Source: Asticcacaulis taihuensis
Lineage (GTDB): Bacteria; Pseudomonadota; Alphaproteobacteria; Caulobacterales; Caulobacteraceae
Assembly (NCBI RefSeq): GCF_900100255.1
Contig: NZ_FMTS01000001.1
Coordinates: 992,001-1,056,000 of the forward strand
Direction: 5' to 3'
Length of the DNA stretch: 64,000 bases
Shown here: positions 1 to 64,000 of the stretch, in pieces
How the letters are laid out: each line of letters opens with the position of its first letter
Position numbering within the stretch: the stretch's first letter is position 1
Notes under the pieces: generated by a model
Told to the model about the DNA's origin: nothing
The model's input: only the letters and a program-made list of their open reading frames with translations
The model's database searches: none
Made by a program: the position numbers and the translations under genes

Positions 1-957
1 AATCCGGCCAACCTGCGCGGCGAAGGCATCGCCATGGCGGCACTGGCCGGCGCCGAAATCGCCGATCCGGAATTCGTCCAGTTCCACCCGACCGCCCTGA
101 AATTCGGCCTCGACCCGGCGCCTTTGGCCACCGAAGCTCTACGCGGCGAAGGCGCCACCCTGATCGACCAGAACGGCCATCGTTTCGTTTTCGATGACCA
201 CCCGGACGGCGAACTGGCCCCGCGCGATATCGTCGCCCGCGCCGTTCACAAGGCAGACCAAAGCGGCGGCGCCTTCCTTGATGCGCGTACGGCTATCGGC
301 GAACACTTCCCGGCCGAGTTCCCGACCGTATTTGCCTCGTGCATGAGCCAAGGCGTCGATCCGCGCATTCAGCCGATGCCGGTGGCCCCCGCCGCGCACT
401 ATCATATGGGCGGCATCAAAACCGATATCTTTGGCCAGACCACACTGCCCGGCCTTTTTGCTGTTGGCGAATGCGCCTGCACCGGCGTTCATGGCGCCAA
501 TCGCCTGGCCTCGAACAGCCTGCTCGAAGCCGCCGCCTTTGGTGAGCGTGTCGGCAAGGCAGCCATTGCCGGACTGGGCGGTGATTTCACGCCGGATACG
601 GCTCATGCCCTTGTCCCTGTCCTGCCACCAAGTCTGACTGAATCCGATCTGAAAGCCTTGCGTGACGGTATGGCGCGGGATGCCGGCGTGGTACGCAATG
701 AGGCTGGCCTAATCCGGTTGCTCGACCTGATCACTGACCTCGACAAACGCGCCCACGGCGCCCTGGCTCTGGTCAGCGCGCGCCTGATTGCAACTTGCGC
801 CTTGCATCGGCGCGAGAGTCGCGGTTCTCATTACCGCAGCGACTATCCGCAAACCGAAGCGGTCGGCGCACGGACCTTCACAAACTGGGCCAAAGTCCAG
901 AATAAGACACATGGGGAGTTGAGTACATGTACCTCACCGGATTGCCTGACCTCCTGA
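1..957 (+). CDS. nadB: L-aspartate oxidase, C-terminal part (5' end outside window)
   Basis: This is the C-terminal ~318 residues of the FAD enzyme that oxidises L-aspartate to iminoaspartate, the first step of de novo NAD synthesis. The frame is open from base 1, so the start lies upstream. The diagnostic fumarate-reductase/NadB segment is visible: a His-rich stretch (AAHYHMGGIKTD) followed by GLFAVGECACTGVHGANRLASN, which contacts FAD and substrate. A helical C-terminal domain follows. The stop at 955-957 lies inside nadC, so the two genes overlap by 31 bases and are probably co-transcribed. NadB is favoured over succinate dehydrogenase because of the nadC neighbour and the GVHGANRLASNSLLEA form of the motif. 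Confidence 0.95.
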   Translation, partial: NPANLRGEGIAMAALAGAEIADPEFVQFHPTALKFGLDPAPLATEALRGEGATLIDQNGHRFVFDDHPDGELAPRDIVARAVHKADQSGGAFLDARTAIGEHFPAEFPTVFASCMSQGVDPRIQPMPVAPAAHYHMGGIKTDIFGQTTLPGLFAVGECACTGVHGANRLASNSLLEAAAFGERVGKAAIAGLGGDFTPDTAHALVPVLPPSLTESDLKALRDGMARDAGVVRNEAGLIRLLDLITDLDKRAHGALALVSARLIATCALHRRESRGSHYRSDYPQTEAVGARTFTNWAKVQNKTHGELSTCTSPDCLTS

Positions 958-1775
958 TCGAGCCGATCATCCGCGACGCCCTGAAGGAAGACTTAGGATT
1001 AGCCGGCGATGTTACGGCCTCGGCGGTCATACCGCCCAAGGCACGCTTCAAGGCCGAATTCCGCGCGCGCGGCGCCGGCATTTCCGCCGGCATAGACTGC
1101 GCGCGCCTGGCCATGAGCCTGATGGACCCGCAGGTCCGCTTCGAGACCGTGTTACCTGATGGCAGCGCCGTGAAAAAAGGTGATGTCATCGCCCGCATCG
1201 AAGGCAATGCCCGCGCCATTCTGGCCGGTGAGCGGGTGGCACTCAACCTGCTTTGCCACCTTTCCGGCGTCGCCTCGCTGACCGCGAAATACGTTGCCGC
1301 CATAGACGGCCTGAAAAGCCGTATCGTCTGCACCCGCAAGACCACGCCTGGCCTGCGCGGCCTGCAAAAGCACGCGGTGAAATGTGGCGGCGGCTACAGC
1401 CATCGCTACGGCCTGGATGACGCCATCCTGATCAAGGACAACCATATCGCCATCTGCGGCGGCGTCGGCCCGGCCATGGAGCGCGCCAAGGCCAGTGTCG
1501 GCCACACCATGAAGATCGAGATCGAAGTCGACAGCATCGCCCAGCTCAAACAGGCCCTGCCCTATGGCCCGGATGTATTGCTGCTCGATAATTTCTCACT
1601 CGACATGTATGCCGAGGCGGTAAAGCTGGCGGGCGGCAAAGCCATCCTGGAAGCCTCCGGCGGCGTCAATATGGAAACGGTACGCCAGATCGCCGAAACC
1701 GGCGTGGATGTCATTTCGGTGGGCGCCCTCACCCATTCGGTGCCGAATTTCGACATCGGCCTGGATGCTGTGTAA
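927..1775 (+). CDS. nadC: Nicotinate-nucleotide diphosphorylase (carboxylating), quinolinate phosphoribosyltransferase
   Basis: NadC converts quinolinate and PRPP to nicotinate mononucleotide and CO2, the third step of de novo NAD synthesis. The 282-residue length is normal. Visible family signatures are the N-terminal EDLGLAGDVTA, the TRKTTPGLRGLQKHAVKCGGG segment carrying the substrate-binding Arg, His and Lys residues, and the barrel motifs KIEIEVDS, LLLDNF and EASGGV. The ATG at 927 lies inside nadB in another frame, which suggests translational coupling. The stop is two bases from the stop of the convergent membrane-protein gene. Confidence 0.97.
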   Translation: MYLTGLPDLLIEPIIRDALKEDLGLAGDVTASAVIPPKARFKAEFRARGAGISAGIDCARLAMSLMDPQVRFETVLPDGSAVKKGDVIARIEGNARAILAGERVALNLLCHLSGVASLTAKYVAAIDGLKSRIVCTRKTTPGLRGLQKHAVKCGGGYSHRYGLDDAILIKDNHIAICGGVGPAMERAKASVGHTMKIEIEVDSIAQLKQALPYGPDVLLLDNFSLDMYAEAVKLAGGKAILEASGGVNMETVRQIAETGVDVISVGALTHSVPNFDIGLDAV

Positions 1776-1777
1776 CA

Positions 1778-2413
1778 TCAGCCGTATTGGCGTTTCAGCC
1801 AGCCTGCGATCTTGTCGGTAATCACCACAACCGGCCCGGTAATCAGAAACAGCACGACAATGCCGGTGATGCCGCTGATGAGTTCCTGCCGCGTCAGGGC
1901 CGGATCGAGGAACGGATACGGCACTTCATGCACGAAGGCCCAGCGGATATAGACAAAGACGAGATAGACCGCCGGCGGCAGCAGCCACCACAGCAGGGTC
2001 TTGAAGCGTGCCTTGCCATTGGCGCTGGCCAGCCACCAGGCGGCCATCAGGCCCGGCGTGATGTAGTGCAGGATCACGTCACAGGCCAGAAACAGCCCTT
2101 GCGGCGACCACAGCGGCGACAAGATGAAATGATAGACAATACCCACCACCACCATGAGCGTGGTGATCGCACCGCCCGTGCTGCGCCGGTGAAAATAGGC
2201 CATCATGCTTGCCGGCAGCAACTGCGCCGCATGGCTGATAACGGCGGCGATATTGGACAGAATGGTAAAAAACGAAAAATAGAACAGGATCGACAATCCG
2301 AAATTGCGGCCCGCCGCCATAGAGGCCGGAATTGTCAGGGCGAATTGCAGCAAAAGCCCGATGAGTCCAGCCAGCAGTCCACCACCTGCGATAATCCGCG
2401 CCAGTTTCTTCAT
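1778..2413 (-). CDS. Pr6Pr-type integral membrane protein
   Basis: A 211-residue protein with about six hydrophobic helices. It has the pattern of the Pr6Pr (FAR-17a/AIG1-like) family: an N-terminal helix, a FFTILSN segment, HFILSPLW, a DVILHYITP segment with a conserved His, and a YPFLDP motif before the last helices. Function in bacteria is not established; eukaryotic relatives are serine hydrolases that cleave fatty-acid esters. I chose the ATG at 2413 because GGAGG stands 4-5 bases upstream and the first helix begins right after MKK. A longer frame to 2815 would add non-membrane sequence that overlaps the acyltransferase. Confidence 0.75.
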   Translation of the reverse strand: MKKLARIIAGGGLLAGLIGLLLQFALTIPASMAAGRNFGLSILFYFSFFTILSNIAAVISHAAQLLPASMMAYFHRRSTGGAITTLMVVVGIVYHFILSPLWSPQGLFLACDVILHYITPGLMAAWWLASANGKARFKTLLWWLLPPAVYLVFVYIRWAFVHEVPYPFLDPALTRQELISGITGIVVLFLITGPVVVITDKIAGWLKRQYG

Positions 2414-2469
2414 GCCACCTCCGACCGGCCCACCTCCGACCGATATGAGTTTAGCGGTATTTTCTGCGT

Positions 2470-3594
2470 TTAGATACCGCCCTTGACGAAGGAAAGTTTT
2501 GACACCCACTGGCTGAGCGGCTTGTCCACCACGGCATCGAACAGGAAGGCTACGGTAACGGCCGCCAAAACGCCGGCTCCCCACAATACCCATTGCATCG
2601 GTGCATTCAGTGCGAAATGCGCGATCAGTTTCGGACTGATCCCAAACCACACGGCCCCGACCAGAGAATGGGTCAGGAAGAGCGCGAAAGAGGCGCGGCC
2701 CATCCGGTGAGTGACGATATTCTCGTGAAAGGTGACGCCACCCGAAACCGCCAGAACACTCCCAAGCAGGACAAGAATAAGACTGTCGATCGCAGCATTG
2801 CGCGGCAGGAGGCACAGGCCGCTGATGGCCGCGAATGCACCGGCAAGACTGATCCAGAAAACCGTTTTCGACACCCTGAACCCGGCCGTCATGCGCTCGA
2901 TCAGATTGCCGAGCAGGAACAGCGGAATGGCGCGCAGAAGCGCCCAGCTAAAGGGTAAATCGACAAAAGCGTGGTGCGCAAGCGTTAATGCCAGGCCATG
3001 CGCGGCTAGGAGAACAACGACCGACAGGCCGATCATTACCGCCAGGCCGCGTTTGTAGAGATAGGGAATATAGAGGCTAAACAAGGCGTAGCACACCAGC
3101 AGGACCGACAGGGTCCAGGTCGGGGTGTTCCACGATTCCGCGTGCATCATGCCCCAGCCGTGAACCAAGAAGGCCTGGGCAAAGAAATCTGCGGCGCCAT
3201 ACTTTTCGGCATGGTTGGGAGCAAAACCGACCGCCGTGGAGGCCATGACAAAAGCGCCGAACGCCAGCAAGACCAGGATATGCGACGGCCATAAACGTGC
3301 GAAACGACGCAGAAAAAAGTGCGTGCGGCGCATGTGCGAGGTTACCAGCCTCTGACCATAGGCGCGCGACAGGATATAGCCGGAGAGGAACAGGAAAAAG
3401 TCCGTCGCCAGCCACCCCTGCTTAAAGATCGGGAACAGGGTGGCCAGATCGACCGGCGCCGTGCTGCCATAGTGGAACAGCAGGATAAAGCTGGCCGCCA
3501 GAAAACGCAGCACATCGAGGCTGGCGCCGCCGGCCCTGGGCTGGACATCGGACGCATAATGGCTGCGCGGAATGGCAAAAGAGAAGGGTTTCAC
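2470..3594 (-). CDS. Acyltransferase family 3 membrane protein (OafA/YrhL-like)
   Basis: A 374-residue polytopic protein that probably transfers an acyl group, often acetyl, to an extracytoplasmic sugar or lipid acceptor. The family pattern is clear: LDVLRFLAASFILLFHY with the conserved Arg and His of the first helix, then GWLATDFFLFLSGYIL, then RRFARLWPSH, which corresponds to the family R-x10-RxxP region. About ten further membrane helices follow. The start is a GTG, and no in-frame ATG exists near the N-terminus. This GTG lies in the loop of a 9-bp hairpin (3580-3603). The acceptor substrate cannot be told from sequence. No sugar-biosynthesis genes adjoin it. Confidence 0.85.
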   Translation of the reverse strand: MKPFSFAIPRSHYASDVQPRAGGASLDVLRFLAASFILLFHYGSTAPVDLATLFPIFKQGWLATDFFLFLSGYILSRAYGQRLVTSHMRRTHFFLRRFARLWPSHILVLLAFGAFVMASTAVGFAPNHAEKYGAADFFAQAFLVHGWGMMHAESWNTPTWTLSVLLVCYALFSLYIPYLYKRGLAVMIGLSVVVLLAAHGLALTLAHHAFVDLPFSWALLRAIPLFLLGNLIERMTAGFRVSKTVFWISLAGAFAAISGLCLLPRNAAIDSLILVLLGSVLAVSGGVTFHENIVTHRMGRASFALFLTHSLVGAVWFGISPKLIAHFALNAPMQWVLWGAGVLAAVTVAFLFDAVVDKPLSQWVSKLSFVKGGI

Positions 3595-3603
3595 CCCTTC
3601 TCT
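3580..3603 (-). terminator. 9-bp hairpin with GTG start in its loop; possible terminator of exporter operon
   Basis: A perfect inverted repeat (AGAGAAGGG / CCCTTCTCT, loop GTGAAA on the minus strand) begins 22 bases after the stop of the adaptor gene. TTTT follows it on the minus strand, so it could act as an intrinsic terminator for the permease-ATPase-adaptor transcript. The GTG start of the acyltransferase lies in the loop and its purine-rich leader is in the stem, so it could also hide the ribosome site. Confidence 0.45.
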
Positions 3604-3624
3604 ATACCGTCGAACTATTAAAAT

Positions 3625-4608
3625 TTAGGTCTTGGCCGGCGTGGCGGGCTTCGGCTCTTCGCGCTTGATACCAGCCTTCTCGCCCGGCTTCATGAACTTG
3701 ACCAGAACACGCTGGCCGATCAGGAAGGGCGTGTTGTCGGCCGAAACCACCACCTCGACCACGCGTTCATCGCTGGCCTCGTTGCCGCCGTCGGATTTCA
3801 GCTTGCGGGCGCCGAAGGTAGCGGCGATGCGCATGACTTTACCCGTATAGATTTTTGACGGATCGGCTTCCGGAATGATTTCAGCTTCCTGGCCCACCTT
3901 GACATCGGGGATCGAACTTTCGACGATTTCCGAGCGGATGATATGCGGGATGGCCGGCTCAAGGTCGAACATGGTCGACACGTTCAGGGTCGATGCGCCC
4001 GCGCCGGGGTTGGCATAACGGCGGATAATCTTGCCATCCATCGGCGCGCGGATAATGGTCAGGTCCTGCTGATATTCCGCCTGGGCCAGTTGCGAGCGCG
4101 CCACTGCCACAGCGGCCTGCTGGGCTTCCAGGGTTGCGCGGGCGCTGTCGATGGCATCACGCGCCTGATCCAGTTTCTGCTGGGCCACGAAATTGGTCGG
4201 AGCCAGTTTTTCCAGACGGTCATATTCGCGCTGGGCCGTGCGAATCTGGACCTGTGTCAGGGCCAGGGCCGACTGCGCCTGGTTGACCGAAGCACGGGCG
4301 TTATTAACCGCCAACAGCGTATCTTCATCTTCCTGACGGGCCAGAATCTGGCCCTTGGTGACGAGGTCGCCTTCCTGGACATAGACCTGCTCGACGATGC
4401 CGGCGCGGCGGGCGGCGACTTCGACCACGCCGCCATCGACATCGACCTTGCCGGCGGCGATGGCAGCGTAAGGGCTTGGTGGCGCCTTGACCTCGGCGGC
4501 CTTGCTGCCGCCGGGTGTCCCTGGTTTCTGACAGGCGGTGAGCGAAAGTCCGCCCAGCGTCATGACAATCAAGGTGATAGCGGTGGAGGCGGCGAATTTA
4601 CGAGACAT
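3625..4608 (-). CDS. HlyD/DevB-type periplasmic adaptor lipoprotein of an ABC exporter
   Basis: A membrane-fusion protein linking an inner-membrane ABC exporter to the outer envelope. The N-terminus reads as a lipoprotein signal (hydrophobic stretch ending LSLTAC, Cys as the lipidated residue). A biotinyl/lipoyl-like half-motif (VDVDGGVVEVAARRAGIVEQVYVQEGDLVTKGQILA) follows, then a long alpha-helical hairpin rich in Ala, Gln and Arg, then the second lipoyl half and beta-barrel (IIRAPMDGKI onward). The tail is Pro/Lys rich. I prefer the ATG at 4608 because it places the signal at the very N-terminus; an in-frame ATG at 4629 is also possible. It is the last gene of a three-gene operon, 25 bases after the ATPase. 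Confidence 0.88.
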   Translation of the reverse strand: MSRKFAASTAITLIVMTLGGLSLTACQKPGTPGGSKAAEVKAPPSPYAAIAAGKVDVDGGVVEVAARRAGIVEQVYVQEGDLVTKGQILARQEDEDTLLAVNNARASVNQAQSALALTQVQIRTAQREYDRLEKLAPTNFVAQQKLDQARDAIDSARATLEAQQAAVAVARSQLAQAEYQQDLTIIRAPMDGKIIRRYANPGAGASTLNVSTMFDLEPAIPHIIRSEIVESSIPDVKVGQEAEIIPEADPSKIYTGKVMRIAATFGARKLKSDGGNEASDERVVEVVVSADNTPFLIGQRVLVKFMKPGEKAGIKREEPKPATPAKT

Positions 4609-4633
4609 ATGCATTTCTCTGTTTTTCATATTC

Positions 4634-5347
4634 TTAAACGATGACGGGCGGTCCGGAGATCATGGTGTCGCTCAGGATCTTGCCGTCTTCCATGTGAATG
4701 ACGCGGTCGGCATAGGCTTCAAGGCGCGGATCGTGGGTCACAACCACCACGGCTGCGCCTCGCTCTTTGGCAGCCTGATGCAGCAGCTTGATAACCACCT
4801 GACCGCTGACCGAATCGAGCGCCGAGGTCGGTTCGTCGGCGAAGATCAGCGAAGGCATTTTGGAAAGCGCCCGGGCGATGGCGACGCGCTGCTTTTCCCC
4901 GCCGGAAAGCTCCGCCGGCTTTTGCTTCAGGCGATGCTTGAGCCCAACTGCGTCGAGGACCTCAACAGCGCGGCGATGTGCTTCGGACTTTTTCACCTTC
5001 TGGTACTTCAGCACCTGTTCGACCTGCTGGGTGGCGTTCAGCGACGGGAACAGGTTGAAGCCCTGGAAGATGAACCCGCAATGATCGAGGCGGAACCTGT
5101 CGATCTTGCCGCGCTTCTTCTTCCACAGATTTTCGCCCAAAGCCATAACCTCGCCTTCGTCAGGCTTCATCAGCCCCGAAAGCGCAGCAATGAGGGTCGA
5201 TTTGCCGGAGCCCGATGGCCCCATCACCATGGTGACCTGGCCGTGATAGGCAGTGAAGTCAACGCCCTTCAGGACTTGCTGCTTCAGTTTGCCGATCTTG
5301 TAGCCCTTGGACAGGCCCTTGGCATTCAGTGCGAGTTTACCGGTCAT
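4634..5347 (-). CDS. ABC exporter ATP-binding subunit (DevA/LolD/MacB type)
   Basis: A 237-residue nucleotide-binding subunit. Walker A (GPSGSGKST), the Q-loop ([18 protein letters not shown]), the ABC signature ([15 protein letters not shown]), Walker B ([12 protein letters not shown]) and the switch His ([15 protein letters not shown]) are all present. The sequence belongs to the LolD/FtsE/MacB group, which works with FtsX-type permeases rather than classical transmembrane subunits. Its ATG overlaps the permease stop by four bases, indicating translational coupling. With a separate HlyD-like adaptor, the arrangement matches DevBCA-like exporters. The cargo cannot be inferred. Confidence 0.93.
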
Positions 5348-6480
5348 CTTAGCAGGTCCGCGGGTTGGCTCTTTTTGAGGATGCCGAGCGAAAACAGGCC
5401 CGACAGTATGGCAATAACCATCAGCATAATGGCGACGGGAATATCGAGGAACAGCGGGAAATCCATCGGCACACCGCCCACCTTGGCCAGCATGGCTACG
5501 CCGCTGACCAGGATAACCGTCAGGATGAGACCCGCCACGCCAACCCAGAAGCTCAATTCAATAATGATAAGCCGCAGCTCTCCCATCGATACGCCCAGGG
5601 CGCGCAAGCTTGCAAACTCCTTGATATTGGCAAGGATCGCGCCCTGGAGGGTCTGCCAGGTGATGACGATGCCGATAAAGACCCCGACCAGCGCCATAAA
5701 CCCAATCATAATGGCAATACCGCCTTCCTTCATCATCCCCATTTGCGAACTCTTGGATAATTCCTCACGCGTCCAGGCCTTGAACTGGCCGGCCCCCAGG
5801 ACATTCAGTTCGGCCGCCACCTGTTTGGCCCGCGTCGGATCTTTCAGCTTGACCAACAACGGGCCGACGCGTGGACCATCATCGGCGACATAGATCAGCT
5901 TCGCCGTCTGATAAGAGGTGAACACCTGGGTATTGAACATATTGGGATACCCATCAACCACGCCGGCCACAGTTACGGTGCGGCCGTTCATCTTGGCCTT
6001 GTCACCCACCTGGACACCCAGCTTACCGAGGCTCGTGCGATCGAGAATGACGGCGAACGGTTCTTTCAGAGCCTCAATGGTCGCGTCAGAAAAATCGCTG
6101 GGCAAGGTAACCGCACCCTTGACCGGATCGACGACGACGACACGCACACCGTCGCCTTTAGCCGGTTGGCCATCCTTGGGAAAGTTCGACCACATGGCCC
6201 AGTTCATGATCATCGGCTGGACCTCGGCCACCCCCGGATGCTCATATACCATCGGAATCATGCGGCGCGGCTGGCCGGAATCGCCAAAAAGTCCTTCTGC
6301 CTGCGGCGGCAGGATCATTATCTGGGCCGGTGACTTGTCGACCGTAGCGGTGAAGGACAGGGCCATGCCCATGAACATACCCGTCATGGCAAGTACGAGC
6401 AGCCCGGCAACGGCCAAGGCGATTACGGCCGCCAAATACCGTCGCCATTCATAAATCAGAGTTGATAGAGCTAAGGACAT
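5344..6480 (-). CDS. FtsX/MacB-like ABC exporter permease (DevC type)
   Basis: A 378-residue permease with the FtsX/MacB layout: one N-terminal helix, a large periplasmic domain (about residues 40-250), then three C-terminal helices flanking the conserved FtsX region (VGVFIGIVITWQTLQGAILANIKEFASLRALGVS). The N-terminus MSLALSTLIYEWRRY is typical of DevC proteins, so I chose the ATG at 6480 rather than an upstream in-frame codon at 6507. It is the first gene of the permease-ATPase-adaptor operon. Such systems use ATP hydrolysis to drive extracytoplasmic export, often of glycolipids or small hydrophobic compounds. Confidence 0.9.
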   Translation of the reverse strand: MSLALSTLIYEWRRYLAAVIALAVAGLLVLAMTGMFMGMALSFTATVDKSPAQIMILPPQAEGLFGDSGQPRRMIPMVYEHPGVAEVQPMIMNWAMWSNFPKDGQPAKGDGVRVVVVDPVKGAVTLPSDFSDATIEALKEPFAVILDRTSLGKLGVQVGDKAKMNGRTVTVAGVVDGYPNMFNTQVFTSYQTAKLIYVADDGPRVGPLLVKLKDPTRAKQVAAELNVLGAGQFKAWTREELSKSSQMGMMKEGGIAIMIGFMALVGVFIGIVITWQTLQGAILANIKEFASLRALGVSMGELRLIIIELSFWVGVAGLILTVILVSGVAMLAKVGGVPMDFPLFLDIPVAIMLMVIAILSGLFSLGILKKSQPADLLR

Positions 6481-6634
6481 ATTACCACTTTTAGGTGCGC
6501 AATGCACGATGATGGCAACATCTATAAGTTTTTGATAAAGGTCTAATTAAATCGGCGTAACATAGGTTGCCGTTGCGATCTGTTGTGTTAAAGCCGCGCC
6601 TTGGAAATTGTCCGCTTCCGAACAGTGGCAAGGC

Positions 6635-7255
6635 TTACAGGTCTTTCCAGGCGGCAATGAAGTAGGCAATGCCCGTCCACAGCGAAATGATCGCTGCGAT
6701 CCACACCAGCGCATAACCGGTCATCAACACGGCCGTCGAGCCGTCCGGTTGCAAACCGAAGGCCGACCAGGCATCGGCGAACAGCAAAACGCCCAACGCG
6801 ATAAGCTGGATAGTCGTCTTGACCTTGCCGAGGAAGCTAACCGGCACCTTGACGCCCTTGGCCGCCGCTGTTTCGCGCAAGGCACTGACGGCGAATTCAC
6901 GGAACAGAATGAAGGCCGCCGGCAGGGCGAACCACGGATCACCCGAATGGATGGCGAAAACGCCCAAGATAGTGCCGCACACCAGGATCTTGTCGGCGAT
7001 CGGGTCGAGAATGGCCCCCAACTGGCTTTCGGCGTGCAGCTTGCGCGCCAGTATGCCATCGAACAAATCAGTCAGGGCGGCGATGATAAAGACATAAACG
7101 CTCCAGCGCTGCATCCCGAACAACATGTCCGACTGGGCGTTGAGGAACGGGATACCGCCCGCCATGCCGGCCAGCAACACGAAGATAACGACACCGAATA
7201 CCAGGCGCACACCGGTCAGGAGATTGGGGATCGGGTTGACGTTTTCGCCGGTCAT
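6635..7255 (-). CDS. pgsA: CDP-diacylglycerol--glycerol-3-phosphate 3-phosphatidyltransferase
   Basis: PgsA makes phosphatidylglycerol phosphate from CDP-diacylglycerol and glycerol-3-phosphate, the committed step to phosphatidylglycerol and cardiolipin, in the inner membrane. The complete CDP-alcohol phosphotransferase motif is present: D63-x2-D66-G67-x2-A70-R71-x8-G80-x3-D84-x3-D88. The protein has 206 residues and about five to six membrane helices, the normal size. It appears monocistronic, separated from manD by 98 bases. Phosphatidylserine or phosphatidylcholine synthase relatives share the motif, but the N-terminal IPNLLTGVRL fits PgsA. Confidence 0.95.
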   Translation of the reverse strand: MTGENVNPIPNLLTGVRLVFGVVIFVLLAGMAGGIPFLNAQSDMLFGMQRWSVYVFIIAALTDLFDGILARKLHAESQLGAILDPIADKILVCGTILGVFAIHSGDPWFALPAAFILFREFAVSALRETAAAKGVKVPVSFLGKVKTTIQLIALGVLLFADAWSAFGLQPDGSTAVLMTGYALVWIAAIISLWTGIAYFIAAWKDL

Positions 7256-7313
7256 GCTGGTCCTGCCTTAAAGAAATGCGTAATTACGCCGCATACTAGA
7301 CAAGAACCCCCGA

Positions 7314-7344
7314 CGCGCCAAAGCCTTTTATCGGCTGTGGCGCG
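7314..7344 (-). terminator. Stem-loop after manD
   Basis: A 12-position stem with one mismatch (CGCGCCA-AGCC against GGCT-TGGCGCG, loop of seven bases) lies 10 bases beyond the manD stop and before pgsA. The T-run after it on the minus strand is poor, so it may be a weak terminator or only a processing hairpin. Confidence 0.4.
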
Positions 7345-7353
7345 CTTTGTGCC

Positions 7354-8607
7354 CTACCAGTTCCACATCGTCCCGTCCTGAAGACGCGCCACGGGCAGTT
7401 GCATGGGCTGGTAGGGGTATTTCGCCGCAAGGGCTTCATCGATATCGACCCCATGGCCCGGCGTGTCGCCAACCTTGAGGTAGCCATCGTCGAAGCGGTA
7501 ATCGTGCGGGAAGACCGCGTCCGTTTCCGGCGTATGGCGCATATATTCCTGAATGCCGAAATTGGGCACCCAGGTATCGAAATGCAGGGCCGCCCCCATG
7601 CACACCGGAGACAAATCAGTGGCCCCATGCGAACCGGTGCGCACCTGATACATAGACGCCAGGTCGGCAATGCGGCGCAGGTGCGTGATACCGCCGGCAT
7701 GGACAACCGTCGTGCGGATATAGTCGATCAACTGGTTCTGGATCAGATCCTTGCAGTCCCAGATGGTATTGAATATCTCGCCGACAGCCAACGGCGTGGT
7801 GGTATGCTGACGGATCAGTTTGAACGCTTCCTGATTTTCGGCCGGCGTCGCATCTTCCATCCAGAACAAGCGGTAGGGTTCGAGATCCTTGCCGAGACGG
7901 CCGGCCTCGATCGGCGTCAGGCGGTGGTGAACATCGTGCAGCAGTTCGATGTCAAAGCCATGAACATCACGCAGTTTTTCAAACAGCTTCGGAGCGAAAT
8001 TAAGATAGGAACTGGTGTTCCACAGGGTCTCGGTCGGCAAGGTGCCATCGGCGGGCTCGTAATACATGTCGCCACGTCCAACACCATAAGCCCCCTTGAC
8101 GCCGGGAATGCCCGATTGCGCCCGGATCGCCTTGTAGCCAAGGCTCATATAGCGCCCCACCTCATCGACCGTATGTTCGATATCGGAGCCGTTGGCGTGA
8201 CCATAGACCAGCACCCCATCACGTGAACGGCCGCCGAGCAGTTGATAAAGCGGCATCCCGGCCAGCTTGGCCTTGATGTCCCACAGCGCGGTATCGACTG
8301 CCGCGATCGCCGACATGGTCACCGGCCCCCGCCGCCAGTAGGCGCCACGATAAAGAAACTGCCAGATATCCTCGATGCGCTGAGCGTCCTTACCGATCAG
8401 GTTGGGGATGACGTGATCTTCGAGATAGGAGACGACCGACAGTTCACGGCCGTTCAGCGTGGCATCGCCAATGCCGTAGACGCCCTGGTCGGTCTCGATC
8501 TTCAGAGTGACGAAATTGCGCCCGGGTGAAGTAACGATAACGCGCGCCGCCCGGATAATCGCCGAACTGGAATGGACTGGCTCGCTGGTGATTTTATTCA
8601 ATTGCAT
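7354..8607 (-). CDS. manD: D-mannonate dehydratase, enolase superfamily
   Basis: This enzyme dehydrates D-mannonate to 2-keto-3-deoxy-D-gluconate in hexuronate catabolism. It closely follows the ManD pattern of the enolase superfamily, including the C-terminal GTMWNW. With a 15-residue N-terminal offset from the characterised ManD numbering, metal ligands D225, E251 and E277 and catalytic residues Y174, H227 and H327 are all present. These residues and the YGVGRG loop separate high-activity ManD from the low-activity galactarate/gluconate dehydratase relatives. It lies 97 bases downstream of a GntR gene on the same strand. UxuA/UxuB or KdgK partners are not in the window. Confidence 0.92.
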
Positions 8608-8614
8608 GGATATG

Positions 8615-8635
8615 GACTTGGCTAGTTTGGTCTGA
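8615..8635. promoter_or_regulatory. Possible GntR operator upstream of manD
   Basis: Between the GntR stop and the manD start lies TTGGTCTGACAAA, an imperfect 13-base palindrome with half-sites TTGGTC and TTTGTC. It fits the general FadR-type consensus of GT and AC half-sites. A related TTGGACTGATTC element lies upstream of the GntR gene around 9518-9534. Regulation of manD by the adjacent GntR is an inference. Confidence 0.35.
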
Positions 8636-8704
8636 CAAAGTTATCTGATCAATATACACGGGGCGCAATAGCGAAACAAGCTGCAATTCTTGCAGAACGA
8701 CAGT

Positions 8705-9460
8705 TTATCTCCCCAGGCCGGCCCGTCCGCGCAGACGAGCTGTTTCATCACGGACGCGATTGATCGCATCCGTTTCAGTCACAACCAGCAGGTTCTCGAT
8801 AACCCGCCCCAGGTGATCGCGCATCGCGTTGCGTGCGGCGTCGGGATCGCGCGCGGCAATAGCATCGACAATGGCGCGATGATCATCGATCTGCGGCTTG
8901 ACCCCGGCCGAACGCGAGCGCCGCAGCATTTCCATCGCCAATGGCGAGCGCTCGCGCACCTCCCAAAGGGTCTTGACCACTAAATACAGGGCATCGTTCT
9001 GCGTGGCGCTGGCGATACCAAGATGGAATTCGCGGTCTGCCGCTTCATCATGCGTCAGGGTCTCGCCGGCATTATTCTCGTCGATCATCCGATTGAGAAT
9101 CGTCTCAAGTTCTGCGATTTCCTCATCCGTGGCCATGGTGGCCGCGATAGCCGCTGTTTCGCCCTCGACCACACGCCTGGCCGCCGTCAGTTCGAAGGCG
9201 CCGATGTCCAGTTCGCTGGTCTCCAGCCCATTTGCCGGCGGCGCCGTGACATAGACACCCGATCCGCGGCGGGCAGCAACCAGACCCAGGATTTCCATAC
9301 CGATCATGGCTTCGCGGATGGTCAGGCGGCTGACCTGGAAACGCTCAACCAGAACCCGTTCCGGCGGCAGGCGGTCGCCTTCGCGGAATCGTCCCGCAGA
9401 AATGTCTGCCTGAAGGGCAGCAATGATATTCTGATAGAGCTTCTGATTATCCGCCGCCAT
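8705..9460 (-). CDS. GntR-family (FadR/FCD) transcriptional regulator, likely of hexuronate genes
   Basis: A 251-residue DNA-binding regulator. The N-terminal winged helix-turn-helix (LPPERVLVERFQVSRLTIREAMIGMEILGLVAARRGSGVYV) is typical of GntR proteins. The C-terminal FCD domain has the usual metal or ligand positions (DREFHLGIASAT and H-rich NAMRDHLGRV). Its place just upstream of manD suggests an UxuR/ExuR-like sensor of a hexuronate or hexonate. The ATG at 9460 directly precedes the HTH and is my preferred start; in-frame TTG or GTG codons further upstream (to 9505) are less likely. Confidence 0.85.
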   Translation of the reverse strand: MAADNQKLYQNIIAALQADISAGRFREGDRLPPERVLVERFQVSRLTIREAMIGMEILGLVAARRGSGVYVTAPPANGLETSELDIGAFELTAARRVVEGETAAIAATMATDEEIAELETILNRMIDENNAGETLTHDEAADREFHLGIASATQNDALYLVVKTLWEVRERSPLAMEMLRRSRSAGVKPQIDDHRAIVDAIAARDPDAARNAMRDHLGRVIENLLVVTETDAINRVRDETARLRGRAGLGR

Positions 9461-9651
9461 AGGCACTGAGTTCCCGTTGTCCGCCACCTGTAAATTCAAT
9501 TTCAAAAATATATCAGACTACTGAATCAGTCCAATTTATTTCAATTTGAATCCACATGGGCATCGGCGAAGGGTGTACTGTGCTCAGTCAACCATGATCC
9601 GGCACGTAATAATGACGGCGCCCTCGGCGATTACCTGAACGGCGACTTGTT

Positions 9652-10827
9652 TTAAGGAATGAACAGCAGGGCCGGTTTTTCGATCAGCCGCTTCAGGCGC
9701 TGGACGTAGGAGGCTGCATCGAAGCCGTCGATGATCCGATGATCGAAGGACGACGACAGGTTCATCAGGGTGCGGATTACCACTTGGCCATCCTTCACTA
9801 CCGGCCGTTCCACCAGCTTGTTAGGCCCCAGGATCGCCACCTCCGGCGCATTGATCACCGGCGTCGCCGCTATGCCGCCAAGCGTGCCCAGGCTCGTCAG
9901 GGTAATGGTCGAACCGCTTAAGGTCTCGCGGCTGGCCGTGCCGTCACGCGCGGCCTGGGTCACGCGTGCCAGTTCGCGGGCACAGCCCCAGATATCCAAG
10001 CTTTCAATATGGCGGACCACAGGCACCACCAGGCCGTTCGCCGTCTGGGTGGCAATGCCGATGTGGACGGCATCATAGGTGCGCAGGATACCTGCCTCAT
10101 CGTCGTAGCGCGCATTGACATTGGGGAATTCCGGCCGCAGCTTCACCACCGCCTGCATAAAGAAAGGCAGCAGGGTCAGCTTTGGCTGGTTGGCGCTCCG
10201 CGCCTCATTCAGTTCCTTGCGCAAGGCTTCCAGATTGGTCATGTCGAATTCCTCGACATAGGCGAAATGCGGGATATTGCGTTTGGATGCCTGCATTTTT
10301 TCGGCGATCTTGCGGCGCAGGCCGACAATGCGGACTTCGGTCACGCCATCGGATGTGACCGGGGCGATTTCCGGCTCGGCATAGGCGTCCAGATCTTCGG
10401 GCAGGACGCGCCCTTCCGGCCCCGTACCGATCACAGACGACAGGGGAACCCCCATCTCGTTGGCGCGGTGGCGTGTGGCTGGCGCCGCCAGAGGCGCAGG
10501 TTTCGAGGCGGTGGGGACAGGCTTTTCGGCCGGTTCCGGCAGCGCCTCCGGCTTTGCCGCCCCGGCAGATGCGGCTTCGCCATAGCCTGCCACGTCCAGT
10601 TCAACCAGCACAGAGCCGACCGGCGCGAAATCACCGGTCTCGCCATGGATAGCCAAAACCGTACCGGTGACCGGCGAGGTGATCTCGACCGACGCCTTGT
10701 CGGTCAGCATATCGACCAGCGGCGCATCTTCCTGTACGACATCGCCGGCCTTGACATACCAGGCGCCGATTTCAGCCTCGGCCACGCCTTCGCCGACATC
10801 GGGCAGACGGAAAAGATAGAGGCCCAT
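9652..10827 (-). CDS. bkdB: Branched-chain alpha-keto acid dehydrogenase E2 (dihydrolipoyl acyltransferase)
   Basis: This E2 core subunit transfers the acyl group from E1-bound lipoate to CoA. Three parts are visible: one lipoyl domain (residues 1-75, lipoyl Lys in MLTDKASVEI, K44), an Ala/Pro linker, and a peripheral-subunit-binding domain (about 118-152, ending in GTGPEGRVLPEDL). The acyltransferase domain ends with the catalytic SFDHRIIDG (H363, D367). With E1alpha and E1beta directly upstream, the branched-chain (Val/Leu/Ile) complex is favoured over pyruvate dehydrogenase. The E3 lipoamide dehydrogenase is not in the window. The gap to E1beta is only three bases. Confidence 0.9.
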   Translation of the reverse strand: MGLYLFRLPDVGEGVAEAEIGAWYVKAGDVVQEDAPLVDMLTDKASVEITSPVTGTVLAIHGETGDFAPVGSVLVELDVAGYGEAASAGAAKPEALPEPAEKPVPTASKPAPLAAPATRHRANEMGVPLSSVIGTGPEGRVLPEDLDAYAEPEIAPVTSDGVTEVRIVGLRRKIAEKMQASKRNIPHFAYVEEFDMTNLEALRKELNEARSANQPKLTLLPFFMQAVVKLRPEFPNVNARYDDEAGILRTYDAVHIGIATQTANGLVVPVVRHIESLDIWGCARELARVTQAARDGTASRETLSGSTITLTSLGTLGGIAATPVINAPEVAILGPNKLVERPVVKDGQVVIRTLMNLSSSFDHRIIDGFDAASYVQRLKRLIEKPALLFIP

Positions 10828-10830
10828 ACT

Positions 10831-11844
10831 TCAGTTCTCCATGGCAGAGTTGAGTGCCCTTATGATTCGGGCGGGTCCGGGGAAATAGTCCCATTCAAAA
10901 GCGTGAGGATATGGCGTGTCCCAACCGCAGACCCGGCCGATCGGCGCCTTCAGGTGATAGAAGCAGCGCTCCTGGATCAGGGCCGAAAGCTCGGCGCCAA
11001 AACCGCTGAAGCGCGAAGCTTCGTGGACAATAACACAGCGTCCGGTCTTCTTCACCGAGGCCACTATGGTGTCGATATCGAGCGGTACGATGGAGCGCAG
11101 GTCGATCAGTTCGGCGTCAAGGCCGCTTTCTTCTATGGCCGAGAGCGCCACATGCACCATGGTGCCGTAGGCGAGGACCGTTACCTCGCTGCCCGGTCGG
11201 GTTATCGCCGCCTTGCCGAGCGGCACCGTATAATGGCCTTCCGGCACCTCGGCATCCTTATGGCCCGCCCAGGTCTTCATCGCCTGATCGGGACGGCCAT
11301 CGAAGGGGCCGTTATAGATGCGCTTCGGCTCCAGGAAAACGACCGGGTCGTCGCATTCTATGGCCGCGATCAAAAGTCCTTTGGCGTCGTACGGATTGGA
11401 CGGAATGACCGTTTTGAGGCCGGTGATATGGGCGAAGATCGCTTCCGGCGACTGACTGTGCGTCTGGCCGCCGAAGATGCCGCCGCCATAGGGCGAACGC
11501 ACGGTCAGCGGCGCCCAGAATTCGCCGCCCGACCGGTAACGCAGGCGCGCCGCCTCGGAAACGAGTTGATCATAGGCCGGCAGGATGTAGTCGGCGAACT
11601 GGATCTCCACCACCGGCCGCAGACCATAGGCGCCCATACCGATGGCGGCGGCAATGATGCCGCCTTCGCTGATCGGCGCATCGAAGCAGCGCGTCAGCCC
11701 GTGCTTTTCCTGGAGCTTGTCGGTGACACGGAATACCCCGCCAAAATAGCCGACATCCTCGCCGAAGATCAGGGTATCCGGATCGCTGGCGAGGGTGATA
11801 TCGAGCGCATTATTGAGCGCCTGGATCATGTTCATGCTGGCCAT
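10831..11844 (-). CDS. bkdA2: Branched-chain 2-oxoacid dehydrogenase E1 beta subunit
   Basis: A 337-residue transketolase-like beta subunit that completes the thiamine-diphosphate site of E1. It has the FGEDVGYFGGVFRVTDKL motif with the ThDP-binding Glu, the EGGIIAAAIGMGAYGLRPVVEIQFADYI segment, the SRSPYGGG-type loop (TVRSPYGGGIFGGQTHSQSPEA) and the C-terminal transketolase domain (GTMVHVAL, EASRFSGFGAEL). Three-base gaps on both sides show a tight E1alpha-E1beta-E2 operon. It decarboxylates the 2-oxoacids of Val, Leu and Ile to supply branched acyl-CoA. Confidence 0.92.
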   Translation of the reverse strand: MASMNMIQALNNALDITLASDPDTLIFGEDVGYFGGVFRVTDKLQEKHGLTRCFDAPISEGGIIAAAIGMGAYGLRPVVEIQFADYILPAYDQLVSEAARLRYRSGGEFWAPLTVRSPYGGGIFGGQTHSQSPEAIFAHITGLKTVIPSNPYDAKGLLIAAIECDDPVVFLEPKRIYNGPFDGRPDQAMKTWAGHKDAEVPEGHYTVPLGKAAITRPGSEVTVLAYGTMVHVALSAIEESGLDAELIDLRSIVPLDIDTIVASVKKTGRCVIVHEASRFSGFGAELSALIQERCFYHLKAPIGRVCGWDTPYPHAFEWDYFPGPARIIRALNSAMEN

Positions 11845-11847
11845 GTT

Positions 11848-13077
11848 TTATATCCCCAGCTCTTTGCGTTGCTCGATCACGCGCCAGTCCGGTTCCTTGA
11901 AGACGCCCTCGAACATCTCGGCCACCGGCGGCTTGGATTTGCCAAGCGTGCCCACCGCCTCACCCTCGCGGACAGCGGCATTGATCTCTTCCGTCAGTTC
12001 GGCGGTCAGGGCGTCATGACGCGCTTCGTCCCATTCACCGATGGTGATCAGATGTGTCTTCAGTCGCACGATAGGATCGCCCAGCGGCCAGTGGACCGGT
12101 TCGTCGACCGGCCGGTACTTGGTCGGGTCGTCGCTGGTCGAATGGCCGGCCGCACGATAGGTGAAGAACTCGATCAGGGTCGAACCGAGGTTGGCATGGG
12201 CGCGTTCCGCCGCCCATTGGGTAGCGGCGCAGACGGCCAGGAAATCGTTGCCATCGACGCGCAGGCCCGGAATGCCGTAGCCTATGGCTTTGGCGGCGAA
12301 GGTGGTATCGCGCGGGTTGGCGATGCCGGCGAAGGTCGAGATCGCCCACTGGTTATTGGTGACACACAAAATCGCCGGCGCGTGGTAGACGCCGGCAAAG
12401 GTCAGGGCTTCGTGGAAATCGCCCTCAGCGGTCGTGCCTTCGCCAACATAGCCCAGCGCGATCTTGTCGTCATTCCTGTAGGCCGAGGCCATGGCCCAGC
12501 CGACGGCATGGCCGAAACGGCTGCCGAGATTGCCGGACAGCGAATAGAAGCCGTAATCCCGCGCCGAATAAAGCACCGGAAGCTGACGCCCCTTCAGCGG
12601 ATCTTTTTCATTGGAAAAGAGCTGGTTGACCAGGTTTATCAGCGGATAGTCGCGCGCCATCAGCCAGCTCAGGACGCGGTAGGTCGGGAAACACATGTCC
12701 CCCTGCCCCAGCATCAGGGATTGCGCCGCGCCGATGGCCTCCTCGCCGGTCGATTTCATGTAGAAGCTCGTCTTGCCCTGGCGTTGCAGGCGGAACAGCT
12801 TGTCATCGAACAGGCGCGTCTGGAGCATGGCGCGCAGCCCCTTGCGCAGCAGATCTGGCGAAACATCCGGCGCCCAGGGCCCGACCGCGTGGCCACCTTC
12901 ATCGAGCACCCGTACCAGCGAAAACGGCATGTCGCGCATGTCCGCCTCGCAGCCGAGCGGGTCAGGCCGGCGCACCGATCCGGCTTCGGGCACCACCAGG
13001 CCATCGAAATTGACGGGTTCCCCCGGCCGTGCCTGCGGCTTGGGTATATAAAGCTGAAGACGCGTTTTATCCGGCAT
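11848..13077 (-). CDS. bkdA1: Branched-chain 2-oxoacid dehydrogenase E1 alpha subunit
   Basis: A 409-residue alpha subunit carrying the ThDP motif from G212-E-G to N241-N242. It also carries the flexible loop YRAAGHSTSDDPTKYR, equivalent to the phosphorylation loop of mammalian BCKDH E1alpha. The extended N-terminus (PVNFDGLVVPEAGSVRRPD) is typical of BkdA1 and absent from PDH E1alpha. It is the first gene of the operon and has an AGGGAG ribosome site upstream of the ATG at 13077. No BkdR/Lrp regulator adjoins it. Confidence 0.93.
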   Translation of the reverse strand: MPDKTRLQLYIPKPQARPGEPVNFDGLVVPEAGSVRRPDPLGCEADMRDMPFSLVRVLDEGGHAVGPWAPDVSPDLLRKGLRAMLQTRLFDDKLFRLQRQGKTSFYMKSTGEEAIGAAQSLMLGQGDMCFPTYRVLSWLMARDYPLINLVNQLFSNEKDPLKGRQLPVLYSARDYGFYSLSGNLGSRFGHAVGWAMASAYRNDDKIALGYVGEGTTAEGDFHEALTFAGVYHAPAILCVTNNQWAISTFAGIANPRDTTFAAKAIGYGIPGLRVDGNDFLAVCAATQWAAERAHANLGSTLIEFFTYRAAGHSTSDDPTKYRPVDEPVHWPLGDPIVRLKTHLITIGEWDEARHDALTAELTEEINAAVREGEAVGTLGKSKPPVAEMFEGVFKEPDWRVIEQRKELGI

Positions 13078-13198
13078 CTGACCGCACTCCCTGTGTCGGC
13101 TTTTTTGTCAGCTTGCCACGACCCCTTAAGTAAAATCTTCCTTTCTTTGCTGAAAACAGGTCAAAAACGAAATTGTTATCCTGTGGAGTTGCCTGAAG

Positions 13199-14764
13199 TC
13201 AGAAAACTATCCTGCGTCCGATATTGATCGCTTTCAGAAATGGTTCGTCGTGGCTGACCACTAAGAGCGCACCATCGTAAGCCCGCAATCCGGCCTCTAC
13301 CGCCTCTATCGAGTCGATATCGAGATGATTGGTCGGCTCATCAAGGATCAGCAGATCTGGTAGTACCGCTCCGCCCAGCACGCAGGCCAGTCCGGCGCGC
13401 AGCATTTGTCCACCGCTGAGGCTGGAAACGATCTGTAGCGCCGCATCAGCCCGGAACATGAACCGTGCCAGCGCCGCACGACAGGCATTTTCATCGACCT
13501 GCGGATGAAGACGATGGAAATTTTCACGGATCGACCGGGCGGGATCAAGCAGGCTCAGCGACTGATCCAGCAGGGCCAGACTGTCCGTCACACGCACAGA
13601 TCCTGCCCACGGCTTGAGGCCGCCCGTGATCAACTTAAGCAGGGTCGTTTTGCCCGATCCGTTCGCCCCGATAATGGCCACACGTTCCGGTCCAATCAGG
13701 GTCAGGGAAAAATCCCGAAGAACCGGCTGATCCTCATACCCCACTATCACATCATTGATTTGCAATACCGTGCGACCAGCACGCAAGCCGGTAGACGGCA
13801 TGGGAACCGACAACGGCTGGAGGATTTCGATTCGCTCTCGCGCTTTGGTTACCGCCATCATCGCTTCTGTGCGCTGACGTTCTGCCAGGCGGGCCTGCTC
13901 ACCGCTTGTATTTTCACTGCGGCTCTTCAGGGCCCCGAGCAGTATACGCGGCGCATCCCCCTTGGCGGCCCTCTTCTTTCCTGTGCTATCCTTGCGTGCC
14001 TTGCGTTCTGTAGCGGCCTGCGCGGCACGGGCAGTATCGCTAATGCGCTTTTCGGCATCAGCGAGATTGGCCTCAACCGCTGCCAGTTCCAGTGCCTTGC
14101 GGGCGCGATAATGGCTCCAGTTGCCGCCATAACGCGTGGCGCCAAGCGAGGTCAGTTCGACAATGGCGTCCATGGCCTCCAGCAATTCGCGGTCGTGGCT
14201 GACGACAATCGCGCCCTTCCGCCAACCGACCAGCAGGTCGAGCACAGCGCGCCGCCCTTCCCGGTCGAGATTATTGGTCGGTTCATCGAGCAGCAAAAAG
14301 TCTGGCGCGGAAAAAACCAGCGCCGCCAGACCGGCGCGGGTTTGCTGGCCGCCGGAGAGCGTGGGCAGCCGGGTCTCCGGCAGGACATTGAGCCCGACAC
14401 GGGCCAGCGCAACAGTCATCCGCGCTTCCAGGGTCCAGTCGGCGCTCTCAAAATCCGCGGCCGTGGCCTCGCCGGCTTCGGCGCGATGCAGGATCGCCAG
14501 CGCCTCGGTCACGCCGAACAGATCAGCCACGGTTTCCGCCGGGCTGGTCAGAACCTTCTGGCTCAGGACGCCCAACGAACCGGTGACAGAAATGTGCCCC
14601 GCCTGGAGCGGCAAGGCGCCGGAGATAAGATTGAGCAAGGTCGTCTTGCCGGTGCCATTGCGGCCGACAAGTCCGGTGCGCTCAATGCCAAAGCTCAGGT
14701 TGAGTTGGGAAAACAGATTGCGGCCGTCGATCGACCACGACAGGTCGGACAGGATAACAGACAT
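13199..14764 (-). CDS. ABC-F family ATPase with two nucleotide-binding domains
   Basis: A 521-residue soluble protein with two ABC domains and no membrane segment. Walker A motifs are GRNGTGKTT (about residues 35-43) and GANGSGKTT (about 345-353). The signatures are LSGGQQTRAGLAALV and LSGGQMLRAGLACVL, and the Walker B motifs are LLLDEPTNNLD and LILDEPTNHLD. The linker between the domains is rich in Lys, Arg and Glu. ABC-F proteins act on ribosomes in translation control, ribosome rescue or antibiotic protection. This one resembles the YheS/Uup/YbiT group in size. The sequence does not show which role applies, and no resistance genes adjoin it. Confidence 0.9.
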   Translation of the reverse strand: MSVILSDLSWSIDGRNLFSQLNLSFGIERTGLVGRNGTGKTTLLNLISGALPLQAGHISVTGSLGVLSQKVLTSPAETVADLFGVTEALAILHRAEAGEATAADFESADWTLEARMTVALARVGLNVLPETRLPTLSGGQQTRAGLAALVFSAPDFLLLDEPTNNLDREGRRAVLDLLVGWRKGAIVVSHDRELLEAMDAIVELTSLGATRYGGNWSHYRARKALELAAVEANLADAEKRISDTARAAQAATERKARKDSTGKKRAAKGDAPRILLGALKSRSENTSGEQARLAERQRTEAMMAVTKARERIEILQPLSVPMPSTGLRAGRTVLQINDVIVGYEDQPVLRDFSLTLIGPERVAIIGANGSGKTTLLKLITGGLKPWAGSVRVTDSLALLDQSLSLLDPARSIRENFHRLHPQVDENACRAALARFMFRADAALQIVSSLSGGQMLRAGLACVLGGAVLPDLLILDEPTNHLDIDSIEAVEAGLRAYDGALLVVSHDEPFLKAINIGRRIVF

Positions 14765-14861
14765 GGATATGGATTTCCTCGGAGGTCAACAAAGGGCGTT
14801 TGTCTCTGAGCGGTGAAATCACATGTGTCGGTTTATCCTGTCGGGTGGCTGTCCGGTTGAT

Positions 14862-17204
14862 TTAGGCGGTCAGGATCGGTTTGGCAAGACTGACCTCTAT
14901 GGAGAGTTCCGCCGCCCTGCCCGGTTTGAAGGTGACTATATCGCCAGCCAGCTTCACCGTTTTGCCGCCGATCCTGATGCTTTTCACCTTCATGTCCTTC
15001 GGCAGGCGCAGGCTGAGTTCCACCTCATCCGGCCGCTCTTCACCATGGAATGTCACCTTGCCGGATACCTTTTCGCCACCGCCCTGCAGGGCCAGGTCAA
15101 CCCTGCCCCAGCGGGTCGGCGCACCCTCAATACGGATCGGCTGGCCAGAGGCGAACCACTCGCGCGGAATGGCACGGCCGAGATAAAGCGTCTCGCTGTC
15201 CGACGCCTCGAAGACCAGCATCCAGCGAACCAGTTTCGGAATGGTGAGCTGTGCCGGAATGCAATAGAGCGGCAGATCGCCATCGATACCTGTCACTTCG
15301 CCCGCCACCCAGGTGCCAGGCGTATGCGAATGATAACGGTGCGAATGCAGGAACAGCAGATATTCTTCAATGCGACCAGAGCGTAATAACTGCTGGGCAT
15401 AACCGTAAGAGATAAAACCCAACTGGTCGCGGTGCGTTTCGTTGGCCGGCGCGATATTGGCGACCACGCCGATGCAGGTGCCGCCATGGCCGCGCACACC
15501 GTCAATCACGGTCTGCGCCAAGTCGTCCGGCAAGACATCGGCGTGCAGCATTTCGGCATAGACGCGATGCGCCCAGCCTTGCTCCGTGCGCTGCTTTTTC
15601 TCTCGTGCCTCGGCATAGGCTTCGCGGTGGGTCAGTTTCGCACCCGGCAGGACGGCGACATAAGGCGGCGTCAGATCATTGCGGACATTGGCGCGCAGGG
15701 TTTTCACCAGTTGCGCCTGAAGCTGATCGGCCCGGCGGTTCCAGTCGGCCGCCAGCGCCACTTGCTCGGGCGCGATCACCGGCCAGACACGAGCAATGTC
15801 GCGCCAGCCACGCACGGCGAAGGCCGAGTTATTCCAGTACGGCTTCCACCACAGGGTCGGATCGGGATGCAGGCAGGCATCGGATTCGCTCCAGCCATCG
15901 ATCAGGCCGAAACCGGCGTCGTCGGCCGGCTTCTTCAGGCTGAGATCGTGCATTTCGGTCAGGATGGCCGCGGTGTTGGCGATCTTGCCGGCGTGCTTGC
16001 GTAAGGTCTCCACATCGCCGGTATAGGCGAAATAACGCGCCAGCAGGCTAAGAGTCAGCCCGAACTGCGGGGTTTCCGGCCCGCGCATATTGATCATGCC
16101 ATCGGGCGCGGTGAATTCGTTGAAATAGTTGTCGAGCACTGCCCTTGCCTGATTGAAGCGGCCCCATTCGAGATTGGCATAGAGCGACGACGTCAGGATA
16201 TCCTGGAAGCCGTCATATTCCGGACCGAAATAGTCGCGGTCGACCACACCATATTTCGGATAGACGCCTTGCGGCCGCGTCATCAGTTCCTTGACGAAGG
16301 CGTGGCTGACCATATCGCCCAAAGCCTTGTCGGGGACGGTCAGGGCGCATTGGTCCCTGACCTCGTTCTGCCAGTAGGCGGCGAAATCAAACAGCGCCTG
16401 ATAGAATTCGGCCGTCGTCGGCTCTTTCCGGCGCGGCGGATATGGCGCGTAGGAATAGCCAAAGGCCGTTTTCACCGGTTGGCCGTTATCATACTGGATA
16501 GTGCGGTGCCAGGTCTGGACCAGCAGGGCATCGGGCGCCTTAACATCGGCGAAGACCAGCAGGTCGTAATAACGCGTCGGTGATACCTCGATGATCTTGT
16601 GGATCGCCGGCAGCCAGCCGCCGAGTAGGCCCTCCCAGCGCTTTTTCGCCATATCATCGCCTTGCAATTTTGGAAAGGCGTGCTCCGGACGGTAACCGCG
16701 CGTGCGGCCGTTTGGGAAGACCGGCATGGTATCGCCCTGTTGGCGAGTGCCTACGAAATTGGTCCAGGCCAGACGGGTATAAAGCCCCTCCTGCGTATAG
16801 TTCCAGCCCGCCGGCGGGGCCGCGCGGCGCACAGCTTCGGGATCGGGATCGTCGCCAGCAGCCAGCAGCTTGTCGGCCAGCAGGTCGGCATCAGCGAGGC
16901 AGATATCCTTCAGGGAAAGCCCAAGATATTTAGGCTCGATATCGTCGAAACAGGCTTCCAGCCGCTTCGACAAAACCAATGCCTGATCGCCCCTGACGAA
17001 GGTGATGACGCCATCGCGCCGGCTCTGATCCTCATAGACCGTCCAGCCATCGAATTCGGCCAGTTTTGCGTGGCCGGTTACCGGTGCATCACCCGACGCT
17101 ATCAGTTTTGGCCCGGCCTGCGCCTCTCCGGCAAAGGCAGGGGCGGCTATGGCGGCTACTGTAGAGCCCATGAGAAAGGCGCGACGGTCAAAACGGACAG
17201 GCAT
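14862..17204 (-). CDS. Tat-exported six-hairpin-type protein of unknown specificity, candidate glycoside hydrolase
   Basis: I do not recognise a specific family. The 780-residue protein begins with a Tat signal (DRRAFLMGS, then a hydrophobic stretch ending AFAGEAQAG). An N-terminal beta-rich region reaches about residue 280. A central helical-repeat region (about 280-640) has repeated aromatic/acidic motifs such as YDGFQDILTSSLYANLEWGRF, MINMRGPETPQFGLT and LIDGWSESDACLHPDPTLWWKPYW, and a short beta domain closes it. This layout fits (alpha/alpha)6 glycosidases or lyases; Asp/Glu residues in GWSESDAC and MRGPETP are catalytic candidates. It lies 82 bases downstream of the TonB receptor on the same strand, with a terminator-like hairpin between them. 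Confidence 0.6.
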   Translation of the reverse strand: MPVRFDRRAFLMGSTVAAIAAPAFAGEAQAGPKLIASGDAPVTGHAKLAEFDGWTVYEDQSRRDGVITFVRGDQALVLSKRLEACFDDIEPKYLGLSLKDICLADADLLADKLLAAGDDPDPEAVRRAAPPAGWNYTQEGLYTRLAWTNFVGTRQQGDTMPVFPNGRTRGYRPEHAFPKLQGDDMAKKRWEGLLGGWLPAIHKIIEVSPTRYYDLLVFADVKAPDALLVQTWHRTIQYDNGQPVKTAFGYSYAPYPPRRKEPTTAEFYQALFDFAAYWQNEVRDQCALTVPDKALGDMVSHAFVKELMTRPQGVYPKYGVVDRDYFGPEYDGFQDILTSSLYANLEWGRFNQARAVLDNYFNEFTAPDGMINMRGPETPQFGLTLSLLARYFAYTGDVETLRKHAGKIANTAAILTEMHDLSLKKPADDAGFGLIDGWSESDACLHPDPTLWWKPYWNNSAFAVRGWRDIARVWPVIAPEQVALAADWNRRADQLQAQLVKTLRANVRNDLTPPYVAVLPGAKLTHREAYAEAREKKQRTEQGWAHRVYAEMLHADVLPDDLAQTVIDGVRGHGGTCIGVVANIAPANETHRDQLGFISYGYAQQLLRSGRIEEYLLFLHSHRYHSHTPGTWVAGEVTGIDGDLPLYCIPAQLTIPKLVRWMLVFEASDSETLYLGRAIPREWFASGQPIRIEGAPTRWGRVDLALQGGGEKVSGKVTFHGEERPDEVELSLRLPKDMKVKSIRIGGKTVKLAGDIVTFKPGRAAELSIEVSLAKPILTA

Positions 17205-17222
17205 GGAGGGCTCCTTGTGGTC

Positions 17223-17259
17223 AAAAAAAGGGCGTCGCCGGCCTGAACCAACAACGCCC
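17223..17259 (-). terminator. Hairpin with T-run between TonB receptor and downstream gene
   Basis: On the minus strand GGGCGTTG and CGACGCCC form an 8-bp stem (one G-U) with a 14-base loop, followed directly by seven T. It lies 27 bases after the receptor stop and 19 bases before the next start. It probably attenuates transcription so that the secreted enzyme is made at a lower level than the receptor. Confidence 0.65.
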
Positions 17260-17286
17260 CCTGGGTACGCTCAGATAATTACCCTT

Positions 17287-20274
17287 TTAGAAAGAGGTCG
17301 ACAGACCGAGGAAGAACATCCGGCCCAGCGGATCATAGGTGCTGGGGTAGGTATTGCCGTTGCCGTTCTGGACCAACAGGCCACCCATGATGGCCGGCGG
17401 ATCCTTGTCGAACAGGTTGTTGACACCGGCACGCAGTACGAGGCCATGCGGCAGGTTCTTTGTCATGGCCAGATCGATATAGTTATAGGCTTCGATCTCG
17501 GCATTGCGGGTCGACTTTGTGCCGGTCAAGTACTGGTCGTCGGTATTGGTAGCCAGTTCGGCCTTGCCGAAGTAGCGCCAGTTGACCGAAACCGTGGTCG
17601 GCGCCCAGACGCGATCACCTGGAACCGCCCAGGTGGTGCGCAGATTGTGCCTCCACTTTGGCTTGGGCTGACCACAGGCGCCGCCGAACAGGCCGGTGCA
17701 GTCATAGGAGCCGAGGCCCGGAAGTACTTCGGTTTCCAGCGAGTTCAGGTAGGTGCCGACCAGCGAGAAGTTGAGGCTGCCGTAATCGTGGCCGAATACC
17801 TGTGCCGTTTCCAGGCTGTAGGTCGCACTGACGTCCACACCCGTGGTTTCCAGGAAACCGGTGTTGATGTTGGTGTTGATGACATAGCCACCCAGCGCCT
17901 TGTTGTAACCAAACAACGCGCCTGTGACCGGATTACGCACGATCAGGCCGCAGTAGAACGGATCGCCGGTATTGACGCACTGGCTGACGGCAACCTGAGG
18001 ATCGACCGTGCCGATATAACCTTCGATACGAATCTTGTAGTAGTCCAGGCTGACAGCGAGCGGCAGGCCGCGCGGCGTGAAGACCAGGCCATAGGTCGTC
18101 GTCTTGGCTTCTTCCGGGTTGAGGTCAGGATTACCACCGCCGAGACCGGAACCAACATCGGCCGGCGTAGGTTCGATATGGCCATACCAGGCTGCGGTAA
18201 CACCGGTGCGGGCACATTCTGCCTGGGACTTGGCCGGGGTCGGGCCGGCGCAGGGATCGATCAGGCCGACGTTACCGACCTGCTGTGACGCAAACAGTTC
18301 GCTGACATTGGCGGCGCGCATGGCCTTGTTGTAGCTGGCGCGGAACAGGATATCGCTCGTGGGGGCATAACGGCCTTCGATCTTATAGGTTTCGGTCTTC
18401 TTTTCCTCGCCCTTGGCCGTCGGGGATTCCGAATTATAGGTAGAGCTGCGGTAACCAAGCGAGGCATTCAGAGACTTGATGCCCGGTTTGTTGCTGACAA
18501 TCGGCACTTCCACTTCGGTGAAGTATTCGTCGGCCCAGATCTTGCCATGTGCCTCGGGAATTTCGGCATCCAACTGTGTCTGGTCCCGCTTCTCGTCAAT
18601 GGCTTCCTTGCGGCTTTCAACACCGAGGACGATAGCGACGCCATCATCCGCCCAAGGCGAGGTGATGCCGTACTTGCCCAGGTCTCCGCTGACGAAGGCG
18701 TTGAAGACATTGATGCTTTGTTCATTACGCGTGAAGGTCGGCGCATAGATGAATTCAAGACCTTCCGCCGAAGGGCCGTTGGCGCTGAAAACGTCGATCG
18801 GCTTACAGCCCTTCGACTGGTCGATACAGACCGGTGTACCGTTATCCATCACCGCCATCAGAGCCTGCGCCGCCAAGTCCTGATTGATGTCGTTCTGGTA
18901 GTTGAACTGACCGATTGTGGTGGCGTACATATAACTGGCGTCATAGCTCCAGGTATCGTTTATGGCGCCGCGGAAGCCGCCGGCCAGACGGTAGTCCGTG
19001 TGACGCATGTCGTTGCGACGACCAGGCCCAGTGGCGGCGCGATAGACGACCTGGGTCTGCGCGACCGCGTCCGTACCATAGGCGGCACCGCAGAGAATGG
19101 CGCCTTGTTGCGCGCTCAGGAAGGGGTTATCGCAGTTGACGTCAAAGGCGCGGCCGGCCCAGATGGCCGAAGGCGCAACCTGACTGACAGAGTGGTCGTC
19201 CATGAACATGAAGCTTCCATAGGCTTCAACATGCTCGTTGACCTTGTAGTTGGCGAAGAAGCCGGCATTGTAACGCTCGGAATTACGAAGGGTATAGTTG
19301 TCCGGCGCATAGTTGTAATTGAACGACGGATCGTTGGGAACCCAGGTCTTCGAGCCGTCCTTTGAGTTGGCATAGTCCGTATTCTTGCCCGGAGAATCGA
19401 TGACCGTACCGTCATCCATTGTGATCGTCAGAGGACGGAAGCGGCCAAAAGCGTGTGAACTGGAGCCACCGCAGCGGAAAGTCGAACCATCTGGATCATC
19501 AAATTCGAGCGCGCAGTTCGAATAATCGCGTGCGTCTTGGCGTACAGCTTCCATTTTACGATAGCCGAAATAGCCTGTGACATTACCCTTGCCATCTTCG
19601 AGGTTGGAGCCGAACGAAATGTTGAAATCGTACTTCTGACCATCCCAGACATTTTTCTTGGCCGGGGTGATGCCCTTGGCTTCCTGGATGCCACGCAGAT
19701 AATCGTCGTCGTTGGTGTGTTGATAAATGCTGTACTGCGAATCGAACTTGATACCATTCAGGCGCTTGCGCATGATGAAGTTGACGACGCCGGACATGGC
19801 GTCCGAACCGTAAACCGATGAGGCGCCACCGGTGAGAACATCCGTGCGCTCCACGAGCGATGACGGAATGAAATTGAGGTCGACACCGAGCGTCGGGAGG
19901 AAGCGCTGGCCGTCGATCAGGACCAGCGAACGGTTGCCGCCTAGGCTGCGCAGGTTGACGCCCGCCGTACCATCGGAATTGTTCGACTGGTTTTCATTGT
20001 TGCCGGCTTCGATCTGCGGCAGAGACTTCAGGAAGGAATCGACGGCGATAGCGCCCTGCAGCTTGACTTCCTTGGTGTCTACCGTGGTGATCGGTGAAGC
20101 GCTTTTCAGGTTGGGACGGCGGATACGCGTGCCGGTAACAACGACCGTTGTGGCCTGCGCGTCATCTGCCGCAGGTGCCGCATCCTGCGCGAATGCCGGC
20201 GTGATCGCCAGTGCGGAACCGAGGGCTGTCAGAGCGACCCCGGTCATAATCAGCGCTCTCTTGTTTATTTTCAT
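17287..20274 (-). CDS. TonB-dependent outer-membrane receptor, probable importer of the locus
   Basis: A 995-residue outer-membrane receptor. A signal peptide ends at AFAQ (about residue 30), then a TonB-box-like segment (TTVVVTGTR, residues 42-50). The plug domain contains LRSLGGNRSLVLIDGQRFLPT and VDVLTGGASSVYGSDAMSGVVNFI-type motifs, and the beta-barrel ends in FLGLSTSF with a terminal Phe. The start at 20274 (ATG, GGGA eight bases upstream) is preferred over an in-frame TTG 18 bases upstream. It is divergent from the cupin/MFS operon, with operator-like repeats in the shared gap. The size and type match carbohydrate or peptide receptors of Caulobacterales; import of arabinosyl-peptides or oligosaccharides is inferred from context. 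Confidence 0.9.
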   Translation of the reverse strand: MKINKRALIMTGVALTALGSALAITPAFAQDAAPAADDAQATTVVVTGTRIRRPNLKSASPITTVDTKEVKLQGAIAVDSFLKSLPQIEAGNNENQSNNSDGTAGVNLRSLGGNRSLVLIDGQRFLPTLGVDLNFIPSSLVERTDVLTGGASSVYGSDAMSGVVNFIMRKRLNGIKFDSQYSIYQHTNDDDYLRGIQEAKGITPAKKNVWDGQKYDFNISFGSNLEDGKGNVTGYFGYRKMEAVRQDARDYSNCALEFDDPDGSTFRCGGSSSHAFGRFRPLTITMDDGTVIDSPGKNTDYANSKDGSKTWVPNDPSFNYNYAPDNYTLRNSERYNAGFFANYKVNEHVEAYGSFMFMDDHSVSQVAPSAIWAGRAFDVNCDNPFLSAQQGAILCGAAYGTDAVAQTQVVYRAATGPGRRNDMRHTDYRLAGGFRGAINDTWSYDASYMYATTIGQFNYQNDINQDLAAQALMAVMDNGTPVCIDQSKGCKPIDVFSANGPSAEGLEFIYAPTFTRNEQSINVFNAFVSGDLGKYGITSPWADDGVAIVLGVESRKEAIDEKRDQTQLDAEIPEAHGKIWADEYFTEVEVPIVSNKPGIKSLNASLGYRSSTYNSESPTAKGEEKKTETYKIEGRYAPTSDILFRASYNKAMRAANVSELFASQQVGNVGLIDPCAGPTPAKSQAECARTGVTAAWYGHIEPTPADVGSGLGGGNPDLNPEEAKTTTYGLVFTPRGLPLAVSLDYYKIRIEGYIGTVDPQVAVSQCVNTGDPFYCGLIVRNPVTGALFGYNKALGGYVINTNINTGFLETTGVDVSATYSLETAQVFGHDYGSLNFSLVGTYLNSLETEVLPGLGSYDCTGLFGGACGQPKPKWRHNLRTTWAVPGDRVWAPTTVSVNWRYFGKAELATNTDDQYLTGTKSTRNAEIEAYNYIDLAMTKNLPHGLVLRAGVNNLFDKDPPAIMGGLLVQNGNGNTYPSTYDPLGRMFFLGLSTSF

Positions 20275-20576
20275 TGTGAATCCCTTTTGCAAGCGCCAAA
20301 CAAATTACCCGTTACACGAGCTGCATTCCGCAGAACCGCCGCATTTGACGCAGGAAGAAAACAATCACTACTTTTACAAAGCGTCAATTATAAATTATAC
20401 GATTGCGTTACATAAAGTATACGAAATTGTCCGATTTTCGCCATGTGAGACTTTTTTGTCATGTTTGTGGCTGCGTTTACGCTTTGCGCCACAAAGGAAA
20501 GCACTATCATGAGCTGTCTCGCCCACCGTCTCGCCGATAGCGAATTCAGATGTCGCGTCTCCCTTTTCAGGTTACC
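20275..20576. promoter_or_regulatory. Divergent promoter region between TonB receptor and cupin operon
   Basis: This 302-base gap is the longest gene-free stretch. It is AT-rich between about 20360 and 20470. It holds two elements of the locus-wide operator: TATAAATTATACGATT (20389-20404), identical over 16 bases to the element at 37923, and AAAGTATACGAAAT (20414-20427). No reading frame or RNA gene is evident in it. Confidence 0.6.
20389..20427. promoter_or_regulatory. Operator pair b (TTATACGATT and GTATACGAAA)
   Basis: Two copies of the shared element lie 12 bases apart: TTATACGATT at 20395-20404 and GTATACGAAA at 20417-20426. Both match the right arm of the perfect palindrome at 32613. 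They sit between two diverging genes and so could control both the receptor and the cupin/MFS operon. Confidence 0.55.
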
Positions 20577-21572
20577 ATGTCCACCATCGCCATATTCGCA
20601 TCCGTAACGCCGGAAGATTTCGTCACTGACATTCGCCCCCGCAATACGCCGGCCGTATTAAAAGGCGCGATCAGCGCATGGCCGGTGGTCAATTTGGGGC
20701 AGCAATCTGACGAAGCTCTGGTCGATTATCTGAAAAAACACGACAATGGCGAACTGGCCGGCGTTTATCTGGGGGCGCCGGAGATTCGCGGCAATTTCTT
20801 TTATGGCGCCAATACCCGCAGCGAGAATTTTCGTCATGGCCCGGCGCCGATCGCCATGGCGCTCGACCGGCTGATGGCGGCGCGCACCGATGAGAATCCG
20901 CAATCCATTTACGTGCAGTCCGTGCCAATCAAGACACATATGCCGGGCTTCGCCGATGAAAACCGGCTCGATCTGTTGCCTGAAGTCGAACCGCGCATCT
21001 GGATCGGCAACCAGACCGTTACGCGCGCCCATTACGACCTGAACCACAATATCGCCTGCGTGGTGGCGGGGCGACGCCGCTTTCATCTGTTCCCGCCGGA
21101 GCAACTGACCAACCTCTATCCCGGCCCGTTCGACCGCACCATTGGCGGCGTGCCGGTCAGCATGGTCGATGTCGAAAACCCTGACCTGGAGCGTTACCCG
21201 CAGTTTGCCGAAGCGCAAAAGACCATGCTGACCGCCGAACTGGAAGCCGGCGACGCCATCTACATCCCTTACGGCTGGTGGCACCAGGTCCATTCGCTGT
21301 CGCGCTTCAATGTGCTGGTCAATTACTGGTGGGACGACGCACCAAAGGCCGCGGCCGGCGGCTACGAGGCCCTGTTCCACGCCATACTGGCCCTCCGCGA
21401 CATGCCCGAAGGCCATCAGGCGCTGTGGAAGACGCTTTTCGACTATTACGTCTTCACCGGCGGCGAGGATCCGCTGGCGCATCTGGCAGCCGGCGACAAG
21501 GGCTCGCTCGGTCCGCTGACGCCGGAACTGACGGCCCGCATCCGTGCCTTCCTGCGCAAGGGCTTAGCCTGA
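20577..21572 (+). CDS. Cupin-like (JmjC/cupin_8) domain protein
   Basis: A protein of about 331 residues with a cupin_8/JmjC-like double-stranded beta-helix. The likely Fe(II)-binding set is the HYD of RAHYDLNHN and the downstream His of YIPYGWWHQVHS; GDAIYIPYGWWHQV is the signature of this group. Relatives include 2-oxoglutarate-dependent hydroxylases and the cupin-like proteins commonly found beside TonB receptors in Caulobacterales. I prefer the ATG at 20577, preceded by AGG; an in-frame ATG at 20550 is an alternative. It is first in an operon with the MFS carrier. A direct role in glycan or hydroxyproline use is not shown. Confidence 0.8.
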   Translation: MSTIAIFASVTPEDFVTDIRPRNTPAVLKGAISAWPVVNLGQQSDEALVDYLKKHDNGELAGVYLGAPEIRGNFFYGANTRSENFRHGPAPIAMALDRLMAARTDENPQSIYVQSVPIKTHMPGFADENRLDLLPEVEPRIWIGNQTVTRAHYDLNHNIACVVAGRRRFHLFPPEQLTNLYPGPFDRTIGGVPVSMVDVENPDLERYPQFAEAQKTMLTAELEAGDAIYIPYGWWHQVHSLSRFNVLVNYWWDDAPKAAAGGYEALFHAILALRDMPEGHQALWKTLFDYYVFTGGEDPLAHLAAGDKGSLGPLTPELTARIRAFLRKGLA

Positions 21573-21643
21573 CCGCCGTAATGGGGTTTCCCTACCGTCA
21601 AAAATGCGCTAGAGCGCAGAATAACAAAGGGAAACCTCAGAAA

Positions 21644-22912
21644 ATGACAAACCATCCAAAGCCGCTTAATTCGCCGTTCAAGGTGCTGATCGCCAGCCTG
21701 GCCGGCACGACCATCGAGTTTTTCGACTTTTACGTCTATGCCACGGCGGCGGTACTGGTCTTCCCCACCCTGTTCTTCCCGTCCAGCGACCCGACCTCGG
21801 CGATGCTGCAATCCTTCGCCACCTTCTCGATCGCCTTTTTTGCCCGGCCGATCGGTGCCATGGTCTTTGGTCATTTCGGTGACCGTATCGGCCGTAAGGC
21901 GACACTTGTGGCGGCCCTGCTGACCATGGGTATTTCCACCATAGTGATCGGCCTCCTGCCTGGCTTCAAACAGATCGGTGTCTTCGCGCCCCTGCTGCTG
22001 TCGCTCTGCCGCTTCGGTCAGGGCTTCGGTCTCGGCGGTGAATGGGGTGGTGCGGTCCTGCTGGCCACCGAGAACGCGCCGGAGGGCAAGCGCTCGTGGT
22101 ACGGCATGTTCCCGCAACTGGGCGCCCCGGTCGGGCTGTTCCTGTCTTCCGGCATATTCTGGGTACTGCTGCACTTTATCTCGCAGGACGATCTGCTGAG
22201 CTGGGGCTGGCGCATCCCCTTCATTTCCTCGATCCTGCTGATCGCGGTTGGTCTGTGGATGCGGCTTTCGATCACAGAAACGCCGGAATTCCAGAAGGCT
22301 GTCGAGACCGAGGAACGCGTCAAGGTGCCGCTGGCCGAAATTTTCCGCAGCCACAAGCGCAGCCTGTTTCTCGGCACCTTCGTCGCAATGGTGACCTTCG
22401 TGCTGTTCTATATCGCCACCGCTTACCTGATGTCCTATAATGTCAAGGTCCGGCATATTCCGTTCCTCGATGCGTTGGCGATCCAGATTTTCAGCTCGAT
22501 CTCGTTCGGCATTTTCATTCCCCTGTCGGGCAAGCTGTCCGAGCGCTTCGGCCGTCGCGCCGTACTGATCGGCACCACCGTCCTGATCGGCGCCTTTTCC
22601 TTCCTCCTGCCGGTTCTGCTGGGCGGCAGCGAGACCGGCATCCTCCTGTTCGCGGTGATCGCCATGGCGCTGATGGGCATGACCTATGCCCCGATCGGCA
22701 CGGCCCTGGCGGCCCCCTTCCCCACCAGCGTCCGCTATACCGGCGCGTCGATGACCTTCAACCTGGCGGGCATTGTCGGCGCATCGCTGGCGCCCTATGC
22801 CGCCACCTGGCTCCAGGGCCATTATGGCCTGGCCTATGTCGGTTACTACCTGCTGGCGGCGTCGGTCATCACACTGCTTTGCATTCTCGCCTCGCGGAAA
22901 GGTGAAGTCTGA
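21644..22912 (+). CDS. MFS transporter of the metabolite:H+ symporter (MHS/ProP) family
   Basis: A 422-residue twelve-helix inner-membrane carrier. The MHS-family hallmarks are present: AGTTIEFFDFYVYATAA in helix 1, the loop 2-3 motif GDRIGRKATLV, and the GLGGEWGGAVLLATENAP segment. MHS members import organic acids, osmolytes and imino acids by proton symport (ProP, KgtP, ShiA). In this locus proline/hydroxyproline or 2-oxoglutarate-like substrates are plausible, but this is inference. The ATG at 21644 begins 71 bases after the cupin gene, and a strong terminator follows the stop. Confidence 0.88.
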   Translation: MTNHPKPLNSPFKVLIASLAGTTIEFFDFYVYATAAVLVFPTLFFPSSDPTSAMLQSFATFSIAFFARPIGAMVFGHFGDRIGRKATLVAALLTMGISTIVIGLLPGFKQIGVFAPLLLSLCRFGQGFGLGGEWGGAVLLATENAPEGKRSWYGMFPQLGAPVGLFLSSGIFWVLLHFISQDDLLSWGWRIPFISSILLIAVGLWMRLSITETPEFQKAVETEERVKVPLAEIFRSHKRSLFLGTFVAMVTFVLFYIATAYLMSYNVKVRHIPFLDALAIQIFSSISFGIFIPLSGKLSERFGRRAVLIGTTVLIGAFSFLLPVLLGGSETGILLFAVIAMALMGMTYAPIGTALAAPFPTSVRYTGASMTFNLAGIVGASLAPYAATWLQGHYGLAYVGYYLLAASVITLLCILASRKGEV

Positions 22913-22913
22913 A

Positions 22914-22947
22914 AAAAATCCCGCCATCTTCGGATGGCGGGATTTTT
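22914..22947. terminator. Bidirectional intrinsic terminator, 15-bp stem with TTCG loop
   Basis: A perfect 15-bp inverted repeat (core ATCCCGCCATC / GATGGCGGGAT with A- and T-runs) closes on a TTCG tetraloop. A-runs on one side and T-runs on the other make it work in both directions. It sits between the convergent MFS and GH127 genes. Confidence 0.95.
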
Positions 22948-22949
22948 GT

Positions 22950-25367
22950 TTAAGCGGTAGTCCCGGCAGCGGCGGCAGTGAACAACTTCACCCCGAAGAC
23001 AGGGCCAGCGGTCTTGCCTTCCTTCGGATCGAACTTGATCGTCACCTTCGCCTTGCCCTTGGTCAGTTCCAGCGGGATCGGGTAGTCGACATCGATCCAG
23101 GCGCCGGGCTGTCGTCCGGTCAGGCGTTCGTGGGCGATGGCCACGCCATCGACCAGGATGTCGAACACGCGGTTGTTTTCCGAACCCCAATAGGTCGCCT
23201 GCAGGATCAGCGGGCCCACATCCTTACCGTCACGCTGGGTATTCATCTCGAACGAGAAGAATCCGAGCGTGCGGGCGTCACGGCCCTGACGACCACGATA
23301 GATGACCGGATAGGAGATTTCCGATTTCAGATTGTGGTCGCGTTCGGGCTGCATCTCACCGAGGTGCATGACATCGACCGAACGCGCCGCTTCGTCCTTC
23401 AGGCGCGCCTGTTCGGCCTTGTAGGCCACCTGCGCCTCGGCCCATTCGGCGTCGTTATACTTGCTGAAATAGGTCGCGTTGCGGCGTTCCCACTGGGCAT
23501 AGAACGGCTTGAAGGTCATGTCGCCCGGACGGCCGATGCCGTTAGTCTTGTACACTGCCTGCTCGACCGAGACCGGCGTGATGCCGGCCAGCAGGTCGGC
23601 GCCGACGAGCGCCGGCGCATCGCCTTCCCACTTGTCTTCGGCGGCGCCGAGATCGACAGTCAGCACCATCGGGCCGCGCAAGAGGGCCACGACCTTCTCA
23701 TCGCCCGCCGTATGTTCAAAGCGCAGATCGAGCGGCAGGTCGAGCGTGACCACATCGCCGGCGCGCCACTTGCGGCGGACCAGGGCATAGCCCTTGGCTG
23801 ATGTCGCCAGGGCCGGCTTGCCATTGACCAGGATCTTCGAATTTGCCGCCCAGGCGGGAATACGCAGAGCCAAGGTGAAAGTCTTCGCGCCCGCGAGCTG
23901 GGTCACCTTGAAGGCGATATGGCCGTCATAGGGATATTTGGTGTCGAGCTGGAACGCCGCCTTTTGCGCCGCCCAGTTCAGGGTTGAGGGGATATAGAGA
24001 TTGACGAACAGCGTGTCATCCGACTGCCAGTAGATGCTGTCGCCGTGCTTGGAATGGCTCTCGATACCGGTCAGCACACAGCACCAGAAGTCATTTTCCG
24101 GCGAGGAAAACTCGCGTGCCGTACCCGACATCAGCGGCATCATATAGGCGAACATACCGGTCTTCGGATTCTGCTGCGCCAGGATGTGGTTGAGATGGGC
24201 GCGCTCATAATAATCGAAATAGCTGGCGTCCGGCGACCAGCTATAGAGATGGCGCGTCAGCTTCAGCATGTTGTAGCTGTTGCAGCTTTCGCAGGTCTGC
24301 TCGGTGATGTGGGTGGCAATGGTGTCCGGCTCGAAGAAGTACTCGCGGTCGGCATTGCCGCCGATGACGAAGCTGTGGTGCTGGGTCACGCGCTGCCAGA
24401 AGAAGCTGGCCGCCTTGGCATCCGAGGCATCGCCAGTAATTTCGTGCAAGCGCGCCAGCGCGATCAGCTTGGGGATCTGGGTATTGGCGTGGAAATTGGC
24501 CAGCTTGTCCTCGCCGGCCTTCAGCGGATCGAGCACCTTCTTGTCATAGATGCGCTGCGACAGCTTCAGCCAGCGCGGATCATTGGTGCGCATGTAAAGT
24601 TCGGCAAAGGATTCGTTGAGCCCGCCATATTCGCAGTTGAGCATCTTCTGCGTCTGCTCGTCATCGAGCGCGGCGAAGACCTTTTCAATATAACCGCCGA
24701 AGCCGACCGCCACGTCGATAGCTTTCTTGTTGCCGCAGTATTTGTCGGCATCCAGCAAGCCGGCGAACAGCTTGTGCAGGCTGTAATAAGGCGACCAGGC
24801 GCCATTGAGGTCGAAACCGGCCGAACGGATATCGCCCGCCATGATTTCCGGGAAAATTTCCTTGCCGTCAACCAGCGTACCGTCTTTGCGCTTACGCATG
24901 ATGGCGCCGGTATAGCCGTCGCCCTGCGCCGCCTGCACCTTCGCCAGTTCATTGACAATATAGGTAACGCGGTTCAGGCATTCGACATTGCCGGTCTGGG
25001 CGTACATCAGCGACAGGGCGCTCAAATAGTGGCCCAGCCCCTCGCCGGCGATGGTGTCGGATTCCCAGCCACCATAGATCTCGCCCTTGACGGGAAGCCC
25101 GGCGAACTTGTGATAGTTGTGCAGGAAACGGTCCGGCGACAGGAACATCAGGTATTTGATATTGGCCTCGACCGCGTCATTGAAAGGCGACGATAAAAGA
25201 CGCACATTTTCCATCGGCACCGGTTGCGCCACCGAAGGCACGGTTATGCCGGCTTCCCTGGCATTGGCCACACCACCGATTGAGGCCAGAAGGCTGCCGG
25301 CCGCGGCGCCTCTCAGCAGAAAACGGCGATCAAGGGTGGTCATATCTGGCAGTATCGGGCGGGTCAT
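22950..25367 (-). CDS. GH127 beta-L-arabinofuranosidase
   Basis: An exported 805-residue enzyme expected to release beta-L-arabinofuranose, for example from the beta-1,2-arabinosides attached to hydroxyproline. A Tat-like signal (LDRRFLLRG... ending VANAREA) precedes an (alpha/alpha)6 domain with the GH127 zinc-thiolate site. E360-x-C362 (CESCNSYNML) and C429-C430 (FWCCVLTG) correspond to the Glu, Cys, nucleophile Cys and fourth ligand of Bifidobacterium HypBA1. C-terminal beta domains follow (from about residue 580). It is divergent from a DUF885 gene with an operator in the gap. Related families GH146 and GH142 share the fold; the ESC/CC residues favour GH127. Confidence 0.9.
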   Translation of the reverse strand: MTRPILPDMTTLDRRFLLRGAAAGSLLASIGGVANAREAGITVPSVAQPVPMENVRLLSSPFNDAVEANIKYLMFLSPDRFLHNYHKFAGLPVKGEIYGGWESDTIAGEGLGHYLSALSLMYAQTGNVECLNRVTYIVNELAKVQAAQGDGYTGAIMRKRKDGTLVDGKEIFPEIMAGDIRSAGFDLNGAWSPYYSLHKLFAGLLDADKYCGNKKAIDVAVGFGGYIEKVFAALDDEQTQKMLNCEYGGLNESFAELYMRTNDPRWLKLSQRIYDKKVLDPLKAGEDKLANFHANTQIPKLIALARLHEITGDASDAKAASFFWQRVTQHHSFVIGGNADREYFFEPDTIATHITEQTCESCNSYNMLKLTRHLYSWSPDASYFDYYERAHLNHILAQQNPKTGMFAYMMPLMSGTAREFSSPENDFWCCVLTGIESHSKHGDSIYWQSDDTLFVNLYIPSTLNWAAQKAAFQLDTKYPYDGHIAFKVTQLAGAKTFTLALRIPAWAANSKILVNGKPALATSAKGYALVRRKWRAGDVVTLDLPLDLRFEHTAGDEKVVALLRGPMVLTVDLGAAEDKWEGDAPALVGADLLAGITPVSVEQAVYKTNGIGRPGDMTFKPFYAQWERRNATYFSKYNDAEWAEAQVAYKAEQARLKDEAARSVDVMHLGEMQPERDHNLKSEISYPVIYRGRQGRDARTLGFFSFEMNTQRDGKDVGPLILQATYWGSENNRVFDILVDGVAIAHERLTGRQPGAWIDVDYPIPLELTKGKAKVTIKFDPKEGKTAGPVFGVKLFTAAAAGTTA

Positions 25368-25410
25368 TTCATAGCCTCGTTATGTGAATCCGGTAGTTGC
25401 GCCCCAACGA

Positions 25411-25430
25411 TTATACTGTATACAATTGTC
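25411..25430. promoter_or_regulatory. Operator a (ATACTGTATACAATTG)
   Basis: This GTATAC-centred element has an 8-base perfect core (TGTATACA) with partial outer arms. It lies 35-45 bases upstream of both the GH127 start and the DUF885 start, so it can serve both divergent genes. It matches the perfect palindrome at 32613 at most core positions. Confidence 0.65.
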
Positions 25431-25462
25431 TGGCAATACATATAAATGTGAGGTCATCGCCG

Positions 25463-27223
25463 ATGAAAGCCCTGCTGCACGCCACCGCCCTTACCGTCAT
25501 CCTGACCTCGCTTTCCGCCCTGCCGGCCCTGGCCGATACGGCGACGGACCAGAAGTTTGAGTCCATATATAAGAGCGAATGGGACTGGCGCAGCCAGCAG
25601 GAAGCCGCCAATGAGGACAGCCCATCCGGTGAAGTGGCGGCGCACCTGCCCGACGTTTCCGAAAAGGCTCAAACTGCCAAGTTGGCCCGCTGGCAGGACA
25701 CGCTGAAGCAACTCGATGCTATCGACGTCAAGGCGCTTTCCCCGAAGGATGCCGAGGACTATCAGGTTTACCGCTTCCAGATCGAAACCCTGATCGCCGA
25801 CCAGCAATTCAAGGTCTATCAGCGCCCCTTAAGCGGCGACACCTCCTTCTGGGGCGACCTGGCCGGTATGGCGCGCGGTACGTTCCACAGCGAAAGCGAT
25901 TATCGCAACTATATCGCGCAGCTCAACGACATGCCGCGCTACTTCAAGGACAATACCGACAATATGCGCGCCGGCCTGAAGCGCGGCTTCACCCTGCCGC
26001 AGATTTCGCTCCAGGGCCGTGACGCCACCATCACCAGCGTGACCGACGCCAAGTCGGTTGAGGATAATATCTACTACACGCCGTTCAAGTCGCTGCCGGC
26101 CACCATTCCCGCCGACAAGCAGGCCGAACTGAAAAAGCTGGCCGCCGACGCCATCACCAAATCGGTCCTGCCGGCGCACAAGACCCTGCTGAAATTCATG
26201 CGCGAGGAATATATTCCCGGCGCCGCCAAGTCGATCGCCGCCTACGACCTGCCCAACGGCAAGGCTTTCTACCAGTCTCAGGTGCGCGAATATGCCACGG
26301 TCGACATGACGCCGGAACAGATCCACCAGATCGGCCTCGACGAAGTGGCCAAGATCAAGGCGGAAATGCTGGCGATCAAAGATCAGGTCGGCTTCAAGGG
26401 TGATTTGCCGGCCTTCAACGATTTCCTGCGCACCGATCCGCAGTTCTACGTGACCACGCCACAAGCCCTGCTCGACCGCGCCGCGTGGACCGCCAAGGAG
26501 TTCGACGGCAAGGCGTCGCAGTATTTCGGCCGGCTTCCCCGTTCGCGCTTCGGGATTATTCCCGTACCAGATGATATCGCGCCCTTCTATACCGGCGGTC
26601 GCGGCGGCCCCGGCGTCTATCTCGTCAATACCTGGAACCTGCCGTCGCGCCCGCTCTATTCGCTGCCGGCCCTGACCCTGCATGAATCGGCGCCGGGCCA
26701 CGCCTTCCAGATGCCGCTGGCCGCCGAAAACACTGACCTGCCGCCGTTCCGCCAGTTCACCTATATCTCGGCCTATGGCGAAGGCTGGGCGCTCTATTCC
26801 GAACGTCTGGGCGTCGAGATGGGCATGTACCACACGCCTTATGAGACCTACGGCATGTTGAGCTACCAGATGTGGCGCGCCTGCCGCCTGGTGGTCGACA
26901 CCGGCATCCACGCCAAGGGCTGGACCCGCGAACAGGCCCAGAACTACCTGTTGGAAAATACCGCCCTGTCCAAGCACGAAGTGACGACGGAAGTGGACCG
27001 CTATATCGCCTGGCCGGGCCAGGCGCTCAGCTACTATCTGGGCGAAATGGCCATCTGGAAAGCGCGCCATAAGGCCGAAGCCGCTTTGGGTGAAAAGTTC
27101 GATCTGCGCCAGTTCCACGACGCCGTCCTGCAACTGGGTTCGGTCCCGCTGCCCGTCCTTGAAGCCCGCGTCGATCGCTTTATCGCCGAAGGCGGCAAGG
27201 GCCCTTATGCAGACGAGAAGTAG
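25463..27223 (+). CDS. Secreted DUF885 family protein, putative zinc peptidase (paralogue 1)
   Basis: A 586-residue protein with an N-terminal signal peptide (hydrophobic stretch ending PALADT). The DUF885 zinc motif H407-E-S-A-P-G-H413 is followed by the conserved [18 protein letters not shown] with E440 as a likely third ligand. Closely spaced [13 protein letters not shown] and WPGQALSYYLGE motifs complete the family pattern. DUF885 proteins have a gluzincin-like fold; reported or suggested activities are carboxypeptidase-like, but substrates are largely unknown. The ATG at 25463 has AGG upstream. It is first in an operon with the HExxH protein (one base apart). Paralogues 2 and 3 lie at 45151 and 46936. 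Confidence 0.88.
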   Translation: MKALLHATALTVILTSLSALPALADTATDQKFESIYKSEWDWRSQQEAANEDSPSGEVAAHLPDVSEKAQTAKLARWQDTLKQLDAIDVKALSPKDAEDYQVYRFQIETLIADQQFKVYQRPLSGDTSFWGDLAGMARGTFHSESDYRNYIAQLNDMPRYFKDNTDNMRAGLKRGFTLPQISLQGRDATITSVTDAKSVEDNIYYTPFKSLPATIPADKQAELKKLAADAITKSVLPAHKTLLKFMREEYIPGAAKSIAAYDLPNGKAFYQSQVREYATVDMTPEQIHQIGLDEVAKIKAEMLAIKDQVGFKGDLPAFNDFLRTDPQFYVTTPQALLDRAAWTAKEFDGKASQYFGRLPRSRFGIIPVPDDIAPFYTGGRGGPGVYLVNTWNLPSRPLYSLPALTLHESAPGHAFQMPLAAENTDLPPFRQFTYISAYGEGWALYSERLGVEMGMYHTPYETYGMLSYQMWRACRLVVDTGIHAKGWTREQAQNYLLENTALSKHEVTTEVDRYIAWPGQALSYYLGEMAIWKARHKAEAALGEKFDLRQFHDAVLQLGSVPLPVLEARVDRFIAEGGKGPYADEK

Positions 27224-27224
27224 C

Positions 27225-28175
27225 ATGAAGCGGGGGATTTTTGCTGCTTCTGCAATCGCCTTGTCCTTGTCGTCTGGCTTTGCGTTGGCGACCGAGGCCG
27301 AGCGCGCCGTCATGGCGAAGGCGGAAATCCCGTCCTTCGACGCCCGCCTTATCACCCGCCCACCAGTCTGGCTGGACCTCGATCCGTTTTACCAGAAATA
27401 TGCCGATGCCGGCGGCATACCGATCATCGGCTCGAAGAATGTCCCCGACGCCGGTATCCTGGTGGCGCGCGATATTGTGCTCTACATGCTTTCCGAACGC
27501 CCGGATATCCGTAACCAGTTGATCCGCAATGGTGCCCGCGTCGGCATTATGGCGATCGACGAAACGACGACTGATATTCCCGAACAAAGCGACTGGAAAA
27601 AGCCGGCCATCGATGATCCGCGCCTGTCGAAATGCGATGTGCGCGACTATGCCAAGACCATAGGTTTGCAAACGGACCGCGATTATTGGGCGCAGCGTGC
27701 CCGCGGCATGGGCGGCACCTATACCACAGGGGCGGCGGAAAACATCATGGGTGTGCCCGGCACCCGTTATTATGGCGAGAACATCCTCGTTCACGAGTTC
27801 TCGCACAGCATTTTCGAAGCTATCCGCACGGCCGATCCGGCGCTTGAGGCGCGCGTGGAAGCGGCCTATGCCCATGCCAGGGAAAAGCGCCTGTGGCAGG
27901 GCGCCTACATGGCCAATACGCTTGATGAATACTGGGCCGAGGGCACGCAGTTCTGGTTCAATTCCAACAAGGCGTACATCACCGACACCCTGACTGTGCT
28001 CAATGCAGATGACTTCAAGGCCCACGATCCGGAATTCTATGCCCTCCTGTCAGAGGTCTACCGCTGGGATCATCGCATTCCGGCCGATGTTTATTATATG
28101 CACCCCGCCCGCATGAACACCGCCCACATCAGTCTGGATGAAAGCGGCAAGGCAAAAGATGACTGTTTCTCGTAA
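27225..28175 (+). CDS. Secreted HExxH protein, putative zinc metallopeptidase of unknown family
   Basis: A 316-residue protein with a signal peptide (MKRGIFAASAIALSLSSGFALA). It carries a clear HExxH site, H190-E191-F-S-H194 (ILVHEFSHSIFEAI), and a downstream NTLDEYWAEGTQFWF block 40-45 residues later. In that block E235 or E239 could be the third zinc ligand, as in gluzincins. The protein also contains GTRYYGENILVHEF and WDHRIPADVYYMHPA. I recognise no named family with certainty; it resembles uncharacterised zinc-dependent proteins of the anthrax-lethal-factor-like group. It starts one base after the DUF885 stop, so it is certainly co-translated. A role in cutting Pro/Hyp-rich protein is inferred from the locus. 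Confidence 0.75.
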   Translation: MKRGIFAASAIALSLSSGFALATEAERAVMAKAEIPSFDARLITRPPVWLDLDPFYQKYADAGGIPIIGSKNVPDAGILVARDIVLYMLSERPDIRNQLIRNGARVGIMAIDETTTDIPEQSDWKKPAIDDPRLSKCDVRDYAKTIGLQTDRDYWAQRARGMGGTYTTGAAENIMGVPGTRYYGENILVHEFSHSIFEAIRTADPALEARVEAAYAHAREKRLWQGAYMANTLDEYWAEGTQFWFNSNKAYITDTLTVLNADDFKAHDPEFYALLSEVYRWDHRIPADVYYMHPARMNTAHISLDESGKAKDDCFS

Positions 28176-28228
28176 GGTTGGAGCGTAGTACACTCGCTAG
28201 CGGCTGATGCCGGAGAGCGGGCGTAATC

Positions 28229-29038
28229 ATGCGGGACTCAGACAAGGTATTCGCGGGCTCGGTGCCGGAAAACTACGACCGTCACATGGTGCCGCTGATC
28301 TTCCAGCTCTATGCCGACGATATGGCCCGGCGCGCGGCCGCCCTGAAACCGGATGCGGTTCTGGAAATCGCCGCCGGCACCGGGGCCGTCACGCGTGCCC
28401 TGGCGCCGCAATTGCCGCCCGACACCTCCTATATCGTCACCGACCTGAACCCGCCGATGCTCGATTACGCGGCTTCACGGCAACCGCCGGATAAGCGCAT
28501 CCAATGGCAACAGGCCGACGCCATGGCGCTGCCGTTTGCAGACGAAAGCTTCGATCTCGCCTTCTGCCAGTTCGGCGCCATGTTCTTTCCGGATCGCACA
28601 CAGGCTTACCGCGAAGCCCGGCGCGTGCTAAAACCCGGCGGGCATTTCCTGTTCAGCGTCTGGGATCGCATCGAGACGAATGTGTTTGCCGACGAGGTGA
28701 CTAACGCCCTCGCGCGGCTCCTGCCGGCCGATCCGCCGCGTTTCCTGGTCCGCACGCCACATGGCTACCACGATACGGCACTGATACGCAGTGAACTTAA
28801 GGCTGCGGGCTTCTCTGGCGTGGCTATAGACACCCGGACCGAAATCAGCCGCGCGCCATCCCCGCGTCATGTGGCCACTGCCTATTGCCAAGGCACCCTT
28901 CTGTGTAATGAAATCGAGGCCGCCGACGGAAACCCTGAAGCCGCGACGGATTATGTCACCGCTGCGCTGGCCGAAAAACATGGTCATGGCGCGATCGCCG
29001 CAAAGATACAGGCCCATGTTATCGAGGCGTCAGTTTGA
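28229..29038 (+). CDS. Class I SAM-dependent methyltransferase
   Basis: A 269-residue cytoplasmic protein with the Rossmann methyltransferase motifs. Motif I is VLEIAAGTGAVTRAL, an acidic residue follows in IVTDLNPPMLD, then the QQADAMALPFADESFDLAFCQFGAMFFPD stretch, and the post-motif is RVLKPGGHFLFSVWD. It is closest in pattern to UbiE/COQ5-like methyltransferases (methyltransf_11/25). It follows the HExxH gene by 53 bases and precedes GH43 by 70, so it may be a passenger in the operon. Its substrate is not evident, and it has no obvious role in glycoprotein use. Confidence 0.85.
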   Translation: MRDSDKVFAGSVPENYDRHMVPLIFQLYADDMARRAAALKPDAVLEIAAGTGAVTRALAPQLPPDTSYIVTDLNPPMLDYAASRQPPDKRIQWQQADAMALPFADESFDLAFCQFGAMFFPDRTQAYREARRVLKPGGHFLFSVWDRIETNVFADEVTNALARLLPADPPRFLVRTPHGYHDTALIRSELKAAGFSGVAIDTRTEISRAPSPRHVATAYCQGTLLCNEIEAADGNPEAATDYVTAALAEKHGHGAIAAKIQAHVIEASV

Positions 29039-29108
29039 CAAGATGTCTTTTCACGGTGTAAGCGCAATTGTCTGACATTTACTCCTTCCCAGTTTCCCAG
29101 AGTCCGCA

Positions 29109-30137
29109 ATGCCCGTCTTTAGCCGTCGTCACTTTCTAACCACATCCGCAGGTGCCGGTCTGATGTCTCCTATTCTTGCGCAGGCCGCTGAGCGCCCCTC
29201 AAAGATCGTCAATCCACTGGTCCTGCAACGCGCCGACCCGCAAGTTTTCAAACATGATGACGGTTATTACTACATGATGGCCTCGGTGCCCGAATATGAC
29301 CGGCTGGCCATCCGCCGCGCCCGTACCCTGGCCGGACTGTCAACAGCGGAAGAGGCTGTGGTCTGGCGTCGCCCCGAAAGCGGCCGGATGGCCGGCTATA
29401 TCTGGGCGCCGGAACTGCATCATTTCGACGGCCAGTGGCACATCTATTTCGCTGCCGGAAATGGCGACGACAAGTTCCATATCCGTACCTATGTGCTTTC
29501 CTGCACGGATACCAACCCGCTAACCGGCAAATGGTCCCTGACCGGCCAGCTTGAAACGCCGTGGGATAGCTTCACCCTCGATTCCACGACCTTCGTCCAT
29601 CGCGGCGTACGCTATCTGTGCTGGGCGCAGCATGAACCAGGGATCGACACCAACAGCAATCTTTACCTGGCGCCGCTGGCCACGCCGATTACCCTTGCCG
29701 CAAAACCGGCCCGCCTGACGGTCCCCACCTATGACTGGGAAACCATCGGCTTCAAGGTCAATGAAGGCCCCGCCCTTTTGGCACGCAACGGCCGTCTGTT
29801 CCTGACCTATTCGGCCGCCGCTACTGATTACCATTACTGCATGGGTCTGCTGACGGCGCACGACGACGCCGACATCATGGACCCGGCCTCGTGGGTAAAA
29901 TCACCGGAGCCGGTATTCAAAAGTTCTCCAGCCCATAACGTCTGGGGTCCCGGCCACAACAGCTTCACGGTCGATGAAAACGGGCGCGACATGCTGGTCT
30001 ATCACGCCCGCGACTATAAGGACATTCAGGGCGATCCCCTGTTCGATCCGAACCGCCACACCCGCGTCCAGCCGATCCATTATACGGCGGACGGTGTGCC
30101 GGATTTCGGAGAACCCGTGGCAAATGGCCCGCTTTAA
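29109..30137 (+). CDS. GH43 family glycosidase, probable alpha-L-arabinofuranosidase
   Basis: A Tat-exported 342-residue five-bladed beta-propeller hydrolase (signal SRRHFLTTSAGAGLMS... ending AQAA). The GH43 catalytic triad can be placed at D43 (RADPQVF, general base), D158 (TLDSTTF, pKa modulator) and E219 (KVNEGPALL, general acid). The YIWAPELHHFDGQWHIYFAA segment is standard for the family. GH43 arabinofuranosidases remove alpha-linked L-Araf; in extensin the terminal alpha-1,3-Araf caps the beta-arabinofuranosides that GH127 attacks. The gene ends in a 4-base overlap with the convergent M24 gene. Xylosidase activity is an alternative. Confidence 0.85.
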   Translation: MPVFSRRHFLTTSAGAGLMSPILAQAAERPSKIVNPLVLQRADPQVFKHDDGYYYMMASVPEYDRLAIRRARTLAGLSTAEEAVVWRRPESGRMAGYIWAPELHHFDGQWHIYFAAGNGDDKFHIRTYVLSCTDTNPLTGKWSLTGQLETPWDSFTLDSTTFVHRGVRYLCWAQHEPGIDTNSNLYLAPLATPITLAAKPARLTVPTYDWETIGFKVNEGPALLARNGRLFLTYSAAATDYHYCMGLLTAHDDADIMDPASWVKSPEPVFKSSPAHNVWGPGHNSFTVDENGRDMLVYHARDYKDIQGDPLFDPNRHTRVQPIHYTADGVPDFGEPVANGPL

Positions 30138-31315
30138 ACCCTATTGATGGCTTCCTGCGGTTCGGTGAACCACTTCGCGCCGTTTTCCGTGACGTACATG
30201 TGGTCTTCCAGGCGGACGCCGAAGGTATCGGGCACCACGATCATCGGCTCATTGGAGAAGCACATGCCCGGCGCCAGCGGCGTTGTGTCGCCACGTACGA
30301 GGAAGGCCGGTTCATGTATACTGAGGCCGATGCCGTGGCCCGTGCGGTGCGGCGTACCCGGCAGGTTGTAATCCGGCCCCAGGCCATGTTTTTCCAGAAC
30401 GGCGCGGGCGGCATAATCGACCGCCTCGCACGGTAGACCAACCTCGACGCGCGCAAAGGCGGCGGCCTGGGCTTCCTTCTCGATGTCCCAGATGCGCTGA
30501 TAGTCCGGTTTCGGCTGACCGAAGATATAGGTGCGGGTGATGTCCGAGGTATAACCCTGCACGTAGCAGCCGGTATCGACCAGCACCAGATCGCCCTCCT
30601 TCAGGCGCTGCTCGCCCGGCAGGCCATGCGGGAAGGCTGTGCCACGGCCGAACTGGGTAATGACGAAGGAGTTACCCGAAGCCCCCAGCTTGCGGTGCGC
30701 CGCCTCGATGAAATTATTGACCTCTTTCGTGGTGATGCCTTCGTAAAGCATCCGTGCCACGGCCTTATGCACAAGGATGGTCATGTCCTTGGCCTGCTGC
30801 ATCAGGGCCAGTTCCGCCGCTGACTTGTACATGCGGCAGCCATTGATGACGGACGAGGCCTCCTTGATGTCCAGCCCGGTCTCGCGGCCCAGGCGGCTGA
30901 CCATCTCGAACGACATGGCCGGATCGACAGCGATGACCGTGGCGCCCCAGTCGCTCATGGCCTGGCCGATCAGGGCGTGCGGACTTTCATGCTCCTGCCA
31001 CAGGCGGAACTCAGCGGTGATCTTCATATCGGCTTCGAGTGAACCCAGCTCGAAGAACGGACAGATCATCAATGGGTCGCCCGTCACGGGGATCAGCATA
31101 CTGACCAGGCGCTCCGAAGCGCCCCAGGGAACGCCGGCGAAATAGTTGAGGCTGGCCCCTGCCCCGACCAGAAGCGCATCGGCGCCCATGTTGCGGGTCA
31201 GCTTACGTGCCTTCTCGATGCGCGCCAGGCGTTCGGCGATAGTGATGGCCGGCGCCTGGTGAGCATAGACCGATAGTTTCGCCAGTTCGGCTTCGGGGGT
31301 GGATGAACCGATCAT
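30134..31315 (-). CDS. M24 metallopeptidase, Xaa-Pro aminopeptidase/dipeptidase type
   Basis: A cytoplasmic 393-residue pita-bread enzyme. All five dinuclear-metal ligands are visible: D247 (LVDTGC), D258 (TSDITRTY), H327 (HRTGHGIGLSIHEP), E356 (SNEPMI) and E370 (VRLEDH). An N-terminal creatinase-like domain (about 1-165) is present. Such enzymes cut X-Pro bonds, which most peptidases cannot, and so are suited to Pro- or Hyp-rich peptides. There is no signal peptide. It starts 11 bases after the D-amino-acid dehydrogenase stop, with GGAAG before the ATG, so the two share an operon. Creatinase or ectoine hydrolase are less likely given the context. Confidence 0.88.
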   Translation of the reverse strand: MIGSSTPEAELAKLSVYAHQAPAITIAERLARIEKARKLTRNMGADALLVGAGASLNYFAGVPWGASERLVSMLIPVTGDPLMICPFFELGSLEADMKITAEFRLWQEHESPHALIGQAMSDWGATVIAVDPAMSFEMVSRLGRETGLDIKEASSVINGCRMYKSAAELALMQQAKDMTILVHKAVARMLYEGITTKEVNNFIEAAHRKLGASGNSFVITQFGRGTAFPHGLPGEQRLKEGDLVLVDTGCYVQGYTSDITRTYIFGQPKPDYQRIWDIEKEAQAAAFARVEVGLPCEAVDYAARAVLEKHGLGPDYNLPGTPHRTGHGIGLSIHEPAFLVRGDTTPLAPGMCFSNEPMIVVPDTFGVRLEDHMYVTENGAKWFTEPQEAINRV

Positions 31316-31326
31316 TGCAATCTTCC

Positions 31327-32577
31327 TTACTTAAAACGTTCCAGCCCGAAGGCCTCCGGCGCACGGCCGCTTTTGAGCATATCGGCGACGATTTCGCCGG
31401 TCACCGCCCCGAGCGTCAAGCCGAGATGCTGGTGCCCGAAGGCATAAAAGAGATTATCGGCCCGGTCCGAGCGGCCGATCGCCGGCAGGTAATCCGGCAG
31501 GGTCGGGCGAGTACCGATCCATTCTCCACCTTCACCTTTGAACGGCAAGCCAAGATCACCAACATGCTTGCGCAAGCGCGTCCACTTGCGCGGGTCCGGC
31601 GCGGCATCCACCTGGTTGAACTCGACAAAGCTGGCCGCGCGGAGGCCATGCTCAAAGCCCGTCACGATCATCGAGCGATCCTCGAAGACCACCGGCGGAA
31701 AGCCCTTCGGCCAGCCGTGATCCGGCGTCTGGATATGATAGCCGCGCTCGGCGATCATCGGCACGGATTCGCCAAGACCTTCCAGCAGGGGTTTGGAGCC
31801 GATACCCGCCGCAATCACAACCGTATCAGCGGTCAGTTGTTCGCCCCCGCTCAGCACCGCCCAGGCGCTGCCCTTGCGGATAATCATTTTCTCGACGCGT
31901 TCAAACAGATACCGGCCGCCGCGCTCGATGAACCGTTCGCCCAAAGTCTCCAGCATCCGGCGAGTGTCGGCGATCTGCGCCGTGCCGATAAAGCGAATCG
32001 CCCCGTGGATTTTCTTTTGCGTCAGCGCCGACAATTGCGACATCTCGTCATCGGTCACTGGTCGCAGAGTGGCCGTTCCGGTATCCGCGGCAGACCACGA
32101 GCTTAAGCCCCTGGCGGCGCTTTCCGGCGTTTCCCAGACGACAAAATGACCATCTTCGCAGAGCAGGTCCGGCACCCCGATATCCGCCACCCGCCGTTGC
32201 CAGGCGGGCATGGCTTGGGCCAGAAGACTTTTCAGGGCCACCTTGCCCTGCGCGAAACGCTTGGGTTGCGCCGCGGCCAACAGGCGCAGCGAAAACGGCA
32301 GCCAGGCAAAAAAACCTTGCGGCGGCAGGGACAGCGCGCCGCCACGCATGAACCAGCGCCGCCAGGCGGATTTTACCGTCGCCATCGAGGCGAGCGGCTC
32401 GGCCTGCTCGGTGGCGATATGACCGGCATTGCCGTAAGAGGCCGAGTCCCGGCTGCCGCTGTCACACAAGGTGACGTGAAATCCCTGTGCCTGAAGCGCC
32501 AGGGCGATATTCAAGCCGACCACGCCGCCACCAATGACCAAACTCTTCTTAAGTGCGTTATCTTGGGGCACCGTCAT
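31327..32577 (-). CDS. FAD-dependent D-amino-acid dehydrogenase, candidate cis-4-hydroxy-D-proline dehydrogenase
   Basis: A 416-residue DAO-superfamily flavoprotein. The dinucleotide motif VIGGGVVGLNIALAL lies at residues 14-28, followed by the DadA-like GNAGHI segment. The C-terminal EWIGTRPTLPDYLPAIGRS and FYAFGHQHLGLTLGAVTGE motifs carry the substrate and FAD contacts. In hydroxyproline catabolism this class oxidises cis-4-hydroxy-D-proline, made by the epimerase, to delta-1-pyrroline-4-hydroxy-2-carboxylate. The presence of the epimerase and deaminase in the same locus supports this over plain D-alanine dehydrogenase. The perfect 16-bp operator lies 36 bases upstream of the ATG. It is co-transcribed with M24. 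Confidence 0.85.
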   Translation of the reverse strand: MTVPQDNALKKSLVIGGGVVGLNIALALQAQGFHVTLCDSGSRDSASYGNAGHIATEQAEPLASMATVKSAWRRWFMRGGALSLPPQGFFAWLPFSLRLLAAAQPKRFAQGKVALKSLLAQAMPAWQRRVADIGVPDLLCEDGHFVVWETPESAARGLSSWSAADTGTATLRPVTDDEMSQLSALTQKKIHGAIRFIGTAQIADTRRMLETLGERFIERGGRYLFERVEKMIIRKGSAWAVLSGGEQLTADTVVIAAGIGSKPLLEGLGESVPMIAERGYHIQTPDHGWPKGFPPVVFEDRSMIVTGFEHGLRAASFVEFNQVDAAPDPRKWTRLRKHVGDLGLPFKGEGGEWIGTRPTLPDYLPAIGRSDRADNLFYAFGHQHLGLTLGAVTGEIVADMLKSGRAPEAFGLERFK

Positions 32578-32612
32578 CGACCTTATTCATCCACATCACT
32601 ACAGATCACCAA

Positions 32613-32628
32613 ATATCGTATACGATAT
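32613..32628. promoter_or_regulatory. Operator c, perfect 16-bp palindrome ATATCGTATACGATAT
   Basis: This is the best copy of the locus-wide element: all eight base pairs of the two half-sites match. It lies 36 bases upstream of the D-amino-acid dehydrogenase start and in the same gap as the GntR gene. Its GT/AC symmetric core is typical of FadR-subfamily GntR binding sites. Confidence 0.8.
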
Positions 32629-32796
32629 ATAGTTTTCACAATCCATAGGTCACAAAAAGAAAACCTGACAGAAGACCCTGACGGCCGAACCCGCGCCTTC
32701 CGCCACCAGAGCTTACGCAAATGCCTCAAGATTACGAAAATGTCAGAATTTAATCCCTGACACCGGTTGCGCCCTTGTCATGGCGCCAGACTGGTG

Positions 32797-32816
32797 TCTA
32801 GTGTATACTATATAAA
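32797..32816. promoter_or_regulatory. Operator d (AGTGTATACTATATA) upstream of the GntR gene
   Basis: A GTATAC-centred copy about 50 bases before the GntR start. It shares the 13-mer TGTATACTATATA with the copy at 40313. Its position suggests that the regulator controls its own gene. Confidence 0.65.
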
Positions 32817-32863
32817 AACAGCGCAGGACTCACGTGAACCCTGTCGCCCTCCGGGAAACTTTC

Positions 32864-33529
32864 ATGACCATTGTGGTTCAAACCCTCTCCGAACAGATCT
32901 TTTCCCTGGTCCGTGACCGCATCATTTCCGGCAAGCTGCCCACCGATACGGCCATCCGCCAGGACGCCCTGGCCGCCGAGCTGGGCGTCAGCAAGATTCC
33001 ACTGCGCGAGGCCCTCGCCCGCCTGGAGCAGGAGGGCCTGCTTCTCTCCCACGCCAATCGCGGCTTCTTCGTCCGGCCACTGAACGCCGACGAGGTCGAA
33101 GAGGTCTTCGCCCTGCGCCTGAAACTCGAACCCGAAGCCGTGGGTGAAGCCGCAAAAGTGGCTACGGACGCCGACCGGAAAGCCGCCCGCGCCGCGCTCG
33201 ATGCGCTTGATGTTGCCGCCAGTGGCGATAAGACCCAGGTGGGCAAGCTCAACCGTGCCTTCCATATGTCGCTCGTTTATCCGCTGCATCGCCAGATTAC
33301 CGTCCAGATCATTGAGCGCCTGAATATCATCTCGGAACGCTATGTCGGCAAGCACCTGGAACCGGCGGGCCGCGACGACCGCGCCCACAATGAACACCTG
33401 GCCCTGTTTGAACTGTGGGCTACCGGCAAGTCGGAAGAGGTCTCGGCCCTGATGCGCCAGCATATCGCCATGACGCTGGAAGACCTGCGCAAGCAGTTCG
33501 AAACGGAAAAAACAGCGGCCAGCGCTTAA
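32864..33529 (+). CDS. GntR-family (FadR/FCD) regulator, candidate master regulator of the hydroxyproline-glycoprotein locus
   Basis: A 221-residue regulator with an N-terminal winged helix (TAIRQDALAAELGVSKIPLREALARLEQEGLLLSHANRGFFV) and an FCD effector domain. The domain has the expected helical pattern and His residues (LNRAFHMSLV, RAHNEHLALF, MRQHIAM) for metal-assisted ligand binding. I prefer the ATG at 32864; a GTG at 32834 is in frame. It stands alone between two operator copies and ends in a strong terminator. GntR repressors are known to control hydroxyproline genes elsewhere (HypR of Sinorhizobium). Control of all GTATAC operators in this locus is an inference from position and palindrome type. 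Confidence 0.88.
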   Translation: MTIVVQTLSEQIFSLVRDRIISGKLPTDTAIRQDALAAELGVSKIPLREALARLEQEGLLLSHANRGFFVRPLNADEVEEVFALRLKLEPEAVGEAAKVATDADRKAARAALDALDVAASGDKTQVGKLNRAFHMSLVYPLHRQITVQIIERLNIISERYVGKHLEPAGRDDRAHNEHLALFELWATGKSEEVSALMRQHIAMTLEDLRKQFETEKTAASA

Positions 33530-33549
33530 GATTTCTCAGTAATCAATTA

Positions 33550-33579
33550 AAAAGGCCCCGGATCGCTCCGGGGCCTTTT
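33550..33579. terminator. Intrinsic terminator, 13-bp stem with TCGC loop
   Basis: AAAAGGCCCCGGA and TCCGGGGCCTTTT form a perfect 13-bp stem with a four-base loop and A/T runs on both flanks. It separates the convergent GntR and amino-acid permease genes and should work in both directions. Confidence 0.95.
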
Positions 33580-33596
33580 ATTTTGCGGCGCCTGCC

Positions 33597-35021
33597 CTAT
33601 TCGGCGGGCGTTGCCTTGGCTTCCTTGCGCAGGCGGCTGTTCCACCGGCCGAACGAGAAGTAGAAGACCAGACCGATGGCCATCCAGATCAACGTGAAAA
33701 GCTGACTCTGGATCGGCAGGCTGGAAAAGATAAAGATGCAGCCCCCAATGGTGATCAGGCCAACCAGCCAGTAGAGCGGCGTCTTGAAGGTTCGCTGCAT
33801 GTCCGGCAGTTTCCGGCGCAGGATGATCATCGAAAGCGCCACAGCCACGAAGGCGATCAGGGTGCCGGCATTGGACAGCTCGGCGATCTGCTTCAAGGGG
33901 ATAAAGCCGGCGAAGATGGCAACAAAGATACCGGTCAGGAGGGTGATCAGGGCCGGTGCGCCCTTGGCATTGACCTTGGCCACGGCTTGCGGCAGCAGAC
34001 CGTCACGCGCCATGACGAAGAAGATGCGGCTCTGGCCGTACATCATGACAAGGATGACCGATGGAAGGGCTACGATAGCGGCGCCGCCAACCAGCGAGGC
34101 CACCAAGGGCTGGCCAAGTGTGCGCAGGACGTGCGGCAGCGGTTCGCCCGACGCGGCGATATCCTGATAACCGACAGCCCCAACGGCGACAGCGGCCACC
34201 AGCATGTAGATCAGCGTCGAGACACCCATGGAACCCAGGATGCCGATGGTCAGGTCGCGGCCAGGGTTCTTGGCTTCTTCGGCCGAGGTCGAAACGGCAT
34301 CGAAGCCGAAGAAGGCGAAGAACACGATAGCCGCTGCAGCCATGACGCCGAGCTTTTCGCCGCCGACCTCATGCGCCAGGAAACCAAAGGGCATGAACGG
34401 ATCGTAGTGACCGGCCTGGATGGCGGGAAAACCCAGAACGACAAAGGCGCCGAGTGCCACGATCTTGACAATGACGAGAATGATATTGAGCGTGGCGCTT
34501 TCACGGGCGCCGATCAGCAGCAGCCCCATGACGGCCAGGGACACGACGACGGCGGGCAGATTGACCAGTCCGCCGGCATAGGGGCCGCTAAGCAGGAAGG
34601 CCGGCAGGTGCAGACCAATGCCCTCCTCCAGCCAGCCGACCAAGTGGGCCGACCAGCCGACGGCCACCGTCGAACAGGCCAGCGAATATTCCAGGATCAG
34701 CGCCCAGCCAACGACCCAGGCCACAATCTCGCCCATACTGGAATAGCTGTAGGTATAGGCGGAACCGGCCGTCGGGATCAGGGTCGACATTTCGGTGTAA
34801 CACAGGGCCGCGCAGGCGCAGACAATGCCGCACAGGGCAAACGAGACAATAACGCCCGGCCCGGCCAGACCCGCGCCGACGCCGGTCAGGGTATAGATGC
34901 CGGTGCCGATGATGCCGCCAATCCCCAGCGCCATCAGGTGCGGCCAGCTCAGCGTCTTGGCCAGCGTCTTGCCGTCTTCTTCCGCGCGCCTCAGCGGCTT
35001 CAGTGGTCCAAATAATCCCAT
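33597..35021 (-). CDS. APC-family amino acid permease (cationic amino acid transporter-like)
   Basis: A 474-residue inner-membrane carrier with twelve or more helices. The APC signature is present in helix 1 (ALGIGGIIGTGIYTLTG), with the conserved FFAFFGFDAVSTSAEEAKNPGRDLTIGI segment of the CAT group. Members exchange or import amino acids by proton symport. In this setting it is a candidate proline, hydroxyproline or short-peptide-derived amino acid importer. The ATG at 35021 has GGGA upstream. It lies downstream of the 35079-37859 gene on the same strand, past a hairpin, and no own operator is visible. Confidence 0.88.
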   Translation of the reverse strand: MGLFGPLKPLRRAEEDGKTLAKTLSWPHLMALGIGGIIGTGIYTLTGVGAGLAGPGVIVSFALCGIVCACAALCYTEMSTLIPTAGSAYTYSYSSMGEIVAWVVGWALILEYSLACSTVAVGWSAHLVGWLEEGIGLHLPAFLLSGPYAGGLVNLPAVVVSLAVMGLLLIGARESATLNIILVIVKIVALGAFVVLGFPAIQAGHYDPFMPFGFLAHEVGGEKLGVMAAAAIVFFAFFGFDAVSTSAEEAKNPGRDLTIGILGSMGVSTLIYMLVAAVAVGAVGYQDIAASGEPLPHVLRTLGQPLVASLVGGAAIVALPSVILVMMYGQSRIFFVMARDGLLPQAVAKVNAKGAPALITLLTGIFVAIFAGFIPLKQIAELSNAGTLIAFVAVALSMIILRRKLPDMQRTFKTPLYWLVGLITIGGCIFIFSSLPIQSQLFTLIWMAIGLVFYFSFGRWNSRLRKEAKATPAE

Positions 35022-35035
35022 TGTGTTTCCCAAAA

Positions 35036-35069
35036 ATATAATTGGCCACGATCCGGACGGATCGTGGCC
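35036..35069 (-). terminator. Hairpin between the large secreted protein gene and the permease
   Basis: An 11-bp perfect stem (GGCCACGATCC / GGATCGTGGCC, four-base loop) lies just after the stop of the upstream gene. It is followed on the minus strand by an A/T-rich tract ending in TTTTT. It probably terminates or attenuates transcription into the permease gene, whose ATG is 15 bases further on. Confidence 0.7.
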
Positions 35070-35078
35070 TGATGAGTG

Positions 35079-37859
35079 TTAGTTGGCTTTTGGCGTCAGT
35101 TCAATAGTCGTTGCATTTGCACCGAGTTGAATGACATAGGCACCGCGTTCGGTTTGAGCATTCGCCATGTAGGGTTTGCCGGTGGCGGTCGTGGTCTTGA
35201 CGTTGAGATAGGCTTTCGGCGTATGTATGTCCGCCGGCGCCAGGCTGACCGTCACCGCGCCCGTCTTAGGGTAATAGGTGGCGGCGGTGAATTTGCCGGC
35301 ATCGAGGGTGAGCCACAGGCCCGCCGGCGCGATGAAGAGGCGAGCACGGGCGCTGTCGGTCGGCGTGAGCGTTATAACGCCGCCCGTCTGGCTGACATTG
35401 CCACCGAAGCCCGCCCAGCCAAAGGTCGGGTGATCGACCAGATAGGCGGCGGCGCTGACGGCATGGCCATAGAAGCTCATACCGTAGTCGCCATTCATAC
35501 CGTCCCAGTGCATGGCGTCCGGGAAGGAGTGGAAGGCCGCCGCGCCGAAGCCCTCGGAATCGATATTGGTCAGCGAGCCCATCAGGCCGCCATAGGCCAC
35601 GCGCAGGAGCTGGAAGTCGGACGGATTAGCGCGATAGGCGTCAAACAGCGGCACGGCATTGAGCGACGAGCCATAGTGATGCAACTGACGCTCGATGCGC
35701 GACTGCTTGCCGGCATAGAGGAAGTCCCAGAAGCGGCGGGCCGAGCCATTATAGCCCCAGTGCGGGATCGTCGGGTCGTAGGCCAGAATGACCTCGCGCG
35801 TCACATCGGCCGCCTTTTCGTCACCGAAATAGCGCGACCACATATAGACCTCGGCCTGGCCGGTCGAATCCCACGGCATTTCCGAGCCAAACGGATATTT
35901 CAGCGTCTTCCAGATGTCGGCGCGGCCCTTCATCATCGTCTCGATCTCGGCGGCCTCGTCCGTATAGCCCTCGCGCTTGAGGTCCTGGAGGATATAGACG
36001 AAGACATCGCCCTCCATCTGGCCGAACTGGGTATAGTAAGGCGCCTTGGTCATCATCGCCTTGGTGGTTTCGGCAGCGCGCGTCAGGTAGGTCTGCCAGG
36101 TTTCCTTGGTCGTCAGGCCGTCATGATAGCGGCCAAGGCGATACAGCGTCCACCAGGCGGCGGCGACGTGCGGATAGTTGTAGGAGCGGCCGAGATCGGC
36201 GGCGCCCTCGCGGTCCCAGGCCGACCAGGTGTTCCAGTTCAGCTTCGGATCGTAGGTGCCTTCCGGCATGGTCTTCGGATCGTAGAACATGACCGACTTG
36301 CGCACGCCGTACTTGTCAGGCCCGTCCGGCGTCTGAATCTGGCCCCACAGGGTGGTGTCGGCAAACTGCTCGAACTTGGCGACCTCTTCGGGCACCGGAT
36401 TGTCGAGTTGCTTCATGATGGTGGCCAGCCACGAACCCGCCCCGCCCTCGTCGCTCAGGCCCGCCACCCAGACACGGTTGTCCTGGGTGATGATGTGGCT
36501 CTCATCACGGTCATAGCCCATGATCGACGGGCTGCGTTTGAAGGGATCGGACGGATTTTCGTACCACTGCTTCGTTGTCAGGAAATGGCCCATATCGGCC
36601 ACCACCTCAAGTTCCGGCTTGGTGACAAGATAATGCACGGTCTGCACCGAACCATCGGCATAGGTGATGGCCATACGGGCGCGGCCGTCGATTTTACCGG
36701 TGACGGCGTATTTAACCCAGCCGTCCTTGGCCCTCTGCGAAGCACCGACCTCAAGCGCGCCTTCCGGGAAGATGCTGACCGACTTCACCGCCTGCGCGGA
36801 ATGGACGAACAGCTCGGCATCGGTATCGGCCGGCAGCACATAGCCTGGCAGCCCCACCACCACCGGACGACCGTTCTGCATCAGGGTGGTCTCGATTTCG
36901 CGGATGGACGGCGACAGGACGAAGCGCACACCGATGGTGCGGCTCTCGCCGGCTTTCAGCACAAGCGCGGTCGGTTCATTCCACTGCTGAATACCCTTCC
37001 AGTCGGTATCGGCGAAACCCTTCGAAGCGACCATCCAGTCGTAAAAGCCCTCGAAGGTCATGTTGCGCGGTTCGGGATCGTTGTAGATCTTCAGCGACTT
37101 GTCGGCGTTGCGCTGGTTGAGGATTGGCTTGTAGAGCTCGAACGGTGTGTTCTTTTCCGGCAGGACCAGGAGCGACGGCCCGGCGCCATTCAGGCGATTG
37201 ACCTGGAGATAGCCGGCATCCCGGCCGACATAGGGGTCATAAAACGAGGCGGTTTCGTGAGCATCATCGAGGTGACGGCCGGTAATGATATTATCAAACA
37301 CCATCGGCAGCCCCAGGGCGCCGATCTCGATCGCGGTCTTGCCCGGATTGGTCAGGGTATAACGCAAGACCAGCTTGCCAGCGACGACCGACCAGGTGCG
37401 CGTCACCTTGAGCGGAAAACCGGCACCCAGAGACGGTGTGATATCTGCGGCGGCCAAAGCCCCATTCACCTTCAGCGGCTTGACCTTGGCGCGCTTATAG
37501 GCGGTTGAATAGTCGCTCCATGCCTCGCTCCCCACGGCCCGCAGGCGCAGGTCGAGATCACCGATACGATAGGCGCCATCGCCCAGGCGCTGGGTAAAGC
37601 GATTGGCCGGGGCGAAATCGAAACCATCCTTCGCCGCCTTCGGCGCCAGAGAGACCAAGGTCTGCGAGGTTTCCTGCAGCGACAGCATGAAGTCCGGCGT
37701 CTCAAAAACCGAAATCTGCGCATCAGGGCTGTTCCACGACTGCACTGCCGGGGCAGTTTGCGCCATGACCGGCAGGGCGACACCACTCATTGTCAGGGCC
37801 GCAGCCAGAACCAGCAGGCTCGAACAGCGGCGGAAAGCGGAGATGGTGCGACGGGTCAT
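35079..37859 (-). CDS. Large secreted protein, DUF5695-like, candidate glycoside hydrolase
   Basis: A 926-residue exported protein with a signal peptide ending in LPVMAQ. The first half is beta-sandwich-like. The second half is a helical toroid with WNTWSAWDREGAADLGRSYNYPHVAAAWW, YTQFGQMEGDVFVYILQDL, GSEMPWDSTGQAEVYMWSRYFG and a HWGYNGSARRFWDF motif. The acidic residues there are candidate catalytic groups. It resembles proteins I recall under the label DUF5695; this could not be checked and no activity is known to me. The ATG at 37859 has AGG upstream. An operator lies about 64 bases upstream. It is a good candidate for an unassigned activity on hydroxyproline arabinosides. Confidence 0.65.
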   Translation of the reverse strand: MTRRTISAFRRCSSLLVLAAALTMSGVALPVMAQTAPAVQSWNSPDAQISVFETPDFMLSLQETSQTLVSLAPKAAKDGFDFAPANRFTQRLGDGAYRIGDLDLRLRAVGSEAWSDYSTAYKRAKVKPLKVNGALAAADITPSLGAGFPLKVTRTWSVVAGKLVLRYTLTNPGKTAIEIGALGLPMVFDNIITGRHLDDAHETASFYDPYVGRDAGYLQVNRLNGAGPSLLVLPEKNTPFELYKPILNQRNADKSLKIYNDPEPRNMTFEGFYDWMVASKGFADTDWKGIQQWNEPTALVLKAGESRTIGVRFVLSPSIREIETTLMQNGRPVVVGLPGYVLPADTDAELFVHSAQAVKSVSIFPEGALEVGASQRAKDGWVKYAVTGKIDGRARMAITYADGSVQTVHYLVTKPELEVVADMGHFLTTKQWYENPSDPFKRSPSIMGYDRDESHIITQDNRVWVAGLSDEGGAGSWLATIMKQLDNPVPEEVAKFEQFADTTLWGQIQTPDGPDKYGVRKSVMFYDPKTMPEGTYDPKLNWNTWSAWDREGAADLGRSYNYPHVAAAWWTLYRLGRYHDGLTTKETWQTYLTRAAETTKAMMTKAPYYTQFGQMEGDVFVYILQDLKREGYTDEAAEIETMMKGRADIWKTLKYPFGSEMPWDSTGQAEVYMWSRYFGDEKAADVTREVILAYDPTIPHWGYNGSARRFWDFLYAGKQSRIERQLHHYGSSLNAVPLFDAYRANPSDFQLLRVAYGGLMGSLTNIDSEGFGAAAFHSFPDAMHWDGMNGDYGMSFYGHAVSAAAYLVDHPTFGWAGFGGNVSQTGGVITLTPTDSARARLFIAPAGLWLTLDAGKFTAATYYPKTGAVTVSLAPADIHTPKAYLNVKTTTATGKPYMANAQTERGAYVIQLGANATTIELTPKAN

Positions 37860-37922
37860 AACAGGCCTTGGATGGAATGGGATCGATATCCATGTAAAAC
37901 ACCGATCCAATTGTCCGTCAAA

Positions 37923-37938
37923 TATAAATTATACGATT
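37923..37938. promoter_or_regulatory. Operator e (TATAAATTATACGATT)
   Basis: Sixteen bases identical to the element at 20389-20404, in the 89-base gap between the S9 peptidase stop and the start of the large secreted protein. The right arm TATACGAT matches the perfect palindrome at 32613; the left arm is degenerate. Confidence 0.5.
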
Positions 37939-37948
37939 TTGTGACGGA

Positions 37949-40276
37949 TTAAGGTGCTTTCGGCGCCGTTTCCGGCAGCGCGTTCCAGTCGGGCGTCGGC
38001 TCGTCCCGCAGATAGCGCACGAAGTAATCATACTGGCGGCGCAGGCCGTAGCTGAAATCGCCGACATTGCGCAGGGCACCATGGCCCTGATTGGGCGCCA
38101 CGATCAGATCGAAATCCTTGCGCGCCTTGATCAGGGCATTCGCCACCTGAAGCGTCGAGGACGGATCGACGTTCGTGTCCTGCTCGCCGACAATCATCAG
38201 GATATGGCCCTGCAGCCGCCAGGCATTATCGACGCCGGAGGATTTGCTGTATGCGTCGTCGACCGGCCAGCCCATCCATTCCTCGTTCCAGCTTATCTTG
38301 TCCATGCGGTTGTCATAGCAGCCGGCATAGGCGACCGCGGCCTTGTAGAAATCCGGATGGAATTCCAGCGCACCCAGCGAGCTTTGCCCGCCGGCCGAAC
38401 CGCCATAGATGCCAATGCGGCTGATGTCGTACCACGGATATTTCGCCGCCACGGCCTTGTGCCACAGAATGCGGTCGGGAAAGCCGGAATCGCCGACATT
38501 CTTCCACGCCACGTCATGGAAGGCCTTGGAGCGGTTCATCGTGCCCATGCCATCGATCTGCACAACGATGAAGCCGAGATCGGCCTGGGCCTGCATCCCC
38601 ACCACCTTGTCGCCACCCGAATGCAGGCCGAACGGCCAAAAGGTCTTGGGCACGAAATTGTCATGCGGCCCGGCATAGATGTTCTCGATCACCGGGTATT
38701 TTTTATTGGGGTCGAAGTTGCGCGGCCGCACGATGATGCCCCAGATATCGGTCTTGCCGTCGCGGCCCTTGGCAGTGAAAACCTCCGGCGCCTTGAAGCC
38801 GGCGGCGAGCAATTTAGTGATATCGCCGTGTTCGACCTCGGTGACCAGCGCGCCATCATTGCTGTGCAGTTCGGCGATATTGGGCAGGTCAATGCGGGAG
38901 TATGTATCGACATAATAGGCCATGTCGCTGGAGAAGCTGACATCGTGCCAGGCGTCGGTCGTGGTGATCGGCGTCAGGTGCCTGCCATCGAAATCGACGC
39001 GGAAGACGTGCTGGAAATACGGGTCCTTGCCGGGATAGATGCCACTGGCGGCAAACCAGATCTGACGCTTCTGGTCATCGACCTTCAGCACCTTGCGCAC
39101 GATCCAGTCGCCCCTGGTGATCTGGGTCTTCACCTTCCCGGTGGTCTGGTCGTAGAGATAGAGGTGGTTCCAGCCATCGCGCTCCGACATCCAGATCAGT
39201 TCTTTGCCTAAGCCCCCGACATCGTGGCTGTAGCGCCGCTCGATATTGACGAAGGTATCGGCATGATCTTCGGCGACGATGCGCGCCACGCCTGTCTTGG
39301 CACTGGCCTCGATCAGGCGATAGGCCTGATGTCCGCGCTGGTCGTACTCAAAGGTAATGGCCGAGGAATCCGCCCGCCAGTTGATATTCGACATGGTGTA
39401 GGGATTGGGAAACAGATCGAACGGCACATTTATCTGCTTTTTAGCCACCACATCGAACAGCACCGGCCGGTCGATATCGACCGCATCGCCCGGCTTAGGG
39501 TATAGCTGGGTCGCCAGTTTCGGCTCGATCTCGCCTTCGGGCGAGGAGATGACGCGCGTGACGTGGCGGGCAAAACCGGGGCGTACGCGATAGGCGGCCA
39601 GCTTTTGCGAATCCGGCGACCAGACGATCGACTGCGGATCGTAGAACTCGCCCTCGGAGCCGTCAGTGCTCAGCACGGTCATCGCGCCGCCGGCCGCGGG
39701 TTTGACCACCACATTGAAGCCCTGCACGAAGGCTATCCACTTGCCATCCGGCGAGGGCTTCGGCGAATTGTCGGCGGGAATGGTCAGGTCGCGCACCACG
39801 CCAAAACCGCGCGGCTGGCCGGCGCTTTCCGGCACACGGGCGCACACATAGTCGGTCAGGGTGCAGGACCAGGCTTCGTCCTCATCGAGCCAGGTCACCA
39901 GTCCCTTGTCGCCATCGGTAAAGCTGACAGAGGTCATCGGCTCGGTAAAGGGCAGGTGCAGGCCGCTATAGGTCTCGCCCAGCGCCTTGCTTAAAGATGC
40001 CGCCAGACGGTCCTGATCAAAAGCCGGGGATTTCGCCTTCGTATCGGCGTCCATCATGACGAACTGGAAGCCGCCCGGAACGGTCTTGCGATAGATGAAG
40101 CGGTGCGTGCCTTCGATCCACTGCGCGGGCTCAGCGATATTCTCGGTCAGGCCCGACCAGTCATTGCGCAGGTTGAGCGAGCGCTGATAATCGGCCACGG
40201 TCGGCGCGGCAGAGGCGGATACCGAATAAACGGCCAGACCCAAAACTAAAAAGCCCGTTTGCACCCGCATTTTCAT
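37949..40276 (-). CDS. S9 family prolyl peptidase, dipeptidyl-peptidase IV-like
   Basis: An exported 775-residue serine peptidase (signal ending in SASA). It has an N-terminal eight-bladed propeller region (DPPIV_N, about residues 100-500) and a C-terminal alpha/beta-hydrolase domain. The catalytic triad is S627 ([10 protein letters not shown]), D700 (VGEQDTNVD) and H732 (NQGHGAL). DPP-IV enzymes release X-Pro dipeptides from the N-terminus, an activity suited to Pro/Hyp-rich chains. The ATG at 40276 has GAGGG five bases upstream. It is divergent from GH27, with operator f between them. Acylaminoacyl peptidase is a less likely alternative. Confidence 0.9.
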
Positions 40277-40310
40277 TCTGCCCTCTTGCCATTCTTGTGA
40301 TACCCGTCAT

Positions 40311-40328
40311 GATGTATACTATATACCG
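40311..40328. promoter_or_regulatory. Operator f (GATGTATACTATATACC)
   Basis: A GTATAC-centred element in the 88-base gap between the divergent S9 peptidase and GH27 genes, 35-46 bases from each start. It shares TGTATACTATATA with the copy before the GntR gene. Confidence 0.65.
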
Positions 40329-40364
40329 AAAGCCGGACAAGCCGTTAATTCAGGGATTCCCGTT

Positions 40365-41861
40365 ATGCGCAAACTGTTGACGACAACCATTTTGAGCGGC
40401 CTGTTGCTGGCCTCCGGTGCAATCGCCGAAATCCCCAATGGCGGCTGGGTGTTCGATTCCTCGCCCGATTACCCCGGCTTTACACGCCTGGTGATCGAGG
40501 AAAAGAAGGGCAAGCTCTCCGGCAAGGTGACGTCGAAATGGTATGGCGACCTGCCGCTCACCGACCTGCATGCTGATGGCGATAATCTCGTCTTCAAGCT
40601 CTACAACGGCAATCCGCGCGTCACCATGACCGACATTGTCGTCAAGTCGGAGGGCAAATCGGTGCGCATGACCGGCAAGGTCTGGTACCAGGATTTCGAC
40701 CTCACCGCCCACAAGGGCAAGCGTTCGGAACTGAAGGCGCTCGATTTCCCGACCTTTGCCCTGCCCGCTAAACGCGTGGTGACGCAGAAGCCCCTGGCCC
40801 CTACCCCGCCGATGGGCTGGAGTTCGTGGAACAAGTTCGCCACCGATATCAACGACCAGACGATCCGCGAGATCGCCAACGCCCTGGTCTCATCCGGCCT
40901 GCGTGACGCGGGCTACGTGTACGTCAATATCGATGACGGCTGGCAAGGCGAGCGCGACGCGCAAGGCGCGCTCCATCCGAACAAGAACTTCCCCGACATG
41001 AAGGCGTTGGCCGATTACGTTCATGCCCGCGGTCTTAAGCTCGGCATCTATTCCTCGCCGGGGCCGAAGACCTGTGCCGGCTATAACGGCTCTTACGGCC
41101 ATATCAAGCAAGACGCCGACACCTTCGCCGCCTGGGGAATAGACTACCTGAAATACGATCTGTGTTCCGGCGAGGCCTTCTATTCGACAGCCGAGACCGT
41201 ATACGCCACCTATCAGGAGATGGGCGAGGCGCTGAACGCCACGGACCGCGATATTGTCTACTCCCTGTGCGAATACGGCCGCTTCGATGTTGGTTCCTGG
41301 GCGCGCCAGGTCGGAGGCCACCTGTGGCGCACCACCGGCGATATCGAGGACAAATACGACGTCATGGCCAAGATCGGCTTCGACAAAAATGGTGTGGCCA
41401 ATCATACCGGCCCGAACGGCTGGAACGATCCCGACATGCTGGAGATCGGCAATGGCGGCATGAGCCAGGACGAATACCGCACACACATGACCCTTTGGGC
41501 CATGCTGTCGGCGCCGCTGGTGCTGGGCAATGATGTCCGTCACATGACGCCGGAAACCCTGTCGCTGCTGACCAACAAGGAAGTCATCGCCATCGACCAG
41601 GATACACTGGGCGCCCAAGGCCTGCCGGCAAAAAAAGACGGCACGACCGAGGTGTGGACCAAGAAACTGGCCGATGGTTCGACCGCCGTGGCCCTGTTCA
41701 ATCGTGGCGACGAAAACACCCTCATCAGCGGCAACTGGGCCGATATCAAGGTGAAAGGAACGACCGTCCGCGACCTGTGGGCCCACAGCGATCACCCTGC
41801 CGACGAAGGCTATGCCTATGCCGTACCGAAACATGGTGCAGTGCTATTGAGAGTAAAATAG
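40365..41861 (+). CDS. GH27 glycosidase (alpha-galactosidase type) with extra N-terminal beta domain
   Basis: An exported 498-residue enzyme (signal ending in GAIA). Residues about 22-130 form an extra beta-rich domain (GGWVFDSSPDYPG... KVTSKWYGDLPLTDL). The GH27 barrel then starts at PTPPMGWSSWNKF. The nucleophile is D265 (YLKYDLC) and the acid/base is in NDPDMLEIGNGG (D357). D190-D191 (VNIDDGW), which bind galactose O4/O6 in alpha-galactosidases, are kept, so alpha-galactosidase is favoured over beta-L-arabinopyranosidase. A C-terminal beta domain ends in GAVLLRVK. Its likely target here is the Ser-linked alpha-galactose of extensin. Only three bases separate it from the reductase gene, so the two are co-translated. 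Confidence 0.9.
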   Translation: MRKLLTTTILSGLLLASGAIAEIPNGGWVFDSSPDYPGFTRLVIEEKKGKLSGKVTSKWYGDLPLTDLHADGDNLVFKLYNGNPRVTMTDIVVKSEGKSVRMTGKVWYQDFDLTAHKGKRSELKALDFPTFALPAKRVVTQKPLAPTPPMGWSSWNKFATDINDQTIREIANALVSSGLRDAGYVYVNIDDGWQGERDAQGALHPNKNFPDMKALADYVHARGLKLGIYSSPGPKTCAGYNGSYGHIKQDADTFAAWGIDYLKYDLCSGEAFYSTAETVYATYQEMGEALNATDRDIVYSLCEYGRFDVGSWARQVGGHLWRTTGDIEDKYDVMAKIGFDKNGVANHTGPNGWNDPDMLEIGNGGMSQDEYRTHMTLWAMLSAPLVLGNDVRHMTPETLSLLTNKEVIAIDQDTLGAQGLPAKKDGTTEVWTKKLADGSTAVALFNRGDENTLISGNWADIKVKGTTVRDLWAHSDHPADEGYAYAVPKHGAVLLRVK

Positions 41862-41864
41862 ACG

Positions 41865-42878
41865 ATGACTGAACAAACCCTGTCGCTGGACGAAGCCCTG
41901 GCCTTAAGCCTCAATGTTCTGGAAAGAAACGGCTTCTCGCCCGAACACGCCGGCGCCATCGCCCGCAACATCTGGAAAGGGCAGCGCGACGAATGCCATT
42001 CGCATGGCCTCTACCGCCTGCTGGTCTGCACTCACACCCTGAAAAGCGGCAAGGTGTCGCCCGATGCCCTGCCCGAAGTGCACGACGCTGCGCCCGGTCT
42101 GGTGCGCGTCGACGCGAAGGGCGCCTATTCGCTGCTGTCGTTTGAAACCGGTCTGCCGATTTTGGCGGAAAAAGCCCGCAAACAAGGCATTGCCGCGCTG
42201 GCCATTAATCACTGCTACCACTTTTCGGCCCTGTGGCCTGAGGTCGAGGCTATCGCCGCACAGGGGCTGGTCGGTCTGGCGCTGACGCCAAGCCATTCCT
42301 GGGTCGCGCCTTTTGGCGGCACAAAGGGCGTCTTCGGCACCAATCCGCTGGCCTTTGCCTGGCCGCGTCCAGGGCAAAACCCGTTTGTTTTCGACTTTGC
42401 CACCAGCGCCGCCGCGCGCGGCGAGATCGAACTGCACCGCCGTGCCGGCAAAGTGATACCCGAAGGCTGGGCCGTCGATACCGAAGGTCACCCCACCACC
42501 GACCCGACCGAAGCCATGAATGGTGCCATGCTAACCTTCGGCGGCCACAAGGGCTCGGCGCTTTCGGCCATGATCGAACTGATGGCCGGCCCGCTGATCG
42601 GCGACCTGTTGAGCCTGGAGTCGCAGGCTTTCGACAAAGGCGCCGGCGCCACGCCCTATCACGGCGAACTGGTCATCGCCATCGATCCGCAGGTGTTCAT
42701 GGGGCCGTCGGCGGACCTGCACAGCGCCCGCGCCGAAAAGCTGTTCGAAGCCATTGTCGACCAAGGCGCCCGCCTCCCCTCGCAACGCCGCTACGAGGCC
42801 CGTGCCCGCAGCGAGGCCAGCGGCACGGTCAGCATCCCCAAACAGCTCTACAGGGACATCATAGCCCTGCTGGATTAA
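41865..42878 (+). CDS. dpkA: Delta-1-pyrroline-2-carboxylate / delta-1-piperideine-2-carboxylate reductase (DpkA-like)
   Basis: A 337-residue NAD(P)H enzyme of the malate/L-lactate dehydrogenase-like (Ldh_2) family. It reduces the cyclic imines delta-1-pyrroline-2-carboxylate and delta-1-piperideine-2-carboxylate to L-proline and L-pipecolate. The DpkA pattern is clear: RDECHSHGLYR with the catalytic His (H47), the INHCYHFSALWPEVE block, FGTNPLAFA and PFGGHKGSALS-like sequence. This reductase normally serves trans-3-hydroxyproline or D-proline metabolism, so it complements the 4-hydroxyproline genes nearby. It is coupled to GH27. Its stop overlaps the convergent epimerase stop by four bases. 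Plain malate dehydrogenase is unlikely. Confidence 0.82.
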   Translation: MTEQTLSLDEALALSLNVLERNGFSPEHAGAIARNIWKGQRDECHSHGLYRLLVCTHTLKSGKVSPDALPEVHDAAPGLVRVDAKGAYSLLSFETGLPILAEKARKQGIAALAINHCYHFSALWPEVEAIAAQGLVGLALTPSHSWVAPFGGTKGVFGTNPLAFAWPRPGQNPFVFDFATSAAARGEIELHRRAGKVIPEGWAVDTEGHPTTDPTEAMNGAMLTFGGHKGSALSAMIELMAGPLIGDLLSLESQAFDKGAGATPYHGELVIAIDPQVFMGPSADLHSARAEKLFEAIVDQGARLPSQRRYEARARSEASGTVSIPKQLYRDIIALLD

Positions 42879-43879
42879 ACGACCTGGAAACCCGCCCAGA
42901 AGGCGTCTTCGCGGTCGATCCAGATGTTGTTGAAACCGGTCGAGATGGCGGAACCTTCGATCGACGGAATGATCGCCTTCTGGTCGCCCAGCATGACCTC
43001 GTCTTCGACACGGCCGATGAACTGGCTGCAAATGTAGCTTTCGTGGACGAAGCGATCGCCCTTTTTCAATTTACCCTTGGCATGAAGGTGCGCAAGGCGC
43101 GCGGAAGTGCCGGTGCCGCAGGGCGAACGGTCGATGGCGCGCTCGCCGTAGAAGACGGCATTACGGCCGTCGGCGTTTTCACTCTTGGGCTTGTCGGCCC
43201 ACAGGATGTGACTGACGCCGCGGATCGTGGGATCGACCGGATGGACTGGCTCATACTTTTCGCGCACCAGTTGGCGGATGACGCGGCTAAGTTCGATAAT
43301 ACGGGCGGCGCCCAGGTCATCAAGGCCGGTATATGGGCCGTCGGCGGTTGGCTCGATGATGGCGTAATAGTTGCCACCATAGGAAACATCGAGGGTCAAT
43401 TTACCCAAATCCGGCACGTCGATCTCGATACCTGTGGCGGCCAGATAGGCCGGCACATTGGTGATCTTCACCGAAGTCACCTTATTGCCGCTCGTTGTGT
43501 AGTCGATATTGATCACGCCCGCGGGCACTTCCAGCTTCAGCTTGCCCGGCGTGCGCGGGGTTACCAGGCCGTTTTCCAGCGCAAAGGTCACCATGCCGAT
43601 GGTGCCGTGGCCGCACATCGGCAGGCAGCCGGAGGTTTCGATGAACAGGATGCCAGCATCGGTATCAGCTTGGGTCGGCGGATAGAGGAAGCCGCCGGAC
43701 ATCATGTCATGGCCACGCGGCTCAAAACACAGGCCGGTACGAATCCAGTCGAACCGTTCCAGGAAATCCTGCCGCCGCTCGGACATATTGCTGCCCTTGA
43801 GCAGAGGCGCGCCACCGGCGACGAGACGGACTGGGTTGCCGGCCGTGTGGCCATCGATGCAGAAAAAGGTGTGGCGCAT
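42875..43879 (-). CDS. 4-hydroxyproline 2-epimerase
   Basis: A 334-residue proline-racemase-family enzyme that converts trans-4-hydroxy-L-proline to cis-4-hydroxy-D-proline, the first step of the pathway. Both catalytic cysteines are present: C89 (SGCLPMCGHGTIG) and C254 (DRSPCGTGTSA). A Thr at the second site would instead indicate trans-3-hydroxyproline dehydratase. The RGHDMMSGGFLYPP segment is typical of 4-hydroxyproline epimerases rather than proline racemases. The ATG at 43879 starts MRHTFFCIDGHTAGNP as in the family; upstream in-frame sequence is repeat DNA. It follows the deaminase gene on the same strand, with a repeat element between. Confidence 0.93.
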   Translation of the reverse strand: MRHTFFCIDGHTAGNPVRLVAGGAPLLKGSNMSERRQDFLERFDWIRTGLCFEPRGHDMMSGGFLYPPTQADTDAGILFIETSGCLPMCGHGTIGMVTFALENGLVTPRTPGKLKLEVPAGVINIDYTTSGNKVTSVKITNVPAYLAATGIEIDVPDLGKLTLDVSYGGNYYAIIEPTADGPYTGLDDLGAARIIELSRVIRQLVREKYEPVHPVDPTIRGVSHILWADKPKSENADGRNAVFYGERAIDRSPCGTGTSARLAHLHAKGKLKKGDRFVHESYICSQFIGRVEDEVMLGDQKAIIPSIEGSAISTGFNNIWIDREDAFWAGFQVV

Positions 43880-43889
43880 GGGAAACCCT

Positions 43890-44011
43890 AACTCAAAAAA
43901 GCCCCCTCTCCCCGTATGCGGGGAGAGGGTTGGGGTGAGGGGCAACTACTGATAAGCCCCTCATCCGGCCTTATCAGGCCACCTTCTCCCCGTAAACGGG
44001 GAGAAGGGATA
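43890..44011. repeat. Intergenic palindromic repeat element (two hairpins)
   Basis: Two 11-bp hairpins flank this gap: 43904-43929 (CCCTCTCCCCG stem, loop TATG) and 43982-44007 (CCTTCTCCCCG stem, loop TAAA). Between them are further G-rich and C-rich inverted segments (TTGGGGTGAGGGG and CCCCTCATCC). This type of extragenic palindrome is widespread in alphaproteobacterial genomes. It lies between two genes of one likely operon and may affect mRNA stability. Confidence 0.8.
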
Positions 44012-44926
44012 TCACGCGGCCTTGGTGATCTTGAGGCTTGGGCGCGTAGCCGCAGCCTTTTCGACCATGGCGGTGACCTCAGCGCGACGAGCGCCGGTCA
44101 GCGGCATACGCGGCATACGCACGCGTTCCGAACCGCGGCCCATGATCTGTTCGGCCAGCTTGATCGATTGGACCAGATCGTGCTCGGCATCGAGGTGCAG
44201 CAGCGGCAGGAACCAGCGGTAGATTTCGCGGGCGGTAGCGATATCGCCCGCTTCCAGCGCCTTGACCAGCATGACAGATTCGTGCGGGAAGGCCGAGGTC
44301 AAGCCCGAGACCCAGCCTTGCGCGCCCAGCAGCAGACCTTCGAAAGCCACGTCATCGAGGCCGGCGAAGACGATATAACGGTCACCGAAGGCATTGATCA
44401 TGTCGGTGAAGCGGCGGGTGTCGGCGGTCGATTCCTTAACAGCGACGATGTTCTTCACAGGACGAAGCGCCTCAAGGGCCTCGTTGGTGATGGCGACGCG
44501 ATAGGCGGTCGGGTTATTATAGAGCATGATCGGCAGTGTCGTGGCATTGGCGACCTGGGTGAAATGCTCGACCAGTTCGGCGGTCTTGGGCACATAGACC
44601 ATGGCCGGCAGCAGCATCAGGCCATTGGCGCCGAGCTTTTCAGCATCCTTGACCCAGGCGATGGCCAGGGGCGTGGTCAGTTCGGAGACACCGGTGACGA
44701 CCGGAACGCGGCCGGCGACAACCTCGACAATGGCCTTGAGAAGCAGACGCTTTTCCTCGGCGGTGAGCGAGTTGTTCTCGCCGCAGGTGCCCATGGCGAT
44801 GATTCCGGTGACGCCGTCCCGGATCAGATCATCGACGACGCGCTGCGTATCGGCATAATCGATTGAGAGGTCTTCTTTGAATTGCGTCGTTACGGCCGGA
44901 AACACACCCCGCCAATCGATTGTCAT
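44012..44926 (-). CDS. DHDPS-family lyase, candidate delta-1-pyrroline-4-hydroxy-2-carboxylate deaminase
   Basis: A 304-residue class I aldolase-type barrel. The Schiff-base Lys is K164 (VAVKES) and the catalytic Tyr is Y136 (LYNNPTAYRV). The GTT/GE loop reads MGTCGENNSLT. Together with the nearby hydroxyproline epimerase and D-amino-acid dehydrogenase, this points to the deaminase that opens delta-1-pyrroline-4-hydroxy-2-carboxylate to 2-oxoglutarate semialdehyde and ammonia. Lysine-pathway DapA is less likely because the gene sits in a catabolic locus and has an atypical substrate loop. Operator g lies 34 bases upstream. The 2-oxoglutarate semialdehyde dehydrogenase that completes the route is not in the window. 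Confidence 0.85.
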   Translation of the reverse strand: MTIDWRGVFPAVTTQFKEDLSIDYADTQRVVDDLIRDGVTGIIAMGTCGENNSLTAEEKRLLLKAIVEVVAGRVPVVTGVSELTTPLAIAWVKDAEKLGANGLMLLPAMVYVPKTAELVEHFTQVANATTLPIMLYNNPTAYRVAITNEALEALRPVKNIVAVKESTADTRRFTDMINAFGDRYIVFAGLDDVAFEGLLLGAQGWVSGLTSAFPHESVMLVKALEAGDIATAREIYRWFLPLLHLDAEHDLVQSIKLAEQIMGRGSERVRMPRMPLTGARRAEVTAMVEKAAATRPSLKITKAA

Positions 44927-44959
44927 ATCATTACTCCACGAATTTTCGCATCAAACATT

Positions 44960-44975
44960 ATATCGTATACAATGT
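44960..44975. promoter_or_regulatory. Operator g (ATATCGTATACAATGT)
   Basis: A copy of the locus-wide palindrome with an intact left half-site (ATATCGTA) and a right half-site with two changes. It lies 34 bases upstream of the deaminase start. Confidence 0.7.
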
Positions 44976-45106
44976 ACAAAGTGGTCGTGCAATAGGATCA
45001 TACGTTATCTGAACAAATATTATGTCCGTCGTCACGATGAATCTACCCGGCCTGTTACCGCTATCGTGATTTAAGTCTCTGACCGGCGGGATTGTCAAAA
45101 TAAATT

Positions 45107-45122
45107 ATACCGTATACCGTAA
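45107..45122. promoter_or_regulatory. Operator h (ATACCGTATACCGTAA)
   Basis: A GTATAC-centred element about 30 bases upstream of the second DUF885 gene. It also reads as a direct repeat of TATACCG. It shares the 224-base divergent gap with operator g. Confidence 0.65.
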
Positions 45123-45150
45123 AACTTTATAATCTGAGGGAGACGGTAAT

Positions 45151-46926
45151 ATGCGGCATTTGCTGAAGGCGGCCATGCTTGGCACCATTCTGTCAGGGGT
45201 AATGAGCACGCTGCCGATCATGCCCGCCTTCGCTGCTGCGCCGGCCATGACGTCTTCTGGTGATGCCGCCTTCGAGACGCTCTGGCAGACAGAGTGGAAA
45301 TGGCGCAAAGCCCTGACCGGCGATAATGACGACGACAGTGGCGAGGACGCCATCCGGTCGCATTTTCCGGATGTGTCGAAAACCGCACAGGACGCCAAGC
45401 TGACCTACTGGACGAATGTTCTGGCGCAACTGGACAGAATCGATCCCAAGACACTCTCGCCCGACCAGCAGGTCAATTACACGGTCTACCGCAACCAGAT
45501 CGAAACCCTGGCCTCACGGCAGAAATTCCGCGGCTATGAAATGAGCTTCGGTTTCTGGAGCGGCCTGAGCTATGCCGCGCGCAAACCGATGCGCACCGAG
45601 CAGGACTATCGCAACTATATCGCCTATCTCAATGACGTGCCGCGTTATTTCGGCCAGAACATCGACAATATGCGCGCCGGCCTGAAGCGTGGTTTCACGC
45701 CCTCGCAGGTCTCGCTGCAGGGCCGCGATTCCTCGGTTGCCATTGCTTTTGAGAACAAGACGCCGGAACAGACCGTCTTCTATACGCCGTTTCTCGACAT
45801 GCCGGCCTCGATCCCGGCGGAAAAGCAGGCGGAACTGAAAAAATTGGCTGTGGACGCCATATCCGACAGCGTCATCCCGGCACACAAGACCCTGCTCACC
45901 TTCCTGCGCGCAGAATATATCCCCGGCGCGCGCAAGACCATCGCCGCCTATGACCTGCCCGACGGCAAGGCCTATTACCAGTCGCTGATCCGCGAATATG
46001 TCACCCTGGATATGACGCCCGACCAGATCCACCAGATCGGCCTTGATGAAGTGGCCAAGATCCGTGTCGAAATGCAGGCCGTCATGGACAAGGTCGGTTT
46101 CAAGGGCACGCTCCAGGACTTCAACCAGTTCCTGCGCACCGATCCGCAGTTCTATGTCACCTCGCCACAGGCATTTCTGGATCGCGGCGCCTGGATATCG
46201 AAAGAGTTCGATGGCAAGGCAGCGCAGTATTTCGGCCGGATGCCGCGGATGCGCTTCGCCGTGGTGCCGACGCCCGACGCCATTGCGCCCTATAATACCG
46301 GCGGCAATGGCGGCCCCGGCGTACTGATCCTCAATACCTTTGACCTGAAATCACGCCCGCTCTACACCCTGCCGGCACTGGTGCTGCATGAAGGCGCGCC
46401 CGGCCATGCCTGGCAGATGCCGCTGGCCCTTGAAAACAAGAACCTGCCGGAATTTCGCCAGTCGACCTATATCTCGGCCTATGGCGAAGGCTGGGCGCTT
46501 TATGCCGAGCGTCTGGGCGTCGAGATGGGCATGTACCATACCCCCTATGACCGCTTCGGTATGCTGACCTACCAGATGTGGCGCGCCTGCCGGCTGGTGG
46601 TCGATACCGGCATGCACGCCAAGGGCTGGACCCGCGACCAGGCCCTGGCCTTCCTGCGCGATAATACGGCCCTGTCCGAACACGAGATCACCACCGAGAC
46701 CGACCGCTATATCAATACGCCGGGCCAGGCGCTTTCCTACTATATCGGCGAGATGACCATCTGGAAGGCGCGCCACAAGGCCGAGGCAGCGCTGGGCGAC
46801 AAGTTCGATATCCGCCAGTTCCACGACACCGTGCTCGATTTGGGCTCCGTGCCCCTGCCGGTGCTCGAAGCCCGCATCGACCGTTTCATCACCGAGGGCG
46901 GCAAGGGCCCTTATTACGGCCAGTAG
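45151..46926 (+). CDS. Secreted DUF885 family protein, putative zinc peptidase (paralogue 2)
   Basis: A 591-residue exported protein closely similar to the one at 25463 through most of its length. Shared blocks include PRYFGQNIDNMRAGLKRGFTPSQVSLQGRD, the HExxxGH site H413-E-G-A-P-G-H419, AYGEGWALYAERLGVEMG and the C-terminal SVPLPVLEARIDRFI. The likely third ligand is the Glu of YGEGW. A good ribosome site (GGGAG) precedes the ATG, and the signal peptide ends at about PAFAAAP. The family fold is gluzincin-like, but the substrate is not established. It is first of a two-gene operon with paralogue 3, nine bases apart. Confidence 0.88.
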   Translation: MRHLLKAAMLGTILSGVMSTLPIMPAFAAAPAMTSSGDAAFETLWQTEWKWRKALTGDNDDDSGEDAIRSHFPDVSKTAQDAKLTYWTNVLAQLDRIDPKTLSPDQQVNYTVYRNQIETLASRQKFRGYEMSFGFWSGLSYAARKPMRTEQDYRNYIAYLNDVPRYFGQNIDNMRAGLKRGFTPSQVSLQGRDSSVAIAFENKTPEQTVFYTPFLDMPASIPAEKQAELKKLAVDAISDSVIPAHKTLLTFLRAEYIPGARKTIAAYDLPDGKAYYQSLIREYVTLDMTPDQIHQIGLDEVAKIRVEMQAVMDKVGFKGTLQDFNQFLRTDPQFYVTSPQAFLDRGAWISKEFDGKAAQYFGRMPRMRFAVVPTPDAIAPYNTGGNGGPGVLILNTFDLKSRPLYTLPALVLHEGAPGHAWQMPLALENKNLPEFRQSTYISAYGEGWALYAERLGVEMGMYHTPYDRFGMLTYQMWRACRLVVDTGMHAKGWTRDQALAFLRDNTALSEHEITTETDRYINTPGQALSYYIGEMTIWKARHKAEAALGDKFDIRQFHDTVLDLGSVPLPVLEARIDRFITEGGKGPYYGQ

Positions 46927-46935
46927 GAGATTTAT

Positions 46936-48714
46936 ATGATCCGCCCTGTTTCGCTGACATTAGCCATGCTTCTTCTTAATGGCGGCCTCGCGCACGCCGC
47001 CCCCACCACGCCTGTGGCGGCCTGTGCCAGCGCATCCGACCAAAAGATGATCACCCTCGTGGCTGATTTTGAAGCCCTGTCGGCGTCGCGCGATCCGATC
47101 CGCGAAAGCGGCAGCGGCAATCTGGCGGCATTGGCGCAATGGCCGGATGACAGCGTTTCGACCCTGAAAGCCTATGGCAAGGCACTGAATGGCCTGATGA
47201 CTCGCCTGACCGCCATCCCGGCCAACAGCTTTTGCCCGGATCAGGCGCTGAACCAGGCCCTAATCAGGGATCGCCTCCAGCTTGAACTCGACGGTCTGCG
47301 CTTCGATGAGGCTCGCCTGCCTTTCAATACCGGCGACGGCTTCTATACCGTGCCCGACTATGCCGCCGCCGGTGTGGTCCTGCGCACCGAACCCGAGGCC
47401 CGCGCCTGGATCGCCAAGCTGAAGGCCCTGCCCGCCTATTACGCCACCGAAACCGACAATATGAAGCGCGGCATCGCCACCGGCTTCATGCGGCCGAAAC
47501 TGGTGGCCGGCAAGGCGCTGGCGGTGATGGAAAAGCACGCGGCCCAGCCCGTGGCCGAGCACAGCCTGCTGAACCCGCTGAAAAACCTGCCGGACACCAT
47601 TCCGACCGAGATCCGTGCTGAACTGGTCGCCGAGGGTATGCAGATCATTGCCACCCAGGTGCGCCCGGCGGAAGACGCGCTCGTCGCCTTCTTCAAAACC
47701 GAATATGTGCCGAAGGCACCGGACAGCATCGCCATCGGCGACCTGCCCGATGGCAAGGCCTATTACCAGTACCTGATCCACCGCAACGCTTCGACCGACA
47801 TGACGCCGGAGGCCATCCACGCACTGGGCCTCAGCGAAATGAAGCGCATCCGCGCCGAGATGGATGCCGATATCAAGGCCAGCGGTTTCAAGGGCAGCTT
47901 CGCCAAATTCCAGACCTTTATCCGCACCGATCCGCAGTTCATCGCCGAAAGCCCGGAAGACTATTACGCTAAAGTCAGCGCTGTGCTGATCCGCGTCCAG
48001 GGCCTGCTGCCGATCTATTTCCACCACCTGCCGCGTCAGCCGGTCACGGTGCATGAGGTCGATCCGCAGCTCAAAAGCTCGTCTTCCGGCTATAACCCCG
48101 CCAGCCTGGCGCAGGGCCTGCCCGGCACGGTGGTCATCAATACCGATCACCTCGACCAGAGCCCGACCTCGGGCCTGACCGCCTGGACCCTGCATGAGGG
48201 CCTGCCCGGCCATCACCTGCAAATCGCTTTGGCGCAGGAAAACGATGCCCTGCCGAAGTTCCGCCGCCGCGACGACATCAATGCCTTTGTCGAGGGCTGG
48301 GCGCTTTATTCCGAACATCTCGGCGTCGAGATGGGCATGTACCGCAACCCTTACGAGGACTTCGGCCGCCTGTCGCTGGAGATGTGGCGCGCCTGCCGGC
48401 TGGTCATTGATACCGGTATGCACACCATGGGCTGGAGCCGTGACCAGGCCGTCGCCTGCCTGCGTGACAATACCGGACTGAGCGATCGCGCCATTCAGAA
48501 TGAGGTCGATCGCTATATTGGCTGGCCCGGCCAGGCCCTGGGCTACAAGATCGGCGAAATCCGCATCCGGCAATTGCGCGCGAAAGCCGAGGCCGGTTTG
48601 GGTCCGAAATTCGACCTGCGCGACTTCCACGACGAAATCCTGAAAAACGGCCCCTTGCCGCTCGACATCCTGTCGCAGCAGGTCGATGACTGGATCAGGC
48701 GCGGCGGGAGGTAG
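46936..48714 (+). CDS. Secreted DUF885 family protein, putative zinc peptidase (paralogue 3)
   Basis: A 592-residue exported protein (signal ending in AHAAP) with the DUF885 site H420-E-G-L-P-G-H426 ([15 protein letters not shown]). It also has [20 protein letters not shown] and [23 protein letters not shown]. It is more divergent from paralogues 1 and 2 than they are from each other, with a different N-terminal third and an [19 protein letters not shown] segment before the site. This suggests a different specificity. GGAG precedes the ATG. Its last 20 bases overlap the end of the convergent three-domain gene. Confidence 0.87.
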
Positions 48715-51700
48715 TGTCCGCCGCCGCATCCAGCCGGCCGCTGCGTTCCAGCTTGCCCCAGCCGACATACAAACCACGCCCGGCCGACATCAGCGCCTTG
48801 AGCACGACATAGTACATGATCTGGCGATAGACGAAGCGCTGCGACAACAGCCAAAAGACGGGATAGCGTTTTTCGCGCGGTTCCAGCCAGTAGGCGATAC
48901 CGCCGCAGAGCGCATCGATGGCCAGGAAGGTCAGCCAGTAGGCAAGCATTCGCCAAAGATCGCCGCTGGTTTGCGCCCAGCCGTGCTGCGACACCTGCAC
49001 GATGGTGGCAATGATATTGACGACCAGGGCGAAGTCGATCAGCGGTGAAATTACTGAAAAGACAATCTGGAACAGCCAGGCTTGCGGCAAACCGATCCAG
49101 GCCAGACCTTTCGGTTGGCCGGTCCGATAAATGCCGCGGTGCTTCCACAGGCATTGCAGGGTGCCGAAGGCCCAGCGGAAGCGCTGCTTCATCAGAGCGC
49201 CGAAGCTTTCCGGCGCCTCGGTCCAGGCCACGGCGTCCTGATCATAGGCTACTTTCCAGCCTTTCCTCTGAATAGCGATAGTCAGATCCTGGTCCTCTGC
49301 CAGGGTATTGTGTGGATAGTTGCCGACGTCCGCTAATGCAGAGCGCCGCCACGCCCCGACCGCACCCGGCACCACCATCATGGCGCCGAACATGGCGAGC
49401 GCGCTGCGTTCGAGGTTTTGCGAGGTGACATATTCCACCGCCTGCCAGCGCGTCACCCAATTGAAGCGGTTGCCGACCTTGGCATTGCCGGCCACGGCGC
49501 CGATCTCCGGCCGCGTAAACCAGCGCACCAGCCGCGCGATGGTTTCGGGCTCGAACTGGGTATCGGCATCCAGCGCGATGATGATGTCCCCCCTGGAGGC
49601 GGCAATGCCGTTATTGACTGCATTCGCCTTGCCGGCATTGGCCTGGGTGATCAGACGCACACGCCTGTCATCCGCGAAAGCCTGGCTCACAATGGCGCTT
49701 GTCTCGTCCCTGGAACCATCATCGATGACGATGACCTCCAGGGCCACCCCAACGCTGGCCAGCACACGCCGCACAGAATTTTCGATCACCCGCGCCTCGT
49801 TATAGGCGGGGATCAGCACACTGACGAAACTGTTATTCACAAAGGCCGCCACCGCCCCCGCCTCTTCCGGCTTGTCGTCACCCGGCGGCTGCATGTGATT
49901 GCTGAACTCGGCATAAATAGCCAGCCCGGAAAGAATGAGCGCCCGGCCGATCCCCAGCACGATGGCGATGACGAAAAGCCATTTCAGCGCCGCCGCCATC
50001 CAGGCCATGAACATGAATATGCCAACATCAAAACGCACTTCCAGCAGGTCCTGGCCGCTCAGTTGCGGCATGACCTGATCGCGTGACAGACCGACCAGAT
50101 CACCGACCGGGACGAACTGGTAGCCCTCCGCCTTCAGCTTGCGGATAATGACCGGCAGGGCCTTGAGGGTCTGGCTGCGTTCGCCGCCGGAATCGTGCAT
50201 CAGGATGATCTGGCCGGAGCGGCAATCGTCCGGAGAGGTCTTGCAGGTGGCCGATTGTTCGCTGGCCACGCCATCATGCACGCCATCCAGGGTGTTCTGA
50301 ATGATTTTGTCGACGCCGGGCCTCGTCCAGTCCTCGGAATCGACGTGCAGGCCGATATCGGTATAGCCCAGTTTCTGCGCCACCAGGGCCGGCACCAGTT
50401 CGTCATTGGTCGTCGGTTCGGCGTCGCCAAAGTAAGGCGCGCGCAGCAGCCGCATCGAGCGGCCGGTATAGGCTTCGACCACGCGCTGGGTCGAGTTCAA
50501 CTCGAAACGGATCTGCCATTCGGCAATCTTCGACATGTCCGGATGGGTATAGGAGTGATTGCCGATATCGTCGCCATCACGCACCATCTGGCGCAGCAGG
50601 GCCGGATGAGCGATCGCCTTTTCCCCGATGACGAAGAAGGTGGCGGGCACCTTCTCCTGCTCCAGGATTTTCAGGATCTGCGGCGTCCAGTTGCCGTCCG
50701 GACCATCATCGAAGGTCAGGGCCAGCTTGCCGGGCCTATAACCAGTGCGGCGGACCACGAACGGTGTCGGCAGCGACTGGTAGGCTTCATTCTGCGCCAC
50801 GCGCGCCTTGTCATAGGTCACAACACGGCGGCCGGTCTGGGGTGTATCCTCGATATGGACCACCTCGCCATTGCCATAGACCTGGTTGTCGCCCAGGGCG
50901 GTCAGCCTGTTGAGTTCAGGCAGGGCATTGGTCTGGTAGGTGCTGAAAGCCTGCCAGATGGCCGGGTCTTCCGAACCAAGCCGCCACAATCCAACGCCCG
51001 ACACATTGGAATCGGCGATGGTGAGCAACTGGTTCCATGCGCTAACGCCATCCAGCAGCCAGACCTCGTGGTGCAGCCCTTCCTCATCATAAAAGAAATA
51101 GGCATTTCCGGTCGCCGGGTCGAACTGGATCGGCGCATCGGATTCGCGGGCGATGCGCCAGGCCTCGGCAACGGTCGTCGGATCGGCCTTTAACTGGCCG
51201 TTGGGCTGTTTGTACCAGTCGTAGCCATAATTGCCGATACAGACGATGGCCTTGTCGGTCCGCACGCTTTTCAGCGCCTGGTTCAGGCGATCATTGAACC
51301 AGCCCTGCGCGGCGATGGCACCAGCCGGGTCGACCATGGAATGCTGGTCGTAGATCATCAGGAACAGCTTGTCGGCGGCGCCGGAAAAAGCCTTCAGGTT
51401 CCATACGGGATTGTCGACCGGCGCCGTCAGGGTCAGCAGGTAGCCCTTTGTCGCAAAGGCGGCCCGGGCCTGCCTGACAAAGGTCAGGTAATTGCGCAGG
51501 GACGTATCCGGCAGGGTTTCAAAATCAAGCACCACGCCCTGGGCCTTTTCGCGGCGGACCATGTCGAGCATCTGGCCGATCAGTTTCAGCCGCGCGGAAG
51601 GATTGGCCAGAAGCCGCGCCGTATTGGCGCCCTGCCACTGGCCGCCGGTGATGTTCTGAACCATGATCAGCACGGACGGACGATGCTGGGCGTTCTGGAT

Positions 51701-52117
51701 TGTCTGGGTGAACCTGTCGTCCGCCAGATAGATGAAGCGGTTGTCCGCGCCGCCGACATAGGCGAGGCCGGGAATAACCATATCCAGATTATTGACGTGT
51801 TTTTGCAGGGAAACCAGCGAGGCATCATCCCCCGTGACATAAAAACTGGCAAGGGTCTGCTGTACCCTGGCCGCCCCACCGCGCACACTGAGCGGCCGGT
51901 GACGCGGCGCGGCGCGGTTCAGCACCATTTTCGATGCCGAGGGTCTCGGATATTCCATATGCAGGTCGAGCCCTTCCGGCACCGGCACCATCAGGATCGA
52001 CGCCACAAGGCCGACGAACAGGATCACCGCCATGACGATCAGGCTGATAACCCCAAAGAAGGACGCCTTCTTGCGGCGCCCGGTGGGATCATAAAAAATC
52101 GGCTTTTGCGCGGGCAT
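48695..52117 (-). CDS. Three-domain membrane protein: GH18-like, polysaccharide deacetylase and GT2 synthase
   Basis: A 1140-residue protein that joins three functions. After one membrane helix (about 21-43) comes a GH18-like domain (about 90-400) keeping D198-F-E200 of the catalytic motif. Next is a NodB deacetylase (about 460-650) with LTFDDGPDG (D470, D471) and HSYTHPD (H521, H525). More helices (about 700-735) precede a processive GT2 domain with D799-D800, D850-A-D852, E941-D-Q-D and Q978-R-F-R-W982. The C-terminus has several helices. The parts resemble PgaB plus PgaC of poly-N-acetylglucosamine systems, so synthesis, partial deacetylation and trimming of an amino-sugar polymer are likely. 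It is co-transcribed with the gene at 52123. Confidence 0.88.
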   Translation of the reverse strand: MPAQKPIFYDPTGRRKKASFFGVISLIVMAVILFVGLVASILMVPVPEGLDLHMEYPRPSASKMVLNRAAPRHRPLSVRGGAARVQQTLASFYVTGDDASLVSLQKHVNNLDMVIPGLAYVGGADNRFIYLADDRFTQTIQNAQHRPSVLIMVQNITGGQWQGANTARLLANPSARLKLIGQMLDMVRREKAQGVVLDFETLPDTSLRNYLTFVRQARAAFATKGYLLTLTAPVDNPVWNLKAFSGAADKLFLMIYDQHSMVDPAGAIAAQGWFNDRLNQALKSVRTDKAIVCIGNYGYDWYKQPNGQLKADPTTVAEAWRIARESDAPIQFDPATGNAYFFYDEEGLHHEVWLLDGVSAWNQLLTIADSNVSGVGLWRLGSEDPAIWQAFSTYQTNALPELNRLTALGDNQVYGNGEVVHIEDTPQTGRRVVTYDKARVAQNEAYQSLPTPFVVRRTGYRPGKLALTFDDGPDGNWTPQILKILEQEKVPATFFVIGEKAIAHPALLRQMVRDGDDIGNHSYTHPDMSKIAEWQIRFELNSTQRVVEAYTGRSMRLLRAPYFGDAEPTTNDELVPALVAQKLGYTDIGLHVDSEDWTRPGVDKIIQNTLDGVHDGVASEQSATCKTSPDDCRSGQIILMHDSGGERSQTLKALPVIIRKLKAEGYQFVPVGDLVGLSRDQVMPQLSGQDLLEVRFDVGIFMFMAWMAAALKWLFVIAIVLGIGRALILSGLAIYAEFSNHMQPPGDDKPEEAGAVAAFVNNSFVSVLIPAYNEARVIENSVRRVLASVGVALEVIVIDDGSRDETSAIVSQAFADDRRVRLITQANAGKANAVNNGIAASRGDIIIALDADTQFEPETIARLVRWFTRPEIGAVAGNAKVGNRFNWVTRWQAVEYVTSQNLERSALAMFGAMMVVPGAVGAWRRSALADVGNYPHNTLAEDQDLTIAIQRKGWKVAYDQDAVAWTEAPESFGALMKQRFRWAFGTLQCLWKHRGIYRTGQPKGLAWIGLPQAWLFQIVFSVISPLIDFALVVNIIATIVQVSQHGWAQTSGDLWRMLAYWLTFLAIDALCGGIAYWLEPREKRYPVFWLLSQRFVYRQIMYYVVLKALMSAGRGLYVGWGKLERSGRLDAAADTTSRRA

Positions 52118-52122
52118 CAGAC

Positions 52123-53712
52123 TTATCCGGTATGGCTTGGGAAGAGAACCTGCCGGCTTTGCGGCCGGTCAAGTATGGCGCGACAGGGAATCAGGCGCCC
52201 CGGCTGGAAAACAGCGGCGAGCCAGGTACGCATGTGCGGTTCAAGATCGGAACGTTCGACAGCCTGCCAGGATCCCTTTATCAGCCGACGGTCGATCAGG
52301 GTCGAACTGTCGAGATAGGTCTGGAAATCCGCTGCCGTGGCGAAGGGTGTGAAATCGAAATAGCAGCGCTGATCCGCCAGGCCGTCCAGTTGATGCAGCA
52401 AGGCGGCGGGGGTTTCCGGCAAACCGTCTTCGCCCTGCGCCGGCGTCAGAAGGGTAACATCCGGCCCGTAATAGATCTCGCCGATATTGTCGACATTGGC
52501 GGAATCCATCCCCGGCACGGGCAGTTGAAAATACACGACCGTATCGGCCGGAGGGCCGGCGCTTTTGAGCATCGCAAGTGAAGTCGCGGGGAACTGGAAG
52601 TCATCTAAGCAATCCGTGATCGACTGAATCAGCGCCCCGTTATCGGCATAGGCCAGGGAAAACAGGGCGGCGGCACACATGGCCAGAACCGGCCACAGGA
52701 TAACCGGCCGCGCCATGCCTGCCTGTTTACGGACGTGAACAATCAGCCCGACCAGACCGGCCACGACCAGCACAATGCCATAACCGATGGTACGTGTGTT
52801 ATAGGGGTCAAACTGAGTGCGCAGGCGCAAAGTAAAGGCGAGAACCAGAAAGCTCAGCCCCGCCAGGGTCATAAACAACGCCGCCGGCCGTGCGCCCTCA
52901 CCGCCCTGCACCCGCGAAAGCTGGCGAACGGAAATACCCGTCAGCAGAAGGGCCGCAATCACCACGCCCAGCCCATTGACGCCGAGCGCGATCAGGAATT
53001 GCCGCACCAGCAGCAGGGGGGCTTCCGGCGCCGGCACACGCGGCATACCGGTCGCAAAGCCGGTCAGTTCGTGATTGAAAACCTGCCAGATGATAAAAAC
53101 CAGGCCGGCAATGCAGAAAGAAGGAAATACCCGCAGCGCCAACTGCCGACCGAATGCCGGCCACACACACAGGAACAGCAGGAAGGCGAACGGTCCGAAG
53201 ATATAGCGCGCCGAACAGCCAAGGATCAGGAAACCCGTCAGCAGGAGGTAAGGCCCCCATTTGCGGTGATCGGCGTGAATCCATGACAGGGCGAAAACCA
53301 CCCCGCAAAAACAGAACAGCCACAGGTTTTCCGACCAGGTATACATGCCGATGATCAGGGTAACCGGATTGAGCACGATCAGTGCCGCCATGAAGACATG
53401 ACGCGAGGCTTTCAGGATAAACCAGAAACTGGCCGCAAGCAGGATAAGATTGGTCACCTTGCTGCTGATCATCATCACAGCCGGGGAAGCTACGGGCGCG
53501 GTCAGGGCCAGGAGCGCCGGATAACCGCACGGATAGACGGCGCTGTATTCACCGTGCAGGCTGCATCCCTGGCCATGGCGCAAAGCCTGGGCCAACAACA
53601 TATAGTACCAGGAATCGACGCTGATATAGCCGAAAAGCGCGGCCAGGACGGCAAAACCGGCCAGCAGGACGGTGACCGTGATCAGATATATGAAGGAGCT
53701 GTTGCGCGGCAT
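52123..53712 (-). CDS. Polytopic membrane protein, GT-C glycosyltransferase-like
   Basis: A 529-residue protein with about ten membrane helices and a C-terminal soluble tail of about 150 residues. Near the N-terminus SVDSWYYMLLAQALRHGQGCSLHGEYSAVYPCGYPALLAL resembles the first periplasmic loop of GT39/PMT/ArnT-like (GT-C) enzymes, with an acidic residue after the first helix. Such enzymes use lipid-linked sugars. It precedes the three-domain polymer gene by only five bases, so it probably modifies or supplies the same surface polymer. Family assignment is tentative; it could be an uncharacterised membrane protein. Confidence 0.65.
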   Translation of the reverse strand: MPRNSSFIYLITVTVLLAGFAVLAALFGYISVDSWYYMLLAQALRHGQGCSLHGEYSAVYPCGYPALLALTAPVASPAVMMISSKVTNLILLAASFWFILKASRHVFMAALIVLNPVTLIIGMYTWSENLWLFCFCGVVFALSWIHADHRKWGPYLLLTGFLILGCSARYIFGPFAFLLFLCVWPAFGRQLALRVFPSFCIAGLVFIIWQVFNHELTGFATGMPRVPAPEAPLLLVRQFLIALGVNGLGVVIAALLLTGISVRQLSRVQGGEGARPAALFMTLAGLSFLVLAFTLRLRTQFDPYNTRTIGYGIVLVVAGLVGLIVHVRKQAGMARPVILWPVLAMCAAALFSLAYADNGALIQSITDCLDDFQFPATSLAMLKSAGPPADTVVYFQLPVPGMDSANVDNIGEIYYGPDVTLLTPAQGEDGLPETPAALLHQLDGLADQRCYFDFTPFATAADFQTYLDSSTLIDRRLIKGSWQAVERSDLEPHMRTWLAAVFQPGRLIPCRAILDRPQSRQVLFPSHTG

Positions 53713-53954
53713 GGCCAGGAAGCGGTGTGAACGTAAACCCTATACGCAAAAGCCGGCTGAAACCCTGCGGCGGGCATTAAAAATTCGCCCGGCTTCCATC
53801 TGACAAATCCGTCGCCAAGGGCCGCCGCAATATCCGCAGATTATGCGCAAATACCGCCAAACCTATCGAATCCTTACTTTAATTGCCCTCTTACATACCT
53901 ATCGAACGCAGAAAGTCGAAATCGGGGCATGTTGTGAGATCAGGGCAATCTGTC

Positions 53955-55856
53955 ATGAATAGGCGCATTGTAATGGTATGCGCGGCGCTTTTAATAGGCG
54001 CGGTAACAAATCAGGCAGATGCCCAACCCTTTGACCCAGGCAGTAATCCGTCTGTTGAAGACCTTCAGCGATTGTCTATCGACGAACTCGCGAATATCCA
54101 GATTACGTCGGCCGCCAAGCATCCCCAGGCCCTGGGTTCGGTCGCAGCTTCCATATTCATTATCACCGCCGACGATATCCGGCGATCGGGGGCCGTCAGC
54201 CTGCCAGAGGTGCTGCGCCTGGCGCCAAACCTGGAAGTGGCGCGGCTCAACGCCTATAGCTGGACCGTTACGGCCCGCGGCTTCAATTCGCCGGAAACGG
54301 CTAACAAGCTTCTGATCATGATCAATGGCCGCAGCGTCTATGAACCGATCGGCGGCGGCAATCTGTGGCAGCAGATTGACGTCAACCTGGCCAATATCGA
54401 CCGGGTCGAGGTCATAGCTGGCCCCGGCGGCACCATGTGGGGCGCCAATGCCGTCAATGGCGTCGTCAATGTCATTACGAAGCCGGGCGCGCAGACACAG
54501 GGGTTTTACGCTGATGTCTCGACCGGCAGCTTCCAGCGCGCCGCCAGCCTGCGATACGGCGGCAGAGTTTCCGACCATATCGGCTTTAAAGTGCTGGCCG
54601 ACAGCTTTGACATCGACCGCACGAAGCCGTTTGACCCGAACGACACGACCGACGACGCCTTCCACGGCGCCTTTGGATCGCTGAGCCTGACCGGCGACTG
54701 GGAAAAGGACAAACTGACTGCTGCCGTGATGACCTACAACAATCAGGTGGCCGGCAATACAGCCACCTTCAAGGGCACATTGGGCCGGCTGATCTGGAGC
54801 CACGATCTTAGCGACGGCGGCGGTGTGAATGTCAATGCGGTGATCAGCCGCGATGTCCGCGACGAGGCCACGCTTTACGAAAGCCGGGACAGTATTGTCG
54901 TCTCAGCTCAGCATAATTTCCGCGCCGGCCCGCATCACAATATCATCTGGGGCGGTGAATTCCGGTACTGGTGGGAAAATTTTAAATCATTCAATGATTT
55001 CAAATTCCTGCACCCGAAGACGACCATTTCGCTGGGCTCTCTCTTTGCCCAGGATGAGATGGCCCTGCGCCCCGACCTGACGCTGACCATGGGCCTGAAG
55101 GCGGAATATAACAGCTATTCCGGCACAGAATGGCTGCCGAATGTGAGACTGGCCTGGCAGCGCGATGACGGATCATTGATCTGGGGCGCAGTTTCCCGAG
55201 CGGCGCGAACGCCGAACCGCATCGAGCGAGAATTGACCCATCCAATTTTCCTGCAGCCTTCCCCGGACTTTTCCTCGGAAAAGGTCACGGCCTGGGAGCT
55301 TGGCTGGCGCGCCCAGCCACTGGACCGGCTGTCAGTCTCGCTCTCGGCCTTCTATAATCAGTATGACGACCTGCGCACCGACACCTATCCGGCCACCATC
55401 TTCCCGCTTATGCTGGAAAATGGCGGCGAAGGCGAGACCTACGGGATCGAGGGATGGGGCAAGTATGATGTCATGCCCGGCTGGCGGCTCAGCGCCAGTT
55501 TCAACCTGCTGCACAAACACTTCCGGCTCAAACCCGGCTTCAACGACCTAACCGGTCTGGCCGTCCAAGGCCAGGACCCCGCCTATCAGGCGCAGATCGG
55601 TTCGCAATGGGCCATATCCCCGGCGATGGACCTCAATATCGTCCTGCGCACGGTCGGCGAGGTGGATAATGCACCGGTTCCCGCCTATACCGAGGCCGAT
55701 GCGACCATGAGTTGGCGATTGACCGACCGGCTGGCCCTGTCGCTTGAAGGACTGAACCTCTTGCATGAACAGCATCTTGAGGCTTACGATCCGTCTACCG
55801 CGCCGGTACGTTATGTTCCGCGCTCCGTTTCTGTCAGACTGCGCTACGGTCTCTAG
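53955..55856 (+). CDS. TonB-dependent receptor of a receptor-YfiR-kinase operon
   Basis: A 633-residue outer-membrane receptor, shorter than the one at 17287. A signal peptide ends near ADAQ. A motif LQRLSIDELANIQITSAAKHPQALGSVAASIFIITADDIRRSG precedes the plug domain (LLIMINGRSVYEPIGGGNLW, RVEVIAGPGGTMWGANAVNGVVNVIT). The barrel ends in SVSVRLRYGL. The LxxLSIDELxxIxITS motif is typical of receptors found with YfiR-like proteins and sensor kinases. The ATG at 53955 is chosen over a TTG at 53883, which would add a non-signal extension. The next gene starts one base after the stop. Confidence 0.88.
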   Translation: MNRRIVMVCAALLIGAVTNQADAQPFDPGSNPSVEDLQRLSIDELANIQITSAAKHPQALGSVAASIFIITADDIRRSGAVSLPEVLRLAPNLEVARLNAYSWTVTARGFNSPETANKLLIMINGRSVYEPIGGGNLWQQIDVNLANIDRVEVIAGPGGTMWGANAVNGVVNVITKPGAQTQGFYADVSTGSFQRAASLRYGGRVSDHIGFKVLADSFDIDRTKPFDPNDTTDDAFHGAFGSLSLTGDWEKDKLTAAVMTYNNQVAGNTATFKGTLGRLIWSHDLSDGGGVNVNAVISRDVRDEATLYESRDSIVVSAQHNFRAGPHHNIIWGGEFRYWWENFKSFNDFKFLHPKTTISLGSLFAQDEMALRPDLTLTMGLKAEYNSYSGTEWLPNVRLAWQRDDGSLIWGAVSRAARTPNRIERELTHPIFLQPSPDFSSEKVTAWELGWRAQPLDRLSVSLSAFYNQYDDLRTDTYPATIFPLMLENGGEGETYGIEGWGKYDVMPGWRLSASFNLLHKHFRLKPGFNDLTGLAVQGQDPAYQAQIGSQWAISPAMDLNIVLRTVGEVDNAPVPAYTEADATMSWRLTDRLALSLEGLNLLHEQHLEAYDPSTAPVRYVPRSVSVRLRYGL

Positions 55857-55857
55857 G

Positions 55858-56409
55858 ATGAGATGCGTGCCTAAAACGCTTCAGAATCTTTTCACGGCGA
55901 TAATCGCCCTGTTGCTGACAGGCGGCGCGGCCGCCAGCCAGCCCACGGCCGACCTGGAAACAGCGGTCAAGGCGACATACCTGTATAAATTCGCCCCCTT
56001 CGTTACCTGGCCTGATCCCCCCGGTGATAATCTGACTCTTTGCATCGTCGGAGCCGACCCGTTTGGCGATGTACTCGACAGGGCCATAGCCGGCCAGGGT
56101 TATAACGGCCGTCCGTTTCGCATTCTGCGCCTGCCGGTGGTGAGCACGGACTCTGGTTGCGCGGTGGCCTATCTTGGCGGCTCAGGGGATCAAAGCGTCG
56201 CCTCCGCCCTGAAAGCCCTGAAAGGCGCGCCGGTCCTGACGGTCTCGCAAAACAGCCAGGCGCAAGGCATGATCGACTTTGTCAACCAGCAGGGCCATGT
56301 CCGCTTCCGTGTCGATCTGGCAGCAGCCAGCGAAAGCCATCTGAAGATCAGCTCGAAACTGCTCGCCATGGCCGTGTCGGTCAGGGATGTCTCCGGAGGT
56401 CCGCAATGA
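55858..56409 (+). CDS. YfiR-family (DUF4154) periplasmic protein
   Basis: A 183-residue exported protein. A signal peptide (ALLLTGGAAAS) is followed by the YfiR pattern: AVKATYLYKFAPFVTWP, LTLCIVGADPFGDVLD, GCAVAYLGGS, VLTVSQNSQAQGMIDFV and the C-terminal HLKISSKLLAMA. YfiR in Pseudomonas is a periplasmic inhibitor of a diguanylate cyclase. Here the partner is a CHASE8-type kinase, so it probably passes an envelope signal from the receptor to the kinase. It is one base after the receptor and overlaps the kinase start by four bases. Confidence 0.88.
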   Translation: MRCVPKTLQNLFTAIIALLLTGGAAASQPTADLETAVKATYLYKFAPFVTWPDPPGDNLTLCIVGADPFGDVLDRAIAGQGYNGRPFRILRLPVVSTDSGCAVAYLGGSGDQSVASALKALKGAPVLTVSQNSQAQGMIDFVNQQGHVRFRVDLAAASESHLKISSKLLAMAVSVRDVSGGPQ

Positions 56410-58145
56410 AGCGCGTTTCCAACCGGATGATGCAGGTTATCGACCACCACCGGACCGCCTTCGTGGGCCTGGGACTGACGGTACTGGTTCTGGCCAGCGT
56501 GGCCGCCGGGCTCTACTCTGAGAATCTGCACCAAAGACAGGTTATTCAGGCCGCGCGCGTTCAGGCCAGTATAGTCGCGGATTCGCTATCAGGCGCCCTG
56601 GCCTTCGGCGATCAGGCGACCGTCTCGCAGATCACGACGGCCATTCGTGCCAATCCGGAAATCGAGGCTCTGATCGTTCTCGACGACAAGGGGATACCAG
56701 TCGCCCATTACGGCGAGACCATCGCGCTCCTGAATGGCCGCAATGAGCTGCGGACCAGCGATGGCTTTACCGTGCGCGTGCCCGTGGCGGAAAAGGGTGT
56801 CGTGCTGGGCACGGTCATCCTGAAGCAACGCAGCGAACCCCTGGAACTGCGGCTCGCGCGGTATGCCGGTGCCGCCCTGCTCCTGGTCGCCGGCCTGTCG
56901 ATGCTGACCATCATGGCCTTCGATACCCGTGCCCTGGCCCGCGGCAACCGGCGCCTGCGCGAGGTCATGGAGGAACGCGAACGTGCAGAAGCCGCCCTGC
57001 GTCAAAGCCAGAAAATGGAGGCGCTGGGCCGCCTGACGGGCGGCATTGCCCACGATTTCAACAACATGCTCGCCGTGATCATCGGCAATCTGGACCTGTT
57101 CATCCGCCGCTATCCCGACGCCGACCCCAAAATGCTGCGCTTTGTCAGCGGCTCACAGGAAGCCGCCAGGCGGGCGGCCGCCCTGACCCAGCGGCTGCTG
57201 GCCTTCTCCCGCCGCCAGCCGCTCGACCCCAAGGCGACGGATATCGGCCGGTCGATCGCAGATCTGTCAGATATCCTGCGCCGCACACTGGGTGACGCCA
57301 TCAGTATTGAAACCCTTCGCGCGCCCGGACTGTGGCGCGCGAACGTGGACACCAGCCAATTTGAAACCGCTGTCATCAATCTAACGGTCAATGCACGCGA
57401 TGCCATGCCTGAGGGGGGTAAACTGCTGATCGAGTGCGCCAATGCCCGGCTCGATCAAAGCCATGCGGAGGCCGGAGACGATGTGACGCCCGGCGACTAT
57501 GTCATGGTCTCGGTCACCGATACCGGAACCGGTATGTCGCCGGAAATCCTGTCACAGGTTTTCGAGCCCTTTTTTACGACAAAACCTGTGGGCCTCGGCA
57601 CCGGCCTCGGGCTCAGCCAGGTTCATGGCTTCGTCAAGCAGTCCGGCGGGCATGTCAGCCTGTCCAGCGAGGTCGGCCGCGGCACCACGGTGAGCCTCTA
57701 TCTGCCGCGATCACTGGAAGTCTCGGATGTACCGGTGGCCGATCGCATCGTCCGTGCAGAACATGGGCGGCGTGACAAGATCGTGCTCGTCGTCGATGAC
57801 GAGGCCGGCGTGCGTGACTTCGTTTGCGAGGCCCTGACCGACCTGGGCTATGACGTTTTAAGCGCCGAAAACGCCGATCAGGCGCTCGATATCTTCGAGG
57901 AAGGCACGCGGATCGATATACTCCTGACGGATGTCCTTATGCCCGGACGCAGTGGCCGGGAACTGGCGGATGAAGCCCTGGCGCACCAAAAAGACCTGCA
58001 TGTCCTGTTCATGACGGGCTATGCGCAGGACGCCATTGTCCATAACGGCAAGCTGGATGCCGGCACGCGGCTGGTCAAGAAGCCCTTCACCATCGAGCAG
58101 ATCGGCGCGGAACTGGAACGACTGGAAAGGACTGGCGACTCCTGA
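56406..58145 (+). CDS. Hybrid sensor histidine kinase with periplasmic CHASE8-like domain and receiver
   Basis: A 579-residue inner-membrane kinase. Two helices (about 17-37 and 153-172) flank a periplasmic CHASE8-like domain (RVQASIVADSLSGALAFGDQATVSQ). A HisKA domain with H216 (GGIAHDFNNML), a HATPase domain (N-box NLTVNARDAM, G1 DTGTGM, G2 GLGTGLGL) and a C-terminal receiver with D509 (LLTDVLMPG) and the conserved Lys in VKKPF follow. It completes the receptor-YfiR-kinase unit. The GGIAHDFNN form belongs to the HWE-like/hybrid group that often signals without a linked DNA-binding regulator. The final 13 bases overlap the tRNA-Arg gene on the other strand. Confidence 0.92.
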   Translation: MKRVSNRMMQVIDHHRTAFVGLGLTVLVLASVAAGLYSENLHQRQVIQAARVQASIVADSLSGALAFGDQATVSQITTAIRANPEIEALIVLDDKGIPVAHYGETIALLNGRNELRTSDGFTVRVPVAEKGVVLGTVILKQRSEPLELRLARYAGAALLLVAGLSMLTIMAFDTRALARGNRRLREVMEERERAEAALRQSQKMEALGRLTGGIAHDFNNMLAVIIGNLDLFIRRYPDADPKMLRFVSGSQEAARRAAALTQRLLAFSRRQPLDPKATDIGRSIADLSDILRRTLGDAISIETLRAPGLWRANVDTSQFETAVINLTVNARDAMPEGGKLLIECANARLDQSHAEAGDDVTPGDYVMVSVTDTGTGMSPEILSQVFEPFFTTKPVGLGTGLGLSQVHGFVKQSGGHVSLSSEVGRGTTVSLYLPRSLEVSDVPVADRIVRAEHGRRDKIVLVVDDEAGVRDFVCEALTDLGYDVLSAENADQALDIFEEGTRIDILLTDVLMPGRSGRELADEALAHQKDLHVLFMTGYAQDAIVHNGKLDAGTRLVKKPFTIEQIGAELERLERTGDS

Positions 58146-58209
58146 GGGACTCGAACCCCCGACCTCTGCTTTAGGAAAGCCTTGCTCTATCCGGCTGAGC
58201 TAAGGAGCC
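58133..58209 (-). tRNA. tRNA-Arg, anticodon CCT
   Basis: A 77-base cloverleaf with an encoded CCA. The acceptor stem is GGCTCCT/AGGAGTC with one G-U. The D stem is GCTC/GAGC, the anticodon loop is TTCCTAA (CCT, reads AGG), and the T arm is GGGGG-TTCGAGT-CCCTC. The two outer pairs of the anticodon stem (27-43, 28-42) are A-G and G-A mismatches, while the three inner pairs are sound. Its 3' end overlaps the last codons of the convergent kinase gene. Confidence 0.93.
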
Positions 58210-58465
58210 ACGCTTCGCCTCTTTACACGCCCCGCCCCGTGAGGCGCAAGGCCAAGATACTTTTGTCGCCTTTTTATCCACGGCGCACCGCATATGGTTA
58301 AATGGATTTACGGATACCATATCTGGTAGGGAACAGAACGGGTATCGGCCAATGTCAGTGATTCGGACACGGTTTGTTTCCAGGTCGTTCAGCAATCCGG
58401 TAACACCTCGTTCAGATTTGTGATTAGCGCTTTCCAAATGACGGCTGCGCGCCTATTTATGCACC

Positions 58466-61321
58466 GTGTCAGAGATCGCCCCCCACCACCCCCGCTCCCT
58501 CATTCACGCCGTCAGCGACGCCAAGCTGATGGCCGTGCTCGGTCCCACCAATACCGGCAAGACCCACTACGCCATCGAGCGCATGTGCGGCTATGCCTCC
58601 GGCATGATGGGCCTGCCCCTGCGCCTGCTGGCGCGCGAAATCTACGAGCGCGTGGTGGCGATCAAGGGCGTCAATGCCGTGGCCCTGATCACCGGCGAGG
58701 AAAAGATCATTCCGCGTCTGCCCGCCTATTTCATCTGCACGGTCGAGGCCATGCCACTGGAGCGTCAGGTCGACTTCCTGTGCGTCGATGAAATCCAGCT
58801 CTGCGGCGATACCGAGCGCGGCTACGTCTTCACCGATCGCCTGCTGCACGCCCGCGGCCGCTTCGAGACGCTGTTCCTCGGCGCCAAGACCTTCGCGCCG
58901 CTGTTCCATCGCCTCTTTCCCGGCGCCGAGATCATGATGCGCGAGCGTCTGTCTTCGCTGACCTATTCCGGCCCGAAGAAGCTGACCCGCCTGCCCAAGC
59001 GCACGGCCATTGTCGCGTTCTCGACCGAGAAGGTCTACGCCATTGCCGAACTGATCCGCCGCCAGCGCGGCGGCGCGGCGGTGGTGATGGGCAGCCTGAG
59101 CCCCAAGACCCGCAATGCGCAGGTCGAATTATTTCAAAAAGGCGAGGTCGACTTCCTGGTGGCCACCGACGCCATCGGTATGGGCCTGAACATGGACATC
59201 CAGCATGTCGCCTTTTCGGGTCTTTCCAAGTTTGACGGCAAGCACACCCGCCACCTGACGGCGCAGGAGATCGGTCAGATCGCCGGCCGCGCCGGCCGCC
59301 ATATGAATGACGGAACGTTTGGCGTGACCGGCGAGTGCCACGAACTGGACGAAGACCTGGTCCATGCGGTCGAGAATCATATCTTCACACCGCTCGATGC
59401 CGCCCAGTGGCGCAACCACAAGCTTGATTTCTCGACGCTAGAAAATCTGCTGAAAAGCCTGACCGAGCCCTCGCACGTCATCGGCCTGCATCTGGCCAAG
59501 GAGGCGCTGGACGAAAAGTCGCTGCGCGCCCTGGCGCAGGATGAAGAGATCGCCGCCAAGATCAAAAATCCGGTATCCCTGCGCGTATTGTGGGAAGCCT
59601 GCCAGTTGCCCGATTTCCGCAAAATCGGTTTCGACGAGCACCTGAAATTGGTATCGCACCTGTTCTGGTCACGCCTCAGCCCCGGCGGCTTCATCGCCGA
59701 AGAGTGGTTCGAAGGCGCCCGGCGCGATCTCGACCACATGGAGGGCGATATCGATACCCTGTCGTCACGCCTCTCCGGTGTGCGCACCCTCTCCTACATT
59801 GCCAACCGCGGCGTGTGGCTGGCGCGCACCGAACACTGGCGCGACGCCACGCGCGATCTCGAAGAACGGCTATCAGATAAGTTGCACGAAGCCCTGATGC
59901 AGCGCTTTATCGATGCCCGCACCAGCGCGCTTTTGAAGGCGCTCGATGCCGAAGAAGCCCCGCGTCCGGAAGTCACGCCCGAAGGCCAGGTGATCATCGA
60001 AGGCCACGTCGTTGGCGAGGTCAAGGGCCTGAGTTTCCAGCCTTCCAGCAGCGAAAGCGTGGTTGCTGACAAGGCTCTGCGTCAGGCCGCCAACCGTGCC
60101 GTCAAGCCCCTGCTGCTTGATCGCCTGCGCGATCTGGCGCAAAGCGCCTCTAAGACCTTCCATATCCGCAACCACGATGTGCTGTGGCAAAAGGAACCCG
60201 TGGCTCGCATCGAGCCTTCGGACTGGTTCAATCCACGCCTGAAGCTGATCGACGCGCCGGATCATCCGGTTCTAGCCGAACGCGCGCTTAAGCGTCTGAC
60301 CGATTATGTCCGCCAGAGCGCGCAATCGGGCCTCAAGAGCCTCTACAAGATGAAGCAGATTGCCGACGACGAAAGCGCCTCGGCCAATGTCCGCGCCATC
60401 GCCTTCCGCCTCTATGAAAATGGCGGCGTCATGTTCCGTGACGAGAGCCTGAAGCTGACGCCGGAAGATAAGACAGCCCTTAAAGCGCTTGGCATTGCCG
60501 GCCACCGCTACGCCTGGTTCCTGCCGGATATCCAGAGCCCGAAGCTGCGTCCACTTTTGCAAGCCTTCGGCAAGGGAGAAAATCCCGCCGACCATCCCCA
60601 GCGTAAGCACAGCCTGCGCGGCCAGTTGCTGTTGGAAGATTATGGCGCGGTGGCGCTCAAGACCCTGTCGCAGCTCGACAAGATCATGAACCACGGTCAG
60701 TGGCAGAAGGGCGCCACCTATGTGCGGGAAGATGCCTTCGCCGTGCTGGCTTTGGGAGACAAGCAGCGCGACAAGCTGATGCAGGCCCTGGGCCTGGTAA
60801 AGGTCGAGCCGATGACCGTCACCGAAACGGTCGCGGTTGCGCCGATTGCAGGTGAAGCCGCGACCGAAGGCAAGAAGCGCCGCCGGCGCCGCAAGGGTAA
60901 GGCCACGGCGGAAACACCTGCTGTAGCGTCCGAAGCGGTCGAAATCACTGACGTCGCGGAGGCTGAAGGGGTGGTTGAGGCTACCGTTGAACCGGCTGTT
61001 GAATCCCTGCCTGTAGCGCCCGAAGTCGCAGCCGAAATGCCGCCCGTGACCGAAACGCGTGAAGTCCATTTGCTCGGCTGGCGGCAGAAGTCTTTCGAGC
61101 CCCGTCCGCCGCGCGAAAAACCGCACAGACCACGTTCGGACCGCAAGCCGCAAGGTGATCAAGCCACCGGACAAAAGCCGCCGCGCAAGGGCAAGCCGCA
61201 AGGCGGGCTACGTCCGGAACGGCCGCACATGGATCAGTCTCGCAAGGAACCAGCGGTTAATCCCTACTCGCCCTTCGCCGACCTGCGCGCCCGGCTGGCC
61301 GAAAAGGTCGGACAGGACTGA
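58466..61321 (+). CDS. SUV3-like DExH RNA helicase
   Basis: A 951-residue superfamily 2 helicase of the mitochondrial SUV3 type found in alphaproteobacteria. Walker A is GPTNTGKT (residues 26-33), motif II is D108-E-I-Q111, motif V is ATDAIGMGLNMD and motif VI is QIAGRAGRH. A SUV3 C-terminal region follows. The last ~150 residues are low complexity: a basic RRRRRKGK patch, an Ala/Glu/Val-rich segment and a Pro/Lys/Arg-rich tail, probably an RNA- or partner-binding extension. A GTG start is used. Its likely role is RNA unwinding in turnover. The small gene at 61324 starts two bases after its stop. Confidence 0.92.
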   Translation: MSEIAPHHPRSLIHAVSDAKLMAVLGPTNTGKTHYAIERMCGYASGMMGLPLRLLAREIYERVVAIKGVNAVALITGEEKIIPRLPAYFICTVEAMPLERQVDFLCVDEIQLCGDTERGYVFTDRLLHARGRFETLFLGAKTFAPLFHRLFPGAEIMMRERLSSLTYSGPKKLTRLPKRTAIVAFSTEKVYAIAELIRRQRGGAAVVMGSLSPKTRNAQVELFQKGEVDFLVATDAIGMGLNMDIQHVAFSGLSKFDGKHTRHLTAQEIGQIAGRAGRHMNDGTFGVTGECHELDEDLVHAVENHIFTPLDAAQWRNHKLDFSTLENLLKSLTEPSHVIGLHLAKEALDEKSLRALAQDEEIAAKIKNPVSLRVLWEACQLPDFRKIGFDEHLKLVSHLFWSRLSPGGFIAEEWFEGARRDLDHMEGDIDTLSSRLSGVRTLSYIANRGVWLARTEHWRDATRDLEERLSDKLHEALMQRFIDARTSALLKALDAEEAPRPEVTPEGQVIIEGHVVGEVKGLSFQPSSSESVVADKALRQAANRAVKPLLLDRLRDLAQSASKTFHIRNHDVLWQKEPVARIEPSDWFNPRLKLIDAPDHPVLAERALKRLTDYVRQSAQSGLKSLYKMKQIADDESASANVRAIAFRLYENGGVMFRDESLKLTPEDKTALKALGIAGHRYAWFLPDIQSPKLRPLLQAFGKGENPADHPQRKHSLRGQLLLEDYGAVALKTLSQLDKIMNHGQWQKGATYVREDAFAVLALGDKQRDKLMQALGLVKVEPMTVTETVAVAPIAGEAATEGKKRRRRRKGKATAETPAVASEAVEITDVAEAEGVVEATVEPAVESLPVAPEVAAEMPPVTETREVHLLGWRQKSFEPRPPREKPHRPRSDRKPQGDQATGQKPPRKGKPQGGLRPERPHMDQSRKEPAVNPYSPFADLRARLAEKVGQD

Positions 61322-61323
61322 TC

Positions 61324-61620
61324 ATGCTGCATCCCGATGTAGCTGAATTGCTGGAGGCTTTACGCGGTCTGGAAAGATTGCTTTTTGAACAGGGCATAAA
61401 CACTTGGGCAGCACGCCTGAAACAGGCGGCTGATAATATCGAAAAGTCGGACGCTTATGGCCTCCAACAATTTCTGAGCATGTTTGGCGGAATGGGATCG
61501 TTAAATGATCTTATCCTGAGCCAGGATGGAAAATTGCCAATTGAAGAAAACGAGCAACTCAATAGTCTGAGATCAAAAGCCTGGTCTCTTGCCAACAATC
61601 TGAGACGTGAAATTCTTTAG
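61324..61620 (+). CDS. Small DUF6966-like protein
   Basis: A 98-residue, mostly helical, acidic cytoplasmic protein with no signal or membrane segment. The block LLFEQGINTWAARLKQAADNIE followed by LQQFLSMFGGMGSLNDLIL matches a pattern I recall for DUF6966 proteins; the function is unknown. Its AT content is higher than that of its neighbours (codons such as aat, gat, tta), which hints at a different origin. It is two bases downstream of the helicase gene. Similar proteins are sometimes immunity-like partners, but nothing here shows that. Confidence 0.7.
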   Translation: MLHPDVAELLEALRGLERLLFEQGINTWAARLKQAADNIEKSDAYGLQQFLSMFGGMGSLNDLILSQDGKLPIEENEQLNSLRSKAWSLANNLRREIL

Positions 61621-61636
61621 CCTTACGCAGATTTAG

Positions 61637-62968
61637 CTACCTCGCCAGAACTTGCGGCACGTAGCCCGGCAGGTCGGCATCGCTGAAGCCGAACACATAG
61701 ACACTGTTCGGATTGGGCTTGCCATCGATCGTGCTCAGGAAGTCGTTGTCACTGGCGATCCAAAGCGTATGGATAGCCACGCCATTCAGGGTTACGTCCG
61801 GGCCAAAACTGACATCCTCGATCTTTTCCGGAATGGTATCGCCGGCCACGCCGCTGGCTTTCAGACCGGCGACCATATCGAGGAAAACGGTCTTGGTTAC
61901 CGCCTTACCGGCCAGTGCCTCCGCGCCGCTCAAACCGCTGACATCGGATGCCCCGTCGAGATCGATCAGGAACAAATTCTTGAAACTCGGCTCACCGACG
62001 CCTCCGCGGCCCTTGCCGTCGCGCTCATCGACCAGGAACTGGTGGTCATTGACCGCCACGATCTCGCTGATGCCTGCATACTTCGGCTTTTCCACCGTGC
62101 CGATATTGCTCAGGCCATAGGCGTATTCATGCGTGACGCCGGTGACGATATCGACCGTGACAAGGCGCACATAGGATGCCTTGGTACCGCCATCCTGTGC
62201 CAGCGGGCTTTGCATGATACCGACCAGGGTCCGACCGTCCGGGGTGATCGCCAGGCCTTCCATGCCCTTGTTGGCGACCCGGCCGCTGGCATTGCCGGCG
62301 ATTTCCTCGTCACCTTTCAAGGACAGATGCGCGGCAGCGAATTTGGCCGGCAGGGCAAAGCTCTTCAGGCGCTGGCCCGTAGCGCGGTCGAACTGGTACA
62401 GATAGGGGCCGTATTCGTCGGAAATGAAGACGCTCTTGCCATCGGCCGAGACGCGGATGCCTTCCGGATCGAAACGGGCATTATCCGGATTGGTCGAGCC
62501 CTTTGCCGCATCGAACTGGTCAGAGCGGCCATTGAAGTAGAAACGGTCAGCGGCATTAAGCGCCGGCGCCTCGCCCTTATAGGCAAGCGACTTAGGGCTC
62601 CACAGCAGGGTCGTGGCCTCCAGCGTTGCCCTGATCGTAAACGGCAGGTCGGTACTCGCTGGCTCACGCTGGAAACGGAAGCTATGGAAACGATTATAAT
62701 AGCGCGTGGTGTTATCGACGGAAGCGTCATAGGGCGTGGCGTTCGGCCCGCGATCCGGGAGCATCAGGAAGGTATCCTCACCGGCCCAGGCCAGACCGGA
62801 ACCAAGCCCGCCGAGAATATTGCCCGACACGCCGTCTTCCAGTGTACCAGCCGTTTGAACCGCGAGGTCATGCCGCGAGGCATCAATATCCAGCGCCGCG
62901 ATCAGACGTGGTTCGGCAACGGCAGAAGTGGCGGCAAACAGGGCAAGCAAGGCGATCAGCGGGCGCAT
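61637..62968 (-). CDS. Exported phytase-like (esterase-like) beta-propeller protein
   Basis: A 443-residue secreted protein (signal MRPLIALLALFAATSAVA). It has the 'esterase-like activity of phytase' pattern: LGGLGSGLAWAGEDTFLMLPDRGPN near the N-terminus, FDPEGIRVSADGKSVFISDEYGPYLYQFDRATG, NKGMEGLAITPDGRTLVGIMQSPL and FLVDERDGKGRGG. These Asp/Glu-rich propeller motifs are typical of phytase-like or alkaline-phosphatase-like enzymes acting on phosphate esters. The ATG at 62968 has GGAG eight bases upstream and starts directly with the signal; a longer frame to 63016 is unlikely. The substrate is not known. Confidence 0.85.
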   Translation of the reverse strand: MRPLIALLALFAATSAVAEPRLIAALDIDASRHDLAVQTAGTLEDGVSGNILGGLGSGLAWAGEDTFLMLPDRGPNATPYDASVDNTTRYYNRFHSFRFQREPASTDLPFTIRATLEATTLLWSPKSLAYKGEAPALNAADRFYFNGRSDQFDAAKGSTNPDNARFDPEGIRVSADGKSVFISDEYGPYLYQFDRATGQRLKSFALPAKFAAAHLSLKGDEEIAGNASGRVANKGMEGLAITPDGRTLVGIMQSPLAQDGGTKASYVRLVTVDIVTGVTHEYAYGLSNIGTVEKPKYAGISEIVAVNDHQFLVDERDGKGRGGVGEPSFKNLFLIDLDGASDVSGLSGAEALAGKAVTKTVFLDMVAGLKASGVAGDTIPEKIEDVSFGPDVTLNGVAIHTLWIASDNDFLSTIDGKPNPNSVYVFGFSDADLPGYVPQVLAR

Positions 62969-63027
62969 AGGCAGGTCTCCATTTGGGAGTCCGCTTATGC
63001 GCATACCGCGTGACAAGCCTGTGACAG

Positions 63028-64000
63028 TTAATGCTTCTGCGCTGCCGCCAAAACCAGGAACATATAATTGGTCTCACCACCGCCCATGACATATTCCGTC
63101 TGCTGCCAGAAATAGGGCCATTTTTTCAGTTCCGGCAGGTCTGGCCGGATCAGGGCCGTGCCGGAAATGACGCCGCCAGGGATGTAAGACCAGTCGGCGC
63201 GGTTAGCGCCATAGGCGGTAGTGGCCGATTTTGCCCCGACGCCTGAAGCAAAAGACTCGGTATTTTCACCCGGATGGACGCCCAGCACGAAGTTCAACGC
63301 CTCCATCTGTAAGGTGTCCGGCGTGTATTGCGGCCAGGCCTTGTGAACGAAATACTGGTCGACGCCGAACCTCTGGATATCCCAGCCGGCGCCCCAGATA
63401 TAGGGCACATAGGGCACACCATAGGGCGTCTTCGTGGCTTCGTCGGTGAGCTTGGCCTGCCAGGTTTTCACCGCCTCCCCGACGTCATGTTTGAACGCCT
63501 TGTCCCTGATCAGCGGCATGGCCGAAGCCAGCACAGTGCCGGTCTGGTCGATATGGGCGACGATTTCCGGCTTTAGCCCGATCAGCCGCTTCATAACCGC
63601 GGAATCATGCGTCGTCTGCGCCAGTTCGGACAGGACAAAGACCTTCGCCTGCAAATCCGTGGCGCGATCATAGGCTTTATCATAAAGATCCCGCGCCGCC
63701 GCCAAAGCATCGGCGGCCATTTTCGGATTGGTCGGTGTCAGCACTCGTGCCGCCGTCGCCAGTTGCGCCGCCGTCGTCAGTTCGCGGTTGGGGTTATCCT
63801 CGGTGAAGACATAACGGTCGTCGGGAATGGATGAAGTCCTGGCCGTGCGCTCACCCGGTTTCAGCGCCGGATCGTAGTCGAGATTGTCGGTTTGGGTCGA
63901 GATATCGCCGAGCAGGGTATATTGCTCAAGCGTCGGCTCGATAATACCGCGATAGGTGCGGCCCAGCGCCTTGTAGCCGCCCAGGACTGACAGCAGGCCA
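63028..64000 (-). CDS. GH9-type glycoside hydrolase, C-terminal part (5' end outside window)
   Basis: The frame is open from the window end to the stop at 63028, giving about 324 residues of an (alpha/alpha)6 hydrolase. Upstream of the in-frame GTG at 63744 it reads on as RYVFTEDNPNRELTTAAQLATAARV, so that codon is not the true start. The GH9 C-terminal pattern is visible: LNFVLGVHPGENTESFASGVGAKSATTAYG, then YVMGGGETNYMFLVLA, with E in GGGETNY as the likely catalytic acid. GH9 enzymes are beta-1,4-glucanases or exo-glucosaminidases. The N-terminal part is needed to tell which. Confidence 0.85.
   Translation of the reverse strand, partial: GLLSVLGGYKALGRTYRGIIEPTLEQYTLLGDISTQTDNLDYDPALKPGERTARTSSIPDDRYVFTEDNPNRELTTAAQLATAARVLTPTNPKMAADALAAARDLYDKAYDRATDLQAKVFVLSELAQTTHDSAVMKRLIGLKPEIVAHIDQTGTVLASAMPLIRDKAFKHDVGEAVKTWQAKLTDEATKTPYGVPYVPYIWGAGWDIQRFGVDQYFVHKAWPQYTPDTLQMEALNFVLGVHPGENTESFASGVGAKSATTAYGANRADWSYIPGGVISGTALIRPDLPELKKWPYFWQQTEYVMGGGETNYMFLVLAAAQKH

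Follow-up and report, generated by a model that had tools for sequence, protein, structure and literature searches.

The product of the DUF5695 gene in the Asticcacaulis taihuensis window (the whole stretch of 64,000 nucleotides analysed here) is a two-domain protein whose assignment, by fold and family, to the neighbourhood of polysaccharide lyase family PL27 we regard as practically settled, and its closest solved relative is the PL27 L-rhamnose-α-1,4-D-glucuronate lyase BACCELL_00875. The gene has an unusual 23-bp element in common with a TonB-dependent receptor gene and recurs among genes for the use of hydroxyproline (Hyp)-rich glycoproteins; a role on such glycoproteins is very probable. 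As a tentative first choice, we propose that it encodes an exported enzyme, sister to PL27, that would serve the use of Hyp-rich plant glycoproteins through β-elimination with altered specificity.

The minus-strand open reading frame ends at 35079 and, with the ATG at 37859 as start, encodes 926 aa; the alternative TTG start at 37910 would give 943 aa. In Pfam the protein is a full-length member of PF18951 (DUF5695), matched over residues 61-916 and profile positions 2-853 of 857 with E = 0 and 1274.3 bits (cut-off 25.2). This is its sole Pfam match at E ≤ 10, and PF07944, the GH127/GH146 catalytic domain, gives none at that threshold. Pfam assigns no function to PF18951; NCBIfam returned no family for the protein, and a single-sequence phmmer search of the PDB gave no match at E ≤ 10. 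The hydrophobic N-terminus, judged by eye, resembles a signal peptide, and the protein is probably exported. Its AlphaFold model (mean pLDDT 85.8, pTM 0.87) shows a beta-rich N-terminal part (residues about 49-413), a helical middle (about 416-802) and a C-terminal beta part (805-923), and is weakest in the motif loops (residues 705-708, 712-729 and 777-783, pLDDT < 50). The gene and its domains are placed as follows:

35079..37859, minus: DUF5695 gene, PL27-like protein (PF18951 at 1274 bits, AlphaFold, Foldseek/VIA, hhalign)
36618..37742, minus: beta-rich domain at the N-terminus, roughly residues 40-414, corresponding to the PL27 N-terminal sandwich (AlphaFold, VIA, hhalign)
35448..36617, minus: (alpha/alpha) barrel, residues about 415-804 (AlphaFold, hhalign, column comparison)
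35082..35447, minus: additional beta domain at the C-terminus, roughly residues 805-926, outside the PL27-aligned part (AlphaFold, VIA)

The A. taihuensis genome contains one DUF5695 match. Homologues with 43-88% identity were found at 65 loci in three phyla, in Asticcacaulis, Rhizomicrobium, Sphingosinicella, Stakelama, Sphingomonas, Acetobacter, Alteromonas, Shewanella, Sphingobacterium, Mucilaginibacter and Acidobacteriota, and four further ones lie on Sphingomonas and Novosphingobium plasmids. A gene spread over such hosts must be real and old.

A profile built from 47 DUF5695 sequences retrieved the PL27 structures 5no8/5nok from the PDB at E 1e-5, with the next match at 0.096. The AlphaFold model gave the same answer in Foldseek (5no8_A, E 3.4e-29, TMt 0.81; next different protein 9.9e-7) and in VIA, where 5no8 superposes over 625 of 669 residues with Z 30.7, rmsd 3.1 and 17% identity, the alignment covering residues 54-804 of the 926, and where the runner-up family reaches Z 18.6 over 300 residues. 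For a comparison of families, PL27-type proteins were collected from one Bacteroidota family (13 of 251 genomes matched; two fragmentary genomes were left out), and the 11 full-length sequences aligned, three of them about 95% alike, gave in hhalign a probability of 99.4 and E 8.7e-22 over 512 columns against DUF5695. Among the 11, one sequence matches BACCELL_00875 at 1e-214 and scores 24.2 bits against PF18951, whose cut-off is 25.2. Profile search, model matches, hhalign and this near-cut-off score agree in making DUF5695 a sister family of PL27. PL27 is defined, in the part of PMC8377490 consulted, by an N-terminal beta-sandwich and a C-terminal (alpha/alpha) barrel, a layout found in the 926-aa protein by AlphaFold, Foldseek and VIA. 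The earlier note had described a DUF5695-like 926-residue protein made of a beta-sandwich plus a toroid, which holds, with the C-terminal beta domain to be added; it had also named GH127, GH121, GH146 and clan GH-G as folds for comparison, and there the result points elsewhere, to a polysaccharide lyase. No GH127, GH146 or GH121 entry stands among the best 50 Foldseek or VIA matches, which are ranked lists and not direct superpositions, so that this absence carries no weight. GH94, GH76, GH116, AGE, mutarotase and complement-type folds were considered as kin and set aside for single-domain cover or very high rmsd. We found no statement of the DUF5695-PL27 kinship in the open-licence papers searched, one of which mentions DUF5695, as a CD-Search match within one clade of velvet proteins from fungi.

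In 44 columns of the alignment the DUF5695 and PL27 sets have the same residue, with 90% conservation or more. They include, in the barrel, D438, R442, D450, D470-E471, R558, Y562, E660, R709-x-W711-D712 and H728-Y729-x-S731, the last two being the PL27 motifs R-x-W-D (R587, W589, D590 in L083 numbering) and H-Y-x-S (H606, Y607, S609). A catalytic tyrosine is said to act as the base in PL27. The full set of residues invariant in the 11 PL27-type sequences is not retained in DUF5695: W448, Y485, N533, H588, D602 and W608 (L083 numbering) are replaced by H564, M615, P662, Y710, R724 and G730, respectively. So the scaffold and a polar core have been retained, with part of the rest remodelled, and the replacements suggest that the substrate, perhaps also the chemistry, differs. 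Within the 47-sequence DUF5695 alignment the invariant acids are E471, E660, D664, D712 and E723.

The genes around DUF5695 are:

17287..20292, minus: TonB-dependent receptor with the shared 23-bp element (PF00593, PF07715)
22950..25367, minus: GH127-clan protein, candidate beta-L-arabinofuranosidase (PF07944; best PDB match 5opj)
25397..27223, plus: DUF885 protein (domain match)
27225..28175, plus: metallopeptidase-like protein, HEXXH motif (HEFSH), N-terminus signal-like (motif)
29109..30137, plus: GH43
30134..31315, minus: M24 peptidase, prolidase-like
31327..32577, minus: DAO FAD oxidoreductase, D-Hyp dehydrogenase candidate
32834..33529, plus: GntR/FCD regulator, candidate local regulator
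33597..35033, minus: amino-acid permease
37949..40276, minus: S9/DPPIV peptidase
40365..41861, plus: GH27 (best PDB matches alpha-galactosidases)
41865..42878, plus: Ldh_2 oxidoreductase
42875..43945, minus: 4-hydroxyproline epimerase (NF010578, 542.4 bits, cut-off 376)
44012..44926, minus: DHDPS-family protein, Hyp-pathway deaminase candidate
45151..46926, plus: DUF885 protein
46936..48714, plus: DUF885 protein

The S9 peptidase and GH27, already named as neighbours in the earlier note, are respectively the gene directly adjoining DUF5695 and the one after it, divergent from S9. The 5opj entry we take to be the GH146 enzyme BT0349, and the DAO and DHDPS proteins presumably have roles in the Hyp pathway. 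The HEXXH protein has no Pfam match at E ≤ 1 and is 64% identical to the relative in locus L012 that was used as search seed. Glycosidases, peptidases and Hyp catabolism are thus found together, the combination that marks a locus for the utilisation of Hyp-rich glycoproteins, and in the 41 window frames scanned the only glycosidase families are GH127, GH43, GH27 and a GH18 domain. A neighbour of 780 aa at 14865-17204, followed as a clue to the substrate, matched neither Pfam nor NCBIfam and gave nothing useful in the PDB; its model is poor (pLDDT 57.5) with weak six-hairpin-like Foldseek matches. Of 50 DUF5695 genomes, 20 contain a match to it, in 19 cases with at least 48% identity; no weight is put on this protein here.

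Four sites in the window bear on regulation:

37916..37938, minus: 23-bp promoter/operator-like element AATCGTATAATTTATATTTGACG, upstream of DUF5695 (motif count)
20382..20404, minus: same 23-bp element with one A/T position changed, upstream of the TonB receptor (motif count)
32615..32626, no strand: palindrome ATCGTATACGAT between DAO and GntR (palindrome count)
44962..44973, no strand: palindrome ATCGTATACAAT between the DHDPS and DUF885 genes (palindrome count)

Two copies of the 23-bp element are found in the window where shuffles give 0.00 expected (≤ 3 mismatches), and the whole 3.97-Mb genome has three copies of AATCGTATAATTTATAWTTGACG (23 bp) at ≤ 2 mismatches, the reversed control giving 0; the third copy accompanies a putative RNA gene (L128, about 10000-10297) next to another GH127 cluster, and L128 also has an FCD regulator at 10299-10961. 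The element stands upstream of DUF5695 at all 11 Asticcacaulis loci (0 mismatches in seven, 1 in one, 2 in two and 5 in one), so that the operator copy once ascribed to the gene is, for Asticcacaulis, a stronger point than had been claimed. The TTGACG at its end could be a -35 box. In Rhizomicrobium (L016) the element is upstream of the TonB receptor. Ten of 20 genomes searched carry one to three copies at ≤ 2 mismatches, and seven of the ten without it do carry DUF5695, which confines the evidence of co-regulation to Asticcacaulis. Palindromes of the type ATNGTATACNAT number four in the window against 0.49 expected at ≤ 1 mismatch: a pair in the DAO-GntR gap, a single one in the gap between the DHDPS and DUF885 genes, and another at the start of the DUF885 gene at 25397. 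The FCD regulator may bind the 23-bp element or these palindromes. Pattern TNGTATANNA was found five times against 1.14 expected, palindromes being counted twice, and ATTGTCCGTC was discarded as a regulatory motif, its three occurrences against 4.15 expected being no better than chance.

The genomic context was surveyed over the 65 DUF5695 loci, up to 10 kb per side with some flanks shorter. Relatives of GH127 occur in 34 loci, the commonest of the neighbour families tested, of S9 in 32, DUF885 in 26, DAO in 22, the Hyp epimerase family in 20, DHDPS in 19 and HEXXH in 7; what is counted is relatives, a few families among them (DAO, permease) with members only 20-30% identical, and not proven orthologues, and loci from the same genus do not count as independent. 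Forty-eight loci contain one or more of seven markers (GH127, epimerase, DHDPS, S9, DUF885, M24, HEXXH); of the 17 devoid of all seven, 11 belong to Acidobacteriota. In L010, L011, L019 and L045 GH127 lies directly behind DUF5695 on the same strand, and in some relatives DUF5695 adjoins a POT-family peptide transporter, which fits glycan trimming for peptide and hydroxyproline use. An epimerase-family match was obtained in 45 of 50 DUF5695 genomes, in 34 at 57% identity or above. Among these 34 the epimerase is inside the fetched DUF5695 locus in 15 and verified within 15 kb of DUF5695 in 18 (two same-contig cases and the A. taihuensis window included); in five others the contig number or the scaffold coordinates point the same way, and the rest lie elsewhere or could not be placed. 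Across 200 genomes of the order, epimerase-family matches were found in all five genomes with DUF5695, at 16 kb or less from it by the printed coordinates, versus 34 of the 195 without it.

As control, eight PL27 loci of one Bacteroidota family were inspected (about 9 kb per side) with seeds mostly from the window and a laxer E-value than in the DUF5695 survey; the same seeds detect the marker genes in Bacteroidota DUF5695 loci. One of the eight contains a marker gene, a single HEXXH relative, versus 48 of 65 DUF5695 loci; none holds Hyp genes, GH127, S9 or DUF885, and one has GH2.

Because of (i) the kinship with PL27 and (ii) the retained His-Tyr and Arg-x-Trp-Asp motifs, elimination is held to be slightly more likely than hydrolysis, and even so its attribution to DUF5695 is a tentative one. 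In the model, DUF5695 would be expressed under the promoter element common to the TonB receptor of the locus, and its N-terminal sandwich would pack on the (alpha/alpha) barrel retaining the Arg-x-Trp-Asp and His-Tyr-x-Ser motifs of PL27. The enzyme would most likely remove a terminal sugar from the glycans of Hyp-rich glycoproteins, by β-elimination at a uronic-acid residue with altered specificity, and the backbone would become usable by the S9, M24, DUF885 and HEXXH peptidases and by the Hyp pathway.

GH88 and GH105 enzymes remove the product of a uronate lyase, and a GH105 step reportedly follows PL27. A GH88/GH105 match is present in 26 of 37 DUF5695 genomes and absent from 11, which is weak evidence against a uronate lyase and argues against a simple Rha-GlcA lyase; GH88 relatives appear in only two DUF5695 loci (L055 and L056), both at the locus edge, in a search with one insensitive BLAST seed. 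In addition, the extensin arabinosides, as described in the parts consulted of PMC10850190 and PMC9266454, show no uronic acid. All three points disfavour elimination.

A plausible alternative, to be taken seriously though far from established, is that a PL27-type scaffold works as a glycoside hydrolase on extensin arabinosides or galactosides, its conserved barrel acids cutting terminal β-L-Araf, α-L-Araf or Gal. Such a hydrolase would have the five invariant acids at hand, and the lack of GH88/GH105 in 11 of 37 genomes would suit it; GH127 is its most frequent companion among the neighbour families tested, sometimes directly behind it, and the locus carries the extensin-type genes GH27, GH43, GH127 and Hyp epimerase, with a GH18 domain as the one further glycosidase family in the 41 frames scanned. 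However, its closest structural relative is a lyase, a GH127-clan protein is encoded in the locus and another GH127 lies near the third element copy, and GH146 enzymes act on Araf-β1-Hyp, according to the part of PMC10850190 consulted, so that a further β-arabinosidase would be partly redundant. The GH146 activity and the GH127-clan gene of the locus also weaken the earlier premise of an innermost Hyp-Ara bond still in want of an enzyme. What stands of the earlier proposal is a protein of sandwich-plus-barrel fold that has its element in common with the TonB receptor gene and lies in a recurring Hyp-glycoprotein context, whereas kinship with an arabinosidase family finds no support.

It is unlikely that DUF5695 acts as a true PL27, taking L-rhamnose from the Rha-α-1,4-GlcA caps carried by arabinogalactan-proteins, likewise rich in Hyp. 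The two-domain fold and both motifs would suit it, PL27 enzymes free Rha from gum arabic (PMC8377490, part consulted), and on a Sphingomonas sp. R1 plasmid the 13 kb or so behind DUF5695 contain a GH88 gene, a rhamnose mutarotase and rhamnogalacturonan genes, although these may form a separate pectin locus; the replaced PL27-invariant residues, the eight PL27 loci devoid of Hyp genes, GH127, S9 and DUF885, and the genomes without GH88/GH105 all speak against it. A non-catalytic glycan-binding surface protein feeding the TonB receptor, for which the common 23-bp element could be adduced, is more improbable still, the invariant polar residues in common with a known enzyme family being unexpected in a pure binder.

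Beyond the preferred reading of a PL27-sister enzyme with altered specificity, a bolder and rather doubtful one is that DUF5695 is a new lyase-fold family for plant Hyp-rich glycoproteins, removing a cap or linkage beyond the reach of known families. Its chemistry would be either uronate β-elimination with acidic Hyp-glycans as substrates or hydrolysis, a use to which the PL27 scaffold would newly be put, and the family would recur within glycoprotein-utilisation loci of three bacterial phyla. In any case a hitherto uncharacterised domain becomes a testable enzyme, with a named structural relative, candidate residues and a narrow substrate class. To our knowledge, the Bifidobacterium arabinosidases apart, the ways in which bacteria break down glycoproteins of the extensin and arabinogalactan types have been charted only sparsely; if the PL27 scaffold is indeed re-used for Hyp-linked glycans, DUF5695 would supply a missing step and a tool for the analysis of plant glycoproteins.

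Among known systems, PL27 (BACCELL_00875, PDB 5no8/5nok; BT0263) resembles DUF5695 in its sandwich and (alpha/alpha) barrel and in the kept R-x-W-D, H-Y-x-S, D-E, R and Y residues. DUF5695 differs from it in being only about 17% identical, in the extra C-terminal beta domain, in the replacement of several PL27-invariant residues and in its Hyp/GH127/peptidase context, present in 48 of 65 loci as opposed to one of eight. The GH127/GH146 β-L-arabinofuranosidases are frequent neighbours of DUF5695, whereas the DUF5695 protein itself is devoid of PF07944. The HypBA1/HypBA2/HypAA system of Bifidobacterium, as presented in the parts consulted of PMC7263609 and PMC10850190, is directed to Hyp-linked arabinosides, which are broken down with GH127 and GH43 enzymes, families also encoded in the Asticcacaulis locus; to these the latter adds peptidases, a TonB receptor, Hyp catabolism and DUF5695.

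No plus-strand gene directly follows the third genomic copy of the 23-bp element, the operator-like sequence that also lies upstream of DUF5695. Instead, downstream of this copy, in the region of the window's genome designated L128 (contig C10, from 73967), there is a stretch of about 290 nt with strong folding (z -5.08), whose 3' end is a GC hairpin plus seven T and which gave no match in Rfam. This region is a putative small RNA. A second cluster adjoins the element copy.

L128:9967-10297, third element copy with the putative small RNA region that follows it
L128:4505-18771, second cluster, with genes for S9/DPPIV, FCD-GntR, GH43, GH127 with an F5/8-type domain, and a TonB receptor

Since the GntR gene, encoded on the other strand, sits between the element and GH43, the third element need not drive this cluster.

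In the window, 56 nt separate the 23-bp element from the DUF5695 start, whereas in four loci of other Asticcacaulis a longer, related leader intervenes.

L006:9597-9875, DUF5695 leader
L037:9687-9985, DUF5695 leader
L009:9724-9980, DUF5695 leader
L015:8895-9160, DUF5695 leader

These leaders carry a conserved TCAGTCAA stretch and a terminator-like hairpin, and it is possible that they represent an attenuator, or an RNA gene that moved.

The neighbourhood of DUF5695 was compared across 65 loci, and the following genes, those of one further plasmid locus included, are considered here.

14865-17204, minus, 780-aa protein without a Pfam family
L003:4159-5574, POT-family (PTR2) peptide transporter adjoining DUF5695
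L045:8185-9696, POT-family (PTR2) peptide transporter adjoining DUF5695
L098:20890-33940, genes downstream of DUF5695 on a Sphingomonas sp. R1 plasmid
27225-28175, plus, HEFSH metallopeptidase-like protein

The 780-aa protein may be a second enzyme without assigned function in the DUF5695 system. It has a match in 20 of 50 DUF5695 genomes, with an identity of at least 48% in 19 of them, and its relatives lie within 10 kb of DUF5695 in five of the 65 loci (Stakelama, Acidobacteriota). The transporter cluster is present in seven loci, from Acetobacter and from genomes of the window's own family. The plasmid genes encode a TonB receptor, rhamnogalacturonan lyase and acetylesterase, a GH28-related protein, RhaM, beta-galactosidase and GH88; the arrangement looks like a glycoprotein locus with a pectin locus joined on.

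The HEFSH protein had no match in Pfam; relatives occur in 7/65 DUF5695 loci, and one more near a gene of the sister family PL27 (L150). According to PMC9266454, Svx proteins are HEXXH gluzincins for which extensin cleavage has been proposed, and Asticcacaulis is among their reported sources.
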